Positions 1-64,000 of a stretch of DNA of 64,000 nucleotides are shown piece after piece (position 1 is the stretch's first letter; every line of letters starts with the position of its first letter). The stretch lies in contig JAGSHN010000032.1 in NCBI GenBank assembly GCA_029855935.1, positions 1 through 64,000 on the forward strand. The letters run 5' to 3'. The translations under genes were made by a program, and so were the position numbers. Below the pieces are notes generated by a model, which was given only the letters and a program-made list of their open reading frames with translations, did no database searches and was not told the DNA's origin. Origin of the DNA: Candidatus Thorarchaeota archaeon (GTDB lineage Archaea > Asgardarchaeota > Thorarchaeia > Thorarchaeales > Thorarchaeaceae).

Positions 1-53
1 GAATAGAGCTGCTCGACTTCAAGTTCATGCAGCTTGTGGAGAAATACGCGTAG
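1..53 (+). CDS. C-terminal end of a protein cut by the window edge
   Basis: An open frame enters from the left edge and ends at the TAG at 51-53. The last residues read IELLDFKFMQLVEKYA, an amphipathic helix-like tail. Too little is present to name a family. It points towards the minus-strand ferritin-like gene, so the two are convergent. Confidence 0.45.
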   Translation, partial: IELLDFKFMQLVEKYA

Positions 54-141
54 CCCCAGCGGAGCGTGCTGTGAGCCTTGGCAATCTCTCTTGCTACTTG
101 GGTGAACGCTGGGGGGTGTCAGTGTTCTACGGGTGGGGAGT

Positions 142-618
142 TCATCCTCCTGGACCGCCGTGCCACGGAGCGTCACGCCAGAACATGTCCCAGATCATCT
201 CTTCCGTCAGTGTCTCCTGCTCGATGACAGTCTTGCGCAACTCGACGAGTAGTCTGTGATGGCGGATCTCGTCCTCCCGAATCATAGCGGCTATTGTCTT
301 TACCTGCTCGTTGTCGCTCTTCTCCATGAGCTCACCGTAGGTGGCCACAGCCTGTCTCTCAAGCTCTATGTGCTGCCTTATCCCCTCGGCGATCTTGTCT
401 CTCTCGTCTTCGCTGATGAACGGCGTGGGCCCCTCGATGGCCCTTCTCAATGACTTGAGGAGGGCGATGTGTTTCTTGGAGTCTTGCGCAACGCCCAGCA
501 GTAGGTCTTTGACAAAGGCATTGCTTAGCTTTGAGACATTCTCCTCGACAGTCTTGATGATTCGTTCCTCGAGCTCCGACTGACGCTCGACGAAGTCCAG
601 AGTCTCTCTCTTGTCCAT
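142..618 (-). CDS. Ferritin-like (rubrerythrin-type) four-helix protein
   Basis: This 158-aa, almost entirely helical protein has the spaced Glu and His residues of a ferritin-like di-iron bundle. One helix contains HIELERQAV (about residues 83-91) and a second IREDEIRHHRLL (about 113-124), the usual E...ExxH pattern. No rubredoxin zinc ribbon is present, so it is not a full rubrerythrin. By family it may handle iron or peroxide in the cytoplasm. The ATG at 618 follows a purine-rich AGGAGAGGA segment. The downstream PDO gene also suggests redox or oxidative-stress housekeeping. The assignment to the superfamily is good; the reaction is not known from sequence. Confidence 0.72.
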   Translation of the reverse strand: MDKRETLDFVERQSELEERIIKTVEENVSKLSNAFVKDLLLGVAQDSKKHIALLKSLRRAIEGPTPFISEDERDKIAEGIRQHIELERQAVATYGELMEKSDNEQVKTIAAMIREDEIRHHRLLVELRKTVIEQETLTEEMIWDMFWRDAPWHGGPGG

Positions 619-809
619 TTGTCCTCTCCTCTTGTACTTCCCTATCAGCTGCTGCGTCTTATGAGACTTATGACGTGGCAGTTCTCTGTGACCTCGTTGT
701 CGAGCCCGTGACTATGTCGCAGGCCAGCACACACCAGCATGATGAGGGGGAGATAGAGAGGCGGGACAGCAACGGCGATGGGATCATTGTTCGCCCCGAG
801 TAGACTGGC

Positions 810-1466
810 TCATTGAAGGTCTGCGGCCTCGAAGAGCTTCTCGACGAAGATCTCAGGAGGAGTGAGTCCCTCCACAGAGACCTCTTCATTCAAGACGGTC
901 TTCGGCACACCAAACACCGCGTACCTTGTCGCCAAGTCTCTGAACTCTAGAGCCTCTATCATATCCGCCTCAATCATTGGGTTAAGGATGGCTGCCTGAT
1001 GGGCAAGACGTACCATTCCCGGGCAATACGGGCAGGAAGGCGTAGTGAAGACCTGTACATGGACAGGCTTGTCGATTGACTTGATGTCAGCGATTATGTC
1101 AGGCTCAAGCGGAGCCGTGCCCCTCGACGCGTCGGTTATGCTGCCGACCAGCGCACCGAACTCATGGCCCGCTGGAATCCCATAGAACCTGACCTTGTAT
1201 GGCTCTCTCCCGTGGATGACTATGGCCGGGTAGTATCTCACTCCGAGCTTCTCGGCCATCTCCTTGGCCTCTCCGTCCTCACCACGATGGACGACGACCT
1301 TGACAAGGTCTGATAGATCGGCCACGCTCTCGGCAAGTGCCTGAGTGTCCCCGCAGTAGAGACACTCGTGGTCGCGCACAAAGACGTGCAGTGTCACCTC
1401 ATTATCTAGGGCCTGGAACAGCTCCATTACCTGCTCCTGAGTCGCTTCATCGAGCTCTACAACCAT
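810..1466 (-). CDS. Protein disulfide oxidoreductase (PDO), two thioredoxin folds
   Basis: The 218-aa length and two glutaredoxin/thioredoxin-like halves match archaeal and thermophile PDO (usually about 225 aa). The N-terminal half has a CxxC at C35-C38 (CLYC). The C-terminal half has the more canonical CPYC at C145-C148 following FTTPS. Each half has a cis-proline-like segment (RYYPAIVI near residue 80 and FGVPKTVLN in the second half). PDO enzymes form, reduce or isomerise disulfides in cytoplasmic proteins. The start ATG at 1466 follows GGTGAG-rich sequence. An alternative name in databases is glutaredoxin-like protein. Both active sites look intact. Confidence 0.85.
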   Translation of the reverse strand: MVVELDEATQEQVMELFQALDNEVTLHVFVRDHECLYCGDTQALAESVADLSDLVKVVVHRGEDGEAKEMAEKLGVRYYPAIVIHGREPYKVRFYGIPAGHEFGALVGSITDASRGTAPLEPDIIADIKSIDKPVHVQVFTTPSCPYCPGMVRLAHQAAILNPMIEADMIEALEFRDLATRYAVFGVPKTVLNEEVSVEGLTPPEIFVEKLFEAADLQ

Positions 1467-1532
1467 TCTCGACTCACCGACTCACCACCGCAGTCATCCC
1501 TAAAAACTGCAACGATATGGTGAAGGTTCAAC

Positions 1533-2606
1533 TCAGGCAAACCTGATGCGCCTCTCCTCCACAAGCTCTTCAAGAGCCGGCGGGAGATCTGTCCCCCTCA
1601 GCTCCTTGGCCAAGACAAGGTCGCAGTTCTCGGGAATTCCGAGGTCCATCAGCTCTGGACAGGAGGCTAAAGGAGTCAAGTTGATCTCCCTGAAGGAGTT
1701 CTCCATCGGATGTCCGCTGTAGAGATACAGCTCCTCCAGCTGGACGCAGTCAGCGAGCGGTTCAAGGTTCACCGACGACAAGTTATTGCCGGCGATGTCT
1801 AGGCTCCGCAGTGTTTCGCACTGGGCCAGCGGACGGAGATCCAACTTCTCAAGCGCGTTCATAGCGAGACCGAGCATCCTGAGGCTTCGACAGGACGACA
1901 GAGGCTCTAGGTCGATTGTTTCAAGTTCATTGGCACCCAGCCTGAGAATCGTCAGCTCTCTGCACTCTGAGAGAGGCTCAAGGTCAATTCTCCTCAGAGA
2001 GTTGTGCTGTAGATATAGGAACTTCAGTTTTCGCGCTCCTCTCAGAGGCTCCAAGTCAATCTGGGTGAGCCGGTTGTACATCAGGTTCAGCTGTGATAGG
2101 GATGTGCAGTTGGAGAGGGGTGACAGGTCAATCGATGCGAGGTTGTTGTGCTGCAGCTCAAGGACGGACAGTTCTTTGCAGCGGCTGAACGGTGACAGGT
2201 CAATCTCGCCAATATGGTTCCCGAAGAGTCTGACTCGGGTGAGATGTACACAGCCTGCCAGAGGGGAGAGGTCGATATTGCCGAGTCCAAGTCCACCCAG
2301 ACCCAGCTCCCGGAGACTCCTGCATACCCTCAGCGGAGTGATGTCGAGGTCTTCTCCCAGTGGATTCTTGGTCAATCGGACAGACTCAAGATTCTCACAC
2401 GACGCAAGAGGGCCGAGGTCTATTGTGGCTATCTTGTTGGAGGAGAGATCGACTCTGACCAGACGGCCGTGATGAGCCACCTCGCTCAGATCTATCTGTA
2501 CGATCCTCTTGCCAGAGAGGTCAAGCTCGGTCTCGTCGATGTCGATGTCAAGTTCGTGTTGCATACCGTCAGTTGTCACGTATCTTATGGTCACCACGTC
2601 TATCAT
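1533..2606 (-). CDS. Leucine-rich-repeat protein, 12 tandem 24-residue repeats
   Basis: This 357-aa protein consists of a short N-terminal region (about 1-37), then 12 LRR units, then a short C-terminal cap. The consensus unit is IDLxPLxxCxxLxxLxLxxN followed by xLxx. Ten of the units keep a Cys at position 9, and the opening IDL/VNL/INL is nearly invariant. No signal peptide or membrane segment is visible, so it is probably a cytoplasmic interaction scaffold. LRR proteins are common in Asgard archaea, but this function is unknown. The ATG at 2606 is preceded by GGAGAA at suitable spacing. The gene is divergent from the DsrE-like gene, with the shared promoter region at about 2607-2748. Confidence 0.85.
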   Translation of the reverse strand: MIDVVTIRYVTTDGMQHELDIDIDETELDLSGKRIVQIDLSEVAHHGRLVRVDLSSNKIATIDLGPLASCENLESVRLTKNPLGEDLDITPLRVCRSLRELGLGGLGLGNIDLSPLAGCVHLTRVRLFGNHIGEIDLSPFSRCKELSVLELQHNNLASIDLSPLSNCTSLSQLNLMYNRLTQIDLEPLRGARKLKFLYLQHNSLRRIDLEPLSECRELTILRLGANELETIDLEPLSSCRSLRMLGLAMNALEKLDLRPLAQCETLRSLDIAGNNLSSVNLEPLADCVQLEELYLYSGHPMENSFREINLTPLASCPELMDLGIPENCDLVLAKELRGTDLPPALEELVEERRIRFA

Positions 2607-2692
2607 AGGGGCATTCTCCGGTCCTCTCGGGGCTGCTCGCTAGCTGCTAATGAATCTTCTCGGTAGGTTCGGTAGTGCAGGCGCCGCGCAGT

Positions 2693-2707
2693 TACGTTTT
2701 TTAACTG
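2693..2707 (+). promoter_or_regulatory. TATA-like box for the DsrE/F/H-like operon
   Basis: ACGTTTTTTAACTG is an AT-rich island in GC-rich DNA about 45 nt before the ATG at 2749. It is consistent with an archaeal TATA box giving a short leader. Assigned by position and composition only. Confidence 0.4.
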
Positions 2708-2748
2708 AGTTCATCGCTGACTGGTCACTAGTCAAGAGATGATGCCGT

Positions 2749-3114
2749 ATGGGAGAAAAGACGTTAGGGTTCTTGCTCATGACGGGCCCCTACACCTTCG
2801 AGAACAGTATGACCTTCTACAAGCTGGCAAAAGCCGCAATTGAGAAGGGCTACGAGGTCAAGGTCTTCCTCTTTGTTGACGGAGTGAACAATGCCAAGCT
2901 GAATCAGGACCCGTCGCCAGAGGAGCCAATCAACGAGCTGTTTCAGGAGCTCGCAGACGCCGGTGTGGTCTTTCAGGCCTGCGGTCTGTGTACTGCCGCG
3001 AGGGGCTTCGACCAGACGGGCAAGGACTTCATACCGGGCGTCGAGGTGTCCGGCCTGACCGAGTTCGCAGAGATCGTCGGTGAGTGTGACAGATTGATCA
3101 CACTATCGGTCTGA
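2749..3114 (+). CDS. DsrE/TusD-like sulfur-relay family protein
   Basis: This 121-aa protein has the DsrE fold pattern: an N-terminal beta strand (GFLLMTGPYT), a helix carrying FYKLAKAA, a VKVFLFVDGV strand, and a conserved cysteine region VFQACGLCTAARG (Cys at about 86 and 89). In TusBCD and DsrEFH complexes the DsrE/TusD cysteine carries persulfide sulfur. It is the first of three adjacent same-strand genes in the E-F-H order. No DsrC/TusE-like gene or sulfite reductase is seen in the window, so a sulfur-transfer or tRNA-thiolation role is inferred, not shown. Confidence 0.72.
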   Translation: MGEKTLGFLLMTGPYTFENSMTFYKLAKAAIEKGYEVKVFLFVDGVNNAKLNQDPSPEEPINELFQELADAGVVFQACGLCTAARGFDQTGKDFIPGVEVSGLTEFAEIVGECDRLITLSV

Positions 3115-3128
3115 GGAGGTGCTTTCAA

Positions 3129-3479
3129 GTGGAGTTCACAGAGAGAAAGGTCTTGGTGATAGTACGGAGTCGCCCGTGGGGCATGATATTCAACTTCGAG
3201 GGTTGGCGTGCAGCAGTGGGTATGTTCGGAATGGATCACGAGCCCTCAATGCTGTTCCTCGGCGACGGTGTGTATGCTCTTCTCAAGTCGATGGATCAGA
3301 GACCGGTCAAGATGTTCAAGTCTACGTACGACAGTTTTGACGGCGTGATATACGCGAGCGCCCACTCTCTTGAGGAACGTAAGATCTCAAGGGATGAGCT
3401 GATAGACGGAGTCGAGGTCGTCGCAGACGAGGAGATGAGCAAGCTCTTCGAGGAGCACGACATCTCAGTGACGTTCTAG
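3129..3479 (+). CDS. DsrF/TusC-like sulfur-relay family protein
   Basis: This 116-aa protein is the middle member of the DsrE/F/H-like triad. It starts at GTG 3129, preceded by GAGGAGGTG just before the start (3113-3121). The pattern KVLVIVRSRPWG, a helix, then PSMLFLGDGVYALL resembles DsrF/TusC. No cysteine is present, which fits a structural subunit as in many DsrF proteins. It lies 14 nt after the DsrE-like gene and 14 nt before the DsrH-like gene, so cotranscription and a shared complex are likely. Confidence 0.65.
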   Translation: MEFTERKVLVIVRSRPWGMIFNFEGWRAAVGMFGMDHEPSMLFLGDGVYALLKSMDQRPVKMFKSTYDSFDGVIYASAHSLEERKISRDELIDGVEVVADEEMSKLFEEHDISVTF

Positions 3480-3493
3480 GAGGTTGATGTGAG

Positions 3494-3793
3494 ATGAAGT
3501 TCCTCATCTGGTTGTCTGGTGAGTGTGTGAGTCTGAAAGAGGTAGTGGGGGCCCTGAGGGGTGCGGGCCATGAAGTTGGCATTCTTCTTGCTCAGAACGG
3601 TGTCTATCTGGCCGACAAGGGCTGTCCCTACGTAGAAGAGATTCTCGGCCTCGGTGTCACACTCTTTGCTTCAAGAGAGCATGCGGAGAGTCGGGGCGTC
3701 ATTGACCGGATGGTCACCGATGTCAAGCTTGTAGACTACTCCGAGATGGTCGATATCGTGATGGAGGAGTACGACCGCGTCATAACAGTGTAG
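3494..3793 (+). CDS. DsrH/TusB-like sulfur-relay family protein
   Basis: This 99-aa protein is the last of the triad. It shows KFLIWLSG, a helix, HEVGILLAQNGVYLADKG, and a C-terminal DRVITV, a typical DsrH/TusB arrangement in which an internal LAQNGVY-like segment precedes a Cys (here GCPYV). AGGAGGTTGATGTGAG lies directly upstream of the ATG at 3494. It is about the usual family length (95-100 aa). Its partners are the two preceding genes. It could alternatively be a generic DsrE-superfamily protein. Confidence 0.65.
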   Translation: MKFLIWLSGECVSLKEVVGALRGAGHEVGILLAQNGVYLADKGCPYVEEILGLGVTLFASREHAESRGVIDRMVTDVKLVDYSEMVDIVMEEYDRVITV

Positions 3794-3822
3794 TGTCATA
3801 GTGCAGGAGAGCGGATACGGGA

Positions 3823-4230
3823 CTACGCTCTCTTGCCTGGCACAATGAGCACCTGCCCCAGCAGGTCACCCTTGAGCACCGAGGCCCTGATGTGCGACCT
3901 GAACTGAGCCTTGTCGGCGACGCGCTCCTCGGAGAAGTGCCTGAAGGTGAGCGAGCCGATGCAGAGCAGGTGGCCCATTCCGTTGACTCCGTAGAACGAC
4001 GGCACAACCATCGAGTATGGCTCCAGCTTTATGGGTCGGATTGATACAATCTGCACCTCTCCGGCCTCGAAGTGGATTCTCTCGTCCGCGACCACTGGAA
4101 CAAGTCTGGCACGCGACCAATCGAGGTTGACAGTGGTCTCCTCCATGCCCTCGACGTGTTTGCGGAGTCGATCGATGCCCATACTCTCAAGTTCTTTGCT
4201 GCAAGCGATCAGGTATATCTTGTCTGACAT
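3823..4230 (-). CDS. Small conserved-looking protein, possibly DUF22-like
   Basis: I do not recognise this 135-aa protein with certainty. It is a beta-rich cytoplasmic protein without membrane segments. Its central portion VQIVSIRPIKLEP...YGVNGMGHLLCIGS and its ending LKGDLLGQVLIVPG recall DUF22 proteins of archaea, but that is from memory and needs a profile search. A GGTGAG sequence precedes the ATG at 4230. It is convergent with the DsrH-like gene, with only about 30 nt between the two stops. Confidence 0.55.
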   Translation of the reverse strand: MSDKIYLIACSKELESMGIDRLRKHVEGMEETTVNLDWSRARLVPVVADERIHFEAGEVQIVSIRPIKLEPYSMVVPSFYGVNGMGHLLCIGSLTFRHFSEERVADKAQFRSHIRASVLKGDLLGQVLIVPGKRA

Positions 4231-4469
4231 GGGTTTCTCACCACTACCTCGACTCTAGCAACATTCTCTTTTAGTATCCTTCGGATGGGATGGACTGTCA
4301 TAGGACCAGCCCCACAAGACCGAGATGAACTGGCGGCCCGTGGGGACGTTTCCTCTGGCAGAGCTCACTCAGCCACGTCTCCGCATGGTCTGCGAACCGT
4401 TTGCAGCGGGAGTACAAGATGATTCATCTCATGACTCCGGTCTAGAGCATCGTGTGGGTGCGGCCACCT

Positions 4470-5357
4470 TCACAGGCCCCGAAAATACGACGGTCTAAGG
4501 GAACCCTCGTCACGGTCCTCCAGAACTCTATCAATGACTGCTATCATCCTCTCTCGGTCCGCACTCAGTGTTCCACGCAATGGAAGATAGTTGGACGCAT
4601 GATTTGTGCGGAACACACAGCGGCTCAGCCGAGTTCTCGATATCAACAGTCTGAGTTCCCTCAAGACATCGAACGGACCAAGCGGGGTGAACTCCCCTCT
4701 CTGCACAAGTTCGTAGAGTCGTGTTCCCCGCGGAATCATCAGTGTCAGTGCACCGACGTACTCGGGATCGATCTGGTTGAGCGCATCTGCGGTGGCTATT
4801 GCGTGCCATTCTGACCTCTCAGGACCGCCAAGGCCCAGAATGATTGTGAGCGACAGAGGGATCCTCGCCTTCCTGATCTTCTTGCACGCCCCTATGGTCT
4901 CTCTCACGGTCACTCCCTTTCGTACCCAGCGCAGGATCTCCTCGTCACCTGTCTCCAGACCGAGATAGATGATCCCGAGTCCCGCCTGTCTCAGTAAGGT
5001 CAGGTCGTCTATGCTCTTGTCCCGGAGGTTCCTTGCATAGGCGTAGGTCCCCACCCTCTCCAGGGCCGGGAGCTCCTTGCGCAGTACGTCCAGAACGGCA
5101 AGCATCTCCTCTGTTGGCATTGCAAGAGCATCGCCGTCTGCAAGGAAGACGCGTCTGATGTGGGTCTTCAGGGTGGAGGGGAGCTGATTGAGGTCCTGTC
5201 TGATTCCTGTTGCTCCTCGTATTCGGAACTTGCGGTCGAGGTATGAGACACAGAATATACAGGCATTATGCGAGCATCCGACGGTCGCCTGCAGGATGAG
5301 CGATCTTGCCTCACTCGGCGGTCTCCAGATAGTCCCCTCATATCTCAGCATCGTCAT
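4470..5357 (-). CDS. Radical SAM enzyme of unknown substrate
   Basis: This 295-aa protein carries a cluster motif C-x4-C-x2-C (CSHNACIFC, about residues 29-37), longer by one residue between the first two Cys than the canonical Cx3CxxC. It also has a radical SAM barrel with GDALAMP, GLGIIYLGLETGDEEIL and a LTIILGLGG strand (SAM contact region). The C-terminal part has TNHASNYLPLRG, seen in a group of uncharacterised archaeal and bacterial radical SAM proteins related to HemN/Elp3-type barrels. There is no cobalamin-binding domain. It is divergent from small GTPase 1. Substrate unknown. Confidence 0.8.
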   Translation of the reverse strand: MTMLRYEGTIWRPPSEARSLILQATVGCSHNACIFCVSYLDRKFRIRGATGIRQDLNQLPSTLKTHIRRVFLADGDALAMPTEEMLAVLDVLRKELPALERVGTYAYARNLRDKSIDDLTLLRQAGLGIIYLGLETGDEEILRWVRKGVTVRETIGACKKIRKARIPLSLTIILGLGGPERSEWHAIATADALNQIDPEYVGALTLMIPRGTRLYELVQRGEFTPLGPFDVLRELRLLISRTRLSRCVFRTNHASNYLPLRGTLSADRERMIAVIDRVLEDRDEGSLRPSYFRGL

Positions 5358-5487
5358 ATCGCCTCTTGCAGGACTCTCGTTGCAGCTCTTGCACTCCCAT
5401 CACGGAGCGGGCGCTCTCACGGCATCCGTTCTTTGTCGTTCGGACTCCTTTGGGACCCACGCTCGTGATACCGTCATAATACGCACG

Positions 5488-5495
5488 TTTATGCG
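5488..5495 (+). promoter_or_regulatory. TATA-like box for small GTPase 1
   Basis: GTTTATGC lies about 40 nt before the ATG at 5533, within an AT-enriched stretch between two divergent genes. Assigned by position. Confidence 0.35.
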
Positions 5496-5532
5496 AACAT
5501 ATCACTCTTCTTATCAACTGGTCGTTGCAGAG

Positions 5533-6096
5533 ATGCGTGTTCCTGTCTACAAGGTCCTGCTCGTCGGCGATGCAAATGTTGGCAAGTCCAGTATGATTAG
5601 ACGACTTCTGCTCGACGAGTTCGATCCAGACTACAAGGCCACTGTCGGAGTGGACCTTAGTGCGGCTGCGTTGAACCTCGGTCCAGACCGGCCAGTCATT
5701 CTCACGCTCATAGACCTGGGTGGTCAGTCGGACTTCACCGCACTTAGGACACAATACTACAAGGGCGCGCACGCAGCCGTCTTCGTCTTCGATGTCTCCG
5801 ACCGCACGACATTCGATGACCTGGCCTTCTGGTACGAGGGCGTTCGTTCTAACGTCTTTCCCGCAGCAGGCGGCGAGCCTCTCTTGCTAGTGGTGGGAAA
5901 CAAATCCGATGTGCGGGAGTCGCGGGAGGTCTCCTCAGAGGAGGGCGCAGGCTTTGCAAGGCAGATTGGCGTTTCATATATAGAGACCAGTGCCAAGACC
6001 GGACACAACATCACCGAGCTATTCGAGATGGTGGCAGAGCAGGCATACGAGCGGTATCCACCGAGGCCGCCTGTCAAAGAAGTTGGTGACGTCTGA
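5533..6096 (+). CDS. Ras-like small GTPase 1 (Rab/Arf-like features)
   Basis: This 187-aa small GTPase has all G motifs: P-loop GDANVGKS (12-19), a candidate switch I Thr in KATVGVD (about 36-41), G3 DLGGQ (61-65), G4 NKSD (123-126) and G5 ETSAK (151-155). G3 has Gly-Gly-Gln as in Arf rather than Ala-Gly-Gln as in Rab/Ras, while G4 and G5 are Rab-like. No C-terminal cysteine is present, so prenylation is unlikely. I chose the ATG at 5533 because the open frame upstream (to 5188) overlaps the divergent radical SAM gene and is not GTPase-like. Expanded small GTPases are characteristic of Asgard archaea. Confidence 0.9.
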   Translation: MRVPVYKVLLVGDANVGKSSMIRRLLLDEFDPDYKATVGVDLSAAALNLGPDRPVILTLIDLGGQSDFTALRTQYYKGAHAAVFVFDVSDRTTFDDLAFWYEGVRSNVFPAAGGEPLLLVVGNKSDVRESREVSSEEGAGFARQIGVSYIETSAKTGHNITELFEMVAEQAYERYPPRPPVKEVGDV

Positions 6097-6261
6097 GCTG
6101 GCTGTTGCCACATCATGTCAGCACCCGTTTCTGCTCCTTGCAACTAGGGCGACTAGGTGAACATCGGAGAGTCCGTTTCTCTAGCGTCTGACCGGGGCCT
6201 GCTCGGAGTGGCTCTCGCCACTTTGGTATTGTTCATCCGTATTGCCCGAATTGTGCAAGTG

Positions 6262-9099
6262 CTAATCCACAACCTCGGTGGGAAATGCTTTGAACCCGTC
6301 TACCGAATACACTACCTTCTGCTGGGGAACGAGCCTTAGGTTGTTGAATGGATCGGGTATCAGATACGGTCGAATCCCGGCCGAGTCAATCTCGACAACG
6401 AACAGGACGAAGCCCGAGCCGTACATAGCAGCCGAGCGATACTCGTTGTGTGTCATCACGGGGCGCGTCGCACCCTCAATCCCCTTCACCTCGACGCGCA
6501 CTATCTCGCCACGACCTCTACAGAACAGGTCGTATCCCACATTTCTCTTCGACACATCCTCTACCACATAGCCTCGCTCGACATAGTACTGAGTTGCGAC
6601 ATCCATTGCTATGGCCTCCACCTCATGGGGCAGGTGTTTCTCTCTCTCCTCTGTACTCACAACAAGGCCCCCGGCCGCCCGAAAGGCGACCTCGAAGAGG
6701 ACGGTATCATCGGTCACCTCCGCTTCTGTAGGGCGGGTTTGGGTGTGGTCCTTGAGCCGTAGTCTCAGTGTATCCCTCTTGTATGGCAGTAGGTCAGGGA
6801 CGGCGAGTTCGTTCTGCAGGCGTTCCTTCTCCTCCTCCCAGCGGGCCTGAACCCGTTCCAGCCACTCTCTTGAGAGCCTCTGTCGGATTTCCTCCAGAGG
6901 AGTAAACCGAACCGTCACGAGGGGCACGTCAGCGAAGACCGGGACGAGGCTCAATACACCCTGAAGGGTCAGAGCCCCTCCTGGTGTCACGAGGATTGGC
7001 TCCTGATACACTGTCTTGTTTCTCACACGAACACTGAGGACACGAACCTCTCCCCTCATGTCCCTGTCATAGGCGAACTGCACGGCGTCGGGCTCAACTC
7101 TTAGATTCTTTGCAGTCTCAATGGCCGCACGGATGCCCGCGTCATCGAGGGTGAGTCGCCGGACAGCAATGAACTCCGAGGGAGTGTGAACATGATAGGT
7201 GCTTATGACCGAGGAGTCATTCGAATCGGGGAGCGAGCCTGAGGCGTAACCGGCGTCTCTCAGCAGTGCGAGGAACAGACGGATGTCCCCCTCCGACACG
7301 GTGCCGTCAAGGTCAATCTGCGCAGACTGCTGTAAGTCCTCCACGCTCACCACCTGCGACAGCGACATGCTCTGCTCGAGTATCTCGATGACCTGTCTGC
7401 CCGTTTCACGTGTTCTCTTGAAGGCCTCCTCTATCCGTTCGACCACCTCGGTTTCGCCCTCTCCGACATGCGCATGCCGCACGAGGATGTCCACGCTCTC
7501 CATCTCGTCTCCGAAGATGCTGAGGCCCACCTCGCCAAACTCCTCGTTGATGGCCTGCACCTTCTCAAGGACAATCTCCATCACCCGTCGTTCGACTCCG
7601 AAGGCGGGCAGAAAGTTACGTATCTTGAGGACTCTATGCCTCTGACCGAGCCGCCATATCCTCCCGACACGCTGGATGTAGACCACGGGACTCCACGGCA
7701 CCTCATAATTGATCTCTGCGCTGGCGGCCTGAAGATTCAGAGACTCCGACATCGCGTCTGTGCCGAGCAGGATGTCAATGGTATTGTCCACAGCGAAGCT
7801 ATCCACAATACGCTGACGTTCCTCCAGTGAGACCTCGCCTGTTATCTGATATACTCTATAACCCTCCTGTTCGAGTACCCCTGCGAGATACCTCACTGTC
7901 TCGAGAAAACCCGTGTAGATGAGACACTTGTGCCCCTCTTCCCTCAGCTCGGCAACAGTTTCCAGCAGGCGTCTGCACTTGCTGTCCCGAGGCATCCTCT
8001 GAATGAGTTCGCGCCCCATCTCCAGCACGGGACGGAGGAGGCTCAGCTCGGTTTCTCTGGCCCCCCTCTCCTCAGGAACCATCCCGAGAAGCGCCTCGAC
8101 TTCCTGATCTGTCAGCTCCTCTCCTGAATAGAGTTTCTCCGTGATGTCTTCAAGGGCCTCCGACTCAAGTTCCACGCTCTCGGCGCCGAGTAGACGCAGT
8201 CTGCGCCTCTCAAGGAGTCGCACTCCGGCACGAATGCTGGAGGAGATGGCGCGCCCAATGAGGATAGCAATGAGTGCGCCCGCCCCCGAGGAGTTCCAGT
8301 GCGACTCGGCATATCTCTCTGCACTCCTGTAGAAATCCTCCTCGTACGCTGTGACAGGACACTCCACAACGGCCTCGTCAATCTCTTGATCGAACAGCGG
8401 ATGGTCGTTGCAGTCGAGCGCGGTGCGCTTCAGTCGACGGATGATGAGTGGCTCGGGAGCGATAATCCTCCTCCGGTACTCAAACCTGTCCGTGTTCCCA
8501 TCGTGCGGTGTTGCGGTCAGTGCAAGGAGACTCTTGACCCGCTGTGTGAGACTCTCCAAGAGTCGCCCCCTAAGATTCCCGGGGCTGACCCTATGGAACT
8601 CGTCTACCACCAGCAGGTCCCACGACTCCTGCTCGAAGAGCTTCCGCCAGCGACTCTTCTTCACGGTGTCAATGGAGGCAATCATTAGGTCGGCGATGCG
8701 GGGACCGTCGGTGTCGGGGACAAATCTCTCAAAATGGAGCGCGAACTTATCGCGGAGTTCCTCTTGGAACTGAGCGAGGACACTCGGAGGAGTCAGTATC
8801 AGTATCCTCGACTCCCCCAACGACAGGAGCTCCTTGATGATCATACTAGCAAGAATGGTCTTTCCCAGTCCGGTTTCGTAGGCAATGAGCGCACGGATGC
8901 TGCCTGTCCTGCGGTACTCTCTCATTAGGTACGCAAAGTCGTACAGCTGGTACGGCACGGCATCAATCTTTGATGAGAGGAACACTTTCAGCGGGTCGTA
9001 CCTGATCTTCGCATCGAGATAGTGGGCCATAAAGGCCGCCATGAACTTGGCGTACTGGGTGTAGGCGGTGTCTACATCGTCACTGTTGTTTGTCATCAT
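6262..9099 (-). CDS. SNF2/SF2 helicase with C-terminal DUF3883-like nuclease fold (defence)
   Basis: This 945-aa protein (from ATG 9099) has an SF2 core: Walker A GLGKT (77-81), DEFH (166-169), TATP (195-198), then LIYTGF, GTDAMSESLNLQ and QRVGRIWRLGQ of the second RecA domain. The C-terminal about 100 residues contain GYD-x12-EVK (D857, E870, K872) followed by NEYRSA, the layout of DUF3883, a PD-(D/E)xK-related domain. It probably moves along or remodels DNA, with possible nuclease activity. ATG 9099 (or 9096) is preferred over the open frame to 9321 because it follows an AGAGGGGG site and overlaps the methylase stop by only 20 nt. It is the last gene of the minus-strand operon. Confidence 0.85.
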   Translation of the reverse strand: MMTNNSDDVDTAYTQYAKFMAAFMAHYLDAKIRYDPLKVFLSSKIDAVPYQLYDFAYLMREYRRTGSIRALIAYETGLGKTILASMIIKELLSLGESRILILTPPSVLAQFQEELRDKFALHFERFVPDTDGPRIADLMIASIDTVKKSRWRKLFEQESWDLLVVDEFHRVSPGNLRGRLLESLTQRVKSLLALTATPHDGNTDRFEYRRRIIAPEPLIIRRLKRTALDCNDHPLFDQEIDEAVVECPVTAYEEDFYRSAERYAESHWNSSGAGALIAILIGRAISSSIRAGVRLLERRRLRLLGAESVELESEALEDITEKLYSGEELTDQEVEALLGMVPEERGARETELSLLRPVLEMGRELIQRMPRDSKCRRLLETVAELREEGHKCLIYTGFLETVRYLAGVLEQEGYRVYQITGEVSLEERQRIVDSFAVDNTIDILLGTDAMSESLNLQAASAEINYEVPWSPVVYIQRVGRIWRLGQRHRVLKIRNFLPAFGVERRVMEIVLEKVQAINEEFGEVGLSIFGDEMESVDILVRHAHVGEGETEVVERIEEAFKRTRETGRQVIEILEQSMSLSQVVSVEDLQQSAQIDLDGTVSEGDIRLFLALLRDAGYASGSLPDSNDSSVISTYHVHTPSEFIAVRRLTLDDAGIRAAIETAKNLRVEPDAVQFAYDRDMRGEVRVLSVRVRNKTVYQEPILVTPGGALTLQGVLSLVPVFADVPLVTVRFTPLEEIRQRLSREWLERVQARWEEEKERLQNELAVPDLLPYKRDTLRLRLKDHTQTRPTEAEVTDDTVLFEVAFRAAGGLVVSTEEREKHLPHEVEAIAMDVATQYYVERGYVVEDVSKRNVGYDLFCRGRGEIVRVEVKGIEGATRPVMTHNEYRSAAMYGSGFVLFVVEIDSAGIRPYLIPDPFNNLRLVPQQKVVYSVDGFKAFPTEVVD

Positions 9100-11740
9100 C
9101 CCCCTCTGCCGCCTCCTCCGCATACGAGTCAACTGGATATTCTCTGATGTCGTGAATGCTGTCCCACTGCTCCACGAACCTTGCGCAGACCCTGCCCTCC
9201 TCGTAGTTCGTGTTGGTCTGAGCCATCTGAGCAAGTGACTGGATAACACGTAGAATTTTCTTCTGCGGATACGGCGACTCCCTGATAAGGCTCTCTGCAG
9301 AAACCATGCCGTGTCGGACATAGTCGCGCAGGACTATGTGTACGGCATCAATCAGGCTGTGAGGCATCACAGGGTCAACACCGTTGACCTCGAAAGGTCC
9401 CCTTTCTGAGAAGTCGAGCAGACGACACCTGCTCCGGTCGTCAGGCAGACGACTGATGATGCCTGCGACACTAGTCTCTTCTACGCCCAGCGCCTTGAGC
9501 ACTTGATTGAGTTCTGTGAACGGGAACTCATTCACCCCTGCGTAGCGGAACCAGAGGTAGAGTGCGGTCTTGGGGTCCGCATCGTGAACGCCGAGACCGT
9601 GACTCGCAAAGAGGTCGATCACGTACCTCTGACCGAGTTCGAGTGCAAACTCGGCCGTGCTTCTGTTGAACGACCGTATATTCGAGTAGCGCGTTATCAC
9701 CTCAAGGATGACACCCGTGGCTGCGACCAGTAGGCTCGTCCTGTCTTCGCCATAGGTCTCTAGGAGGGAGGGGAATCGCGCGGAGAGCTTCTCGCGAATC
9801 TCATCTTCGAGGTCGAGCAGGTCAATTGTTCGGCCGGACTGACGCTTCCTTGCAGTTATCAGAAGAGAATGGAATACAGGCGACTTGTCGAAGAATATTG
9901 GCAGTGACCCACCCTCGGTGCGCAATGTGTGTGTGGAAGTCACCTGAAACCCCGCAGTTCTGAGAGACTCGATCACGTATTTCCAGCCTGTGACACGCCT
10001 GTGGACGTAGAACATGACGAGGAGTCCGTCGTCCTCTAGCAGTTCATAGAGTCTATGTATTGCAAGACGCATCCTCGACTCGAAATCGGCTTCGGTACGG
10101 CGTGTCTTGGGACTCATACCTACACTAAGTTCCTCGCTTGTTTCAGGTATCGCCGAGATGTTGAGAAGGTTTCCAGCCACCCTACTGTACCATACCTGAT
10201 AAAACTGCATCAGCTCAGGGTATTGGACATCGTTATAGTATGGGGGATCTGTTACAATCAGCGAGAATCTTTGAGCTGGCTTCCATGACAAGACAGACTC
10301 ATTGACTATCGAGATTCTTGGACTCATACGAGGATGTTCGAGACTCTCACTTGGGCCACATAGAGCAGTGATGGCGTACTCCAAACCTCTCAATACCCCC
10401 TCAATACTGTTGAGGAGAGAACCTGCTGTCCTAGCAAACGGATTGACCTCTACGTGATTCCATATCATTCCAATCCGGCGAGTCTTGAAGGCGTATCTCG
10501 TCGCTTTTGCTCCACTGTCCCAAGAGGCGGCCCGGTTATTGCACATAAGGTGTCTTGAGAAAGTCATCAAGAGGTAGGTACCAACTGCGGCCGCGTAGTC
10601 GGGATCCCGTTTGCGGATACTCTCCACCGATTCGTGAATCCCTCTTGCCATAAGCGCGTGGACGAGAAGCTGCCGCGGGCTAAACAGTCTGTACCAGTAT
10701 CTCAGATACCGACGGGACCATATCTCATATGGCATCTCCTCACTTGGGATGTAGGACGCCAGTTCATCCATGTTCTGGCTCAACAACTCTTGGGCAGCAT
10801 TGAGCGCCGCGTGGTCTTGCTCTGTAGGCAGCACAAATCGTCCGTCCTCTAGGTAAGCTGCCAAGAGCATCTCCCGCGCGTTTCTTGAGATATCGGCCAC
10901 AATATGGTCGTTTGAGATTTCCATGCCGCAGCCGGGATAGATACACCGGCCCTTGCCACCACCACAGTTTCCTTTCTGAGGTTTGGAACCAGCTACTATC
11001 TTGAAGACAAGATCGTCCCCCTTCGTTTCATAGGCCAAGGAAATGCCTCTGGCCGCGTCCAGCCGCCAGTTGTGCACAAGTGGTACCAACCTCCTACAGT
11101 GGGGACACTCAACGGCCCACGCATAGAAGTACACGCGCGGCCGAACTCCATCGTGGGGGGGATACAAGTTGGACAGACTGTCCTCCAAGTTTCGGAATAT
11201 CCGCTCGGCACAGTCCCTGACATCAGAAAGGAGTTGACTCGTGCCATCCTGACTATGAATCTGGCGGCCATATCTCAGGGGGTACTGCAAGGTACCCCTC
11301 ATGATCAGACACGCAATGGGATTGTAGTCCAGTGCGACAACATTCAATCCGAGACGCAATGCCTCGAACGGGATTGTACCCGCACCTGCGAAAGGATCCA
11401 GTACAACAATATTCCTATGATGGCCCGTGTCCCTCACGGCCCTCACCAGAGATTCAGGAACTGTCTTGTACGCCCGACGTCTTAGGGCGGAATCGACACC
11501 GAGAAGGTCAACTACCTTCGAAGGTTTGTCAACATCATTTGGGGATAGGAGTGCAGCTGCAATGGCCAGTCGTGCCATTATGAGCGGTTTTCTCGTGAAG
11601 TAATGATGAAACTCCACGATTGGTGGGCCCGCCCTTTTCTCCTTCTCGACCTCCTTGTTGAGGAGTGCAACAGGTACCCCTGCCTCGAGGAGGCTCCGTG
11701 GCGGAGTTTCAATAGTGTTTTCTCCCTTGCCCCGCCTCAC
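9080..11740 (-). CDS. DUF1156-type adenine-specific DNA methylase, copy 1
   Basis: This 886-aa methyltransferase begins at GTG 11740, overlapping the preceding stop as GTGA. An N-terminal HYFTRKPL segment precedes motif I DPFAGAGT (115-122), then NVVALDYNP. A four-cysteine putative zinc site sits at C212/C215 and C266/C271. Catalytic DPPYYND follows at about 498-504 (DPPY class, N6-adenine or N4-cytosine). A long C-terminal region (about 600-886) may recognise target or partner. By family these methylases sit with DUF499 ATPases and helicases in defence islands, presumably marking self DNA. It is close in sequence to the copy at 15034-17712 along its whole length. Confidence 0.88.
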   Translation of the reverse strand: MRRGKGENTIETPPRSLLEAGVPVALLNKEVEKEKRAGPPIVEFHHYFTRKPLIMARLAIAAALLSPNDVDKPSKVVDLLGVDSALRRRAYKTVPESLVRAVRDTGHHRNIVVLDPFAGAGTIPFEALRLGLNVVALDYNPIACLIMRGTLQYPLRYGRQIHSQDGTSQLLSDVRDCAERIFRNLEDSLSNLYPPHDGVRPRVYFYAWAVECPHCRRLVPLVHNWRLDAARGISLAYETKGDDLVFKIVAGSKPQKGNCGGGKGRCIYPGCGMEISNDHIVADISRNAREMLLAAYLEDGRFVLPTEQDHAALNAAQELLSQNMDELASYIPSEEMPYEIWSRRYLRYWYRLFSPRQLLVHALMARGIHESVESIRKRDPDYAAAVGTYLLMTFSRHLMCNNRAASWDSGAKATRYAFKTRRIGMIWNHVEVNPFARTAGSLLNSIEGVLRGLEYAITALCGPSESLEHPRMSPRISIVNESVLSWKPAQRFSLIVTDPPYYNDVQYPELMQFYQVWYSRVAGNLLNISAIPETSEELSVGMSPKTRRTEADFESRMRLAIHRLYELLEDDGLLVMFYVHRRVTGWKYVIESLRTAGFQVTSTHTLRTEGGSLPIFFDKSPVFHSLLITARKRQSGRTIDLLDLEDEIREKLSARFPSLLETYGEDRTSLLVAATGVILEVITRYSNIRSFNRSTAEFALELGQRYVIDLFASHGLGVHDADPKTALYLWFRYAGVNEFPFTELNQVLKALGVEETSVAGIISRLPDDRSRCRLLDFSERGPFEVNGVDPVMPHSLIDAVHIVLRDYVRHGMVSAESLIRESPYPQKKILRVIQSLAQMAQTNTNYEEGRVCARFVEQWDSIHDIREYPVDSYAEEAAEGDDDKQQ

Positions 11741-12162
11741 CGTCGCATATTCCTCCGCGAACGCATATGGATTGTCTTGAAGGCGCGTATTGCGTCCCGG
11801 CCATAGGTATTGTACTGCCAGTTCCAGAATATTGCCTCCTCAAGAGTGATTCGACGCATGGCCTCGAGAAACCGGGGCGCCTCCTGTGGCGATCTCAGAC
11901 TATTGAGAACCTTCAGTGCCAGTCTGAGACGATATCCTCTTTCGCGTTCGTTTCTGTCACGCGACGCCCGCTCCACGGCTTCAAGGAGTGGCACCCTCCA
12001 GTCCCGAACGGCTCCCATCACATTCTGCTCGGACAAGAAGTGTTGAACCAGCCGTACGGTCTGTGCAGTGCGGTGGAGTGTGTACGTGCAGTTGTCATAA
12101 AGTGCCGTTGTTGCACGAGGAATACGACCTGATGATGATGGGGCCCGGTATGATGTTGCCAC
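11737..12162 (-). CDS. Unrecognised 141-aa protein within the defence operon
   Basis: I do not recognise the family. GTG 12162 overlaps the last base of the ATPase stop (TAG), and a GGAGG sits about 10 nt upstream inside the ATPase gene; the stop overlaps the next methylase start. Such tight coupling says it is a true operon member. The protein is basic, with helical LLEAVERASRDRNERERGYRLRLALKVL and a conserved-looking aromatic patch IFWNWQYNTYGRDA near the C-terminus, followed by an Arg-rich tail. It might be a small DNA-binding or specificity subunit. That is inference from charge and position only. Confidence 0.7.
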   Translation of the reverse strand: MATSYRAPSSSGRIPRATTALYDNCTYTLHRTAQTVRLVQHFLSEQNVMGAVRDWRVPLLEAVERASRDRNERERGYRLRLALKVLNSLRSPQEAPRFLEAMRRITLEEAIFWNWQYNTYGRDAIRAFKTIHMRSRRNMRR

Positions 12163-14849
12163 TATGACCCCTCCTCGCGAATGTACAGTCTGATCGTGAC
12201 TCTTGTTCCTGGCAGGAGGTGCGCGCCTCTCCTCGACATCCACTGGGCCAGTTCTTTCACCAGATTTATCTCGCTGATATCTCCCGCAACTATGTTGCCC
12301 GTCAGGGCCCCGCGAAACTCGAACTCCGCCCGCGCCTCTCCTCGATGTTCCAGAAGCACTCTCGTGATACGTGAGTCGAGCTCTGTGAAGAAGTTTGCAA
12401 TCGGGACCTCTACAGACTCTAGTCGCTCGTCCGCCCGCGCGGATGTCAACGTGGTTTGACGGTCTGCTGCGGGCGACGACTTGTCGACGGCAGTTTCCTG
12501 GATGGTCGGACTGACCTGCTTCGAGTCAATGGTTGCCACATGCGGACTCTCCGCGGCTGCAGTGATTCTGGCCTCAGCCCGTCTTGTGCGAATCTCGCGT
12601 GCCAGTTCTTCAGTGACAACCGTGTCCCCGTCATGTACGCTGACGTTCATCTCTCGATAGTGCAGTACCAGCTCTGTGTCGTCGGCGGATGTGAAGTCGC
12701 CCTCAACAAGGCCGATCACACCCTGATAGACCGCCTCCGCAACCATCGACCGGACCTGGCTGGGCGTTGCGAAGGGGATTCCGAGCATCGAGTCGACATC
12801 CTCAAGGAGTTGACGCACCTGCACGTGGCTTCTTGCACCTATCAGCGCAGTGACATAGGTTCCTATGTCCATGTTAACAGGGTCGAATACCTTGTCGACC
12901 TCTCGGAGCCGCGATACGACGGTCGCGCACATAGTCCTGTTTTGGACAGGATGGACAGAGCACACTCGTTTCTTTGACTGGCTCAGATACTTCATCTTGG
13001 TGTACATTCCTCTAAACGTCTGGAGCGCCTGCGCCTCTTTAGCCTGTGCAATGGATTCGGCCTCCCTCTTCTCTCGCTTGTCACTGAGAGTCCTCATAAC
13101 GCGTAGTGCTGCCAGGTGATGTCTGCTGAAGTCCTCAAGTGGCCGCCCCATAGTGACATCGGGAATCATCACCACGACCGTGTTTCTCCGTCTTCCTGTT
13201 ATCTCCAGCATATCCTCCACAATTGCGTCGACGTTCTCCCAGTAGAGGGGGACAACGATGTTAAGTTTCCCGTGGGAAGGGACTAGGCCCTTGTGGTGAC
13301 GAAGGAAAAGACACACATCATCCTCTCCAGAAGAGGTCTCAAAGACGGTCGGGAACAGCGTTTTCTCCACATACTGTCGCACTTCTGTACTGCTTATCTG
13401 ACCCTTGCGATGGCGTATCAGATTAGGGACATTAGGTCGTGACTTGAACCAGTATCTCTTCTTGCCGGGATCTCCTGCCTGAGAACTCCAGAGAAATGTG
13501 GAGTATTCCATAAAGAAGGTTTCGATGATTCGTGCCATGTCGGCTTTTCCAACAATGTCAGGGAGGCAGCGGAGCAACTCATCGGGAGTAGCACCCTGCC
13601 TATCCGGGTCGGGGTGGAGCGAGTACAGGAACAGGGCGGCTGTTGCCCGCCCAAAGATACCGAAGCGCTTCCCACTATCCGCCTCACGCGCAGCGGTCAC
13701 CACATCCTTTGTGACGGCCTGTCTCAGTCCGGTCCCGAAGACGTTGGGATCCGTCAGAATCGCCACAAGGTCAGGATCATCAAAGAGGAGCTCAGCAGGG
13801 GATATCATCAGGCTCTCCACATCGTCCACGTGACGTAGAATACCTTTTATCCCCAGCGCGACGACCTTCAACGCATCCCGAGTCTGTTGGAAATCCCGGT
13901 ATAGGGACACTCGAGAATACAGAACATCTATGAGCGCGGGATGAAAGGGGTAGCTGCCGATGCAATCGAGTCCGGTCTTCTTTCCGACCTCGTTCTCCAC
14001 CGCCTTGGCCAGTTCTGCATCAATATAGTCCACAAGTCGTTTCTTCAGAATGGCTGTGAAGTCCGCCTCACCTACGGGTTGAATTGGCTGTGTGACACGC
14101 CCGAATAGCGACGCCATATCGGACTCATCGGTGGTGGTCGCAACAGCCTCGATAATGCCTGAAACGTAAGCCGCCTCCTCATCGTATACGCCCGTCCCCT
14201 TGGCGACCGCAACGACTAGAAGACAGTTGTCTGTCGAGTTTACAGCCTCTATGAACGTATGAAGATGTGCCTTCTCTTGTGTCTTCTGCTTGTCGTCAAG
14301 CTTTGCCGTGTACACGACAATCTCGTCGATGAGAAACACAACTGGTCGGCCCTCGTCCGACAACCGCTTGCGAGTTTCCTCCTTTGTGGGTGCCAGATAC
14401 TTCCCCAACACTGGGTCCTTTGTCAAAGGATATTGCAGGTTGTGGCCGTCTACCGCGACCACTTTCGCGTCCGGGACCTCCTCGATGCCAATGGTCGCCA
14501 GAATCTGAGGGTCTGGTACCCGCCGAGATGTGAATACGTGGTACAGCATCACCAGCAGGTGACTCTTCCCCCCGCCAAAGCCTGTCGCCAGATGGATGAC
14601 AGCTTTTTTTCCGATGCCCGCGGTTCGTGCGAGCGACCATTGGAGCACATCGAGCATCCGCGTCGTCAACACAGTTATCTCAAAGAACCTGTTTGGGTCA
14701 CGATACTCTGCGTGGCCGCGTCCCCGAATTACCTCTGAGAAGTCGACCTCGAAGACTTCGGGCGAGAAGTCCTTCAGCCAAGGCTTGAACCGAAGTCTTC
14801 GACTCTTGATTGCTTCGCCAAGCGATACAGCTTCGCTCCCTCTTACCAT
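12162..14849 (-). CDS. DUF499-type AAA+ ATPase (defence system core)
   Basis: From ATG 14849 this is an 895-aa P-loop ATPase with Walker A GFGGGKS (90-96, context HLATGFGGGKSHLL) and Walker B VVFLIDEIVVY (D175/E176), the DUF499 signature. Later regions include a possible sensor region (VVAVAKG) and a basic helical section rich in REKREAESIAQAKEAQ. The start was chosen because AAAGGAGGC lies about 12 nt upstream. An in-frame GTG at 14885 has no such site. DUF499 proteins pair with DUF1156 methylases and helicases in defence islands. It probably provides the motor or the nucleotide-dependent switch. Confidence 0.85.
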   Translation of the reverse strand: MVRGSEAVSLGEAIKSRRLRFKPWLKDFSPEVFEVDFSEVIRGRGHAEYRDPNRFFEITVLTTRMLDVLQWSLARTAGIGKKAVIHLATGFGGGKSHLLVMLYHVFTSRRVPDPQILATIGIEEVPDAKVVAVDGHNLQYPLTKDPVLGKYLAPTKEETRKRLSDEGRPVVFLIDEIVVYTAKLDDKQKTQEKAHLHTFIEAVNSTDNCLLVVAVAKGTGVYDEEAAYVSGIIEAVATTTDESDMASLFGRVTQPIQPVGEADFTAILKKRLVDYIDAELAKAVENEVGKKTGLDCIGSYPFHPALIDVLYSRVSLYRDFQQTRDALKVVALGIKGILRHVDDVESLMISPAELLFDDPDLVAILTDPNVFGTGLRQAVTKDVVTAAREADSGKRFGIFGRATAALFLYSLHPDPDRQGATPDELLRCLPDIVGKADMARIIETFFMEYSTFLWSSQAGDPGKKRYWFKSRPNVPNLIRHRKGQISSTEVRQYVEKTLFPTVFETSSGEDDVCLFLRHHKGLVPSHGKLNIVVPLYWENVDAIVEDMLEITGRRRNTVVVMIPDVTMGRPLEDFSRHHLAALRVMRTLSDKREKREAESIAQAKEAQALQTFRGMYTKMKYLSQSKKRVCSVHPVQNRTMCATVVSRLREVDKVFDPVNMDIGTYVTALIGARSHVQVRQLLEDVDSMLGIPFATPSQVRSMVAEAVYQGVIGLVEGDFTSADDTELVLHYREMNVSVHDGDTVVTEELAREIRTRRAEARITAAAESPHVATIDSKQVSPTIQETAVDKSSPAADRQTTLTSARADERLESVEVPIANFFTELDSRITRVLLEHRGEARAEFEFRGALTGNIVAGDISEINLVKELAQWMSRRGAHLLPGTRVTIRLYIREEGS

Positions 14850-14930
14850 CCTGTTGATAGCCTCCTTTCCAGAATGCGGACTCACCTACTGGCCGTGATC
14901 CCGGACTTGTGCAGTCAGAACAAACGGCAG

Positions 14931-14944
14931 CATATAATATTTCG
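14931..14944 (-). promoter_or_regulatory. TATA-like box for the ATPase-methylase-helicase operon
   Basis: Read on the minus strand, CGAAATATTATATG is the most AT-rich run in the 184-nt gap between methylase copy 2 and the ATPase. It sits about 80 nt upstream of ATG 14849. This suggests that the four-gene part of the locus has its own promoter, separate from methylase copy 2. Confidence 0.45.
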
Positions 14945-15033
14945 TTGCTGGTGCCTGGACCTATACCCTTCGAGAAACAATATCCCGCATCTCTGTTTCA
15001 GAATACCCTACGAGTCGCAACTAGAAAAGTCGG

Positions 15034-17712
15034 CTATTGACAACCATCGATACTATCCTCTGTTTGGTCCCAGTTCTCAATGTCATCGTCTAGCGCTGAC
15101 TGTATGAACCCGTCAACAGGGTATGTCCGGATGTTATGGATTGCCGCCCACTGGTGCACGAACCGTGCGCATATGGTTCCTTCGTCATAGCCCGTCGTAG
15201 TTCTACTCATCTTTGCCAGCGATTCTATTGTCTTGAGGATACTCTCCTGTGGATGTGGGAGCACTTGTATGAGGTTCTCAGCAGCCACGATACCATTCCG
15301 GACATACTCTCTGAGAACTGCGTGTACCGCGTCGATTAGGCTCTGTGGCCGGAGTGATTCGGCGCCGCTATTCTCGAAGGGCCCTCTCTCCGTGAAGTCA
15401 AGAAGACGGACTGTGCTGCGCTTGTCCGTCGTACGGTCGATAAGATCTGAGATGACCCATTCTTCAACTCCTAGTACTCTGAGTACCTGATTGAGCTCTG
15501 CTGATGGGAACTCGCTACGGCCAGCGTAGCGGAACCAGAGGTAGAGCATAGTTCTCGGATCGGCCTGATGAATATTGAGACCATACTTGGCGAATAGCTC
15601 GATCACGTATCTCTGACCAATCTCAAGGGCGTAGTCTGAGGTTCTCTTCGTGAATGATCGTATCTCAGAGTATCCTGTGATGACCTCTAGCACAACGCCC
15701 GTCGCTGCGACTAACAGGCTTGTCCTATCCTCTCCATAGGTTTCGATAAGTGACGGAAACCGTCGAAGCAGTTTTTCACGGATAGCTTCTTCCAACTTCA
15801 AGACGTCAATGGTTTGGTCACTGTGCCGTTTGCGGGCTGTTATCAAGAGCGAGTGGAAAACAGCCGACTTGTCGATGACAATGGGTCCTGTTCCGCTCTC
15901 TGTGCGAAGGGTATGAGTGGAGGTCACCTGAAAGCCGGCATTCCGCAGGGCCTCGACGACGTACTTCCAACCAGCCACACTTTTGTGAACATAGAACATG
16001 ACCAACAGTCCGTCGTCTTTCAGGAGGTTGTGGAGCTGGTGAATCGCGACATTCATCCGTGACTCGAACTCGGCGGTTGAGCGGTTAGTTCTCTTGCTTG
16101 ATCCCACGCTCAGCTCTTCGCTTGTTTCAGGAACAGGTGGGATGTCCAGCACGTGTCCCAAGATTCGACTATACCACACCTGATAGAATTGCAGCAGTTC
16201 TGGATATTGGACATCATTGTAGTACGGCGGGTCAGTTACGATAAGGTCGAACTTCCGAGAAGTTTCCCAAGAAAGTATGGACTGATTGATTACTGTCACG
16301 TCGCCAGCTACATCCTGTTGCTCGAAACTACCGTTTGGGCCACAGAGGGCTTCGACTGCATACTCGAGCCCACTCAATACATTCGCAATACTGTTCGAGA
16401 GCGCGCCAGCTGTCTTGGCAAAAGGATTGACTTCGCAGTGATTCCACATCATACTAACCCTACGCGTTGAAAACGGATGCGCTATCTTCCTAAACCCGCT
16501 GTCCCAAATCGTTGCCCGATTGTTGCGCATAAGATGTTTCGAAAAGACCATCGACAGGTATGTTCCGATTACTACAGCATAGTCGGGATCCTCTTGGGAA
16601 ACCCGGTCAACAATCTGGCGAATCTTCCTTGCCATAAGCGCGAGTACAACCAACTGGCGGGCGTTGAATAGCCTGTGCCAATATAGGAGGTACTTTCGAG
16701 CCGGTATCTCGTGGGTCATCTCCTCTGTAGGGATATAGGGTGACAAGGTGTCCATATTCTGTTCCAGAAATTTCTTTGCCCGAGCTAGCGCATCATAGTC
16801 TTCTTTGCGCGGGGTCACAAACTCCCCGTTTTCCAGATAAATGGCTACGAGCATTTCTCGTTCGTTCTGCGAGATGTCTGTCACAACGTACTCGTTTGGG
16901 ATTTCAGTTCCGCAGTCCTCGTAGATGCATCGGGCCTTCCCTCCTCTGCAGTTTCCTCTTACTGGTGTCGGTCCCGTTTCAACACGAAACGTAAGTTGTT
17001 CTCCCTCCGTTCTCTGGGCCAGAACAATGCCCCTGGGTCGGTCGAGATCCCAGCGCTGCATGAGAGGCACAATCCGTTTGCAGTGGGGACATTTGACAGC
17101 CCAAGCGTGAATGTACACGCGCGGTTTCCTTCTTCTATAAGAAGGATAGAACTGCGTCAGCTGTTCTCTTAGGTCCTTGTAGACTTCATTTGCATACTTC
17201 TCTACGTCTGCGATGAGTTGGCTGACTCCACTCCGTATGTTCATTCTGTGACCATATCTTAAAGGGTACTCAAGGGTCCCCCTCATCACGAGGCACGCTA
17301 CCGGATTATAGTCCAAAGCGACTACGTTCAGTCCCATACGTAACGCTTCAAAGGGAATCATCCCCGCGCCTGCAAAGGGATCGAGCATCGCGAAATCTGT
17401 GCCGATTGCCTTGCGAACCGCTTTCAACAGTGCACTTGGCATTCTCCGATACGCACGTTCACGGTTTGTGCGTCCTACGCCAAGTAGCTCAAGAAACTTG
17501 GAAGAGTCTTTCAGCCGCATCGGGGGGAGCAGTGCTGCAGCAATCGCCAGCCTCGACATAATGAGAGGTTTCCGAGTGAAGTAATAGTGCAGCTTTGTAA
17601 TTGGGGGCACTGCGTTCTTTTCTTTCCTTGCCTCCTCATTCACCTCTGCAACCGGCACTCCCGACTCAAGCAGGCTCCGCGCCATCTGTCTGTTTCTCTC
17701 TTCATCGCCCAT
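15034..17712 (-). CDS. DUF1156-type adenine-specific DNA methylase, copy 2
   Basis: This 892-aa paralogue of the methylase at 9080-11740 is colinear end to end. It keeps HYYFTRKPL, motif I DPFAGAG (111-117), the Cys pairs (CPHC and CIYEDC) and DPPYYNDVQYPEL, so it looks catalytically complete. The two differ most in the regions before motif I, around the zinc site and in the last 150 residues. ATG 17712 is preceded by GGAGGGG. It lies 184 nt upstream of the ATPase start. Base composition is slightly more AT-rich than copy 1 by eye. It may methylate a different sequence, act as a heteromer partner, or be a later acquisition. Confidence 0.87.
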   Translation of the reverse strand: MGDEERNRQMARSLLESGVPVAEVNEEARKEKNAVPPITKLHYYFTRKPLIMSRLAIAAALLPPMRLKDSSKFLELLGVGRTNRERAYRRMPSALLKAVRKAIGTDFAMLDPFAGAGMIPFEALRMGLNVVALDYNPVACLVMRGTLEYPLRYGHRMNIRSGVSQLIADVEKYANEVYKDLREQLTQFYPSYRRRKPRVYIHAWAVKCPHCKRIVPLMQRWDLDRPRGIVLAQRTEGEQLTFRVETGPTPVRGNCRGGKARCIYEDCGTEIPNEYVVTDISQNEREMLVAIYLENGEFVTPRKEDYDALARAKKFLEQNMDTLSPYIPTEEMTHEIPARKYLLYWHRLFNARQLVVLALMARKIRQIVDRVSQEDPDYAVVIGTYLSMVFSKHLMRNNRATIWDSGFRKIAHPFSTRRVSMMWNHCEVNPFAKTAGALSNSIANVLSGLEYAVEALCGPNGSFEQQDVAGDVTVINQSILSWETSRKFDLIVTDPPYYNDVQYPELLQFYQVWYSRILGHVLDIPPVPETSEELSVGSSKRTNRSTAEFESRMNVAIHQLHNLLKDDGLLVMFYVHKSVAGWKYVVEALRNAGFQVTSTHTLRTESGTGPIVIDKSAVFHSLLITARKRHSDQTIDVLKLEEAIREKLLRRFPSLIETYGEDRTSLLVAATGVVLEVITGYSEIRSFTKRTSDYALEIGQRYVIELFAKYGLNIHQADPRTMLYLWFRYAGRSEFPSAELNQVLRVLGVEEWVISDLIDRTTDKRSTVRLLDFTERGPFENSGAESLRPQSLIDAVHAVLREYVRNGIVAAENLIQVLPHPQESILKTIESLAKMSRTTTGYDEGTICARFVHQWAAIHNIRTYPVDGFIQSALDDDIENWDQTEDSIDGCQ

Positions 17713-18190
17713 TAGCCAGCGACCCCTCCTGCAGACTGTTTCGAAATAACTAACTGGCTCCTATCAGAAGAATCTTTCTTCCACGTCTTGGAAAGATACC
17801 CGCCAATAATGATATTTCTCATCCGTACGAGTTGAACTGTAAACGTGCACTGCCAAGTTGGGCTGAGAAAGACTTTGGCGAAACTATTGTGGCAATCATT
17901 TCGTACACATGGAGTGTACGGAGTTCCTCTCAAGGGGTCTGCCCGGCTCAATCCCTCGACCTGGATCTCCAGCATCTTTTCGCTTCAATCTCGGAGGAGA
18001 TACATTGCTATCGAGGCTGATCACCCGAATCAAGTGGTGTAGCGTGCCGATTTCGTTGCAAGCGTTTTGCCGTCAAAGGTGTATCAACTTCTCAGCTTAG
18101 CTGGGAAACGCTCAATCAGTAGCACTTAATACTGCCCCCCACGCAACTCCCCTCTGCAACCATTCTGGCCTGAAGAGAGAGGACTGTGAG
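17713..18190. promoter_or_regulatory. Divergent regulatory region between the defence locus and tldD
   Basis: No convincing gene lies in these 478 nt. A perfect 7-bp inverted repeat CGTACAC (17902-17908) / GTGTACG (17914-17920) with a 5-nt spacer looks like a dimeric operator. A second pair, ATCTTTC (17772-17778) / GAAAGAT (17791-17797), lies 60-85 nt upstream of methylase copy 2. An AT-rich run TTATTTCG (minus strand, about 17742-17750) could be the methylase TATA box. CACTTAATACT (18124-18134) is a TATA candidate for tldD. The short frame at 17712-17975 on the minus strand shows no coding signs. Confidence 0.5.
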
Positions 18191-19615
18191 ATGATCGAAG
18201 CACTTGAAAGAGGCATCGAGGAAGGTGAACGCCTCGGCGCGGATTTTGTTGAGGCAAGGTTCGAGGATCTTACTCTCCGTACCCTTGAGCGCACTGATGA
18301 TACCTGGCGTGACATTCAGGTGAAGTCGAGAAGAGGCGTTGCCATCACGTGCTATGTTGATGGCACTGCTGGCTTCTCCTTTGCTGCAAGTTCGGATGCA
18401 GCCACAGTTGTCGAGGCGGTCGGGCGGGCCTACAAGATGGCACGGGCATCAGCCTCTGCTGCAATGCTGAAGCTGCCCTTTGACAGAGATGAGCCTGTGA
18501 GTCCGACTCCGTCATACCGCCCCAAGATAGGCGTTCATCCTCGTGAGCGTGATCTGACATACAAGACGGAGCTTGTCAGTCGTGCTGTGGAGACGGCACG
18601 TGAACACGCCAAGAACGTCCGGAACATTCGCGGTCTGTACGGAGAGCTCTATGGTGACAAGGTCGTGGTCAACAGCGATGGTTCCAAGATTCAGTGGGAC
18701 TTTCTCGTGACCGAGCTGAGAGTACGTGTCACCTCCCGCACGGGCAGTGGGGATATGGTGGCAGGTATGGAGGGCTTTGGCGGAACGTTCGGGCTTGACA
18801 GATACGAGACCGAGCCCTACAACCCCGAGAGTATGGGCAAGGTCGCGGCCGAGCGCGCGAACGAACAGCTTGAGGCGCGTCCCTGTCCAGCTGGCAAGTT
18901 CCGGGGACTGATTGAGAATCGGCTTGTCGGCGTACTGGCACACGAGTCCTTCGGTCATCTCAGTGAGGCCGATTTTGTCGTCACAGGTGGCTCGCCACTG
19001 ACTGGCAAGGTCGGCGAGCGTCTCGGTACCGAGCACGCGACGATCATCGACTCAGGCATTGTGGACATAGAGTCCTACGGTGGTCTGTGGGTTCCATTTG
19101 ATGACCAGGGCACACCCGCAAGCGAAACCGTGGTCCTTGAGAGAGGAGTACTGAAACACTATCTGCACAATCGTGGTACGGCGAAGAAGCTTGGCCAGAG
19201 ACCCACCGGCAACGCACGGGCTGTGAACTTCACGTTCCCACCGATTGTCAGAATGACGAATACCTATTTCGCGCCCGGTGACCTCACTGAGGAGGAGGCC
19301 ATCGAGCTGGTGGGAACTGGTGTCTATGCCATCCAGACCTTCGGTGGCCAGGTACAGGGTGACGGCAGCTTTCTGTTCAAGGCTCTCAGGGGGTACTGGA
19401 TTGAAGACAGAGAGATCAAGTACCCCATTCGGGAAGTTTCGCTCTCAGGCAACGTTCTGGATCTTCTGGGCAAGGTCGAGGGCGCAACAAGGGACCTGCG
19501 ACTCTACAGTGGGTACTTCGGTGGCTGCGGGAAGGGCGGACAGGCGCCTCTGCCTGTCGGACTTGGCGGACCGAAACTGGTCATCGACGGCATCACATTT
19601 GGAGGGAAGTCATGA
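18191..19615 (+). CDS. tldD: TldD-family metalloprotease subunit
   Basis: This 474-aa protein carries the TldD signature HESFGH at 251-256 (HExxxH zinc site) and a C-terminal GCGKGGQ segment whose Cys contributes the third metal ligand in the family. TldD and TldE form a heterodimeric peptidase that degrades unfolded or modified peptides in bacteria and archaea. The next gene, tldE, overlaps its stop by a few bases, so the two are translationally coupled. Start ATG 18191 follows a GAGAGAGGA site about 6 nt upstream and a TATA-like box at about 18129. It appears complete. Confidence 0.95.
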   Translation: MIEALERGIEEGERLGADFVEARFEDLTLRTLERTDDTWRDIQVKSRRGVAITCYVDGTAGFSFAASSDAATVVEAVGRAYKMARASASAAMLKLPFDRDEPVSPTPSYRPKIGVHPRERDLTYKTELVSRAVETAREHAKNVRNIRGLYGELYGDKVVVNSDGSKIQWDFLVTELRVRVTSRTGSGDMVAGMEGFGGTFGLDRYETEPYNPESMGKVAAERANEQLEARPCPAGKFRGLIENRLVGVLAHESFGHLSEADFVVTGGSPLTGKVGERLGTEHATIIDSGIVDIESYGGLWVPFDDQGTPASETVVLERGVLKHYLHNRGTAKKLGQRPTGNARAVNFTFPPIVRMTNTYFAPGDLTEEEAIELVGTGVYAIQTFGGQVQGDGSFLFKALRGYWIEDREIKYPIREVSLSGNVLDLLGKVEGATRDLRLYSGYFGGCGKGGQAPLPVGLGGPKLVIDGITFGGKS

Positions 19616-21027
19616 TGGACTCATCGCACAGAATAACATTCGACAGCGTCAGCGACGAGTTGCTGGCAGTGGCGGACTCTGCGCTCAGCCACGGACGCTC
19701 TGTGGCACCTGATGCAGAGGTGGAGGTCTTCGTCTACTTCTCAAAGAGCATGGAGGTGGAGATTGATCAGGGCATTGTCACCGCAAAGGACGGTGCGGTG
19801 GCTGGTGCTGCAGCCCGAGTCGCACTTGGCAAGAGGATTGGATTTGCCTCTGCGAGCGGCGTGTCTGACGACAGGGTCAAGTCCTGCGTGGACAACGCTC
19901 TGGAGGTGGCAAAGAGTGTCAATGTCGAGGACCCTCGTTTCGAGGGCTTCTGCGACCCAGCAGGACAAGGCCGTGACGGCGCCTTCGATGACCGGATCTT
20001 GGAGCTGGGTACAGACGACCTGATTCGCTGGGCTCAAGAGGTGATTGAGGAGGCCAAAAAGGTCGATGAGCGTGTGAAGATTGTCAGCTCCTCGGGCGAG
20101 GCTTGGTGGGGCGGCTATGCAGTCGCCAACACGCGCGGAGTCCTCGGAGCGACAAGATTTGGCGGAAACGTCATCACGTCCAATATTCAAGCCATAGAGG
20201 GAGAGGAGCGCCGTGGGTCTTTCGAGTTCGATGCAGCGCGTGATCGGCTTGTTGAGCGCGAGGGACTTGGTGCCAGGGCAGCAGAGCGGGCGGTCTCCCT
20301 TCTCGGAGCGAAGAAGCTCGACTACACGGGTGAGATGAAGACCGTGTGGGCGCCCATCCCGGCATCGACCTACATCGCCTCCAGCCTCTCCCGTTCGGTG
20401 CTGGGAAAGCCAGTTGTCGAGGGCATATCTCCGCTATGTGACAGGCTTGGCGACAAGATCGCTCCCGACTTTCTCACAATCGTCGATGATGGTCAGAGCC
20501 CCAAGTCTATGGGGACCTACGCAATCGATGCAGAGGGTCATCCTCAGAGAGACAACGTCGTCATCAAGGACGGCGTCCTGAAGGGATTCCTGTTCAACAG
20601 CTACTACGCACGAGCCTTTGATGTCGACCCCACCGGAAACGCTGTCCGAGGTGGCGGACTGTTCGGCTCAGCCATCCCGTATGAGGTGGGTGTCGAGGTC
20701 GGCACAAAGCATATGGATGTCGCTCCAGGGAGACGGCCACTTGAGGACATTGTCTCATCGATTGGGGGCCGCGCTGTCCTCATCCACGACTTCCCACTGG
20801 GTATATTCCACACCGATGTGGCGACTGGTGAGTTCTCTATTGTGGCCAACAGTGTATTCCTCATCGAGGATGGAGAGATCAAGCATTCCATTCAGCCAGT
20901 GTCTGTGGCAGGCAACTTCTACAAGGGCCTGACAGATCTCGTTGAGGCTGGCTCCGATGTCCGCTCTCTGCCGTGGAACGTGACCGTTGGCACACTGGTC
21001 TTCGACGGCTTCTCGGTCGTCGGCTGA
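19612..21027 (+). CDS. tldE: TldE/PmbA-family subunit
   Basis: This 471-aa protein is homologous to TldD but lacks the HExxxH motif, as expected for TldE/PmbA, the non-catalytic partner. Family-typical segments include SMEVEIDQGIVTAKDGAVAGAAAR near the N-terminus, YYARAFDVDPTGNAVRGG, and a C-terminal SLPWNVTVGTLVFDGFSVVG. It starts within the tldD stop (ATGATG at 19612/19615), giving tight coupling. The pair is followed by a strong hairpin at 21071-21090. Confidence 0.94.
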   Translation: MMDSSHRITFDSVSDELLAVADSALSHGRSVAPDAEVEVFVYFSKSMEVEIDQGIVTAKDGAVAGAAARVALGKRIGFASASGVSDDRVKSCVDNALEVAKSVNVEDPRFEGFCDPAGQGRDGAFDDRILELGTDDLIRWAQEVIEEAKKVDERVKIVSSSGEAWWGGYAVANTRGVLGATRFGGNVITSNIQAIEGEERRGSFEFDAARDRLVEREGLGARAAERAVSLLGAKKLDYTGEMKTVWAPIPASTYIASSLSRSVLGKPVVEGISPLCDRLGDKIAPDFLTIVDDGQSPKSMGTYAIDAEGHPQRDNVVIKDGVLKGFLFNSYYARAFDVDPTGNAVRGGGLFGSAIPYEVGVEVGTKHMDVAPGRRPLEDIVSSIGGRAVLIHDFPLGIFHTDVATGEFSIVANSVFLIEDGEIKHSIQPVSVAGNFYKGLTDLVEAGSDVRSLPWNVTVGTLVFDGFSVVG

Positions 21028-21070
21028 GGGTGCGTCCGTCAACTGTCGCCGGAGTGTGAGCGGCTCTGCA

Positions 21071-21090
21071 GGGGGTGCCAGCGCACCCCC
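21071..21090. terminator. Hairpin between convergent tldE and M32 carboxypeptidase genes
   Basis: GGGGGTGC / GCACCCCC form perfect 8-bp arms around a 4-nt loop. The element sits 44 nt after the tldE stop and 96 nt before the facing gene's stop, so it may serve both strands. No T-run follows, so terminator function is inferred from position. Confidence 0.5.
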
Positions 21091-21185
21091 GTTGCCGCCT
21101 AACTGGGAATGGGCGTACCTGGGGACGAGTGATCTGATGCGTCTCCGGCACGTACCAGTTTCTCCTGTGCGTTGTAAGTCCGTGT

Positions 21186-22700
21186 TCAGAAACCGAACAG
21201 GCTGGAGTACTTCGTCTCAAGATACTGCAGGAATGGCTTGGCGTCCAGACCGCGTCCGGTGACCTCCCTCACTAGGTCCGCAGGATCGTAGAGCGCCGAC
21301 TTGCTGTGGATGTTCTCGATCAGCCATTTCTTGACGTGACTGAAGTCGCCCCTCGCCACGCCCTCTCGCCAGTCGGGAATATCCCGGTTCATCTTCTCGA
21401 GCCACATACCGTCGTACACGTTGCCGAGAGCGTAGCTCGGAAAGTAGCCAAACAGACCTGAGGCCCAATGGGTGTCCTGCATCACTCCCTCGGCGTAGCT
21501 CTCTATCTCGACGCCAAGATACTTCTCGTATCTCTCATTCCAGACCTGTGGGAGTTCCGACACTGTCACCTTATCTGAGAATAGTGCGCGCTCGATCTCG
21601 AATCTGATAATGACGTGGAGCGAATAGGTCACCTCGTCGGCCTCTATCCGGATCTTGGACGGACGGACGTAGTTGACGGCCCTGACAAAGTCCTCAATCG
21701 GGATGTCCGCGAACACCCCGCCCGTCAGTTCGTTCAATCTCGGATAGTAGTACCTCCAGAACTCCAGTGTCCGGCCGTAGATGTTCTCCACGAATCTCGA
21801 CATCGACTCGTGAATTCCCATGCTCGCAGCCTCTCCGACTGGCTGATACATCCAGTCCTTGTTCAGATTCTGTTCGTAGAGGGCGTGTCCTCCCTCGTGG
21901 AGAACTGCATAGAGCATTGACATCACATTGTCAGGATGGTAATGAACAGTGATCCTCACATCGTCGAAGTACCCGGTTGTGAACGGATGTTCGGTCTCGT
22001 CGATGCGTCCACCAGCAGATTCGCTTCTGATATCGTAGCCGATGAGGTCGGCGAGGTCCGCCGCAATCTTTCTCTGGACGTCCACCGGTATCGTCCTATG
22101 GAGGAAATCGGTGTTGAGCCCTGCTGACGCCTCCGCGCACTTCTGTGTCAGCGGGACCAGCCCCTCGCGCAACTGCGTGAAGACCCTCTGTATCATATTC
22201 GAGGTCATCGCCCGCTCATAGTCATCTATCATACTGTCATAGAGATCTGGGATGCCTTTCACCTCTTTGACAATCTCGTATCGCTGACGGGTGAGATCGA
22301 CCATCTTGTCCAGTTCGGGTTGGAACATCGACCAGTCGTTGTTGGCCTTGGCCCTCTTCCACACTTCTGTGGCAATCGCCTGCTGCTTGGCAATGGCCGC
22401 GACGAGTTCGGAGGGGACCTTTGTCTCCTCCTCGTATTCCTTTCGGGCCAAGTACAGGTTCCTCTTCTGGACCTCGTCGTACGACTCGCTCTCTCGTTCT
22501 GCCTCCTCAAGTATCCGGCCGGTCTCCGGCCTCGTCAGGAGGTCGTGCTGTAGCTTGGACAGTGTGGCGATCTGCTCGCTCCTGAGCCGGACACCACGTG
22601 GCGGGATGTACGTCTCCAGGTCCCAGTGTAGCATATAGATAGCAGTCTCAATGAGCTTGAGCTCCTTGTAACGTTCAAGGAATCTCTCGTAGGCTGTCAT
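21186..22700 (-). CDS. Thermostable carboxypeptidase 1 (Taq-type, M32)
   Basis: This M32 metallocarboxypeptidase (504 aa from ATG 22700) has zinc site HEGGH (268-272 from this start), the downstream GIHESMSRF carrying the third ligand Glu, and the family motif DDVRITVHY about 20 residues before HEGGH. The N-terminus YERFLERYKELK...HWD is also typical. It removes C-terminal residues from peptides (not Pro) in the cytoplasm. ATG 22700 was chosen over the in-frame GTG at 22709 because GGTGA is well placed for the ATG. It belongs with the nearby TldDE, M3 peptidase and asparaginase in a peptide-using metabolism. Confidence 0.95.
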   Translation of the reverse strand: MTAYERFLERYKELKLIETAIYMLHWDLETYIPPRGVRLRSEQIATLSKLQHDLLTRPETGRILEEAERESESYDEVQKRNLYLARKEYEEETKVPSELVAAIAKQQAIATEVWKRAKANNDWSMFQPELDKMVDLTRQRYEIVKEVKGIPDLYDSMIDDYERAMTSNMIQRVFTQLREGLVPLTQKCAEASAGLNTDFLHRTIPVDVQRKIAADLADLIGYDIRSESAGGRIDETEHPFTTGYFDDVRITVHYHPDNVMSMLYAVLHEGGHALYEQNLNKDWMYQPVGEAASMGIHESMSRFVENIYGRTLEFWRYYYPRLNELTGGVFADIPIEDFVRAVNYVRPSKIRIEADEVTYSLHVIIRFEIERALFSDKVTVSELPQVWNERYEKYLGVEIESYAEGVMQDTHWASGLFGYFPSYALGNVYDGMWLEKMNRDIPDWREGVARGDFSHVKKWLIENIHSKSALYDPADLVREVTGRGLDAKPFLQYLETKYSSLFGF

Positions 22701-22819
22701 CGCGTTCACCCGCGAGTGGAATGGTGAACGAAGGACGCCGCCGCCTTGTTATCTGTCTTCCGACCTCAACATTGAATCAGCGTCAGTGACCTCCCCACGC
22801 GATCAGCCGCAGCAACTCG

Positions 22820-23437
22820 TCATTCATCGAGGAGGGTGTGTCTCTTCTTCGGTGGTGCGCGAGATTTCTTCACTCCGTATGCGCCCAGTACCACCACCAG
22901 ACTGAAGATGGCGATCACCGCAATCCCCACATACGTCACAGTCGCACTGGCCCCGGGCGTGATGGCAAAGGGTCCGATGAAGTCGTCGGGAGAGATTGCT
23001 GTGTAGGAATACGTCCCGGTGTCATTCGCAAACCTGCCGTGGACGGAGACGGCGAAGTAGTTCTCAGGACCGCTGATTGAACCAGTGAGCCGGGCGTGAA
23101 CAACTACCGAGATTCTCGTCGCCCCACTGGCCGGGATAGTGGGACTCACCGTATCGGCGGCAATCGGCGCGTAGTCAGTACCAGTGGAGCGCGTGATGCT
23201 GACGGTGATCTCAGTTATGTTGACCTGTGTCACCGAGGGCTCCATGGCCTCCACAGTGACGTTGACAGTCACCCGTTCATCGAAGGGGCTCAACCACGCG
23301 TCTGGCCCCGTGATTGAGACCGTGATGTGGAACGGGTCGTGGTCAAGTTCTCTAGGACCGTACTGGAGGGCGGTGATTGGCACCGCTGAGATGCTCAGCA
23401 GAAGAACCATTATGACGAACAATCTTGCGACTCGCAT
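22820..23437 (-). CDS. Secreted, C-terminally anchored beta-rich protein
   Basis: This 205-aa protein starts with a signal peptide-like segment (RLFVIMVLLLSISAVPITA, about 4-22). Beta-rich Ig-like sequence with many Thr, Val and Ser follows, then one transmembrane helix (YVGIAVIAIFSLVVVLGAYG, about 168-187) and a basic tail KKSRAPPKKRH. The topology is outside-facing with a short cytoplasmic tail, as for archaeal cell-surface proteins. Several NxT/S sites suggest glycosylation. No enzyme motif is seen and I do not recognise a named family. Confidence 0.65.
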   Translation of the reverse strand: MRVARLFVIMVLLLSISAVPITALQYGPRELDHDPFHITVSITGPDAWLSPFDERVTVNVTVEAMEPSVTQVNITEITVSITRSTGTDYAPIAADTVSPTIPASGATRISVVVHARLTGSISGPENYFAVSVHGRFANDTGTYSYTAISPDDFIGPFAITPGASATVTYVGIAVIAIFSLVVVLGAYGVKKSRAPPKKRHTLLDE

Positions 23438-23550
23438 GCCGTGGCTAGGTACGTGCGCAGTGGTATTTACACCTTGCCTTGCTTGAGCGCTCCGTCACGG
23501 GCCGGGACCGGTGTGAATCACTTATGAGGGCAGACGGTCAAGTCTTGTCT

Positions 23551-24729
23551 ATGTACCGGCCCGAGACAGGCGACTCATCCGGAGTCCGAAGGGGAGAGCT
23601 GATACTCTGCCCTGACCATTTCTCCGAGCGGACTCTGGCGTGGTTCTTCTTCGAGGAGTCGCCTGCCTCACAGCGACTTCTCTTGGGTGTTGCAAGACTC
23701 GGGGCCGGGGAGGACGTACGATATGGTTTCTATCGCTGTGTGGTCACGCTCGACACGCTTGCGGCGGCAGCGAACGGCATTGGTCCTGACTGCGAGAGAC
23801 GTCCGTTCCTCCTGACCACGCGGGGGGAGGGCGACATAGTGTGGACCGTGAGCGGAGAGTCCGACCATCACATCGACGACGCATCAGAGTGGGTCCCGTT
23901 CGCGGTGATGACCTATGGCCTCCCGGCTGAGAGACGACCGTTTCCACTGCGATGGATCAGGTTCGCCCCTCTCAGCGCTCGTGACCTCACGCCTCCTCCC
24001 GCAGTGCCAGTCACACGACTTGATGACGACAGAGTTCAACGCCTGCTCACGCAGGTCGTCGATACGGGTCGTCAGGTCCGCCGTGTTCGGCCATATGTCT
24101 CCGGAAAGCCTGCCACCTATGAGATAGACTTCGTGGACGCGGAGAATGGAGAGCTCCACGGCATCTACGAGTCGCCGCTCACACAGGACGTGCGGGCGGT
24201 TCTCAGAGACCCCTTCGACAGAGGCATACCGTACCTGCTTGAGGGGAGGCCCCCTCTCACCTGGGATCCGGAGAGCGACATTGACTATGGCTGGCTCTCC
24301 GCAGACTCGGGTCGAATCCCTCTGCGATTCCTGAGGTACTACGTCCTGCGTCACGGCACTCCGCTTGGCCTGGAGCTGCCCGAGACCTCGCACGACCTTG
24401 CGCAGATGACGATGCGAGAGGATGCTGAGTTTGTCTTCCGCCACGAGTCCTCTAGGTGTCCCGGTCGGGGCTCGCACGGCATCTGCTGGCGACTGACCGT
24501 GACCGGGGTGGCACCCGGCCGTCTTGCTGCACTGGAGGGTCTGACGCTGGATAGCCGCGCGGTGGTAAGGATTGTCGAGATGCGAATCTTTGTGGATGTG
24601 TCCTCTGGCATCATCTACCAGCCCACAATGCGTGTCGTGGTAGACGATCCGTCCTTTGTTCCTCCCCGGGAATTCCTGCAGAGCGACATTGTCGGCCGTA
24701 TCCTTGTTGATGACGAGGACTATGGCTGA
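23551..24729 (+). CDS. Hypothetical soluble protein, about 392 aa
   Basis: I do not recognise this protein. It is soluble, without signal peptide or membrane segments, acidic, and mixed alpha/beta. An N-terminal region (about 1-170 from this start) and a C-terminal region with repeated DRDVRAVLRDPFD-like and RIVEMRIFVDVSSGI segments are visible. The open frame extends to 23479. I prefer ATG 23551 because a TATA-like CTTATGAG lies about 25-30 nt upstream, which suggests a leaderless message. ATG 23524 is the alternative. The neighbours give no functional clue. Confidence 0.6.
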   Translation: MYRPETGDSSGVRRGELILCPDHFSERTLAWFFFEESPASQRLLLGVARLGAGEDVRYGFYRCVVTLDTLAAAANGIGPDCERRPFLLTTRGEGDIVWTVSGESDHHIDDASEWVPFAVMTYGLPAERRPFPLRWIRFAPLSARDLTPPPAVPVTRLDDDRVQRLLTQVVDTGRQVRRVRPYVSGKPATYEIDFVDAENGELHGIYESPLTQDVRAVLRDPFDRGIPYLLEGRPPLTWDPESDIDYGWLSADSGRIPLRFLRYYVLRHGTPLGLELPETSHDLAQMTMREDAEFVFRHESSRCPGRGSHGICWRLTVTGVAPGRLAALEGLTLDSRAVVRIVEMRIFVDVSSGIIYQPTMRVVVDDPSFVPPREFLQSDIVGRILVDDEDYG

Positions 24730-24804
24730 GCAGGCGGACATCTCAAAGTCTAAGTAGGGCCATTGTCCACAGCGGCGCCGTACAACCAGTGGAGCGTGAT
24801 AAGG

Positions 24805-25698
24805 ATGGGCCTACCTGTGATAGTCGTACACGGTGGTGCGGGAAAATGGAAGGATGAGCGAATCCCAATAGGCGTTGAGCAGGTGCGCCAGGCGGCTCTT
24901 GTGGGATTCGAGGTGTTGAAGCGAGGAGGCTCCGCCCTAGATGCCGCCGAAGTCTGCACGGCGTACATGGAGAGCTGCGGAAAGCTCAACGCTGGCGTCA
25001 GTGCGGCACGCAATCTTGACGGGATTCGTGAGCTTGATGCGATGATCGTCGACGGCAGCCGCTTGGACTTCGGCTCGGTGGCGGCTGTGACCGGTATTTA
25101 CAACCCGATCTCGCTCGCGCGGTATGTGATGGAGAAGACACCTCACAAGTTCTTTGCCGGTGAGAATGCCCGACGGGTTTACGCTCAGATGCTCGCTGAT
25201 GGCTATCGCCCAGAGCGTTCTCCTGGTATTCTCGATATCACAGCCGAGACCTTAGGTCCTGTGAGTGACGACACGGTCGGCTGCGTTGTGGTGGACTCAC
25301 AGGGACGCGTCGCGGCAACATCCTCCACTGGAGGCACTCGCAAGAAGATGCCCGGACGTGTTGGGGACTCCCCCATAATGGGCGCCGGTGCTTATGCCAA
25401 TGAGGTCTGCGGTGTGGCCGCAACTGGCCAGGGCGAGCACATAATCCGTGTCTTGTTGAGCCGGACGGTGGCTCTATACGTCGAACAGGGCGATGATCCG
25501 CAGTTGGCGGCGCGACGCGGCATCGAACTGCTCATCGAGAAGACGGGCTCCGAGGCCGGACTCATTGTGGCGGACGTGAAGGGTGGGACAGGGATGTGGA
25601 CGAACGCCAAGGCCATGCCTGCTGCTGTGATATGCGGTGACGAGTCGTCATTGAGAGTATTCTCGATGCGTGACGAGATCAACTCGTACGAGCCCTGA
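24805..25698 (+). CDS. Isoaspartyl peptidase / type 2 L-asparaginase (Ntn hydrolase)
   Basis: This 297-aa protein begins MGLPVIVVHGGAGKW, the canonical start of plant-type asparaginases. The autocleavage site lies before T157 in SDDTVGCVVVDSQGRVAATSSTGG, where Thr becomes the N-terminal nucleophile. The substrate-loop GGTRKKMPGRVGDSPIMGAG is also conserved. The family hydrolyses asparagine and beta-aspartyl (isoaspartyl) peptides, so it serves peptide repair or catabolism. ATG 24805 places the protein exactly at the family N-terminus. The longer frame from 24763 adds a tail the family lacks. Confidence 0.92.
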   Translation: MGLPVIVVHGGAGKWKDERIPIGVEQVRQAALVGFEVLKRGGSALDAAEVCTAYMESCGKLNAGVSAARNLDGIRELDAMIVDGSRLDFGSVAAVTGIYNPISLARYVMEKTPHKFFAGENARRVYAQMLADGYRPERSPGILDITAETLGPVSDDTVGCVVVDSQGRVAATSSTGGTRKKMPGRVGDSPIMGAGAYANEVCGVAATGQGEHIIRVLLSRTVALYVEQGDDPQLAARRGIELLIEKTGSEAGLIVADVKGGTGMWTNAKAMPAAVICGDESSLRVFSMRDEINSYEP

Positions 25699-25803
25699 CT
25701 TCGGTCTTGTCCTCAGTCGTCAATTCGCTATTGAGCCGCCACACTGGGATTCGGAACTGAGGTTCGCAGCACGGTCGCTGGTCGTGCGGACTCTGTGATG
25801 GCC

Positions 25804-26247
25804 CTATGCCTGCCTGCCGTGGTCCTTCAAGAGCCGCTGAATCAGGGCCTCGTAGTCGTTGAAAGGTCGTAGTCCGAGCACGCTGCGGGTGGGTCTTCCT
25901 TTCTCAAAGATGTGGACAATCGGGACGCTCTGGACACGGAACTGCGCGGCCACTCTGGGGTTCCTGTCGATGTCAATCTTCCCGAAGAAGACCTTGCCCT
26001 TGTACTTCTGGGCGAGCTCCACCATCATCGGTGCCAGGGCCTTACACGGTCCGCACCACTCCGCGTAGAAGTCAACGATGGCAATTCCTGTCTGCTGGAT
26101 TGTGGGCCAGAAATTCGCATCATTGAGTACGTTCACCTGTCCGTTGGCCAGCGGCTCAGCCACTGCCGGAACCGGTGGTTGACGCGCTCTGCGCATCAGC
26201 TCCTCCATCTTTCTTCGTCGTATCGCTGCCAGTTCGTCGTCGGACAT
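25804..26247 (-). CDS. trxA: Thioredoxin with charged N-terminal helix
   Basis: This 147-aa protein has an extra N-terminal helix (about residues 5-22, rich in Arg, Lys and Glu) followed by a full thioredoxin fold with active site WCGPC (C65, C68) and cis-Pro in QSVPIVHIF. It reduces protein disulfides, probably with a thioredoxin reductase elsewhere. ATG 26247 was chosen since the frame to 26787 reads through the divergent oxidoreductase gene. A TATA-like TTCAAATAC (minus strand, 26291-26300) lies about 45 nt upstream. Confidence 0.93.
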   Translation of the reverse strand: MSDDELAAIRRRKMEELMRRARQPPVPAVAEPLANGQVNVLNDANFWPTIQQTGIAIVDFYAEWCGPCKALAPMMVELAQKYKGKVFFGKIDIDRNPRVAAQFRVQSVPIVHIFEKGRPTRSVLGLRPFNDYEALIQRLLKDHGRQA

Positions 26248-26290
26248 GTTCTTCCCTCGCGGTTGTGCGTCACGTGCGCACACTCGATTG

Positions 26291-26300
26291 AGTATTTGAA
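26291..26300 (-). promoter_or_regulatory. TATA-like box for thioredoxin
   Basis: TTCAAATACT on the minus strand is an AT-rich island about 45 nt before ATG 26247. It supports the short thioredoxin start. Confidence 0.4.
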
Positions 26301-26429
26301 CCCTTTGATGTGGGCTAACGGTGCAAGCGCCTCGGTGTGGTCCGACTGGCTGGTGGCCAATACCCACAAGTACTTTGGCATCAATGCCAGAGTGATCACG
26401 ATTAATCAGACCGAGGGTTGAGGAGAACG

Positions 26430-27029
26430 ATGCGGCACGAAGAGGGCGATGGCTCAACAGGCCGACAGACTCCTGAGAGCCGCCTTCCGCCGGGACAGAG
26501 ACGGGTCGACAGACTTCTGGAGCTGAGCGTTGAGCGTCCGCCAGCAATCGATAGCAGTGAGTGGAGGCTACGAATCTTTGGCGAGGTGGACAATCCGGTG
26601 GAGCTGACGTGGGACGAGATTCTTCGGTTGCCGTTCGTGAGGCTAACTGCTGATTTCCACTGTGTGACAGGGTGGAGCCGTCTTGGTGTGGAGTGGGGAG
26701 GCATTCTTGGCCGGACGGTGACCTCACTCGCAGGGGTGCGCCCGGCCGCCAAGTTCGTGATAATGCACGCGTACTCAGGCTACACAAGCAACATTCCCCT
26801 CGAAGTGTTCCTACAGGACGATACTCTTCTTGCCTACGAGCTGGACGGGAGGCCCCTGCCCCCTGAGCTTGGCGGCCCTCTGCGTGCCGTCGTTAGCAGG
26901 CTCTATGCTTACAAGAGTGTCAAGTGGCTCACGGGCATCGAGTTCTCACAGAGCGATCGGCCGGGCTTCTGGGAACAGAGAGGATACCATAACTATGCCG
27001 ATCCGTGGCAAGAGCAGCGTTACCAGTGA
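26430..27029 (+). CDS. Molybdopterin-dependent oxidoreductase, sulfite-oxidase fold
   Basis: This 199-aa protein is a single sulfite-oxidase/MsrP-type Mo-cofactor domain. The Mo-ligand Cys is C78 in DFHCVTGWS, followed by GVEWGG and the C-terminal YAYKSVKWLTGIEF...GFWEQRGYHNYADPW typical of the family. There is no Tat signal, haem domain or dimerisation domain, so it is a minimal cytoplasmic form. The substrate is unknown: sulfite, methionine sulfoxide or another oxide. ATG 26430 follows AGGAGA five bases upstream. The longer TTG start at 26418 lacks support. Confidence 0.87.
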   Translation: MRHEEGDGSTGRQTPESRLPPGQRRVDRLLELSVERPPAIDSSEWRLRIFGEVDNPVELTWDEILRLPFVRLTADFHCVTGWSRLGVEWGGILGRTVTSLAGVRPAAKFVIMHAYSGYTSNIPLEVFLQDDTLLAYELDGRPLPPELGGPLRAVVSRLYAYKSVKWLTGIEFSQSDRPGFWEQRGYHNYADPWQEQRYQ

Positions 27030-27233
27030 CCCTCCGCCCACGTCAACACTGTCCAACGTGCGTCCATGCTCTGAGAACGGCCGCACAGCATACTAGCTCA
27101 GAAAGATTCCCAAGTCTGAGAAGAGCAGTGGGTGTGCCAGTCTTATGAGGACTTGCCATTCGGTTGTTGCCTTCCTCGTCGGGCGTGGGTGCTACTGGAC
27201 TGTATCTCACGAAGTCTACGGCTTGAGCTCAGT

Positions 27234-27632
27234 TCATAGGACTCTCTTCCGGGCGTCGACGGTGTGACCGCAGGACGCGCACTTCAGCTGTAGTGGCCCC
27301 ACCCACTCGACCGTTTCGTCAGACAGCGGCGCACCACAGTTCGGGCAGTTCGAAGGGGGTACGTAGACAGCTGATGATGTTCTCGTTTGGGCGGGCTCTG
27401 TGATCACGACAGGCCTGAGCGACCCCCGATGAAACCTTGATCCCTGCATCTTCCCTGTCAATGCTCCAATGAACATCATAACGCCAATTGCTCCGATGCC
27501 CAGTGCTATGAGAATGAATATCGGCGACGATCCTGTACTAAGTGTCATGTAGGTTCCAGCACCCGATATGACAATCCACACGAGTGAGAAGCATAGCAGA
27601 CAGAACCTGCCGCCGGTGTCAGACTCTTCCAT
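27234..27632 (-). CDS. Two-helix membrane protein with C-terminal zinc ribbon, copy 1
   Basis: This 132-aa protein has two transmembrane helices (about 9-28 and 37-58), a linker rich in Thr and Ser, and a C-terminal zinc ribbon NCPNCGAPLS...KCASCGHTV facing the cytoplasm, ending in KKRVL-like DARKRVL. It is a close paralogue of the gene at 27912-28307, sharing both topology and the stretch DETVEWVGPLQ. ATG 27632 follows GGAGGATGCGTT. Zinc-ribbon membrane adaptors of this kind are common in archaea but their role is unknown. Confidence 0.7.
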   Translation of the reverse strand: MEESDTGGRFCLLCFSLVWIVISGAGTYMTLSTGSSPIFILIALGIGAIGVMMFIGALTGKMQGSRFHRGSLRPVVITEPAQTRTSSAVYVPPSNCPNCGAPLSDETVEWVGPLQLKCASCGHTVDARKRVL

Positions 27633-27911
27633 AACGCATCCTCCGATGTTTTTCCCTGCGCGATACCCCTCGCCCCTCCATTCCGGTGCCGGCCATCTGC
27701 AGCCGGTCGCTGAGATGTCCGCGTCTTCGGCTGTTCCCGTGTGAGAGGGACGGATCGCCCTTGTCTGGCCTGTGAAAACTCACCATTTAGTTGTTGTCCC
27801 CCTTTGTCACCTCTTGGGCCAATCCTCAACTTGTTCCTGTTGTGACCACGTGCTTGTTTCTCCCTAGGATGTCAGAAAGACGATCCGCCCAAGACCAGCC
27901 GGAACGTAGAC

Positions 27912-28307
27912 TCACAGTACCCTCTTCTTGGCCTCAACGGTGTGGCCACATGAGGGACATTTTGCCTGGAGTGGCCCTACCCACTCGACTGTCTCATCAG
28001 ATAGAGGCGCTCCACAATTCGGGCAATTCGGAGGCGGAGTGTAGACAACAGGAGTCCCAGAGCCAGAGGGCTCTCTTATCACGACGGGCTTGAGAGAGCC
28101 CACCATCGCTGCCGTGTCGCCAAACTTTCCCGTTGCAATCCCGAGTACCAACATGACTCCGATTCCTGCCATTGCCAGTGGTACGAGCACGAACATTGGA
28201 GGTGCTCCTGCACTGGCAGCTGACATGCCCATTCCTACTGCTATCACAATCCAGATGATGATGAAGCATACTCCGAACCATTTTCCAAATGTATCGTTAC
28301 CTGACAA
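27912..28307 (-). CDS. Two-helix membrane protein with C-terminal zinc ribbon, copy 2
   Basis: This 131-aa paralogue of the gene at 27234-27632 has two transmembrane helices, a variable linker and zinc ribbon NCPNCGAPLS...KCPSCGHTV, ending in EAKKRVL. I place the start at TTG 28307 because GGAGGATACGCC before it aligns with GGAGGATGCGTT before ATG of copy 1, and the protein lengths then match (131 and 132 aa). The longer frame from TTG 28391 has no ribosome binding site. Both copies keep a similar AT-rich element about 160 nt upstream. Confidence 0.7.
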   Translation of the reverse strand: MSGNDTFGKWFGVCFIIIWIVIAVGMGMSAASAGAPPMFVLVPLAMAGIGVMLVLGIATGKFGDTAAMVGSLKPVVIREPSGSGTPVVYTPPPNCPNCGAPLSDETVEWVGPLQAKCPSCGHTVEAKKRVL

Positions 28308-28466
28308 GGCGTATCCTCCAATTCCCTGTCCAGCGCGTGACCCCTCTGCTCTATGACCTGGTACCCACCCACTCCACGAGTCTTGTACCAAGGTGGAGGA
28401 TAGTCATATCGTCGTCCCCGTTTCAGAGCGGGGGCAGCGCATTCTAGTTCTGGCGCGACAACGCAA

Positions 28467-28484
28467 CATTTAGTTATTGCCTTT
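28467..28484 (-). promoter_or_regulatory. Promoter element shared by the two zinc-ribbon genes
   Basis: On the minus strand GGCAATAACTAAATG lies here, about 165 nt before TTG 28307. A near copy, GGACAACAACTAAATG, lies at 27783-27799, about 155 nt before copy 1. Shared position and sequence suggest a common TATA-type promoter with an untranslated leader of about 130 nt. It was probably duplicated with the gene. Confidence 0.4.
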
Positions 28485-28600
28485 TCTGTCAGCTGCGAGA
28501 AGATCCCTGCCGCATTGTGTCTGTCCCCCGCAGCTCTAGGTGGCACGCTTGCAAATGCTCATAAGGTGGCTCAGGGGCGGCCAATGTAGGCGAGTTTCAA

Positions 28601-30385
28601 ATGACTGGCGATGAGATGAGATGGGATCTCTCACAGATGGTCGACGACACCCACCCCGAGGCTATCAAGCGTGCTCTTGATGCCGCAGTAGAGGATGCAG
28701 TACGACTGCGCGAGAAGTACTACGGAAAGATTGCAGGGCTCAATGCCAAGGGCCTTCTGCAGCTACTCGAAGACGTCGACTCGCTCAAACTCAAGCACGA
28801 AGGAGTGTTTGACTATTGCTCACTGCTCTACGCAGCAGACTCCACAGACCCGGTGGCAAAGCAGCTTCACGATGCCGCCCAGACCGCAGCGATGCGTCTG
28901 ATGCAACAGACTGCATTTGTGGAGCTCGAGATTGGGCAGCTCCTGAAGCAGAATCCCGAGATAGTCAACGACCCCGTGCTGAGCGAGTACAAGCACTTTC
29001 TGGAGAAGATTGTTCGGCGTATTCCTCATATGCTGTCCGAGCGCGAGGAGCAGCTCATAATCACCAAGGACAAGAACGGCATTGACGCTTGGTCGCAGCT
29101 TCAGGGTGACTGGCTCTCGACGCGGACCTTCGAGATTGAGATAGAGGGCGAGAGGAAGGTGATGCCCTATGGTGAGATCATAGGTCTTTACCAGCATCCT
29201 GACAGAGAGGTCCGAAAGAGGGCCAACCAAGTCGTCTACTCCGGACTGGGGAAGGACGACATCATCTGGGCGAGCGCTCTCCGTGCAGTCTGCTCAGACC
29301 ATGTGCAGATGTGCGAGTGGCGCAAGTACTCCTCCCCGATGGAGTCGTCACTGATTGCCAATGATGTCGATCAGGAGACCATTGACGCTCTGATGCGCAC
29401 TGTGGAGAAGAACGTTGAACTGTATCGCGACTACTTGCGACTGAAGGCCAAACTGATGGGACTGCCCAAGCTTGGCAACTGGGACATTGTCGCGCCGCTT
29501 CCCACAGCTCCGAATATGGAGTACTCCTGGGAGGAGGCCAAGAATGAGGTCGTGGAGGCGTACCGCGGCTTCGACCACGAGGTGGGCACGTGGATTCATG
29601 ATATGTTCGACAGGCGACGAATCGATGGTGAGGTGCGAGCGGGCAAGCGTTCGGGGGCATTCTGTTCCTCGTGGCTTGCTGGCAAGGCGGCCTTCATCCT
29701 GCTGAGCTTCAATGGCAAGCTCGGGGATGTCTACACACTGGCCCACGAGAATGGCCACGCCATGCACGATCATCTGATGCTTCGCAACCAGAAGCCCTCA
29801 AACGTAGAGGTTGGAGCCTGCATTGCAGAGTGCGGCTCGATATTCGGCGAACTGCTTCTCACCGAACGCCTGCTATCAAAGGCCAAGACGAAGGAGGAGA
29901 CGCAGGCTGTGCTGGCCAACGTTCTCGACGAGTTCGGGATGGCAGCCTTTCAGGTCTCTGCGCGTGTCTTCTTTGAGAAGAGTCTCTATGAGGCCATCCA
30001 GCGTGGGGAGTTCCTCGACGGCGAGACTGTGGCACGCCTCTGGTGTGAGGCGCGCGACAAGATCTATGGCGACGTCGTTGAGTGGCTGCCCGAGATGAAG
30101 TGGGAGTGGACAATGAAGCCGCACTATTACATCCCTCGGTTCCGATTCTATAACTATCCATACGTCTTTGCTCAGCTCTTTGTCTTTGCTCTGTACAGAC
30201 TCTACAAGGAGCAGGGCAGGGAGTTTGTCCCCAAGTTCAAGGCTCTTCTCGCAGCCGGGTCAAGGAAGTCGCCCCGTGAACTCGCTGCGGAGATAGGCTT
30301 TGACATCGGAACAGAGGACTTCTGGCAAAAGGGGATGGACCAGGCGCGGGAGTTCGTGGAGATGCTTCGCGCCACGCTCGAATGA
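28601..30385 (+). CDS. M3-family oligoendopeptidase (PepF-like)
   Basis: This 594-aa zinc peptidase has HENGH at 382-386 (HExxH) followed by the M3 third ligand region CIAECGSIFGELLL about 25 residues on. The N-terminus MRWDLSQM and the terminal part PHYYIPRFRFYNYPYVFAQLF are typical of the PepF/oligoendopeptidase F group. It cleaves short peptides in the cytoplasm. GCTCATAAGG at about 28556-28565 is a plausible TATA box. It is complete and of normal length (about 600 aa). Confidence 0.94.
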   Translation: MTGDEMRWDLSQMVDDTHPEAIKRALDAAVEDAVRLREKYYGKIAGLNAKGLLQLLEDVDSLKLKHEGVFDYCSLLYAADSTDPVAKQLHDAAQTAAMRLMQQTAFVELEIGQLLKQNPEIVNDPVLSEYKHFLEKIVRRIPHMLSEREEQLIITKDKNGIDAWSQLQGDWLSTRTFEIEIEGERKVMPYGEIIGLYQHPDREVRKRANQVVYSGLGKDDIIWASALRAVCSDHVQMCEWRKYSSPMESSLIANDVDQETIDALMRTVEKNVELYRDYLRLKAKLMGLPKLGNWDIVAPLPTAPNMEYSWEEAKNEVVEAYRGFDHEVGTWIHDMFDRRRIDGEVRAGKRSGAFCSSWLAGKAAFILLSFNGKLGDVYTLAHENGHAMHDHLMLRNQKPSNVEVGACIAECGSIFGELLLTERLLSKAKTKEETQAVLANVLDEFGMAAFQVSARVFFEKSLYEAIQRGEFLDGETVARLWCEARDKIYGDVVEWLPEMKWEWTMKPHYYIPRFRFYNYPYVFAQLFVFALYRLYKEQGREFVPKFKALLAAGSRKSPRELAAEIGFDIGTEDFWQKGMDQAREFVEMLRATLE

Positions 30386-30405
30386 TGCAGTGAGATCTGC
30401 TTATG

Positions 30406-30426
30406 CTGGCGGCTGTCTGCCGCCAG
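30406..30426 (+). terminator. Hairpin downstream of the M3 peptidase
   Basis: CTGGCGGC / GCCGCCAG form 8-bp perfect arms around a 5-nt loop, 20 nt after the stop. A similar element with the same outer sequence GCTGGCG...CGCCAGTC lies at 39241-39260 after the ureohydrolase gene. Confidence 0.45.
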
Positions 30427-30508
30427 TCCACGCCCGACCGTGCTCAGTCCCGCTTTGGCCGAGGTTGGATTCGATTCTCCCCTACTGTCAGAGGAAGGGA
30501 GGCAGAAG

Positions 30509-30533
30509 GAGGACCACCCCGGGAGTGGTCCTC
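30509..30533. terminator. Hairpin between convergent M3 peptidase and UMF1-type transporter
   Basis: GAGGACCAC / GTGGTCCTC make 9-bp perfect arms around CCCGGGA, just 11 nt before the transporter stop on the minus strand. It likely ends that transcript, and it could serve both directions. Confidence 0.5.
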
Positions 30534-30543
30534 TCACTCTGAT

Positions 30544-31905
30544 TCACTGTTCTGCGACCCAGTCGTCCGGCGGGATGGGGGGAATGTCAGATGGAGCTGT
30601 CTCGCCCTTCTTGGGCTGCGGCACCCATTTGAGTAGGAGAAGTGCAATTGCGAAGAACAGCAGAATCGTCAGCATAGCCGTCCGATGCGCCACGGGAGAG
30701 GCTGCGCCGCCCATAGCGACAAGCACCGTTCCGTACACGAGTGGGCCAAGGATGGCTGCAAACTTCCCCGTCAGAGCATAGAAACCGTACATCTCCGCCT
30801 TTTTCTCTTCAGGGATGAACTGGCCGTACATACTCCTGGCCGTACTCTGCGAGGAGCCCATTCCGACACCTGCGATCATCCCGACAATCCACCAGACTAG
30901 TACGTCCGTGCCGAAGTAGGCCATGAGCAGAGCGATGACCCAGATGAACAGCGTGATTATCAGTGTCTTTCTGGTCCCAATCTTGTCTGCTATCCTACCG
31001 AAGATGAAGGCACCGGGTATCGCGGCGAACTGTGTGACGACGAAGAAGAGAAGGATGTCAGTGTCGCTGAAGGCATACACCTTCTCCGCGAACAGCGAGG
31101 CATAGTATATGACGGTCGTGATCGCATCGCTGAAGAGGAAGTATGCCACGAGGAAAAGGGGGAGTCCCTTGTAGAGCTTGAGCTCACTGATCGTCCGACG
31201 CACTCTGACGAAGCCGATCTTGTACATGCTTATGCCCTCCTCCTCGGGTCTCCTAGCGGGTGGTCTGTTCTTTAGGAATGCAATACTCGGAATAGCAAAG
31301 ATGAGGAAGAAGAGTGCACTCAGTAGGTACGGCAGCGTAGGCTGGTCGGTGAAGTGGGTGTAGGAGTAGAGCGCAATCAGAATGGTCAGCATCGCACCCA
31401 CATATCCCGCTGCAAAGCCGTAGCCACCAATCCGTCCGATGTTCTCGTCTGTGCTGATCTCGGGCAGCCACGCATTGTAGAATGGCAGGGCGCCCTGGAA
31501 TCCGATGTTCGCTATGATGAAGAGTATCATTGCCCAGACCCACATCTCAATGCCGAGAAATGTGGGTATGTCGGCGCGCAGGAAGTAGAGCAGAGCATTG
31601 AACGTGACGCACAGTCCTGTGTAGAATACCAGGAACTTCTTTTTCGCACCGGAGTAGTCCGCAATCGCGCCGAGTATCGGCGAGCTGATCGCGATTATTA
31701 TCATCGTGATTGAGCCAGCAAAACCCCACATCGCATCAGCGAGGTTCGCGTTTCCCGTCGCGCTCTGAACGAGTCGAGAGAAGAACCGGGGAAAGAGCGT
31801 GGTCACAATCAGTACCGTGAAGCTGGTGTTGGCAAAGTCGTAGAGATACCAGCCAAGCCGCTCCTTTCGGTCAGTGGGAATCGTCTGCACAGTCTCTTGC
31901 TCCAT
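30544..31905 (-). CDS. MFS transporter of the UMF1/Atg22-like family
   Basis: This 453-aa integral membrane protein has about 12 predicted helices. The N-terminal motif LGWYLYDFANTSF is a hallmark of the UMF1 (unknown major facilitator 1, vacuole effluxer Atg22-like) family. The middle loop RPPARRPEEEG separates two six-helix halves. A second MFS-type loop is FGRIADKIGTRKT. The transported solute is unknown; eukaryotic Atg22 exports amino acids from vacuoles. It is a single-gene unit. Confidence 0.88.
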   Translation of the reverse strand: MEQETVQTIPTDRKERLGWYLYDFANTSFTVLIVTTLFPRFFSRLVQSATGNANLADAMWGFAGSITMIIIAISSPILGAIADYSGAKKKFLVFYTGLCVTFNALLYFLRADIPTFLGIEMWVWAMILFIIANIGFQGALPFYNAWLPEISTDENIGRIGGYGFAAGYVGAMLTILIALYSYTHFTDQPTLPYLLSALFFLIFAIPSIAFLKNRPPARRPEEEGISMYKIGFVRVRRTISELKLYKGLPLFLVAYFLFSDAITTVIYYASLFAEKVYAFSDTDILLFFVVTQFAAIPGAFIFGRIADKIGTRKTLIITLFIWVIALLMAYFGTDVLVWWIVGMIAGVGMGSSQSTARSMYGQFIPEEKKAEMYGFYALTGKFAAILGPLVYGTVLVAMGGAASPVAHRTAMLTILLFFAIALLLLKWVPQPKKGETAPSDIPPIPPDDWVAEQ

Positions 31906-32096
31906 GACCGTTGTCCACCTTCAGTCTTGTGAGAATGCTGAGGAATCGGGCACGTCACGCGGTCTATTTATCAGTTGCTGGTTCTCCCTCACACGAGTTG
32001 GGGACATCACTGACGTAGCCTGAGCGCCTTTGTGTGTCTGGACACGGTCACAGATGGCCGACTCGCTCGCGTCTGGCAACGGCCCGGCTTATGGGG

Positions 32097-32528
32097 TCAC
32101 TGCGACCTGAGGAGTTCATCTATGGAGAGATTGAACTTAGGTCCGATCTCTCGGACAAAGGTCAGAGCGCCGAGGACCACAGCAGTGAGTTCCGAGTGGA
32201 AGTTCTCAAGGTTGGAGCTCCTGGGGATATCGTTCTCGGAGTACATCACACCGCTCTCATCTAGGCTGAAGGTCACATCGTCAAGTTCGTAGTTGCGGAG
32301 TAGCATCTCTCTCAAGACGCCGAAGCGACTCTCCTCGGGGATCATCGAGAGGTCTCCGAGCCTGACTCGGACCTTTATCCACTCGGGTTTTGTGGACTCG
32401 ATGATCACGGGGAGTCTGTGACCCTCCACGTCGTATATCGTGGAGTAGAGATCTCTGTCCTCATCGTAGTCGTATGGCATTCGCATCAGTTCAAGCCAGG
32501 TCCTAATCTGTTCACTCTCGAGTGTCAT
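32097..32528 (-). CDS. Hypothetical small protein, YbjN/secretion-chaperone-like pattern
   Basis: I do not recognise a firm family. The 143-aa acidic protein starts with a helix (SEQIRTWLELMRM), then beta strands with a central WIKVRVRLGDLSMIPEE, LREMLLRNYELDDVTFSLDESGVMYSENDIP, then a C-terminal helix ELTAVVLGALTFVREI. This order matches the YbjN/type III chaperone-like fold, which is inference. No membrane segment. It sits 73 nt downstream of the alpha/beta hydrolase gene on the same strand and may be cotranscribed with it. Confidence 0.6.
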   Translation of the reverse strand: MTLESEQIRTWLELMRMPYDYDEDRDLYSTIYDVEGHRLPVIIESTKPEWIKVRVRLGDLSMIPEESRFGVLREMLLRNYELDDVTFSLDESGVMYSENDIPRSSNLENFHSELTAVVLGALTFVREIGPKFNLSIDELLRSQ

Positions 32529-32601
32529 TGTCTACACCAGTCGGGCTGCGGATGGCTGCGCATCCACTAATCAATGTTGATGGGACGTGTCCCCACCATA
32601 G

Positions 32602-33348
32602 TCAGACCTGGGCCTTCTCGCGAATCCACTGCAGTATGGCCCTATTGACATCGGCCGGACGCTCGAACATCACGCTGTGGCCAGCCCCCTCAATGACCAC
32701 CAGCTTGCTGTCAGGGATCTCACGCTCCAGATAGTCCGCGTACTTGACGGGTGTCAGCACATCCTCGGAGCCGACAATGATGAGAGTGGGGACGGCAATC
32801 TTGCCCACTTCCGGCATGATGTCAAACGTGTTGCACGCCTCAAAGTCACGCTGTATGACTCTGACGGGACACTTCCGCACTTCGGCCTTCGTGGCCTCAA
32901 TAAGTTCCTCTGATGCTCCCTCTGCGAACATATACTGCCCCACGGCCTCGACATAGCCATCGAAGTCGTTGTCAAGAAGGTCGAAGATGAACTGGGCCAC
33001 GCGGAGCCTTGCGCCTGTGCCGATGAGGACCAGTCCAGCCAGTCTCTCTGGGTGCCTGAGAGCGTAGAGTTGCGCCAGTGCGCCACCCATCGAGTGACCG
33101 CCGAGAACCACAGGCGGCTCGCTGTCTCTGACCAGCCAGTCGATCTCCTCAAGGTATGATCCAAAGACATCCTCTGGAGACCTATCAGGAGAGCGGCCGT
33201 GACCATTGAGGTCGATGGCTCGCACCCACAGATCCGATGAGAGCCCCCTGATCTGCATAAACCATGTGGCGGAGGAACCTCCGGCACCGTGGACGAGGAC
33301 CAGCGTGGGATGATTGCCCTTGCCCGACTCTTCGTAGTGTATTCTCAT
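32602..33348 (-). CDS. Alpha/beta hydrolase
   Basis: This 248-aa protein is a canonical alpha/beta hydrolase with oxyanion segment VHGAGGSSATW (19-29), nucleophile elbow GHSMGG (S86), an acid in GSEDVLTP and catalytic His in GAGHSVMFE near the C-terminus. A helical lid lies between about 120 and 180. The substrate is unknown: an ester, lactone or C-C bond. There is no signal peptide. It is divergent from the membrane protein at 33473. Confidence 0.9.
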   Translation of the reverse strand: MRIHYEESGKGNHPTLVLVHGAGGSSATWFMQIRGLSSDLWVRAIDLNGHGRSPDRSPEDVFGSYLEEIDWLVRDSEPPVVLGGHSMGGALAQLYALRHPERLAGLVLIGTGARLRVAQFIFDLLDNDFDGYVEAVGQYMFAEGASEELIEATKAEVRKCPVRVIQRDFEACNTFDIMPEVGKIAVPTLIIVGSEDVLTPVKYADYLEREIPDSKLVVIEGAGHSVMFERPADVNRAILQWIREKAQV

Positions 33349-33437
33349 TGCCTGCCGAGCCGTCGTGCTCGCCGTGCCTTTTCTCGCTTTCGGAGGATAT
33401 CCCGAGATTGGATGACAGTCTGTGCAGACATGAGTTA

Positions 33438-33447
33438 GGCTTAAATC
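33438..33447 (+). promoter_or_regulatory. TATA-like box for the small membrane protein pair
   Basis: GGCTTAAATC lies about 28 nt before TTG 33473, the distance expected for a leaderless archaeal transcript. It supports this TTG as the start. Confidence 0.45.
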
Positions 33448-33472
33448 GCTTCGTACTGCCTCCCCTCACACC

Positions 33473-33916
33473 TTGAAGGCCATCCATAACCGTACCTCAC
33501 TCCTACTATGCGTGGCGGGTGGAGCCCTTCTCGTCGCGTCTGGAGCAATGGGCCCGATGAGAGTCGCCCGAAGTCTGGCAGATAGTCTGAATCAACTCTT
33601 CGGCCCCGAGTCGGTTATGAGCTTCGAGATACTGCTGGGCATTCTGACGGTACTGATGATTCTTGCTGGAATCGGCGTCATTGTGGGTGGCGCTGTGATG
33701 ACCACTCGGAGAGTCGAGGCGGGACGCATCATCGTTGTCGTTTCGGTGGCGATGGGAGTCCTTGGCTTGGTGATCTGCCTCTTTCAGGCTGCTGTCACTG
33801 GCGAGCTGGCTCTGGACTGGGGTCTTCAGCTTGTCCAGTCACTCGGCTGGCTGGGAGCCATATTCGCTTTGATTGCCCGCATCATTGCGGAGCAGATGCC
33901 TCTCACGGCCCAGTAG
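33473..33916 (+). CDS. Four-helix membrane protein
   Basis: This 147-aa hydrophobic protein has about four transmembrane helices (near 8-27, 50-74, 84-107 and 121-140). No known motif is seen. TTG 33473 was chosen because a TATA-like box lies about 28 nt upstream, consistent with a leaderless message. An internal GTG at 33512 would remove part of the first helix. Its stop is 3 nt before the next small membrane gene, suggesting a two-gene operon. Confidence 0.6.
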   Translation: MKAIHNRTSLLLCVAGGALLVASGAMGPMRVARSLADSLNQLFGPESVMSFEILLGILTVLMILAGIGVIVGGAVMTTRRVEAGRIIVVVSVAMGVLGLVICLFQAAVTGELALDWGLQLVQSLGWLGAIFALIARIIAEQMPLTAQ

Positions 33917-33919
33917 GGG

Positions 33920-34147
33920 ATGATGTCGCTGGAACCACGGCGGATGAGCGCCCTTCTGAGAGCGGCACTGCTGCTGCTGTGGCTCGTGGCTTGGATACTG
34001 TACTGGCTCTCCGGAAGGAACACGGTCGTGGGACTGGCGCTCCTCGGGCTGGCTGCCCTGGCAAGCGTGGTGATCATAATCGTCAGCTGGTTCATCTGGG
34101 GCAGATACAGTTCAGAGCTTGCTGACATGGGTATTGCTGCACCGTAG
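33920..34147 (+). CDS. Small two-helix membrane protein
   Basis: This 75-aa protein starts at ATG 33920, three bases after the preceding stop. Two transmembrane helices are predicted (about 13-31 and 36-59), with a basic N-terminus LEPRRM. It has no recognisable motif. Tight linkage to the four-helix membrane protein suggests they work together. Confidence 0.55.
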   Translation: MMSLEPRRMSALLRAALLLLWLVAWILYWLSGRNTVVGLALLGLAALASVVIIIVSWFIWGRYSSELADMGIAAP

Positions 34148-34187
34148 AGGTCCCCACTGCGTGACAGTTCTCAGCATCAGAGATCCG

Positions 34188-34583
34188 TCACACGTCGAAC
34201 ACGGAGACCGATGACTCTAGGTTCTTGGCCGCCTGGATGCACTCTCTCAGGATGCCAACCTTGTCCTCCGTCATCGGCGCAAAGCACGCGACGAACCAGA
34301 TTCCCTTCCCGGTGCCCACTATTAGGCTGACTGCACCATCGGGATTGATGGCCACGAATCCGTCCCTCTCTCTCAGAGCCGTGAGGAACTCGATCATCTT
34401 CACCGTGAATGTCTGCTGGCCCGTGTTCCACGCGTGGAGTATTGTCGCAATGTCTTGTTCCTCAAGATGCATGTTCTCCGTAGTATAGACTATTCTGCCC
34501 TCATAGTCGAATACACAGGCGCCGATGATCTCCGTGTAGTTGGACATGGCAATGTCTATGGCTCTCTTGATTCGCATGACCAT
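34188..34583 (-). CDS. Roadblock/LC7- or profilin-like small protein (tentative)
   Basis: This 131-aa soluble alpha/beta protein has a pattern of helix, GACVFDYEGRIVYTTEN strand-loop-strand, helix, then FVAINPDGAVSLIVGTGKGIWFVACF strands and a C-terminal helix. This resembles a roadblock/LC7 fold, common in Asgard archaea with small GTPases. That is only a pattern match. ATG 34583 follows a GGACAGAGAG stretch. The longer frames to 34697 contain a Cys- and Arg-rich tail not expected of the fold. It is convergent with the 75-aa membrane gene. Confidence 0.5.
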   Translation of the reverse strand: MVMRIKRAIDIAMSNYTEIIGACVFDYEGRIVYTTENMHLEEQDIATILHAWNTGQQTFTVKMIEFLTALRERDGFVAINPDGAVSLIVGTGKGIWFVACFAPMTEDKVGILRECIQAAKNLESSVSVFDV

Positions 34584-34729
34584 CTCTCTGTCCCCGCATC
34601 TACACTGTCGCGGGCCATTGAAATACATATCCTGCTTGTATCGGCGCCGCCGCAGGTGTGATAGACCCTGACCGGTACCAGGTACCCAGCTATGCACCCC
34701 TCCTCATTCACCTTGTCGCTCGTTGACCA

Positions 34730-35329
34730 TTATCTGACCTTTGCGAGGGCCGTTGCTAGGAGGACCAGCCTACTGTGCAGCTCATCGTTGTTCACGGTGG
34801 CACAGAGTCGTCGGTTGCTCACGTGAAGGCCGTGCCGGAGCGCTATCTGCTCAAGATTCGAGGTCCTCACGGGACCCGAGCGTACGGTGTACACGAACCA
34901 GTCGTCGGTCCCGGGTTCCCTCATCCGGCACGTGATATCAACATATCGGTTGTTCTCCTCGTCTAGGACGACACGGAACCTGCGACCAATCCTCTTCTGG
35001 ATCTTGACACCAGAGCCGAATATGCCCCTGAGAACTCCCATTGTGTATATTGTGGCTGGCGTGGGAAGGAATGCCCACGTCCAGAAGGCATAGAAGAAGA
35101 GCATCACGGAGACGGCGAGGATGAATCCAGCTGTGTTGAAGGAATACACGACCTCAAAGCCCGCGACCCAGCCCTCAGGCACATTGACTGGAATCTCTCC
35201 AGGAATCTCCGTCAGCGGTGTTCTGTAGAACACGTAGGTCGTGATGGCAAAGGCTATCATTATGGCACCGATGGCGATTCGCTGGCGTTCTGTATACAAC
35301 GCCCGCGCGCGTCTGAGCAGCATATCCAT
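34730..35329 (-). CDS. Two-helix membrane protein with cytoplasmic beta domain
   Basis: This 199-aa protein has a basic N-terminus, two transmembrane helices (about 19-38 and 63-90), then a soluble C-terminal domain (about 105-199) rich in Arg and beta strands (RFRVVLDEENNRYVDITCRM). No family recognised. ATG 35329 lies immediately after the upstream regulator stop (35331), with GGAGGGT 6-12 nt before it. Likely an operon with the winged-helix gene. Confidence 0.6.
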   Translation of the reverse strand: MDMLLRRARALYTERQRIAIGAIMIAFAITTYVFYRTPLTEIPGEIPVNVPEGWVAGFEVVYSFNTAGFILAVSVMLFFYAFWTWAFLPTPATIYTMGVLRGIFGSGVKIQKRIGRRFRVVLDEENNRYVDITCRMREPGTDDWFVYTVRSGPVRTSNLEQIALRHGLHVSNRRLCATVNNDELHSRLVLLATALAKVR

Positions 35330-35330
35330 A

Positions 35331-35729
35331 TCAGGTACCCTCCAGGGCCTTGAGATACACCTCGGTCGCCTCACTCCCAAAGTCCCTGCACATCTCTATC
35401 AACACCTTGAGCAACGGGTGCTCGGGGTTGATACGAATCGCGTACAGTTTCGGGGTGAGTTGGTCGATCAGTATCATCCTGTCCTGTTCCAAGTGCGAGA
35501 GGACTCCGCGGTAGAGGCTACGCGACTTCCCGCTATAGCCAATCAGCCGGCTCAGCTGAACGCCGCTCACGCTGCGCGGGTATATATGAGCCAAGGCCAG
35601 CAGAATTGCCCTCTTTGTGTCGTTGAGCGAGGACATCAGCTGGATCAGTTCATATGCCGCGCGACGTGGGTCCTCGTTCATTAGTCCGACCAACCGAGTA
35701 TCTAGATTGTTGTGTTCTTGACCGCACAT
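35331..35729 (-). CDS. Winged-helix DNA-binding regulator
   Basis: This 132-aa protein contains a wHTH: ELIQLMSSLNDTKRAILLALAHIYPRSVSGVQLSRLIGYSGKSRSLYRGVLSHLEQDRMI is the helix-turn-helix core (about residues 26-86), followed by a beta wing and a C-terminal helix. ATG 35729 is preceded by GGGGGATG; an upstream ATG at 35789 is possible. The gene is divergent from the membrane/surface gene pair at 35902-38149, so it may regulate that pair and itself. The regulation is inferred only from position. Confidence 0.7.
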   Translation of the reverse strand: MCGQEHNNLDTRLVGLMNEDPRRAAYELIQLMSSLNDTKRAILLALAHIYPRSVSGVQLSRLIGYSGKSRSLYRGVLSHLEQDRMILIDQLTPKLYAIRINPEHPLLKVLIEMCRDFGSEATEVYLKALEGT

Positions 35730-35901
35730 AGGGTCATCCCCCAAATGGCGGAAGGCTGTCCAAGAACAGGGCCGCCGAACGTATTTCATTCTATCGTATC
35801 GGTCAAACGATTCTCCACCTCAGGCAACATAGAGTTAATAGCATTTGTTGCATAGCATAGAGCCGAGCTAAGGGTAAAAGATCTCATAGGAGGTCATCAA
35901 G

Positions 35902-36480
35902 ATTAGCACATTTGGAAGTAAGTACTTCGGTTGGCTCATATCGTTGGCCATAGTCTTGGCGCTCGGCTGGGTCCTGTTTCCACCAGGCTATGAGGCACTC
36001 ATTCAGTGGCTCGCGCCTGAGCTGGGCAACTATGTGCGGCCAACGCTGATCATGGTAAACCTGATGATAGTGGACCCCACAAAGAACCCCGTCATCCTCG
36101 CCGCGTGGGGTGCCGCTGGCTTCATTGGCGGTGTCTTTGCCGGGACGAAGAAGGGTGCCTTTGTCGTGGGCCTGGTCACGTGGCTCAGCTGTCTGGGCAT
36201 CCTTGCCTTTTCTGTCTATCAGATGATGCAGACCGGTTTCTCGACAGGCTCAATGCCACCGATGCCCCCTGGCTCGTCTATTCTCGACATCCTGTCCATA
36301 CCGCTGGTCCAGTCGATGATATCGCAGCTACTCCCTATGCTGTTGTCATCGGCATCGTCGGGTGGTAGTTTCGACCCGACGAGTCTGATAATGAGCCTGG
36401 CGATCTACGTCATCGTCCCGCTGGTGACGGTCATTGTGGCTGGAATGGTCGGGGCTACTATCCGTCCGAAGGAGGAATGA
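35902..36480 (+). CDS. Four-helix membrane protein, possible ATT start
   Basis: From ATT 35902 this is a 192-aa protein with helices at about 10-28, 58-78, 86-106 and 165-190, and a Pro/Met-rich loop (MPPMPPGSS). AGGAGG at 35888-35893 is 8 nt before the ATT, ideal spacing. The first canonical in-frame codon, TTG 35944, has no ribosome binding site and would cut off the basic N-terminal part. A stop lies in frame at 35887. It is followed at once by the surface protein gene, so the two are an operon. Confidence 0.6.
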   Translation: MSTFGSKYFGWLISLAIVLALGWVLFPPGYEALIQWLAPELGNYVRPTLIMVNLMIVDPTKNPVILAAWGAAGFIGGVFAGTKKGAFVVGLVTWLSCLGILAFSVYQMMQTGFSTGSMPPMPPGSSILDILSIPLVQSMISQLLPMLLSSASSGGSFDPTSLIMSLAIYVIVPLVTVIVAGMVGATIRPKEE

Positions 36481-36481
36481 T

Positions 36482-38149
36482 ATGATGAAAATCGCTACAA
36501 AGCACGCATTGGCACTATCGTTGCTGGTGTTTCTAATGGTGGTCCCTGCTGCTGTTGCAGCGGGAGGCCAGTCAGATGTGGGTATTCGCGCCACCGGTGA
36601 GATGGATGAACTCGTTGGAACGATTCTCACAGAGGGGGCGGATGCCCTGTTTGCGAACATTGACGAGGCCGGGCAGCCGCTCGTGATATATGGACGGGCT
36701 GGCGTGCCGACATCCGTCATCGACTTCAGTGACCCTGCATTCGACAACTGCATTGCTTTTGGTGTTGTCTCCGCAAGGGGCGAGATTGTGAAGATCCTCG
36801 CGGAGCAGCTGGGAGCGGCCAGTCAAGGAGGAGGAATGCTTGCTCCTGTCCCCGACTCTCTCGTCGCTCAGCAGTTCGGTGGTGATCAGGGATTCTCTGA
36901 AGGGCCGGACCTGTCTTTCCTGCTCGGAGACGAGTTCAGTATCCTTGCGGCACTCTATCTGAATGTTGACTCTGCGACAGCGCAGCAGAGGATGAGTGCG
37001 TTGATGTCTCAGATGACATCTGTGTTCAACTACCAGTTTGCCTACATCTACTCCATTCGCATCGATCAGAGCACGATACCGCCCGATGCCAACATCACTC
37101 TTCCGTTTGACTCCCTTGATGTCTTCCTCTATCAAGTACTGAATCCGTTCTCTGAGACAGCACAGTCGATACTCGACGTCCTGGGTCAAGATGGATTGGG
37201 CTCGTCGGTGGATGTCAGCAAGTTCAGTGAGGCAAGGTCTGCTGCCGCAGGCTTTCTTGCCGTACCGGACTTGGCCTACCTTGTGGACTTCGTCAACAGC
37301 ACCTTTGGGGGCATGGCAGCCAATGGCGGTTTCACGACGGCCTCTGCTCCGGACACGGCCTCGCTGTTGATGCAGCAGTTGCCTCCCTTGGAGGGACCCG
37401 TGGCAATAGGGGCGATTGGCTACTATGACGACCAGGTACTGTCCTCGTCGGACACGAGCGTCGGTATGGCAAGCCTCATCGGCGCAACAGGCTCCCTGAC
37501 AGCGCGTCCGGAAGGGCTCAGCGTAGTGATGATGCATGTCCCGGAGTCGGTCAATATTTCCTCGGTCCTCCCACAAGAGGAGAACTACACGTACTTCGAC
37601 AACACGACCAACATTGTCGTCTGGAACGCCACGCACTATGGTTCGGTACCTGACTACAAGATCTACTTCGGCAGCACGGAGTTTCCGCCACTCATCACAA
37701 TCGAGCGGACGTTCTCGCCAGAGACAACTACTCCGGGCGGCGAAGTGCAGGTCACTGTGACAGTGACGAATGATGGCGACCAGCCGGTGACGGATGTAGC
37801 AGTGAGCGACTGGGGCATCCAGGACACCTACGACACGATAACGGTCACAGGCACGAGGAACGCCACTGCGGCAACACTGAACCCTGGCGAATCGGTGTCC
37901 TACACATACACCGTCCACTTCGTCAACGAGGGGACGTATGCCTTCCCGCCCGTTGTCCTGCAATACGAATATGCCGGAAGGGCGTATAGCAAGCACATCC
38001 CTGAGGAGGGCTATACGGTGACCAACCCACCAGCGAATGTCCTCTCTCAGGCGATCTCTGACGGTATGCCCTACACTGGCGCTGCGGTCGGTCTTGTCGC
38101 ACTTGGTGCGATTGTCCAGATTGCAAAGTTTGCAGGTCGCCGAGACTGA
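36482..38149 (+). CDS. Large surface-exposed protein with CARDB-like domain and C-terminal anchor
   Basis: This 555-aa protein has a signal peptide (about 1-26, ALALSLLVFLMVVPAAVAA), a long extracellular part, a beta-sandwich near residues 420-510 (GGEVQVTVTVTNDGDQPVTD, NPGESVSYTY, the CARDB/DUF11 pattern) and a C-terminal transmembrane helix (GAAVGLVALGAIVQIAKFAG) with a basic end. It starts at ATG 36482, two bases after the preceding stop, with AAGGAGG upstream. Several N-glycosylation motifs (NIT, NYT, NTT, NAT) occur. It is probably an envelope protein working with the preceding membrane protein. Confidence 0.72.
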   Translation: MMKIATKHALALSLLVFLMVVPAAVAAGGQSDVGIRATGEMDELVGTILTEGADALFANIDEAGQPLVIYGRAGVPTSVIDFSDPAFDNCIAFGVVSARGEIVKILAEQLGAASQGGGMLAPVPDSLVAQQFGGDQGFSEGPDLSFLLGDEFSILAALYLNVDSATAQQRMSALMSQMTSVFNYQFAYIYSIRIDQSTIPPDANITLPFDSLDVFLYQVLNPFSETAQSILDVLGQDGLGSSVDVSKFSEARSAAAGFLAVPDLAYLVDFVNSTFGGMAANGGFTTASAPDTASLLMQQLPPLEGPVAIGAIGYYDDQVLSSSDTSVGMASLIGATGSLTARPEGLSVVMMHVPESVNISSVLPQEENYTYFDNTTNIVVWNATHYGSVPDYKIYFGSTEFPPLITIERTFSPETTTPGGEVQVTVTVTNDGDQPVTDVAVSDWGIQDTYDTITVTGTRNATAATLNPGESVSYTYTVHFVNEGTYAFPPVVLQYEYAGRAYSKHIPEEGYTVTNPPANVLSQAISDGMPYTGAAVGLVALGAIVQIAKFAGRRD

Positions 38150-38206
38150 GCGTCAGATCCGAGTGAGGGACCCATCCGGTCTTGGACTGGTTGGGCTCCC
38201 CTGCTC

Positions 38207-38221
38207 GCCTTTCTTTTTTCC
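38207..38221 (+). terminator. T-rich terminator after the surface-protein operon
   Basis: CCTTTCTTTTTTCC is the only long T-run in this gap, about 60 nt after the stop. T-rich tracts end transcription in archaea. No strong hairpin precedes it. Confidence 0.4.
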
Positions 38222-38232
38222 TCGTGCTCCAG

Positions 38233-38244
38233 CAACTATATCAG
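38233..38244 (+). promoter_or_regulatory. TATA-like box for the ureohydrolase gene
   Basis: CAACTATATCAG lies about 37 nt upstream of ATG 38276. It predicts a very short leader and favours ATG over TTG 38267. Confidence 0.4.
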
Positions 38245-38275
38245 GGTCCACCTGTAGCCCTTCTTCTTGATTGAC

Positions 38276-39238
38276 ATGCCGCTGCGAGACGAACTCTCAG
38301 GTTTTCTCAAGTTGCCCACAAGGTTCTTCGGTATTCCCGAGCCGCAGGAGGGCGACCCCGATGTGGCAGTCCTTGGAGTCCCGTACGACCTCACCTCCAG
38401 CTATGCTCCGGGATGCCGGTTCGGACCTGACGCACTGAGGCGTGCAACGACATCTGAGAGATCTCACAGTCAGGCAGTATACGTCGACTGCGGAATGTCA
38501 GACGGTCGTCAGCCGATGTTGTCAGAGTGCATCACGCTGGAGGACCTCGGCGATCTTGAGATAGACCTGCGACCGCCCCAGGCTGCGCTCATCGACATCT
38601 CGGATGCGATGTATCGACTGGCCCCGCACGGAACGGGGTACCTGCTGGTGGGCGGTGACCACTTTGTGACATACCCGGCTCTCCGAGGCCTACGCAGAGG
38701 GCATCCCGCTGAGTACGGTCTGGTATGGTTTGACGCCCATGCCGACTTCTACCCGGACTACGGTGGCGTCAAGCTGTCACATGCGACCACCCTGCGCCGA
38801 ATTATCGAGGACGGTCTGATTGACCCGCATAACATAGTCGCGGTGGACCTTCGTGCTGCCCTCCGAGAGCAGGCTATGGAGCTGGAGAGACTTGGTGCGC
38901 AGATCGTGTCTGATCAGGTTGGACTTGAGGAGGCTCTCGGGTCGCTGGTAACACGCATCGATGCGCTCTACGTCACGGTCGACCTCGATGTGCTGAGTCC
39001 CGAGCTCGTGCCAGGTGTGTCCCATCCCGAGGGCGGAGGGCCATCGCTTGAGTCGCTGTTCAGGATGTTGCACAGCTGCTTCCGGACAGGGATGGTCCGG
39101 GCCACTGATATTGTTGAGCTGAATCCTCTCCTCGATGGATCCGGGCTGACAAGGATAACCGCAAGGGACGTCGTCCGTTCGATTCTATCCGGATTCGCAT
39201 TACAGAAGGCCTTTAAGGAGAGGCAACAGTCCGCGTAG
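38276..39238 (+). CDS. Agmatinase/arginase-family ureohydrolase
   Basis: This 320-aa enzyme keeps all binuclear manganese ligands of the ureohydrolase family: H129 in VGGDHF, D153/H155/D157 in WFDAHADF, and D236/D238 in VTVDLDVLSP. It also has VSHPEGGG. Candidate substrates are agmatine, arginine, formiminoglutamate or guanidino compounds; sequence alone does not decide. VTVDLDVLSPE replaces the usual SxDxDxxDP in part, so it is a divergent member. ATG 38276 is near the end of a TATA-like box, consistent with a leaderless start. A hairpin follows at 39241. Confidence 0.9.
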   Translation: MPLRDELSGFLKLPTRFFGIPEPQEGDPDVAVLGVPYDLTSSYAPGCRFGPDALRRATTSERSHSQAVYVDCGMSDGRQPMLSECITLEDLGDLEIDLRPPQAALIDISDAMYRLAPHGTGYLLVGGDHFVTYPALRGLRRGHPAEYGLVWFDAHADFYPDYGGVKLSHATTLRRIIEDGLIDPHNIVAVDLRAALREQAMELERLGAQIVSDQVGLEEALGSLVTRIDALYVTVDLDVLSPELVPGVSHPEGGGPSLESLFRMLHSCFRTGMVRATDIVELNPLLDGSGLTRITARDVVRSILSGFALQKAFKERQQSA

Positions 39239-39240
39239 TG

Positions 39241-39260
39241 CTGGCGTTCTCTGGCGCCAG
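39241..39260 (+). terminator. Hairpin after the ureohydrolase gene
   Basis: CTGGCG / CGCCAG arms with an 8-nt loop start two bases after the stop. Its outer sequence matches the hairpin at 30406-30426. Confidence 0.45.
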
Positions 39261-39299
39261 TCTCGCCCTGCCGAGACACGACTACGGTGTGGATTCAAG

Positions 39300-40673
39300 A
39301 TGGCAGACTACGACGTCATAGTTGCCGGCGCAGGCTCGGCCGGAGCAATAGCGGCCTATACGCTTGCGAAGAGGGGCCATCAGGTACTGCTCATCGACAG
39401 AAAGACGAGAGAGATGATCGGCCACAAGACGTGTGGCGATGCCCTTGGAGCGCATCACATCCGGTATCTGAAAGAGCTGATTGGACTCCCCGATATTCCT
39501 TCGAGCATCGTCGAGCACCCTGTCAATGGCATAGATCTGATAGCGCCTGACCTTGAGCACAGGCTCACACTTGCGGGGCCGACCACCGACGGGTACTCGT
39601 TCAACCGTCACAAGTTCGGTCAGTGGTTGCTTGGACTTGCTGAGGAGGCCGGTGCGGACGTCATGGCCTCGACCAGGGCCAAACGTCTTCTGTTCGACGA
39701 TCACAGGGTGTCTGGCGTGCGTGTACGTGCCGATGACAGCGAGACTGACCGGGACCTCACAGCGCGTATTGTCGTTGATGCGACTGGTGCTCCTGGCGTG
39801 CTGCGTCGCCAGCTGCCGGATGGCACAATGGTGGAGCGTACGGTTGCCAAGGAGGACCAGATGGTTGCCTGGCGTGAAGTGTACCATACGCCCGACTATA
39901 CGTTTGAGACACCTGACCTCCTTGAGATCTATTGGAACCAAGAATGGACCAAAGGCGGCTACACGTGGGTCTTTCCACAGGGTCCGCACCGCGTCAATGT
40001 CGGGCTTGGCTATATGATGCTGCCCGGCCATCGGCCGCCGCAGAGGGTGTACGATGAGTTTGTGCGACCCAACTGGGACTTTATGAGAACGCGGTTGGAG
40101 ACGATTGACGCCAGCGGTGGTATTGCGCCCGTTCGTCGCCCCCTTGATACGATGGTGGAACACAACTTCATGCTTGTGGGTGATGCGGCCTGTCAGGTCA
40201 ATCCTGTACACGGCGGAGGTATAGGTTCCTCGATGAGAGGCGGCGCTCATGCCGGCATTGTGGCCTCTGAGGCGCTTGAGGAGGGAGACACATCACTGGA
40301 AAGGCTGTGGCCCTACAACATCCGCTATATGGAGTCGTACGGTGTCAAGCAGGCCTCGCTTGACATCTTCCGCTGGTTCTTGCTCAATGTGACAAACGAT
40401 GACATCAACTTCGCTTTTGAGAAGGGCATCGTGAAGGGGTCCGACCTCCTTGAGGTCAGTATGACGGGCAAGCTTGTGCTGGGTGCTGGAGAGAAGTTCC
40501 GCCGACTGGTCTCGGGCATCGGCAAGGTTCCTCTGTTGATGCGCGTCAATCGGGTTGCCAAACTGATGGAACAAATAAAGGTGCTCTATGAGGAGTATCC
40601 GACATCGCCGGAGGGACTGCCTGCTTGGAGAGAGCGTCTTGGGCCGATCTATGAGGCCGCAAAGAACGCCTGA
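39300..40673 (+). CDS. Geranylgeranyl reductase family FAD-dependent oxidoreductase
   Basis: This 457-aa flavoprotein has a Rossmann FAD site GAGSAGAIAAYTLAKRG (10-26), DRKTREMIGHKTCGDA, a second motif VDATGAPGVLRRQL and the C-terminal FAD-binding segment LVGDAACQVNPVHGGGIGSSM. These fit the archaeal geranylgeranyl reductase family, which saturates isoprenoid chains of membrane ether lipids or quinones. Related menaquinone- and plant-type enzymes share the fold. ATG 39300 is the family start. It precedes the lipoylation genes but a link is not evident. Confidence 0.88.
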   Translation: MADYDVIVAGAGSAGAIAAYTLAKRGHQVLLIDRKTREMIGHKTCGDALGAHHIRYLKELIGLPDIPSSIVEHPVNGIDLIAPDLEHRLTLAGPTTDGYSFNRHKFGQWLLGLAEEAGADVMASTRAKRLLFDDHRVSGVRVRADDSETDRDLTARIVVDATGAPGVLRRQLPDGTMVERTVAKEDQMVAWREVYHTPDYTFETPDLLEIYWNQEWTKGGYTWVFPQGPHRVNVGLGYMMLPGHRPPQRVYDEFVRPNWDFMRTRLETIDASGGIAPVRRPLDTMVEHNFMLVGDAACQVNPVHGGGIGSSMRGGAHAGIVASEALEEGDTSLERLWPYNIRYMESYGVKQASLDIFRWFLLNVTNDDINFAFEKGIVKGSDLLEVSMTGKLVLGAGEKFRRLVSGIGKVPLLMRVNRVAKLMEQIKVLYEEYPTSPEGLPAWRERLGPIYEAAKNA

Positions 40674-40722
40674 TTGATATCTCTCATTAGACGCGAGAAG
40701 TCTCTCGCACAGGGTGATGCCA

Positions 40723-41709
40723 ATGACGCAGGTCGAACGCGTCCGTGTTTCTCTGGGCACTGCGATGCAGTTCGGCCTGCTCGATGGCGACCCGGGAGCG
40801 CATTACACGACAGCATTCTTGATGACCTACAGGTCCGGTCGATGCGCAGCCAACTGTGCCTTCTGTCCCCAGGCCCGAGAGAGTCATTCCTCCTCCGACC
40901 GTCTGTCTAGAATTGCTTGGCCAGACTTTGAGTTTGCACGTGTGCTTGACGCCACGGCGCAGCGCGGGCATCTGTTCGAGAGACTGTGCATCCAGTGCAT
41001 CCTCTATCCCGGTCTTGTGGACGACATTGAGAGAATGGTCTTATCATTGAGGAATGTGACGCAGATGCCTATCTCTGTTGCCTCAGGACCTCTCTCTGAG
41101 GAGGAGCTGTCACGTCTCCGGAGTGCTGGTGTCAACGACATTGGGATAGCGATGGATGCCTCAACGCCCGAGATCTTCGACCGCGTCAAGGGCTCGGGAC
41201 GCAGGACACGGTTTAGATGGGATTCCCACGTGGAAGCCATCAGACGGGCTCTCAGGGTGTTTGGCCGTGGCCACGTGACGACTCACCTGATTGTGGGGCT
41301 GGGAGAAACTGAGGCAGAGGCTCTGGACTTTCTCAAGATGATGCACAGTCTTGGTGTCACCGTGGGTCTCTTTGCACTGACCAGCGTCCGCGGAACGGCA
41401 ATGGAGGACGCGTTGCCCCCGCCGCTCTCCGTGTACCGGCGTATTCAGGCAGCGAGGTATCTTCTGTTCGAGGCTGGCCTCAATCAGTCGCTCATCAGGG
41501 TCGACGAAGAGGGCAGAATCACGGTCAAGTTAGATTCGAAGAGCATAAGAGGAAGGCTCTCCACAGGTATTGCGTTTATGACCTCAGGCTGCAAGGGCTG
41601 CAACAGGCCGTATTACAACGAGCGGCCCCGAGGTCCGATGTACAACTTTCACAGGCCGCTGACGAGAGAGGAGGCCAAGCAGGCACTACACGATACGGAG
41701 CTGATATGA
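40723..41709 (+). CDS. Radical SAM protein, LipS-like (archaeal lipoyl synthase subunit candidate)
   Basis: This 328-aa biotin-synthase-like radical SAM protein has cluster motif CAANCAFC (Cx3CxxC), a further CIQC pair, a GIAMDASTPEIFDRVKG segment and a C-terminal SGCKGCNRPYYNERP motif that looks like a second cluster site. It lies four bases before lplA, and lplB follows. In Thermococcus a two-protein lipoyl synthase LipS1/LipS2 performs sulfur insertion into octanoyl groups. This protein may be one of those subunits. The partner is not in the window. ATG 40723 follows GGTGATG. Alternative: another biotin-synthase relative. Confidence 0.78.
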   Translation: MTQVERVRVSLGTAMQFGLLDGDPGAHYTTAFLMTYRSGRCAANCAFCPQARESHSSSDRLSRIAWPDFEFARVLDATAQRGHLFERLCIQCILYPGLVDDIERMVLSLRNVTQMPISVASGPLSEEELSRLRSAGVNDIGIAMDASTPEIFDRVKGSGRRTRFRWDSHVEAIRRALRVFGRGHVTTHLIVGLGETEAEALDFLKMMHSLGVTVGLFALTSVRGTAMEDALPPPLSVYRRIQAARYLLFEAGLNQSLIRVDEEGRITVKLDSKSIRGRLSTGIAFMTSGCKGCNRPYYNERPRGPMYNFHRPLTREEAKQALHDTELI

Positions 41710-41712
41710 AGA

Positions 41713-42480
41713 ATGGAGGAGTTGCGTTTCCTTGACCTTGAGACACACTCTGCAGCGATAAACATGGCCATAGACGAGGCGATAATGCGGTCGCTGCGTG
41801 ACGGTGCGGCAGTTCCCACCTTCAGGATATACAGATGGCAGCCCTCCGCTGTTTCCATCGGTGTCTTTCAAAGCATGCGCGAGGAGGTCAATCTCGACTA
41901 CTGCAAGACCTTTGGTATTGATGTCGTCAGGCGGATAACTGGTGGCGGTGCTGTCTATCACGACTATGATGGCGAGATCACCTACAGCGTCATCCTCCCT
42001 CAGGGTCATCGTCTGGCCCCTGCGGACATTCTCGAGTCCTATAAGTTGCTCTGCAAGGGCATAATTCTTGCACTCCGTCATCTCGGTATCAAGGCCGAGT
42101 TCCGCCCGGTCAACGACATCGTGACGGGTGGAAAGAAGATCTCGGGCAACGCCCAGACACGCAGGTTCTCGTGTCTGCTCCAGCACGGTACTACGCTTCT
42201 TGGCCTCGATGTCCGGAAGATGTTCTCCGTCCTTCGGGTGCCGCAGGAGAAGATCTCCGACAAGATGATAGATGATGTCAAGCAGCGGGTGACCTCCATC
42301 CGGGACGTTCTCGGCGAGATGGTGGGGATGACGGAACTCCGTGATGCCATAGTCGCTGGGTTCTCCGAGGCACTCAAAGTCGAGCTTGTCCCCGGAGCTC
42401 TATCCCGGACAGAGTGGGAGATGGCCAACACACTGGCGCGGGAGAAGTACTCGAGTGATGAATGGAACTTCAAGAGGTGA
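41713..42480 (+). CDS. lplA: Lipoate-protein ligase A, catalytic subunit
   Basis: This 255-aa protein belongs to the lipoate/octanoate ligase family, with RRITGGGAVYHD (about 75-86), NDIVTGGKKISGNAQ with the catalytic Lys, and LQHGTTLLGLD. It activates lipoate or octanoate with ATP and transfers it to Lys of target proteins. As in Thermoplasma, the C-terminal domain is a separate gene (42485), so both subunits are needed. Four bases separate it from the radical SAM gene. No lipoylated target protein is in the window. Confidence 0.93.
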   Translation: MEELRFLDLETHSAAINMAIDEAIMRSLRDGAAVPTFRIYRWQPSAVSIGVFQSMREEVNLDYCKTFGIDVVRRITGGGAVYHDYDGEITYSVILPQGHRLAPADILESYKLLCKGIILALRHLGIKAEFRPVNDIVTGGKKISGNAQTRRFSCLLQHGTTLLGLDVRKMFSVLRVPQEKISDKMIDDVKQRVTSIRDVLGEMVGMTELRDAIVAGFSEALKVELVPGALSRTEWEMANTLAREKYSSDEWNFKR

Positions 42481-42484
42481 GGAC

Positions 42485-42781
42485 GTGTATAGGTCGGTCT
42501 ACAAGGTACCGGGCGGCAAGCTGTTGAAGGTACAGTTCGACGTTGCTGAAGGCCGTCTTACAAGTGTTCGTTTCACGGGCGACTTCTTTCTTCATCCGGA
42601 GGAGGCGCTGGAGGAGATTGAGTCGAGGCTTGTGGGCGTGGAGCCGGAGCCTGACCGCATCCGTTCAGTCGTTGAAGACGTGTTCAGAGAACGTAATGTC
42701 ACTGCCGTTGGCTGCGGTCCTGCCGACTTTGCGGAGGTCATAATTGACGCTCTGCAGCGGGGCCCGGCGGAGTCGGTCTGA
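42485..42781 (+). CDS. lplB: Lipoate-protein ligase C-terminal subunit
   Basis: This 98-aa protein matches the accessory domain of archaeal split lipoate ligase. YKVPGGKLLKVQFDV starts it, then VRFTGDFFLHPEEALEEIE. GTG 42485 is 4 nt after the lplA stop and AGAGGTGA sits just upstream, so the longer frame from 42386 (within lplA) is not used. In Thermoplasma LplB is required for LplA activity. No signal of truncation. Confidence 0.9.
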   Translation: MYRSVYKVPGGKLLKVQFDVAEGRLTSVRFTGDFFLHPEEALEEIESRLVGVEPEPDRIRSVVEDVFRERNVTAVGCGPADFAEVIIDALQRGPAESV

Positions 42782-43006
42782 GGGCCGACCTTCTCCCTGC
42801 CGCGCTGAGGTGAGGCTGTCGGTCCTGTGCCTCGCCCAATGGCGGTTAACATCGGACATTCTTGTCTCGCAGCAGACCAAATCCTTCCTTACATGAGCTA
42901 ATCCGACAGGTATCGAATCGCCATGGCGTTTACCTGGGACCTAACAGGTCGTGTTTCCGCAGGCCAAAGCTTATTCTGGCCAACGGTTTGGGTAGAATTG
43001 ACTGCT

Positions 43007-43249
43007 ATGACCGATGCCAGATTCTACAATGACAAGATATACGTCCCCCGAAGTGTTCGCGAGAAACTTGGGCTAAGGAATGGCGACATAGTCCGATTTC
43101 AGACAACCAGCGAGGGCGAAGTGCGGCTTGTTATTCTGAGGAATAGTGAGGCGACACAACGGCTTCTCAAGCTGCTGGAGCACCCTCCAGACTTGGGAGC
43201 AATCAGGGGCGGACTGAGTTGGGCTGAGATCTATGAAAACGTTGCTTGA
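43007..43249 (+). CDS. AbrB-family antitoxin (VapB-like)
   Basis: This 80-aa protein has a swapped-hairpin AbrB/SpoVT domain: KIYVPRSVREKLGLRNGDIVRF (about 10-31), then an acidic helical tail for toxin contact. It overlaps the PIN toxin start by 17 nt, the usual toxin-antitoxin order. ATG 43007 is preferred; the open frame to 42923 has no extra domain and ATG 43007 begins just before the AbrB strand. AbrB antitoxins usually repress their own promoter; the repeat-rich upstream region 42850-43000 could hold the operator. Confidence 0.85.
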   Translation: MTDARFYNDKIYVPRSVREKLGLRNGDIVRFQTTSEGEVRLVILRNSEATQRLLKLLEHPPDLGAIRGGLSWAEIYENVA

Positions 43250-43688
43250 CACAAATCTGCTAGTTCACGCATTCAACGCATCGTCTCCACATCACGCGCG
43301 GGCCAAGAGAGTACTGCACGATGCTCTGGAGTCACGCATTGACGCATATGTCACCCCTCAAATCCTCTATGAGTTCTTTGCTGTTGTCACGGACTCACGC
43401 AGAGTGGAATGCCCTCTCTCCACTGAGGACGCAACCAAGATATGTACGGACCTCTGGGTTTCCCCTGCCATCACGATTCTCGAACCCCAGTCCGCGATAT
43501 CCCTGGATGTGTTTGAACTGGCCAATTCCCACGGATTGCGGGGGGCCGAGATACTTGACTGTGTCATAGCGGCGACAGCGCGGGCGTGTGGCATATCTCG
43601 TATCATTACCCAGAATGTCAAAGACTTTGCGAAGTTCGACTTCCTCGGTGTCGTGAATCCCTTTCACGACTGGGCCACCCTCCGGTAG
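43233..43688 (+). CDS. vapC: PIN-domain toxin (VapC)
   Basis: This 151-aa PIN nuclease keeps the acidic site: D6 in LLDTN, E47 in ILYEFF, D109 in EILDC and N128/D131 in TQNVKDF. VapC toxins cleave RNA (often tRNA or rRNA) with Mg2+ and are blocked by VapB. It overlaps the antitoxin by 17 nt, so translation is coupled. It is intact and slightly longer than most VapC (about 130-145 aa). Confidence 0.9.
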   Translation: MKTLLDTNLLVHAFNASSPHHARAKRVLHDALESRIDAYVTPQILYEFFAVVTDSRRVECPLSTEDATKICTDLWVSPAITILEPQSAISLDVFELANSHGLRGAEILDCVIAATARACGISRIITQNVKDFAKFDFLGVVNPFHDWATLR

Positions 43689-43943
43689 GCGCAGCAAGGT
43701 TGTTTCCTGAAGGCCGACAACAGTCTATCTGAACTAGCCAAGGGATCTGATCTCATCTGCTGCTCTCTCTGGCGACGCCTAAGCGGGCCTTCCAAGGACT
43801 GGTTTCTCTTCTCAGAGGCAGTACCCGAAACGGCAGGTACTCGTCCAGTCGTAGATAGAAAGATATACGCAGACGCACATCTGCTGAGCGAGCTCTGCCT
43901 CTGTTTCCGGAGGAGTCGAGATCAAAGGACGGTGCACTGAAGA
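43689..43943. other. Intergenic region before the membrane HExxH gene
   Basis: I see no gene or RNA here. A hairpin-forming GTTGT/ACAAC pair lies near 43698-43721, and AAAGATATACGC at about 43858-43869 is a possible TATA element roughly 75 nt before ATG 43944. Confidence 0.35.
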
Positions 43944-44933
43944 ATGGCTCTTAACGCCTATTTCACGATAGTTCTGCTGGCGATAGTCTTGTTTTTCATC
44001 GTGTGGGGTCTCGGGTGGCTCCTGGAGAGAATCTCGCGGGCTGCTCTAAAGACGACGCGCGAGATAGGCTCAAGGGGATGGAAACTTCTTGTGGGTCCCG
44101 GAGTTGCCCTTCACGAGTCCTCGCACGCGCTCGGCTGCATCTTCACGGGAACGAAGATCGTCGAGTTCAAGCCGCTGGCGGTACAAGAGACCGAAGACGG
44201 AATTGTTCTTGGGTACGTGTCTCATCAGAGGCCATCGAGTCCGCTGAAGGGTGCCGTCATAGGTCTGGCGCCCGTGGCAGTCTCGCTGGTTCTGTTGGTG
44301 TTCTTCGCACTAGGAGCGACGTACCTTGTTCCCAGTAGTCCGGGCATTGGCGGCAGAGCGCTGGAGCTATTGACTGATCTCATCGGGTTGAAGAATAACC
44401 CTGCGCTGCTCGCCGACCCACTGTACCCGGCCGTGAGGATATTCGAGTTTGTCTACCTCTTCCTGTACACCTTTGGTGCCCTCACGGTGATCAATCCGCT
44501 GTTCTGGATAGTGGCCTTCTTGGCGATGACGATAATGTTCAGCAACTCTCCCTCGGACGTTGACATTGAGAATGCATGGGCCGGACTGAAGATCATCCTC
44601 ATCTTCGATCTGATATGGCTGGTCATTGCGTTCTTCTATCCCCTAGCAGGATGGGCCCTCTACGGGCTGTTCGAGCTGCTGGCCGTGTTGTGGGCGCTGT
44701 CGCTGGGTTTTGCTGCCGTGGGCATTGGTTTCTTCATTCTGCTTGCAGGTCTGTCCAGAATCCGCTATCCCTACAACATTGTACCCATCGTGGTCTGCAT
44801 AGCGACTGGCATCGCGCTGATGTACGCTGGCATCGGTACGCCCACATTTCAGACGGTCGCGTCAATCGGTGCTCTCGTCGGAATGATACTCCTCCTGCTG
44901 GCTGTCAGGGGATCCCCCGAGCGGACAATCTGA
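43944..44933 (+). CDS. Polytopic membrane protein with HExxH, M50-like metalloprotease candidate
   Basis: This 329-aa protein has about seven or eight transmembrane segments. HESSH (57-61) lies right after GPGVAL, at the edge of a membrane segment, as in intramembrane M50 proteases. SNSPSDVD near residue 210 might supply a third ligand, replacing the usual NxxPxxxxDG. It may therefore be a site-2-type intramembrane protease, or a related M50B protein. There is no PDZ domain. The upstream VapBC and downstream convergent GNAT genes do not inform its role. Confidence 0.68.
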   Translation: MALNAYFTIVLLAIVLFFIVWGLGWLLERISRAALKTTREIGSRGWKLLVGPGVALHESSHALGCIFTGTKIVEFKPLAVQETEDGIVLGYVSHQRPSSPLKGAVIGLAPVAVSLVLLVFFALGATYLVPSSPGIGGRALELLTDLIGLKNNPALLADPLYPAVRIFEFVYLFLYTFGALTVINPLFWIVAFLAMTIMFSNSPSDVDIENAWAGLKIILIFDLIWLVIAFFYPLAGWALYGLFELLAVLWALSLGFAAVGIGFFILLAGLSRIRYPYNIVPIVVCIATGIALMYAGIGTPTFQTVASIGALVGMILLLLAVRGSPERTI

Positions 44934-44994
44934 GGCGGCTGAAGAAGAAGCGTGAACTCGCCGGGCCGCCTCGTCCTCCCCGGCCAACGTTCTC

Positions 44995-45870
44995 TCACAG
45001 GCTCTGCTCATATAGTATGAAATACCTGTTCTCGTACTCCTTGTCGACGTAGCCTAGGTATTTGGACCACTCCTTGGCTCTCTTGCCAAGAAACACGGCG
45101 ATCCTGTGGATGCCCCTCTGGGCACTCTCCTCAACCACCCGTGCCATCACGTCGACGAATGCTGTTCTGTCGATTGCGTACACGGTGTACGCAGCACGTC
45201 GCTGCTCTCCTCGCCCCACAACCCTGTAGAAATAGACAGCCTCTGGTGTGCCGTCCTCGCCAATCACCGCCCTGAACTCTGTCCTCTCTCCAAGCCTCTT
45301 CAACCCATCGACGCTCTTGTCCTCGAACATCCACGCAAGAGGGACCCTCTCTGTGTCAAGCAGGTCAGGATACTGGGTGCTGTAGTGGTACAGGCGCTCA
45401 GGAGAGATCGTCAGTGGCAGAATGTTCGGGCTCGGCGTAGGATGCGGCGGGTACGGGTGCTCGATCTTCAGATATCCCACCCGCGTGGCGATAGCGAAGC
45501 CTGTCTTCTCTGCCACACGCTGTGAGGCAACGTTCCTACTTCCTGTGGCGTATCTCAGGAGACGCAGGCCGCTGCGTCGGGCCTCACTCACAACGTGCTT
45601 GACGATCTGAGTGGCCAGTCCTTGCCCCTCATGTCTGGTACTGACTCGAAGTCCCTCGACCCAGGCGATGCCGGTCCCCGGGATGGACTCAAGCGCGCAG
45701 ATTGCCACGATGTCCTCTCCCTCGTCTATGCCATAGACGTGAGCGGTGGGGCTTCTGATCCAGAGTGGGAACTGATCTGGAACATAGTCATTGCCCTCCC
45801 AGATATCGGCGCAGAGTCTTCTCACTCTGCCGCGATCCTCGATGGTCAGTTCTCGTGGAGTGGCTGTCAT
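44995..45870 (-). CDS. GNAT-family N-acetyltransferase with extra C-terminal domain
   Basis: This 291-aa protein has a typical GNAT core in the N-terminal half with acetyl-CoA motif VEGLRVSTRHEGQGLATQIV (about 70-89, R/Q-x-x-G-x-A) and a following YATGSRNVASQRVAEKTGF. The C-terminal half (about 150-291) is a second, degenerate GNAT-like domain with YKLGY-like SKYLGYVDKEYENRYFILYE. Acetylation of a protein N-terminus, amine or antibiotic is possible. TCTTATTGC on the minus strand at about 45895-45903 is a TATA candidate. Convergent with the HExxH gene. Confidence 0.87.
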   Translation of the reverse strand: MTATPRELTIEDRGRVRRLCADIWEGNDYVPDQFPLWIRSPTAHVYGIDEGEDIVAICALESIPGTGIAWVEGLRVSTRHEGQGLATQIVKHVVSEARRSGLRLLRYATGSRNVASQRVAEKTGFAIATRVGYLKIEHPYPPHPTPSPNILPLTISPERLYHYSTQYPDLLDTERVPLAWMFEDKSVDGLKRLGERTEFRAVIGEDGTPEAVYFYRVVGRGEQRRAAYTVYAIDRTAFVDVMARVVEESAQRGIHRIAVFLGKRAKEWSKYLGYVDKEYENRYFILYEQSL

Positions 45871-45966
45871 CTCAACGGCTGACGTACACCCTGCAATAAG
45901 AACCGATTGTTCTGTGCCATCATCTCTGGCGACGGGCTCTCGGGGCGCGGTCTATCACGTCCGTAC

Positions 45967-46983
45967 TCATTCGTGTGTCCCCAACCCTATTCTTGCTCCG
46001 ATCCGTCTGTTGATGGCGACCTCCCCGATGTCCGCACAATATGATGCTATCCTCTCAAGGTGCATTAGCAATAGGACCATTCTCGGTGACTTCTCTCTTC
46101 TTGACGAGCCCATCTTCTCAAGCCTCTTCGCAAGGCTCTCAGCGCTCTCCAGCACTGCGATTGCTTTGTTGTCGCTGGTGGAGAGTGACTGCTCTCCACC
46201 ATCTCCGATGTCGAAGAACGTCCTCGTTGTGTTCTCGTAGACCTCAGTCAACGACTTTGCTACGCGGGCCACTGATGGCCGGACCGTCTTCATAGCCCTC
46301 AGCTCTGAGGCGGCACCGCAGACGTGATCGGCAATTCGCTCGACGTACTTGGCTGCCAGGCTGAAGTTGAGGCAGTCGGACGGGGAGATTGCTATTCTCT
46401 TGGCGTAGCTCAGGTCTTGAAGGGCGAGATGGCAGAGTCGCTCGACGAAGTACCTGTGACGGTCCACGTCTTCGTCCCGCGCGATGATCTTTGACGCAAT
46501 GCTGACCTCACCCGTGACCATCGCATTGACCAACCCGTTGAGCATGTACTTTGCTGTTGCGAACTGACGCTTGAGGATGGGCTTGACCATTTGTTTCTCG
46601 CTTGTGTCGCTCACCACGATACTGGCACTGTGTTCGTCGAGAATCTCAAACCCGGGCAGCCTCCTTATCCATCCGCTGATCTTCTCTCTCACGCCTATCG
46701 CGATTGGCTCCGGGAAGACGATGTTGACAGAGTCGGCCCCTATCACGTACGCGCCAGTCAGCAGGTTCTCAATGCGCGACGGATTGACATCCGGCGACGA
46801 TATTGTGAGTCCCCCTCCCTCGGTCTCGCGGACAGATGCTGGAAAGAGCATCAGCGCACCATCAGGGCCCTGTTCCATTCTGATCTCAGCGTTCTTGCTG
46901 AGCCTGTTTCTTCTGACCCACTCCCGCGGTAGGTACACATAGTAGGAGTTTCTCACGAGGTGAAGTCGCCTTGTCACTGTCAT
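45967..46983 (-). CDS. AbrB/PhoU fusion regulator of phosphate uptake
   Basis: This 338-aa protein starts with an AbrB-type hairpin (about 3-45: RRLHLVRNSYYVYLPREWVRR) and continues with two PhoU helical bundles (about 130-335) containing acidic metal-binding stretches such as KYVERIADHV and LMHLERIASYCADIGE. Such fusions are found in archaea next to pst genes and are thought to sense phosphate and bind the pst promoter. It is divergent from pstS across a 389-nt region. ATG 46983 follows GGAGAT; the frame to 47031 lacks family similarity. Confidence 0.85.
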   Translation of the reverse strand: MTVTRRLHLVRNSYYVYLPREWVRRNRLSKNAEIRMEQGPDGALMLFPASVRETEGGGLTISSPDVNPSRIENLLTGAYVIGADSVNIVFPEPIAIGVREKISGWIRRLPGFEILDEHSASIVVSDTSEKQMVKPILKRQFATAKYMLNGLVNAMVTGEVSIASKIIARDEDVDRHRYFVERLCHLALQDLSYAKRIAISPSDCLNFSLAAKYVERIADHVCGAASELRAMKTVRPSVARVAKSLTEVYENTTRTFFDIGDGGEQSLSTSDNKAIAVLESAESLAKRLEKMGSSRREKSPRMVLLLMHLERIASYCADIGEVAINRRIGARIGLGTHE

Positions 46984-47372
46984 CGGCGTATCTCCTCTTG
47001 GCGATTGTACTCGACTCGTCTCGGCCCGCACGCAGCAACGGGACGCTCCCTCCTGTCATCCGCCCCCTTTTCCCTTTTCCTATCCGTGGTGCAGTCCCCG
47101 CCACATGCCCGTACCAGCCGGCAGGTACGTGCTAGTGCACTCGCCGTACCATCCCCTCACCCGCCCTCCTCTGTGGCGTGGGCGTCCAAGTCGGCAACCA
47201 AGGCACGGGGCGCTGAAGCCTGACGCGCTCCCCGCTCGTACCGGTGCGCGTCTAGTACGTCTAGTACAAGCATGCCTTGGCAGTGAAGTGGATGCAGAGA
47301 GTTTAATACCTGCCTTTCCGGGGTCTGGACCCCAGAGTAGGGCCGTCTGTCGGTCCCGAGGATGGATAAGAG
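46984..47372. promoter_or_regulatory. Divergent phosphate-regulon control region
   Basis: The region between the PhoU/AbrB regulator and pstS holds no credible gene. It has six GTAC tetramers (47111, 47125, 47146, 47238, 47255 and 47264), an imperfect inverted repeat GTACC...GGTAC at 47111-47128, and a tandem repeat GTCTAGTAC GTCTAGTAC at 47250-47267. The palindrome GGGGTCTGGACCCC at 47320-47333 straddles the likely start of the pstS transcript. TATA-like TTTAATA lies at 47302-47308. These are good operator candidates for the AbrB/PhoU regulator. Confidence 0.55.
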
Positions 47373-48419
47373 ATGGGACTGAAGACCACTTGCCTGGTGT
47401 TCGTTGCTGGGATAGTCCTTGGACTCGTCATAGGGCCTGTTGTGCTGGCGCCATCCTCCGGGGGTACTAGTCACACGATCACTACAGCAGGCTCGACGAC
47501 GGTGTTTCCGCTCTCGCAGGAGTGGGCGACGCACTTTCATGATGACCATCCGACGTTTACCGTCAGTCCCAACACCGGAGGTTCGGGACTTGGGCAGAGC
47601 CAGGTGGCGGCTGGTCTGGTCGATATCGGAGCATCGAGCTCGTATCCCGAGCCTGCCTACTGGGAGAATAATCCGCACGTCAAGATACTCCCAGTGTGCG
47701 CGGACGGTGTCGCGGTCGTTGCCAATCCGGCTGTGAACGGCACCGTCCTGAGGCTTGACTGCGACATGGTCGTCGCCATGTTCCAGCGCGAGGTCACGAC
47801 GTGGGAGGAGTTCGAGAGCACCTTTGGCGTGGAGATTCAGCAGACCGGTCCCATCAACGTGTACGTCCGTTCTGACGCCAGTGGGACCACGTCGACCTTT
47901 GCGCGCTGGCTGGAGACAGCCGACGAGAACACCAATCCCAACGGTGCTGAGTACGAGTGGACGCTGGGACATCACGAGTCGGTCTCGTGGCCAGAGGGCG
48001 TGAACTCCGTCGATGGTAATCCTGGGGTCGCACTTGGTGTGGCCGATGACCAGAACGGGATTGGCTATGTCGGACTGGCATTCATGGAGGGTCTGACGAC
48101 TGCGCAGTTGTACAACCCGTCAAGCGGGGAGTGGGTGTCTCCCTCGGTTCAGAACGTGCTGAACGCGGTGCCCGAGGAGATGAGTGACCCTGGTGTGGAT
48201 CTGATGAACGCACCAGCACACGACGCCTACCCCATTGCCCGTTTCCTGTACTATCTTGTCAACAGCGATCACCTGCGCTGGCCAGTACTGGTGTTTCTCG
48301 AGTGGGTGCTCGTCCGAGGGCAGGTCTATGTGCCCGATGTCGGGTACGTCCCTATCACGGGCAGTTCGGCTATGACATATGCGCAGCAGGTCGTCAGTTC
48401 ATTAAGCCCCACGGAGTGA
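47373..48419 (+). CDS. pstS: Phosphate ABC transporter, substrate-binding protein
   Basis: This 348-aa protein has an N-terminal signal/anchor (about 5-25, VFVAGIVLGLVIGPVVLA) and a PBP-like phosphate-binding domain with TTAGSTTVFPLSQEW (phosphate loop), NTGGSGLGQSQVAAG, and VYVRSDASGTTSTFARWL. No lipobox Cys is seen, so it is held by its N-terminal helix. It captures phosphate outside the cell and delivers it to PstCAB. ATG 47373 is 65 nt after the TATA-like box. Confidence 0.94.
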   Translation: MGLKTTCLVFVAGIVLGLVIGPVVLAPSSGGTSHTITTAGSTTVFPLSQEWATHFHDDHPTFTVSPNTGGSGLGQSQVAAGLVDIGASSSYPEPAYWENNPHVKILPVCADGVAVVANPAVNGTVLRLDCDMVVAMFQREVTTWEEFESTFGVEIQQTGPINVYVRSDASGTTSTFARWLETADENTNPNGAEYEWTLGHHESVSWPEGVNSVDGNPGVALGVADDQNGIGYVGLAFMEGLTTAQLYNPSSGEWVSPSVQNVLNAVPEEMSDPGVDLMNAPAHDAYPIARFLYYLVNSDHLRWPVLVFLEWVLVRGQVYVPDVGYVPITGSSAMTYAQQVVSSLSPTE

Positions 48420-48572
48420 TGTGGTTCTGAATGATGGAGCAGGAGACGCGCACTGAGATGGTGAAGAGTTGGTGCTCGCATACGATGGTGTCAGATGTTC
48501 TGGGTGCGAACAGACGGTTGCCGCGCTGGGCTGTGTCTCGGGCCCGGCCTGAGTTCGCCCGGAGGCGATGAG

Positions 48573-49598
48573 ATGGTAATGCCCACGATTAGAGAAACTC
48601 TTGCAGCGTGGTCGAGACAGATCTCTGAGAGATACGAGAGTCTGTCTATGCGGCTTCGACGTTTGAAGGACCCAGCACATGTCGACCTTGCTGGGCGAAT
48701 CGGCCTCTTCATCCCAGCGACAACGGCAATCCTCATCATAGTCTTGATTCTGACCTTCCTGTGGTATGAGTCGATGCCAATCCTCACCAGTGATGTGGGT
48801 GGCCCGGCCATCTTTCTCGAGCCGACTTGGGACCCCAACAGAGACCTCTTTGGCATCGGCGTCTTCATTGCCGGGTCGCTCGTCTGCACGGGAATTGCTC
48901 TCGGAGTCGCACTGCCTGTCGGAATCGGAGCCGCGATCTTCCTCAGCGAGTTCTGTCCGTCACATCTTAGGGACGTCCTTCGAATGATCATCGAGATGAT
49001 GGCAGCCGTGCCGTCAATCGTCTACGGTCTATGGGCCTACACGGTGATGGTGCCGTGGATTCGCGACTCGGTGTATCCTGCGGTGTCTTCGAATCCTCTG
49101 CTCGCGTGGGTGCCGTTCCTTCAGGGCCCGACGAACGGCTACAGCGCTCTGGCTGGGGGCCTCATCCTCGCCATAATGCTGCTTCCGACGGTTGTCAGTG
49201 TATCGGATGATGCGCTGAGGTCCGTGCCACGGTCGCTCAGGGAGGCCTCGCTGGCCCTTGGTGCCTCGGAGAGCGAGACAGCCTTGAAGGTCGTACTGAG
49301 GGCGGCGTTGCCGGGCGTGGGCGCAGCCATTGTTCTCTCGCTCGGACGCGCGGTCGGTGAGACAATGGCCGTGCTGATGGTGACGGGCAACTCGCTCACG
49401 ATTCCCTACTCGCTGTTTGACCCGTGCTATGTCATGACCAGCATAATCACGAATCAGCTGGGCTACGCCTTTGTCTTTCCGCTCTGGAGGTCCGCACTGT
49501 TCGCTGTCGCTCTGGTATTGATGCTGATGTCAATCTGTTTCACAGCGATAGCCAAGGTGCTGATCTGGAGAGGCACGCGGATAGGAGCAGTGGTCTGA
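48573..49598 (+). CDS. pstC: Phosphate ABC transporter permease
   Basis: This 341-aa permease has six transmembrane helices in a BPD_transp (MetI-like) core, with the EAA-type loop SLREASLALGASESETALKVVLRAALPG (about 230-255) that couples to the ATPase. Start ATG 48573 follows GGAGGCGATGAG. It lies about 150 nt after pstS and 9 nt before pstA. It pairs with PstA in the membrane channel. Confidence 0.92.
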   Translation: MVMPTIRETLAAWSRQISERYESLSMRLRRLKDPAHVDLAGRIGLFIPATTAILIIVLILTFLWYESMPILTSDVGGPAIFLEPTWDPNRDLFGIGVFIAGSLVCTGIALGVALPVGIGAAIFLSEFCPSHLRDVLRMIIEMMAAVPSIVYGLWAYTVMVPWIRDSVYPAVSSNPLLAWVPFLQGPTNGYSALAGGLILAIMLLPTVVSVSDDALRSVPRSLREASLALGASESETALKVVLRAALPGVGAAIVLSLGRAVGETMAVLMVTGNSLTIPYSLFDPCYVMTSIITNQLGYAFVFPLWRSALFAVALVLMLMSICFTAIAKVLIWRGTRIGAVV

Positions 49599-49607
49599 GG
49601 TGATGGA

Positions 49608-50588
49608 GTGAACAGGACGGACGATGAACGGGAGAGAGAAGGGACGCAGGCAGGACGGCTCTGGACTGTTCTGTCAGAGGGCGGGACACGCCTTGTTGCG
49701 TTGGGCGGACGGGCACGAAGGCTGACACGCCGTGAGGTGAAGGACATAGTGTTCAAGTTGCTCGTGGCGCTGATGGTGCTGATCGTCGTGACACCTTTCT
49801 TCCTCCTTCTTGCGCGGCTGCTCTCTGTGGGCCTTCAGGACCTGGTGGGGTCGGGGCCCGGACAGGGCTGGGAACTGATAGCCACACTGCCTGGTGCTGC
49901 GCTCAGAGGCGGAGTACTCAATGCAATCGTCGGGACCACGGTTCTCGTCCTCGTTGCAACGGCAGTCGGAGTCCCCCTGAGCGTGATGGGTGCAGTGTAT
50001 ATCAATGAGTACTCCCGGCCGGGACGGGTTCGCACGGCAATCGAGTTCGGGGCCGACGTCCTCGCCGGGATCCCCTCAATAGTGTTCGGCGCCTTCGGAT
50101 TCACGTTCCTTGTGGCCTATCTCGGTCTCGGTCTGGGCGCTCTCACTGGTGGGTTGACGCTGGCCTTTATGATGATACCGACAGTGATGCGCACGACTCA
50201 GGAGGCGCTGAAGCAGGTGCCGTCTTCGCTGCGAGAGGCCTCTCTGGCTCTCGGTGCCACAAAGTGGGCGACCACTTGGCGGGTCACCGTCCGTGCTGCA
50301 CTGCCCGGGATAGTGACGGGAATTCTGCTTGCGGTAGGTCGTGTGATGGGCGAGACCGCTCCGCTGATCTTCACGACGGGCAACAATCTCGGGCTTCCGA
50401 CGGGCCTAGTGGGACCGGAGTCGTGGGTGGCATCGCTACCGTTCACAATCTGGTCGTACATTATGGACCCACGTCCGTATCTTCAGGTGCGTGCACACAG
50501 TGCTGCCCTTGTTCTTCTGATGATGGTCCTCATCGTGGACATCTTGGCCAACTACGCATCACGTCGCCTGACAAGGAGGATTGTCTGA
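49608..50588 (+). CDS. pstA: Phosphate ABC transporter permease
   Basis: This 326-aa permease has six transmembrane helices after a charged cytoplasmic N-terminal extension of about 45 residues rich in Arg and Glu. The EAA loop SLREASLALGATKWATTWRVTVRAALPG (about 205-230) contacts PstB. Start GTG 49608 is preceded by GAGGTGATGGA. It ends immediately before the pstB start (TGA then GTG), so the genes are translationally coupled. Confidence 0.92.
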   Translation: MNRTDDEREREGTQAGRLWTVLSEGGTRLVALGGRARRLTRREVKDIVFKLLVALMVLIVVTPFFLLLARLLSVGLQDLVGSGPGQGWELIATLPGAALRGGVLNAIVGTTVLVLVATAVGVPLSVMGAVYINEYSRPGRVRTAIEFGADVLAGIPSIVFGAFGFTFLVAYLGLGLGALTGGLTLAFMMIPTVMRTTQEALKQVPSSLREASLALGATKWATTWRVTVRAALPGIVTGILLAVGRVMGETAPLIFTTGNNLGLPTGLVGPESWVASLPFTIWSYIMDPRPYLQVRAHSAALVLLMMVLIVDILANYASRRLTRRIV

Positions 50589-51347
50589 GTGTACGAATAC
50601 AGGATAGAGGTAAAGGACCTAAACACGTGGTTCGGCGAGAAGCATGTGCTGAAGAACATAACGTGCTACTTCGAGGACAACTCTGTGACGGCCATAATGG
50701 GTCCCTCTGGCTGCGGAAAGAGCACACTCCTCAGGAGCATAAACCGGCTCAACGATCTCATCCCTGGTTTCCGACTGACCGGGCAGATCTTCTTTGCAGG
50801 GAGCAACATCTACGACCCGGACAGAAACGTTTACGAGCTCCGAAAGAGAATAGGAATGGTCTTTCAGAGGCCGAACCCGTTCCCGATGTCCATAAGGGAG
50901 AATCTCACCTTCGGTCCTCGTCTGCACGGCATAAAGGATGAGGACGAGCTTGAGCGTATTGTTGAGGACTCGCTACGCAAGGCCGCACTATGGGATGAGG
51001 TCAGAGATCAGCTCGACAGTCCAGCGGTCCATCTCTCAGGTGGTCAGCAGCAGCGTCTGTGTATTGCAAGGGCCCTCTCTGTCGATCCACCAGTGCTGTT
51101 GATGGACGAGCCTGTCTCAGCGCTTGACCCCATTAGCGCGGGAAAGATAGAGGACCTCATCGTACAATTGAAGAAGGAATACACGATAATCCTAGTGACC
51201 CATAACGTTCAACAGGCGTTCAGGGTCTCGGACCAGGCGGCCTTTCTATATATGGGCGAACTTGTGGAGTTCGACAAGACAAAGCGAATTGCCGTCGCGC
51301 CTGAGGACCCACGGACAGAGGCCTTCATAACAGGCAGAATAGGATAG
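50589..51347 (+). CDS. pstB: Phosphate ABC transporter ATPase
   Basis: This 252-aa ABC ATPase has Walker [10 protein letters not shown] (about 37-45), Q-loop [11 protein letters not shown], signature LSGGQQQRL, Walker [14 protein letters not shown] and switch His VTHNVQQAF. The RPNPF segment after the Q-loop is characteristic of PstB. It uses ATP to drive phosphate import through PstCA. GTG 50589 directly follows the pstA stop; AGGAGG lies 11 nt before it. Confidence 0.95.
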
Positions 51348-51357
51348 GTGGAGACAG

Positions 51358-52050
51358 GTGAGAACGCAACTGGAGTTCTATATGGAGGAGATAAAGAATC
51401 GTGTCGCAAGGATGTACGAGCTGGCGAGCCACGCCTTCATGATGTCTATAGAGGCCTTCAAGGAATTAGATGTGGAGATGGCTCGTGAGGTACAGCGGAC
51501 GTCCGACGAGATAGAGGAGTTGGGCATCAAGATTGAGGACAACGTGTTTGAGACCATCGTCCGCCGCCAGCCTGTCGCTCGGGATCTGCGTGCCCTGGGC
51601 AGCTACAACTTCGTCTCGTTGCATCTATACCGAGTCGGTCGCTACGCGTACAAAGTGGCCCACATAGTCAAGCTTGCAAGTCAGCACGAACTGTCACACT
51701 ACAAGAAACTCGAGTCGATTCCGTATATGGCAGGGCTTGCCAAGAAGACACTTGACATTGCTATGCACGCTCTCCTTGAGGGCGACCTCTCGCAGATTGA
51801 CGAGCTGGAGAAGCTCGAGGCGTCGTCAGACAAGGAGACCGTGGCAATGTTCGAGGAGATAGTGGAGTATCTGAAGAAGATGACCGGCATAACAACGATG
51901 TCCCTGTTCTACGTCATCGTCGGACGCTACTGCGAGCGTGCTGCAGACCACGCCTTCTCAATCGCTGAGAGGGCCATCTATGTTCACACTGGCAAGAGAA
52001 GAAAACTCGGCCTTGCGTACAAGGGCTCGGCTGACCGTGGCCCGCACTGA
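51358..52050 (+). CDS. phoU: PhoU-family phosphate transport regulator
   Basis: This 230-aa protein is a two-repeat helical PhoU. EIEELGIKIEDNVFETIVRRQPVARDLRAL and YCERAADHAFSIAERAIY carry the acidic metal-binding patterns of the family. It moderates Pst activity and phosphate signalling. Start GTG 51358 lies 10 nt after pstB. Note that the window has a second PhoU copy fused to AbrB on the other side of the operon. Confidence 0.92.
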   Translation: MRTQLEFYMEEIKNRVARMYELASHAFMMSIEAFKELDVEMAREVQRTSDEIEELGIKIEDNVFETIVRRQPVARDLRALGSYNFVSLHLYRVGRYAYKVAHIVKLASQHELSHYKKLESIPYMAGLAKKTLDIAMHALLEGDLSQIDELEKLEASSDKETVAMFEEIVEYLKKMTGITTMSLFYVIVGRYCERAADHAFSIAERAIYVHTGKRRKLGLAYKGSADRGPH

Positions 52051-52077
52051 GGAGAGGAGCGGGAACACGACTGACCT

Positions 52078-52599
52078 CTACACTGACCTCCCGGCTCTTA
52101 TAGCCTCGACCAGACTAGTGAATGCAAGGTCAACGTTGACGTTCTCGGTGGCGCTGGTCTGTATGAGTCGTGTCGCCTTCTGCTCAGCGATTCTCATGAC
52201 CTCCCGCGGGTCCACAACGGTGTCAAGGTCAATCTTGTTTTCGACCATCACCACAGGGACGTCTCCTGCAGCGGAGAACAGCGCATCCAGCCACTCGTCC
52301 ATGTGGTACAACGTCTCAGGGCGTGTACGGTCGAACACAAAGAACGCGCCAGATGCGTTCGAGCAATACTGTTCTCTCAGCTGCGCAAACGACTCCTCCC
52401 CGCCCAGATCCCAGATCACCAGCTTGTACACTGCTCCCTTGAGTCTGACAAGCTTGACGTGAAGAGTCGCACCGATGGTGCTGCCGATATCACCCGGGAG
52501 ACTGTCATAGACATACTGCTGAACAAGTGAAGTCTTCCCGACCCCCGTGTCACCAAGGAACACGAGCTTGTAGACAAAGTCGGGCTCGGGAGAAACCAA
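52078..52599 (-). CDS. Ras-like small GTPase 2, with Glu at the catalytic Gln position
   Basis: This 173-aa small GTPase has P-loop GDTGVGKT (16-23), G3 DLGGE (64-68), G4 NKID (121-124) and G5 TSAT (SA-type). At the site equivalent to Ras Gln61 it has Glu, which would lower GTP hydrolysis or alter it. Start TTG 52599 is the only canonical start upstream of the P-loop. A TATA-like GGTTTTATC (minus strand, 52635-52643) about 35 nt upstream suggests a near-leaderless message. It lies next to GTPase 3 and is similar to it. No C-terminal Cys. Confidence 0.85.
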   Translation of the reverse strand: MVSPEPDFVYKLVFLGDTGVGKTSLVQQYVYDSLPGDIGSTIGATLHVKLVRLKGAVYKLVIWDLGGEESFAQLREQYCSNASGAFFVFDRTRPETLYHMDEWLDALFSAAGDVPVVMVENKIDLDTVVDPREVMRIAEQKATRLIQTSATENVNVDLAFTSLVEAIRAGRSV

Positions 52600-52634
52600 G
52601 ACGCACCACCGCGGCCAGGTGTACAGGCGTGAGG

Positions 52635-52643
52635 GATAAAACC
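52635..52643 (-). promoter_or_regulatory. TATA-like box for small GTPase 2
   Basis: GTTTTATCC on the minus strand lies about 36 nt before TTG 52599. The same core TTTTATC precedes GTPase 3. Confidence 0.45.
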
Positions 52644-52671
52644 TTCGTTCCTACTACGCAGACGCGCCTCT

Positions 52672-53236
52672 TCAGACCATGGTGAACTTCTCGCGTGCCT
52701 GAGTTAGTATCTGCCGGGAGAGCGTGAGGAAGGCCTCCTCTACGTTCATGTCTTCCTTCGCACTCGTTCTCACGTAGACGCAGTTGAACTTCTTTGCTAT
52801 CTCCTCTGCGTAGCCGGGCTTGATCTTTGAGTCCAGATCAATCTTGTTTTCCACGAGGACAAGGGGTATCGTTCCTGTGACCTCGTAGAGAACGCTTATC
52901 CACTGATGTATCCGGTCGAGAGTTTCAGGGCGGGTGGTGTCGAAGACAAAGAAGGCGCCCGCCGCGTTCTGGTAGTAGGCTCGTCGCAGCTGCTCAAAGT
53001 CCTTCTGTCCGCCTATGTCCCAGATCACCAGCTTGATGCGTACATCCTCGACATCGACAGTCTTTACGTGAATGTCGGTGCCTATTGTCGTGAGATACTC
53101 GCCCTCAAAGCTATTGTACACGTACCTTCCAACTAGGCTGGTCTTGCCTACGGCCGGTTCTCCAAGGAAGACTATCTTGAACAGGTAGTCAACAGGCGCG
53201 TGCAGCTGAAATACTCTCCGGTGTCCGATGTTTCAT
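52672..53236 (-). pseudogene. Ras-like small GTPase 3, intact domain but start region apparently frameshifted
   Basis: The frame from 53232 to 52672 encodes a full GTPase: P-loop GEPAVGKTS (Lys-Ile-Val-Phe-Leu before it), G3 DIGGQ, G4 NKID, G5 TSAK. No ATG, GTG or TTG occurs between the upstream in-frame stop (53235-53233) and the P-loop; the first canonical codon is GTG 53121, after the P-loop. In another frame, ATG 53236 lies about 25 nt after TATA-like GTTTTATC (53259-53267) and would join this frame by removing one base, for example in the TTT run at 53209-53212. Either a sequence error, a real frameshift, or a non-standard CTG start. Confidence 0.65.
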
Positions 53237-53258
53237 CAGATGAGGGGGGCGAGAACAA

Positions 53259-53267
53259 GATAAAACT
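53259..53267 (-). promoter_or_regulatory. TATA-like box for small GTPase 3
   Basis: AGTTTTATC on the minus strand lies about 25 nt before ATG 53236, the leaderless distance. It argues that ATG 53236 was the original start. Confidence 0.45.
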
Positions 53268-53414
53268 ATCGAGCTTCTGGGAACTGTGCCCCGATGTTGA
53301 TCCGTCATCATGGCTCTTGTTCTCGCATATTCTTCTGCATACCACAATTCACGCCTCACAAGACCAAAAGTGACAAAAGCAGGCATAGATGCGCAGCAGT
53401 GGGTGTCCCATGGT

Positions 53415-54206
53415 ATGCGGATTGGAACCTTTGCGCGGAACAATGACCAAGTCGCAATGGCGATAGACAATGATGCTGACTTTGTAGAACTGCGAATGGA
53501 CCTTGAACACTCCATTGACTTTGAGGCCGCGAAACGACAGCTCTCTGACGCTGGCATTGGGATCACCCTTCACCTACCGAGCTGGCCCGACTGGCGCCCG
53601 ATTGAGGTGAGTCAGCTTGTGCTTCCGTACGTCGATCTCGGCAGACTGATGGATGCCGAGTTGGTGACCATTCACACGACTCTCTCAAGCATCTTTTATA
53701 CGGATGGGGAGATTGACGACTTTCTCAATGGCATCGGCCCCGTGTGTGAGGCTGCCGAGAGCTCCGGTGTGCAGCTGGCCATAGAGAATCTCGGGCTGCA
53801 GTACACAGAACTGGCCCTTCTGTTTGACCAGCAGCCCTGTATGAAGATGGTGCTGGATGTTGGTCACGCTCAGATCATGGCGCTGAGAAACCGTGCACTG
53901 GACCACGTGGAGTTCTTCTACGACCGTATTGCAATGGTCAATCTTCACGACAACAACGGTTCCAAGATGCTGGACGAGGTGATTGTCCTTCGCAGAGAGG
54001 GGCCTCTCTCCCGTCAGGAGATGAGAGAAGTCGCAAGACGGTACGACGAGCATCTCCCAATCGGTGAGGGGAGTGTGGATTTTGAGAGCGTTCTCTCTGC
54101 CCTGAAGAAGAGAGGCTACGATGGCAGATTCCTGATGATGTGCGCCGACCCGGCACGGTTCCCCGAGGAACGGGAGAAGTTCCTTGCTCTATGGCAGCAG
54201 GTCTGA
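53415..54206 (+). CDS. Sugar-phosphate isomerase/epimerase-like TIM barrel
   Basis: This 263-aa protein has the xylose-isomerase-like (AP endonuclease 2) barrel: MRIGTFARNND, ADFVELRMD, TLHLPSWPDW, LVTIHTTLS, LAIENLGLQ (Glu ligand), MVLDVGHAQI (Asp and His ligands), MVNLHDNNG and a final GEGSVDFESVL. These residues fit a metal-dependent isomerase or epimerase; the substrate is unknown. ATG 53415 is the family N-terminus. The open frame to 53310 overlaps the GTPase 3 promoter area. Confidence 0.85.
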   Translation: MRIGTFARNNDQVAMAIDNDADFVELRMDLEHSIDFEAAKRQLSDAGIGITLHLPSWPDWRPIEVSQLVLPYVDLGRLMDAELVTIHTTLSSIFYTDGEIDDFLNGIGPVCEAAESSGVQLAIENLGLQYTELALLFDQQPCMKMVLDVGHAQIMALRNRALDHVEFFYDRIAMVNLHDNNGSKMLDEVIVLRREGPLSRQEMREVARRYDEHLPIGEGSVDFESVLSALKKRGYDGRFLMMCADPARFPEEREKFLALWQQV

Positions 54207-54210
54207 CTCG

Positions 54211-55317
54211 TCACGCTTTCTGCAAGATCGAGTCTTTCAGACGTTCTACCTGTTCTATGCCCTTGCTATCTCCAGCGGCCTCGTAGAACGCCCGCGCAAT
54301 GGCCAGCATCTTCTGAGCCTCTCCGTTCTTTCCTTGTACGACAAAGAACCTCGCTCGTTTCAGCCGCGCCTCAGCCATCTCCGAATAGACGTGAGTGGGA
54401 TACTCAAAGAGGTCGGGCACGAACGTGGCGCCGCACCTCGGACAGGTGACCGGGGTCGCCTCTCCCACAGCCGCTCTCTCCTCTGCAACGGGCGGGGGGC
54501 CGGCGGTGGCAGGAGCGCTGGGCGGCGCCTCTGGGACGGCCGCCTCAGTCTGAGGTGCCGCAGTCCCTTCCGGTGGCTGCCCCTCGGATGGCATGACTGG
54601 GATCTCAGACTCGTCGACTTCGATCTTCTCGTAGAGAGAGGACCTGAACTCCGAGGGTACTGATGCCTCTGGAGGTGGTGCAGGAGGCGGCTCGACAGGT
54701 GGCCCCTCAGGATGAATTATCGCTGACATTGCTCCCAGTATCTTGACCTCGCTCTCCTCCGGTCGTTCCTCAAGACTCTCCTCTGGAGGTAGCTCGCCCT
54801 CGGCCTTCTCCTCTCTCCATTCGACGGCCTCAGGCGCGGTGGGCTCTGCGCTCGGAGCAGGAGCGGCCGCTGCAGGTGCTCGTGCGGGCTGCGCCTCTTC
54901 GGGCTCTGCACTCTCCTCAAGCAGCTCCTTCACCTCACTTGCCCTGAGCATCCTTGTCTCGACCACCCCAGTACCAGTCTCCTCAAGGCCGACCTCCTCA
55001 GCCTTCTTGAAGGCTTCTCTGGCCTTCTCAAGCTCCGACTTCACTCGCTTCCTTGTCCCCCGTCTGACGCGATCCCTTGCGACCTGTGACGGGCGGACCC
55101 ACTCCTCCTCTACCACAACTGCCTTCGGTCCTTGCTCTGCCTCTGTTTCCTGGGCAGCTGCTGCCGTTCCTGTCACAACCCTACCCGTCTCTGGGACCTC
55201 TACCTGCGGCTTCGCCAGGCGTGGTCTCCTCTTCGACACAGTCAGCTTGGCACCACATCTTATGCAGAACTTTCTCGTTGGCAGGTTCGCCTTTCCACAA
55301 TTGGGACAGACCTTCAT
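54211..55317 (-). CDS. Zinc-ribbon protein with long acidic linker and C-terminal helical domain
   Basis: This 368-aa protein starts with a zinc ribbon CPNCGKANLP...CIRCG (about 4-23), followed by a long low-complexity region rich in Glu, Ala and Pro (about 60-270), a second zinc site CPRCGATFVPDLFEYP, and a C-terminal helical repeat-like segment (EMAEARLKRARFFVVQGKNG). It is probably a cytoplasmic scaffold. ATG 55317 is preferred because a TATA-like AGCTATATG lies at 55355-55363. The open frame to 55362 would start inside that box. Convergent with the isomerase-like gene (4 nt between stops). Confidence 0.75.
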   Translation of the reverse strand: MKVCPNCGKANLPTRKFCIRCGAKLTVSKRRPRLAKPQVEVPETGRVVTGTAAAAQETEAEQGPKAVVVEEEWVRPSQVARDRVRRGTRKRVKSELEKAREAFKKAEEVGLEETGTGVVETRMLRASEVKELLEESAEPEEAQPARAPAAAAPAPSAEPTAPEAVEWREEKAEGELPPEESLEERPEESEVKILGAMSAIIHPEGPPVEPPPAPPPEASVPSEFRSSLYEKIEVDESEIPVMPSEGQPPEGTAAPQTEAAVPEAPPSAPATAGPPPVAEERAAVGEATPVTCPRCGATFVPDLFEYPTHVYSEMAEARLKRARFFVVQGKNGEAQKMLAIARAFYEAAGDSKGIEQVERLKDSILQKA

Positions 55318-55445
55318 TTGGCCACCCCACTTACTGACCGAGCTATACGCATCGTTGCTCATATAGCTTTGCCAAAGGAGCAGAAAGGACAGGCCTCGTC
55401 GGAGTGGGGCGCACTCCTCACTAGCCCCATATCGACGGGCATAAA

Positions 55446-55454
55446 GCGTTATAT
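55446..55454 (+). promoter_or_regulatory. TATA-like box for the GH116 gene
   Basis: GCGTTATATC lies about 28 nt before GTG 55479. It is the distance expected for a leaderless message and supports this GTG start. Confidence 0.5.
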
Positions 55455-55478
55455 CCCCCCTCCTCTAGGGCTCAGGTC

Positions 55479-57923
55479 GTGAAAGTCTATAGCATCCCGG
55501 ACTGTGCATGGAGGATTAGGCTAGATGGACGGCCTGAGCGTGAGGGCTGCCCTAGGCGCTATCCCATCGGTCTGATGTTGCGAATGGCGCCTGTCCTGTT
55601 GAGAATTCGCAGGCAGAGGAAGGTGGCTGGGAGGGGTGCCGAGCCGCCGTCGATGTTCTCTGTGAGCGCAATCAACGACGGTCACAATCAGGGCGTACCC
55701 ATCGGTGGTCTTGGTGCTGGCAGTATCGGCAGAACATATCGCGGCGACTTTGCCAGATGGCACCTAAACGTCGGCGAGCACGTATATCACCCGTCTATCC
55801 CCAATCAGTTCCATCTCTTCATCCGACGCGACGGAGAGCGTCTTGCACGGACGCTCAATCCTCGTCCGTCGGCTCCCGTCCTCTCATCATGGGGGTGGGG
55901 TCTTGAGCCACATAGGGCCACGTATCACGCTCTATTCCCGCGAGCTTGGACTGTGTACGACTATGCTGACTGGGGTCTGCAGTTGACGTGTGAGCAGATC
56001 TCTCCCGTCATTGGTCACAACTATAGGGAGTCATCTTATCCTGTGGGAGTGTTTCACTGGTCCGTTCAGAACGTCGGTTCGCGTCCGCTGGACGTCTCTC
56101 TGATGCTCACGTGGGAGAATGCCATTGTGCCCACACGCAAGGCGCACCCCGGCGACTCTGTCTCAGGACACGTCTCTGAGCGTCAGGCGATGGTGGAGCT
56201 TCGACATGGCGAGGACGCGGATTGCTATCCCGTGTCCTTTGGGCTAGGGGTGGCATCGGACGATGCCTCTCTGCTCCTTCTGGAGAGCTTCGACACAGAG
56301 GGCGGCGGTGCGGGCGTGTGGTCCACATTCAGTGATAGGGGCATCGTGGACGAGAGGGCATCGGCGAATCCTGTGAGGTCAGGTCACCGCCACGGAGCTG
56401 CGTTGTGCTCTTGCACGAATCTGATGCCCGGAGAGTCGAAGGATATCACGTTCGCCGTCGCGTGGGACATCCCCATAATCAGGTTCGGTCGGAGGAGCTG
56501 GTATCGTCGCTACACGAGGTTCTTTGGGAGTTCTGGGGACAACGCTCTTCGTCTCACGGAGACAGCCCTTGGCGGCTGGCGCGAGTGGTCCCGACAGATT
56601 CACAAATGGCAGCAACCAGTTCTCGAGTCCGACCTGCCAGACTGGCTCAAGTGCGCCCTGTTCAATGAACTGTACTACCTCGTCGATGGTGGCACTGCGT
56701 GGACGGCCGGTCCGGTGGGGGCCAAGGATGATCGGGATGCTGGCACAGACCAATCCGCGAACGGGGCCGGGTCAGAACTGAGTGACGATATCGGTCACTT
56801 TGCGTATCTGGAGTGTTTTGACTATCCGTTCTACAACACGTACGACGTACACTTCTACGCGAGTTTTGCTCTTCTTTGGAACTGGCCATTACTGGATAAC
56901 TCCATTCACACCGACTTCGCCGATGCGGTTCTTGCCTCGGACGAGCGGGAGCGGATGCTTATTCTTCACAGGGGGACGGCTCCGAGGAAGCCCTACGGCT
57001 GCATACCTCACGACCTAGGGACTCCGCAAGAGGATCCTTGGGTGGCCACCAACGCGTACAACGCACAGGATGTGAGCCGCTGGAAGGACCTCAACACCAA
57101 GTTTGTGCTGCAGGTCTACAGGAACTACGTGATCACTGGAGATAGAGACTTTCTTGAGTACTGCTGGCCGAGCGTCAAGGTGGCAATGGAGTACGCCGAC
57201 CGCTTTGACACGGACGGTGACGGCCTCATCGAGAACGAGGGCTTTCCGGACCAGACCTACGACGTCTGGACGATGCAGGGCGTGAGTACGTACTGTGCCG
57301 GACTTTACCTTGCTGCGGCCGAGGCGATGGTCGCAATGGCCGGGATAATGAACGAGCCGGACGTTGCAGAGAAGTATCGTGAGGTGGTCAGCCGCGGTCG
57401 GAGAAGATTCACCGACTTGTTATGGACGGGTGAATACTTCAGGTTCGACTCGAGCGGCGGCCGTCATAGCGACAGCATTATGGCGGACATGCTCTCAGGC
57501 CTCCTGTATACGCACGTCTGCGGTCTCCCTCGGTACGTCGACGCGGAGAAGGCCCGCATGTCGCTGAGAACAATATTTGAGTTCAACGTGCTTCGTTTTG
57601 CGGATGGCGAGATGGGCGCGGTCAACGGTATGAGACCGAACGGCAAGGTGGACCGAAGCAGCCCGCAGTCAGCAGAGGTGTGGACTGGCACGACCTATGC
57701 CCTTGCGGCCCTGATGGCCTATGAGGGTCTACTGGAGGAGGCGGAGAAGACGGCCTACGGCATCTACAGAGTCACGTACCACTCACTCGGCTACTGGTTC
57801 AGGACACCTGAGGCGTGGCTCAGTGACGGCTCCTATCGCGCGTCGATGTATATGCGACCACTGGCCGTCTGGGCACTCGGGATGGCCCTCCTCCGCGATC
57901 GTGGTCACGAGGACGATGTCTGA
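55479..57923 (+). CDS. GH116-family glucosidase (GBA2/bile-acid-glucosidase-like)
   Basis: This 814-aa protein has the GH116 N-terminal signature GVPIGGLGAGSIGR (72-85), a beta-sandwich, then an (alpha/alpha)6 barrel with YLECFDYPFYNTYDVHFYAS (the Glu is the likely nucleophile) and DQTYDVW (the Asp is the likely acid/base). Members cleave beta-glucosides, beta-xylosides or glucosylceramide. Archaeal members act on small glycosides. No signal peptide is seen, so it is cytoplasmic. Length matches bacterial TxGH116 (about 800 aa). Complete. Confidence 0.9.
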   Translation: MKVYSIPDCAWRIRLDGRPEREGCPRRYPIGLMLRMAPVLLRIRRQRKVAGRGAEPPSMFSVSAINDGHNQGVPIGGLGAGSIGRTYRGDFARWHLNVGEHVYHPSIPNQFHLFIRRDGERLARTLNPRPSAPVLSSWGWGLEPHRATYHALFPRAWTVYDYADWGLQLTCEQISPVIGHNYRESSYPVGVFHWSVQNVGSRPLDVSLMLTWENAIVPTRKAHPGDSVSGHVSERQAMVELRHGEDADCYPVSFGLGVASDDASLLLLESFDTEGGGAGVWSTFSDRGIVDERASANPVRSGHRHGAALCSCTNLMPGESKDITFAVAWDIPIIRFGRRSWYRRYTRFFGSSGDNALRLTETALGGWREWSRQIHKWQQPVLESDLPDWLKCALFNELYYLVDGGTAWTAGPVGAKDDRDAGTDQSANGAGSELSDDIGHFAYLECFDYPFYNTYDVHFYASFALLWNWPLLDNSIHTDFADAVLASDERERMLILHRGTAPRKPYGCIPHDLGTPQEDPWVATNAYNAQDVSRWKDLNTKFVLQVYRNYVITGDRDFLEYCWPSVKVAMEYADRFDTDGDGLIENEGFPDQTYDVWTMQGVSTYCAGLYLAAAEAMVAMAGIMNEPDVAEKYREVVSRGRRRFTDLLWTGEYFRFDSSGGRHSDSIMADMLSGLLYTHVCGLPRYVDAEKARMSLRTIFEFNVLRFADGEMGAVNGMRPNGKVDRSSPQSAEVWTGTTYALAALMAYEGLLEEAEKTAYGIYRVTYHSLGYWFRTPEAWLSDGSYRASMYMRPLAVWALGMALLRDRGHEDDV

Positions 57924-57947
57924 TTGAACTATCGTGCTTGCCGATGG

Positions 57948-59192
57948 TCAGGCGGCGTGATCGTCGGTGCTACGGCGGCCTTGGCCAATCTCTCTCTGGA
58001 TTCTCAAGACGGTGTGTGCCACCTTTGAGTAGGCCTCGCCCAGTGTCTTACCCACGCCAAGGACGGTACACACAGGGTCGCCACGCCTGACCACCACACC
58101 TGCGGGCGTTCGGTCTACGGTTCCCTCAAATGCAGACAGGTCAGGGACAGGGCCAGTCCGCCTCGCATAGGCGACTATCTTGGCAACGGGTCTCAGTGGC
58201 AGTCCGGTCACAGGGAGCTCCCCCTCACAGGCCCTAAGGTGCATCGCCATCAGCGACCTGCCCGAGGCCAGCTCAAGCATCTCAAGCGTGCCCGTCACAC
58301 GCGGGTTCACCTCGAGCACCCACGCCTGTCCCTGGTCGTCTACAACGAAGTCGATTCCATTGTAGCCGATCAATCCGAGACCAGTGCAAAGACGTGCCAT
58401 CTGTTCGGAGAGAGAGGCAATATCATCCTCTGTGAGCGGTGACGGCCAGTAGTTACCGCAGTACACAAAGTCACAGTTTCGTCCTGCCAGTGGCATCCCG
58501 ATCAGCTGGCCTTGGATGCTGACCGTGACCGAGTCACGTCCGTCCCCAATCACCGTTGCACTGCAGTCGACGCCGCTGACATACTCCTGTATAAGAAGCG
58601 GCCGAACGCCATCCTCCCTTTGGCGTCGAGAGAACTCTCTGACAAGATGCTTCTCATTGATGGCCACACGAATCCCGCCGCCCCCGCCGGATGTGGGCCG
58701 TCGGATGACGCACGGATAGCCAATTTCTCGACCGGCTACCATCGCTCCCTCTGCAGTCGTCACGAGCCGCTCCGCAGGCATCCTCAGTCCCAGTTCCTCT
58801 GCCAGTCGTCTTACGAGTTCTCTGTCGCGAGCGCGCCTGAAACCGTTCGCATCGTTCCCAAGGAGTCTTGCTCTTGCCTCGAGTCGTTCCACAGCCTCCG
58901 GGTGGTCATCGAAACCGCTTCCCAGCACCAAGTTCCGAATATCCGGATCGAAGTTGCCAACAAAGTTCTCAACGAGAGCGTCATAGACGGGCTGTTCCAA
59001 TGAGGCACGCTGACGCTGTCCAGGTCGCGGATTGAGCACCGCGACCCAACGGTCACAGCAGGAGCTCAGGTCGTCGTCTCCCCAGAAGTCCGAGACGAAG
59101 ACGGTGGCACCTAGCCTCTTGAGCGAACATGCTATCGGACGGGCGTTGAAGCCAACCACTCCGACGCTTCCCTGGAAGGACGGTCTCTCCAT
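57948..59192 (-). CDS. ATP-grasp ligase (COG2232-like)
   Basis: This 414-aa protein is an ATP-grasp enzyme: a Rossmann-like N-terminal part VGVVGFNARPIACSL, then RRPTSGGGGGIRVA (glycine-rich ATP loop), LIQEYVSGVDCSATVI, and WVLEVNPRVTGTLEML for Mg2+. The C-terminal domain VAKIVAYARRT...VCTVLGVGKTLGEAY resembles the end of PurK/carboxylase-type enzymes. It forms a carbon-nitrogen bond on an unknown substrate; COG2232 is my best family guess. ATG 59192 is placed by a TATA-like GCCTTATTGG about 35 nt upstream. Confidence 0.82.
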   Translation of the reverse strand: MERPSFQGSVGVVGFNARPIACSLKRLGATVFVSDFWGDDDLSSCCDRWVAVLNPRPGQRQRASLEQPVYDALVENFVGNFDPDIRNLVLGSGFDDHPEAVERLEARARLLGNDANGFRRARDRELVRRLAEELGLRMPAERLVTTAEGAMVAGREIGYPCVIRRPTSGGGGGIRVAINEKHLVREFSRRQREDGVRPLLIQEYVSGVDCSATVIGDGRDSVTVSIQGQLIGMPLAGRNCDFVYCGNYWPSPLTEDDIASLSEQMARLCTGLGLIGYNGIDFVVDDQGQAWVLEVNPRVTGTLEMLELASGRSLMAMHLRACEGELPVTGLPLRPVAKIVAYARRTGPVPDLSAFEGTVDRTPAGVVVRRGDPVCTVLGVGKTLGEAYSKVAHTVLRIQREIGQGRRSTDDHAA

Positions 59193-59281
59193 CGCTCTGT
59201 CACTAGCCCCGTTTACCTCCAATAAGGCTGTTGCTCGTCGACTATCGCCTTCATCCGCTGCCTGCGTCGCTGTCTCAGTGA

Positions 59282-59291
59282 CCTTTATCTC
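59282..59291 (+). promoter_or_regulatory. TATA-like box for the cupin gene
   Basis: CCTTTATCTC lies about 28 nt before ATG 59314, the leaderless distance. It supports the short cupin start rather than the longer open frame from 59032. Confidence 0.5.
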
Positions 59292-59313
59292 TCCTCCCTA
59301 CCCGGTGAGGGCT

Positions 59314-59631
59314 ATGAAGAGAGTTCACGAGTCGGAGATTGACCTTGTCAGGGTTGAGGGAACCAGAGGCCACGTGGATGTCTGGGATGCGGTCAGAGGG
59401 CCGATTGTCGCTGGTGTCCGTGAGGTCGCTCCTGAGAGTAGGGTGCCACCAGCGCCTCATCGTCATCCCGAGGCACAGCTCATCTACGTCATATCGGGAG
59501 AGCCGCTGATAACGAACGGTTCCGAGACGCTCCGGCTGAGAGAGGGCGACTTTGTGATACTTGACCCTGATGAGGAGCACTACATCATCACCGATGATGT
59601 CCCGGCCAGGCTGTTCGAGGTTCGATACTGA
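59314..59631 (+). CDS. Small single-domain cupin
   Basis: This 105-aa protein is a minimal cupin. Metal ligands fit HRHPEAQ (two His and a Glu, about 49-54) and DEEHYI for the third His near residue 90. YVISGEPLI and GDFVILDPDEEH are typical strands. Cupins of this size can be isomerases, dioxygenases or binding proteins; this one is unassigned. It is divergent from the ATP-grasp gene. Confidence 0.85.
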   Translation: MKRVHESEIDLVRVEGTRGHVDVWDAVRGPIVAGVREVAPESRVPPAPHRHPEAQLIYVISGEPLITNGSETLRLREGDFVILDPDEEHYIITDDVPARLFEVRY

Positions 59632-59750
59632 GGGAGCATACGACGCACCGTGAGGCCTCGTCAGGGCTACGTCGTCGTCTTGGCGGCCCGTGTCTGTGCT
59701 CTCAGGCGAGAGTATGTCATTCACTGTCTTCGGAAGCCTCTTTCTCCAAT

Positions 59751-61343
59751 TCATCCAGCGCGACGCCTTCGTAGGGCCCCAACGACAACTACAACGACGA
59801 CGACAGCAACTGCGACACCGATTGCTATCGCAGGGACAAACGCTGATGCGCCCGTTGCTGTCGTGGACTCGGTTGTCGACGAGGTCGTTTCGTTCGGGGC
59901 GCCTACCACCGTGTAGACAAACCGGGCGTGACTCCAGACGCCATCCTCGTCCCGAACGTACACATCGAGATAATGCTCGCCATTCACAGCCGGTATCGCG
60001 GACGGTTCTGTCGAGTTTGCTCCACCATCCCACGAGAACAGCTTGGCCACCGGGACCCTGCTGAAGTAGATCTCTGGGACCACTCCCGGCCTGACTTGCG
60101 TGTTGTTTGCGTACACGCGCTCCTCTATCTCAATGGGTCCGCGGTCCGGAAGAGAGTAGGTCTCAGCCACGGTGCCGTCCGCCCTGACTGCTGTGAAGTT
60201 GACGCTCTGCGGTGAGACTTCAACGCGGAGATAGTGATAGAACGCGCCGCCCCACGGCGTCTCGTACGGCGGAGCCCCGGCACCGCCTGTGATTATGTGG
60301 ACGACACCGTTGACGGTCAGTCTGTTGTAGAGATGATCGTGGCCGGCGAAGAAGGCAGTCACGTTCGTGTCCTCAAGCAGCTGCTGGAGGTCTGCTCGTT
60401 CGTCCTTGTTCACGTCAAGAGCACTGCCGATGTGTCTGAGCGGGTAGAGCGGTCTGTGGGCAAAGACGAACTTCATTTCCTCAGTGGCCTGTGTCAGATC
60501 GTTGACCAGCCAGTCCCACTGTGGACCTGCTATGCGGCCCTCGTAGGCCTCCTGTTCCGTGTCTAGGAGGATGAAGTGCACACCTGCAAAGTCGAAAGAG
60601 CCGTACGTCTTCGGCTCGTCGGGCATCTCAAAGGCCTCTAGGAAGTACTTGTCGTTACGCACCCCCGTTGGAGTACGGATGTCGTGATTCCCAATCACGC
60701 CGTAGATGGGGACATAGTGACCCAGTCTGTCAGTGATGTTGGTGAAGTGCTCCCAGATGTTCTCGTTAGCCTTGTCGTCTGAGGTCAACGAGTAGACATA
60801 ATCGCCGGTCATCACAACAATGTCGGGGTCTTCTGCTGTCACAAGGTCGATGATCTCCGAGAAGACCTGAGGCTGTGTGGGCGCTGTGTCTTGGCCCGGT
60901 CGATTGTCCCCAAGGACAATCATCTTGAACGGCTGTCCGTCCGGTGGTGCAGTCTTGAAGTTATACGTGTCGCTCTCGGTCCCATTCGAGATGACCTTGT
61001 AGTAGTATCTCGTGCCGGCCTCCAATCCGCTGAGCCAGACACGGTGTTCAGTGACGGTGTCCGTGCTGCTCTCCGCATTGCTGAGGGTATTCTGCGCGAG
61101 GCCGTACTGAACAGTCGAGTTGGTGGGATCGCTTGTCACCCAGTAGATCATTGCTGTACTGTTCGTGACAAAGTTCACCGTGGGGCCTCTCACAACTGTG
61201 GTGCCCGCCGCGGGCTGATGGCTGTCTTGAGGGGCCGGAGCCGTCACGGTATGTGGTTCTGCCAGTGAGAGTGTGACAACGGCCCAGGCGGTCCCCGTGA
61301 GGAGTAGCAATACGACGAACCCTTTCCGCCAGTGAGGAGACAT
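59751..61343 (-). CDS. Exported metallophosphatase with fibronectin-like N-terminal domain
   Basis: This 530-aa protein has a signal peptide (about 6-28), a purple-acid-phosphatase-like FN3 domain (GPTVNFVTNSTAMIYWVT...YYYKV), then a calcineurin-like domain with IVLGDNRPG, MTGDYVY, GVIGNHD, FVFAHRPLYP and FAGHDHLYN (binuclear metal ligands). Its C-terminus is a helix VPAIAIGVAVAVVVVVVVVG ending RRRRAG, a membrane anchor. Likely a cell-surface phosphohydrolase, possibly supplying phosphate to the Pst system. Multiple NxT/S sites suggest glycosylation. Confidence 0.9.
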   Translation of the reverse strand: MSPHWRKGFVVLLLLTGTAWAVVTLSLAEPHTVTAPAPQDSHQPAAGTTVVRGPTVNFVTNSTAMIYWVTSDPTNSTVQYGLAQNTLSNAESSTDTVTEHRVWLSGLEAGTRYYYKVISNGTESDTYNFKTAPPDGQPFKMIVLGDNRPGQDTAPTQPQVFSEIIDLVTAEDPDIVVMTGDYVYSLTSDDKANENIWEHFTNITDRLGHYVPIYGVIGNHDIRTPTGVRNDKYFLEAFEMPDEPKTYGSFDFAGVHFILLDTEQEAYEGRIAGPQWDWLVNDLTQATEEMKFVFAHRPLYPLRHIGSALDVNKDERADLQQLLEDTNVTAFFAGHDHLYNRLTVNGVVHIITGGAGAPPYETPWGGAFYHYLRVEVSPQSVNFTAVRADGTVAETYSLPDRGPIEIEERVYANNTQVRPGVVPEIYFSRVPVAKLFSWDGGANSTEPSAIPAVNGEHYLDVYVRDEDGVWSHARFVYTVVGAPNETTSSTTESTTATGASAFVPAIAIGVAVAVVVVVVVVGALRRRRAG

Positions 61344-61361
61344 GACTGTTCCTCTGTGTCT

Positions 61362-61419
61362 TGACGCCTATGTTGAAAAGAGTTACGAGACCGCCGACCA
61401 AATGCCAGAGCAGGCGTCA
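61362..61419. promoter_or_regulatory. Widely spaced inverted repeat between divergent genes
   Basis: TGACGCCT (61362-61369) and AGGCGTCA (61412-61419) form perfect 8-bp arms 42 nt apart in the gap between the phosphatase and YyaL-like genes. TATA-like AGCTTATTGG (61428-61437) for the plus-strand gene follows. It could be an operator pair or coincidence. Confidence 0.35.
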
Positions 61420-61471
61420 CAATCCAAGAGCTTATTGGGTCTGTCGCAAGACTGTCTGAGAGGTCTAGTAG

Positions 61472-63568
61472 ATGAACGAGGAGCGACGACCCAATCGGCT
61501 GGCTGATGAGACCAGTCCGTACCTACTGCAACACGCGTACAATCCTGTGGACTGGTATCCTTGGGGAGAGGAGGCCTTTGAACGAGCGCGGCGCGAGGAC
61601 AAGCCCATCTTCCTGTCGATAGGCTACAGCACGTGTCACTGGTGTCACGTGATGGCACACGAATCCTTCGAGGACGAGGAGGTGGCACGACTGCTCAACG
61701 AGAACTTCGTCTGCATAAAGGTTGATCGCGAGGAGCGTCCGGACGTTGATAGGACATACATTAACATCGCTCAAGCGATGATCGGCCACGCAGGTTGGCC
61801 TCTGACGATCTTCATGACCCCTGACAAGGTGCCCTTCTTTGCGGCCACCTACATCCCCAAGTATCCCTCCCGCGGAAGGCACGGGATGTTGTCTCTCTTG
61901 CCTCTCATCTCGGAGATGTGGCGGACGAGACGTGATGAGATTGAGAGGGTAGGGGAGCAGCTGAAGAGGGCTCTTGCAACGGCTCCCTCTCTAGCGGGAC
62001 GATTGCCCAGTGTTGAGGTCTTTGACGAGGCGTTTCAGGTCTATCTTGATACCTTCGACTCCACGTGGGGTGGTTTTGGAACTGCTCCCAAGTTTCCCGC
62101 ACCTCACAACCTGATGTTCCTGCTCAGACATTGGCGTATCACGGGCGACACTCGTGCGGTCCAGATGGTCGAGCAGACTCTCACGGCAACGCGGAGGGGC
62201 GGTATCTTCGATCAGGTCGGCTTCGGGTTTCACAGGTACTCGACAGACTCCCAGTGGAGACTCCCCCACTTCGAGAAGATGCTGTACGATCAGGCAATGC
62301 ACATCATGGCCTACACCGAGGCCTATCAGGTGACGGGCAAGACGGAGTACGCCAAGACTGTGGCAGAGGTCGTCGAGTACCTGACACGGGACCTGATGAG
62401 TCCTGACGGGGCCTTCTACTCAGCAGAGGATGCGGACTCCGAGGGGCGCGAGGGGGCATTCTACCTGTGGTCGGTTGAGGAACTGTCCGACGTGCTCAGT
62501 CCGGAAGAGCTGAAGGTCGTGACCACAGCCTTCTCTCTATCGGAGGACGGAAACTTCCACGACGAGGCGACTGGACGGCGGACCGGGCTCAACTTGTTGT
62601 ACTGGAGCCTGCCTCCTGACCGCGTGGCCTGGGAGCTGGATATGGATGCCGGGTCTGTGCTTGACATCCTCGAGTCGGCGAGAAGGAAGATGCTTGAGCG
62701 TCGGGCGACGCGTGAGAGGCCGCTTCGCGACGAGAAGATCCTAACCGATTGGAATGGCCTTGTCATTGCTGCTCTCGCCAAGGCTGGCGCCGCAATCAGT
62801 CCAGAGTTTCTGCAGATTGCCGAACGTGCTCTTAGAGCAGTCGTGGAGAGCCTGATGTCGGATGACGGCGAGCTCTATCACAGTAGTGCCCGCGGCTCGC
62901 TTGGCCAGGTCGCCTTCTTAGATGACTACGCGTTCCTGGTTTGGGGGCTACTGGAGCTCTACGAGGCGACATCGGACCCGGGACATCTGCGTCTGGCGCG
63001 TGACCTTCACAACAAGATGCTGGAACTTTTCGAGGACCGGGAGAACGGAGGGCTGTTCTTCTCAGGCGACAGGGCCGAGCAGCTTCTAGTCCGAGACAAG
63101 AGCGCCTATGATGGTGCAATCCCCTCGGGCAACTCTGTCGCTGCCCTGAACAGCGTCCGGCTGTCAAGACTGACCGGGGACCCTGCGCTGGAGGACGGGT
63201 GCCGCAGAATAGTGCAGGCATTCTCCGCAAGCATTGAGAGGAGTCCCACCGCTCACTCGATGATGCTGTGCGCGCTGACCTATCTGAGAGGGCCATCTCA
63301 CGAGCTGGTGATTGTTGGCGATGACTCAGATATCGATGAGATGCTGCGGAGTGTGCGGTCGTGGTTTCTTCCTCACACGGCGCTTGTAGTCAAGACTCCG
63401 CGGAACGTGTCGGCTGGGCTTGAAGAGCTTGCACCGTACACCTCAGAGTATCCGGTGCCCTCGGACGGCCATCCCGTGGCCTATGTCTGTTCAGGGCAGA
63501 CCTGCAGTCCGCCAGTCACTGATGTGGACGAGCTCCGTTCGCTGCTGGACGTGCGTTCTCTCGTCTGA
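61472..63568 (+). CDS. YyaL/SPATA20-type protein (DUF255 thioredoxin-like plus helical barrel)
   Basis: This 698-aa protein belongs to the widespread YyaL/SPATA20 group. The N-terminal thioredoxin-like DUF255 domain starts [21 protein letters not shown], with CHWCHVM (the CxxC-like site) at about residues 53-59. It is followed by an (alpha/alpha)6 glycosidase-like barrel with [18 protein letters not shown] and [18 protein letters not shown]. Function is unknown; a role in protein redox or sugar epimerisation has been proposed. A TATA-like AGCTTATTGG lies 35-44 nt upstream. Complete. Confidence 0.9.
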
Positions 63569-63591
63569 CCTCCCGCGAACCGTCGACAGAC

Positions 63592-63602
63592 AATCTTTAT
63601 AC
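63592..63602 (+). promoter_or_regulatory. TATA-like box for the final gene
   Basis: AATCTTTATAC lies about 50 nt before ATG 63648. AT-rich island in GC-rich DNA; assigned by position. Confidence 0.4.
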
Positions 63603-63647
63603 CCACCCTTGTATGGTTGATATTAGGCACCTGTCTGAGGGAAAGAG

Positions 63648-64000
63648 ATGCCGGACGATAGGCTTACTGACCAGGAGAAGACCGAGGTTCTTGAGTCACT
63701 TGACAAGGCCCAGCTGAGTGATGACGAGGTACGACAACTGGTGGAGGCGCACGCTCTCGAGGGAGTGGAGCCCATAGACTCAGAGGAGGACCTAATCTCT
63801 GCTGCAGCCGAGGCTCTTGAGTTCGTGGAGTCGCTCGACACAACAGAGACTCCGGCAGAGGCTGCGGCAGCCGAGGATGCAATGGCGGGCTTTGATGGCC
63901 TGCTTCGCCGGCTTGAGAACCTGAGGACAGAGATCGCCTCTCTTCAGCGTGGCGTGGTCGGTGTCTTCGCTGCACAGCTCCTGACATTCCGTGGAAAGGT
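63648..64000 (+). CDS. N-terminal part of an acidic helical protein cut by the window edge
   Basis: An open frame from ATG 63648 runs off the window (117 residues seen). The translation is rich in Glu, Asp and Ala: it starts MPDDRLTDQEKTEVLESL, continues with an acidic helical stretch and a leucine-patterned LLRRLENLRTEIASLQ that resembles a coiled coil, then a hydrophobic VVGVFAAQLLTF. It may be a membrane-linked or oligomerising protein. No family recognised. GAGGGAAAGAG precedes the ATG. Confidence 0.55.
   Translation, partial: MPDDRLTDQEKTEVLESLDKAQLSDDEVRQLVEAHALEGVEPIDSEEDLISAAAEALEFVESLDTTETPAEAAAAEDAMAGFDGLLRRLENLRTEIASLQRGVVGVFAAQLLTFRGK

Follow-up and report, generated by a model that had tools for sequence, protein, structure and literature searches.

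Gene sets of one kind, in which a DUF499 ATPase is combined with a DUF1156 methyltransferase (MTase) and a helicase, have been named four times. They were designated in 2013 as HEPN-DUF499 neighbourhoods, as cited in PMC12839542. An archaeal operon composed of COG1743, DUF499, an SNF2 nuclease and an EVE protein was reported in Bell 2020 (PMC7641849), and DUF499 is described there as ORC/Cdc6-like. Hma was described as a three-gene operon in Payne 2021 (PMC8565338). Type-1, Type-2 and Type-3 BREX-related (BR) systems, all DUF499-centred, were described by Rakesh and Krishnan in 2026 (PMC12839542), and BR systems as described there carry one methylase.

A locus with the same core was analyzed in the window, the whole stretch of 64,000 nt under analysis. 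A reading-frame check showed five intact ORFs on the minus strand. In the order of transcription, they are MTase A (17712-15034, 892 aa), a DUF1156 N6/N4 amino-methyltransferase with the motifs DPFAGAGM and DPPYY, which is the extra copy; the DUF499 ATPase (14885-12162, 907 aa), an AAA+ protein of the ORC/Cdc6-type with the Walker A motif GFGGGKS and LIDEIV; a small protein of 141 aa (12162-11737); MTase B (11740-9080, 886 aa), a DUF1156 amino-methyltransferase in the standard slot between the small protein and the helicase; and an SWI2/SNF2 helicase with a C-terminal NOV_C nuclease-like domain (9099-6262, 945 aa). The length of 945 aa counts from the ATG implied by an earlier sequence-only reading of this DNA, and the longest ORF is 1019 aa. 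That reading had placed the same five genes, and their positions and motifs were recovered here.

With Pfam, both methylases match DUF1156 and N6_N4_Mtase (DUF1156 e-value 9.4e-11 for MTase A), and the ATPase matches DUF499 (8.7e-18); no HEPN domain was found in the ATPase. The helicase matches Helicase_C (1.3e-22), ResIII (8.3e-14) and NOV_C (4.4e-11). Among the PADLOC models, HmaB matches both methylases (3.4e-47 for MTase A and 3.3e-49 for MTase B) and HmaC matches the ATPase (8.6e-39), and the helicase scores higher with BrxH (6e-63) than with HmaA (2.1e-52). The NCBIfam antiphage models of DUF1156 and DUF499 also match, but far under their cut-offs. Homologues of HmaA, HmaB and HmaC are adjacent in the locus, and the tripartite core of the DUF499-centred BR systems (DUF499 ATPase, DUF1156 N6-MTase and SNF2 helicase) is present. 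Judged from these family assignments, the kind of system is already known as PADLOC Hma or DUF499-centred BR. The sequence-only reading had suggested a defence set of the Hma kind and proposed profile searches of the five proteins; run with Pfam and PADLOC, these assign the core to the HmaA, HmaB and HmaC families and not to unrelated ones.

The ATPase and small-protein genes are joined at TAGTG, where the GTG start of the latter overlaps the stop codon of the former. The small-protein and MTase B genes are joined at GTGA, and the MTase B and helicase genes overlap by about 20 nt. A purine-rich Shine-Dalgarno-like stretch precedes each of these three tight junctions. All three overlaps had been read correctly before, as had the coupling of four of the five genes. 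On this arrangement, translational coupling is limited to the four-gene block ATPase-DUF7680-MTase B-helicase, and MTase A is the uncoupled gene, separated from the ATPase by a gap of 148 nt. The gap holds a TATA-like stretch, AAATATTATAT (14932..14942, minus strand), 57 nt before the ATPase start; this match from a pattern scan weakly suggests that the four-gene block has its own promoter. An 87-aa ORF just upstream of MTase A (17975-17712) matches no family and is unlikely to be a gene. An assembly artefact was ruled out by the 61% identity of the MTase copies, their location on one 105-kb contig, and the clean flanks.

The host phylum is Promethearchaeota (Asgard), as had been supposed from the letters. 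By synteny and the empty site, the cassette is flanked by a Ras-like GTPase gene on the left (5530..6096, plus strand, start approximate) and a TldD gene on the right (18191..19615, plus strand). The spacing between them in the window is 12.1 kb and holds the five genes only. Without the cassette, it is 328 bp in a genome of the same genus (G002), and 130 bp and about 134 bp in two genomes of the same family (G008 and G006, respectively). Since the flanks adjoin in these three relatives, all five genes were probably acquired together, with independent losses as a possible alternative. No further close copy of a methylase or of the cassette was found in the host genome (2.97 Mb, 32 contigs), no close methylase in three genomes of the same genus, and no near-identical locus in pattern scans of genome contigs and viral contigs for MTase A and for the A+B pattern. 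Ras-like small GTPase genes, which are typical of Asgard genomes, are seen in the window at 52078-53121 (minus strand) and at ~5530-6096 (plus strand), two of them adjacent. An apparent phosphate-transport operon (PstS, PstC, PstA, PstB and PhoU-like) lies at 47373-52050, and a PhoU/AbrB-like regulator is encoded on the other strand at 45967-47031.

The 141-aa protein had been considered an unknown, which did not hold. The Pfam model DUF7680 (PF24728) scores 18.2 bits on it (e-value 0.0029), under the cut-off of 24 bits. Plasmid loci of this kind encode a clear DUF7680 protein between DUF499 and DUF1156 (e-values 1e-29 to 1e-47). An HMM trained on these proteins and on relatives of them, with the window protein left out, recovers the latter with the e-value 2.8e-5, and gives 67 bits to the small protein of L063, a locus of a WOR-3 bacterium, which is also similar to the window protein in pairwise comparison. 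Because of this HMM match, the conserved gene slot and the similarity to the L063 protein, the 141-aa protein is classified from its sequence as a divergent DUF7680.

A census covering loci from 80 genome and 14 viral hits and from 8 plasmids revealed DUF7680 together with the ATPase and MTase in 66 loci, among which L057 and L083 are duplicates of a single record. The full order ATPase-DUF7680-MTase-helicase was observed in 56 of those 66. In 63/65 cases, no more than 50 nt separate the DUF7680 start from the ATPase end, the median being an overlap of 4 nt, and the 15 helicase-MTase-ATPase loci in the census all lack DUF7680. By gene neighbourhood, DUF7680 is a recurring fourth component of many such clusters. 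It is unmentioned in the literature searched, which included the main text of PMC12839542. In one Asgard locus (L237:16027-17256), two head-to-head DUF7680 genes adjoin a helicase-MTase-ATPase set. The gap between DUF7680 and the MTase is a cargo site with very varied genes in L056, L078, L092, L097, L113 and L132, as expected for the reported "Hma-embedded" candidates.

A Halomonas plasmid shows the order DUF499-DUF3780-DUF1156-PLD helicase, i.e., the Type-2 BR order, and DUF499-DUF3780-MTase was observed in every locus with a detectable core among the viral contigs examined. Thus, DUF3780 fills the slot of DUF7680. A profile alignment of the two families covers 140 columns with the score 30.7 and the e-value 3.3e-4 for a single comparison, but with an hhalign probability of only 38%. 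Shuffling the profile columns 150 times gave scores of 11.6 +/- 2.1 with the maximum 18.7, and a reversed-profile control scored 20.9 over 20 columns. The confident AlphaFold (AF2) model of the window DUF7680 (pLDDT 86) has three strands followed by five helices, and the model of DUF3780 (pLDDT 81) has three strands, a helix, a strand and four helices. Fold searches found no relative of either protein in PDB and no match for DUF7680 among viral structures. A genome and phylum scan for DUF3780 gave no match, and the scan's own controls were likewise unmatched. The profile alignment and predicted folds indicate that DUF7680 and DUF3780 are probable remote homologues. DUF3780 has been proposed as a reader of modified bases (PMC12839542), and by analogy, DUF7680 may have such a role.

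The DUF3883-like tail of the helicase had been regarded as unusual. The tail is indeed NOV_C (DUF3883), located at 6379..6621 (minus strand; residues 901-981 of P0001 with Pfam) with the motif GYD...VEVKG, but it is ordinary among Hma helicases, being present in 16/17 helicases tested from loci with the helicase first. Helicases from loci of the order ATPase-small protein-MTase-helicase have an N-terminal PLD domain instead (weak Pfam matches, 4/4 scanned), and the L060 helicase matches PADLOC PLD_Helicase with the e-value 8e-70. No PLD match was obtained with Pfam for the window helicase. The window and L063 combine the order ATPase-small protein-MTase-helicase and DUF7680 with an NOV_C helicase. 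L063 holds the closest relatives found for the core proteins, and it carries ATPase-DUF7680-MTase-NOV_C helicase with a single methylase. In the trees, the window and L063 cluster with SH-aLRT supports of 99 (ATPase) and 100 (helicase), and branch outside both the helicase-MTase-ATPase clade and the ATPase-small protein-MTase-helicase clade, with long branches that leave the deeper placement unsure. EVE-like small proteins were recognized by eye in or beside related DUF499 loci (L063:5207-5668 and 12610-13086, and L046:7579-7998).

MTase A and MTase B share 61% identity over 867 aligned residues, far above chance. Outside the window, both are closest to the methylase of L063 (37-39% identity); they are thus paralogues within this lineage. 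The two stand equally far from the other family members, with 24.8% for MTase A and 24.7% for MTase B. Among the 53 positions conserved at >=93% in the family, the two copies agree at all but one (K577 in A, R in B), and at ~8 positions they share a residue unlike the usual one of the family. The codon identity between A and B at positions 1/2/3 is 68/80/38%, which indicates that synonymous sites are near saturation and that purifying selection appears to act on both copies. Both copies look functional from their sequences. Having two full-length methylases was suspected to be unusual, and the comparison agrees: no second full-length methylase is present in any other of about 90 ATPase + methylase loci, read with flanks of up to 10 kb and including some incomplete loci. 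The apparent double in each of L122, L125 and L138 is a single methylase broken into successive fragments, and the methylases of L052 and L053 are neighbouring orphans of another subfamily.

The identity between A and B is 55% in DUF1156, 66% at motif I, 72% in the catalytic motif IV region, 51-56% in the TRD, and 62% in the C-terminal HTH region. In the TRD, the average is 50-52% for other pairs of the family that are equally identical in the catalytic region, and an excess of TRD divergence between A and B was not seen. Since this divergence is no higher than expected, no sequence feature marks a new specificity for A or B. A and B resemble any other diverged pair of the family and speak clearly neither for a shared target nor for a new one, and the two target specificities proposed in the sequence-only reading are possible.

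DUF1156-like methylases are also found outside such sets. Neighbouring orphan pairs occur in Asgard genomes at L052:6758-12809, L053:8422-13302 and L231:5509-11723. Orphans of ~700-750 aa occur in many genomes of the host's family (L012-L031, L045, L049-L051), and no ATPase or helicase was seen near them in the neighbourhoods read. A solitary, conserved methylase of the DUF1156 type with ~870-885 aa (family f21: L038, L040, L041 and L242) likewise has no ATPase or helicase nearby.

The locus likely encodes a defence system that resembles restriction-modification and belongs to the DUF499-centred BREX-related (Hma) kind. The kind is supported by the family matches, the published descriptions, the gene order in 56 loci, L063, and the adjacency of the flanks in relatives. 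Points against it are the BrxH score of the helicase, which exceeds that with HmaA, the DUF7680 score under the Pfam cut-off, the unremarkable TRD divergence of A and B, and the single methylase of BR systems as described. From the protein families, the DUF1156 methyltransferases would mark the host DNA, the DUF499 ATPase with the small DUF7680 subunit would be the DNA-bound scanning part, and the SNF2 helicase with its NOV_C PD-(D/E)XK-type domain would unwind and cut unmarked DNA, with MTase A as an added paralogue. Preferred here, though unproven, is a reading in which each methylase has its own target, be it a separate motif or one strand of a shared asymmetric motif, and both are needed to protect the host; its chance within this explanation is about even. 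BREX motifs are described as non-palindromic (PMC11341690), hence the guess that the second methylase has a different target or acts on the strand of an asymmetric site that the first leaves unmodified.

A and B may instead share one target, with the duplicate giving dosage or a backup, so that protection precedes restriction or a mutation is survived. The completeness of both copies, their common conserved residues and the ordinary TRD divergence are consistent with such redundancy, and MTase A, lying upstream of a possible promoter before the ATPase, could be made first. However, the third-position identity of 38% points to a long coexistence, redundant copies are usually lost, and two full-length copies are kept nowhere else among the loci compared. 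Redundancy is rather unlikely, though still in play. Less likely still, but also in play, is that the four-gene system is complete by itself and MTase A merely its neighbour, an independent orphan with an epigenetic role or left over from a second system of the Hma type. Its distance, its lack of coupling and the frequency of DUF1156-like orphans without an ATPase or helicase in the phylum would fit, but it is 61% identical to MTase B against about 32% at best to any orphan, and the inserted 12 kb segment contains both methylases. A housekeeping or replication-linked modification system, which the ORC/Cdc6-like nature of DUF499 might suggest, is very improbable in view of the patchy presence of the set, its absence from three genomes of the same genus, the empty site, relatives that are carried by plasmids and viral contigs together with cargo and VapBC genes, and the reported defence of HmaA against phage, as cited in PMC12839542.

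A wider reading, offered tentatively and itself doubtful, joins DUF7680 and DUF3780 into one family of small ATPase partners in most DUF499 systems other than helicase-MTase-ATPase ones; the locus would then be an undescribed third lineage (DUF7680 with an NOV_C helicase), in which two specialized methylases for different targets or strands serve one restriction machine. DUF499/Hma/BR systems are widespread, and the fourth subunit, apparently in two guises (DUF7680 and DUF3780), is a concrete protein to study. The natural two-methylase version gives a handle on how "self" DNA is defined, whether by a single motif, by two motifs or by two strands. What makes the locus valuable is this pair of methylases and, on a wider view, the recurrence of DUF7680 as a subunit that is the probable counterpart of DUF3780.

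Compared with Hma of PADLOC and Payne 2021, the helicase, DUF1156 methylase and DUF499 ATPase correspond to HmaA, HmaB and HmaC, whereas the window has five genes instead of three, with two methylases, DUF7680 and the order MTase-ATPase-small protein-MTase-helicase. Type-1 BR shares the DUF499 ATPase, the DUF1156 MTase and the SNF2 helicase with a C-terminal PD-(D/E)XK-type domain, and neither PLD nor PglZ was found in the five proteins. The window differs from Type-1 BR, a three-gene set, in the gene order, DUF7680 and the second MTase, and its ATPase and helicase form a deep lineage with L063. The N-terminal Tudor domain of Type-1 BR seems absent from the window helicase, judged from its start close to the SNF2 core. 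Type-2 BR (DUF499-DUF3780-DUF1156-PLD helicase) agrees in gene order and likewise has a small alpha+beta protein after the ATPase, but this protein is DUF3780 and the helicase is of the HKD (PLD) type, whereas the window helicase lacks PLD/HKD and is of the NOV_C lineage. Type-3 BR requires PglZ and iSTAND genes, and none of the five genes between the flanks matches a PglZ or STAND model. The archaeal operon of Bell 2020 has the same three core families, and EVE-like proteins flank L063 and L046, but the window cassette is without a visible EVE gene and has a second methylase. The WOR-3 locus L063 shares ATPase-DUF7680-MTase-NOV_C helicase with the window, and differs in having one methylase and, inside the set, VapBC and EVE-like genes.
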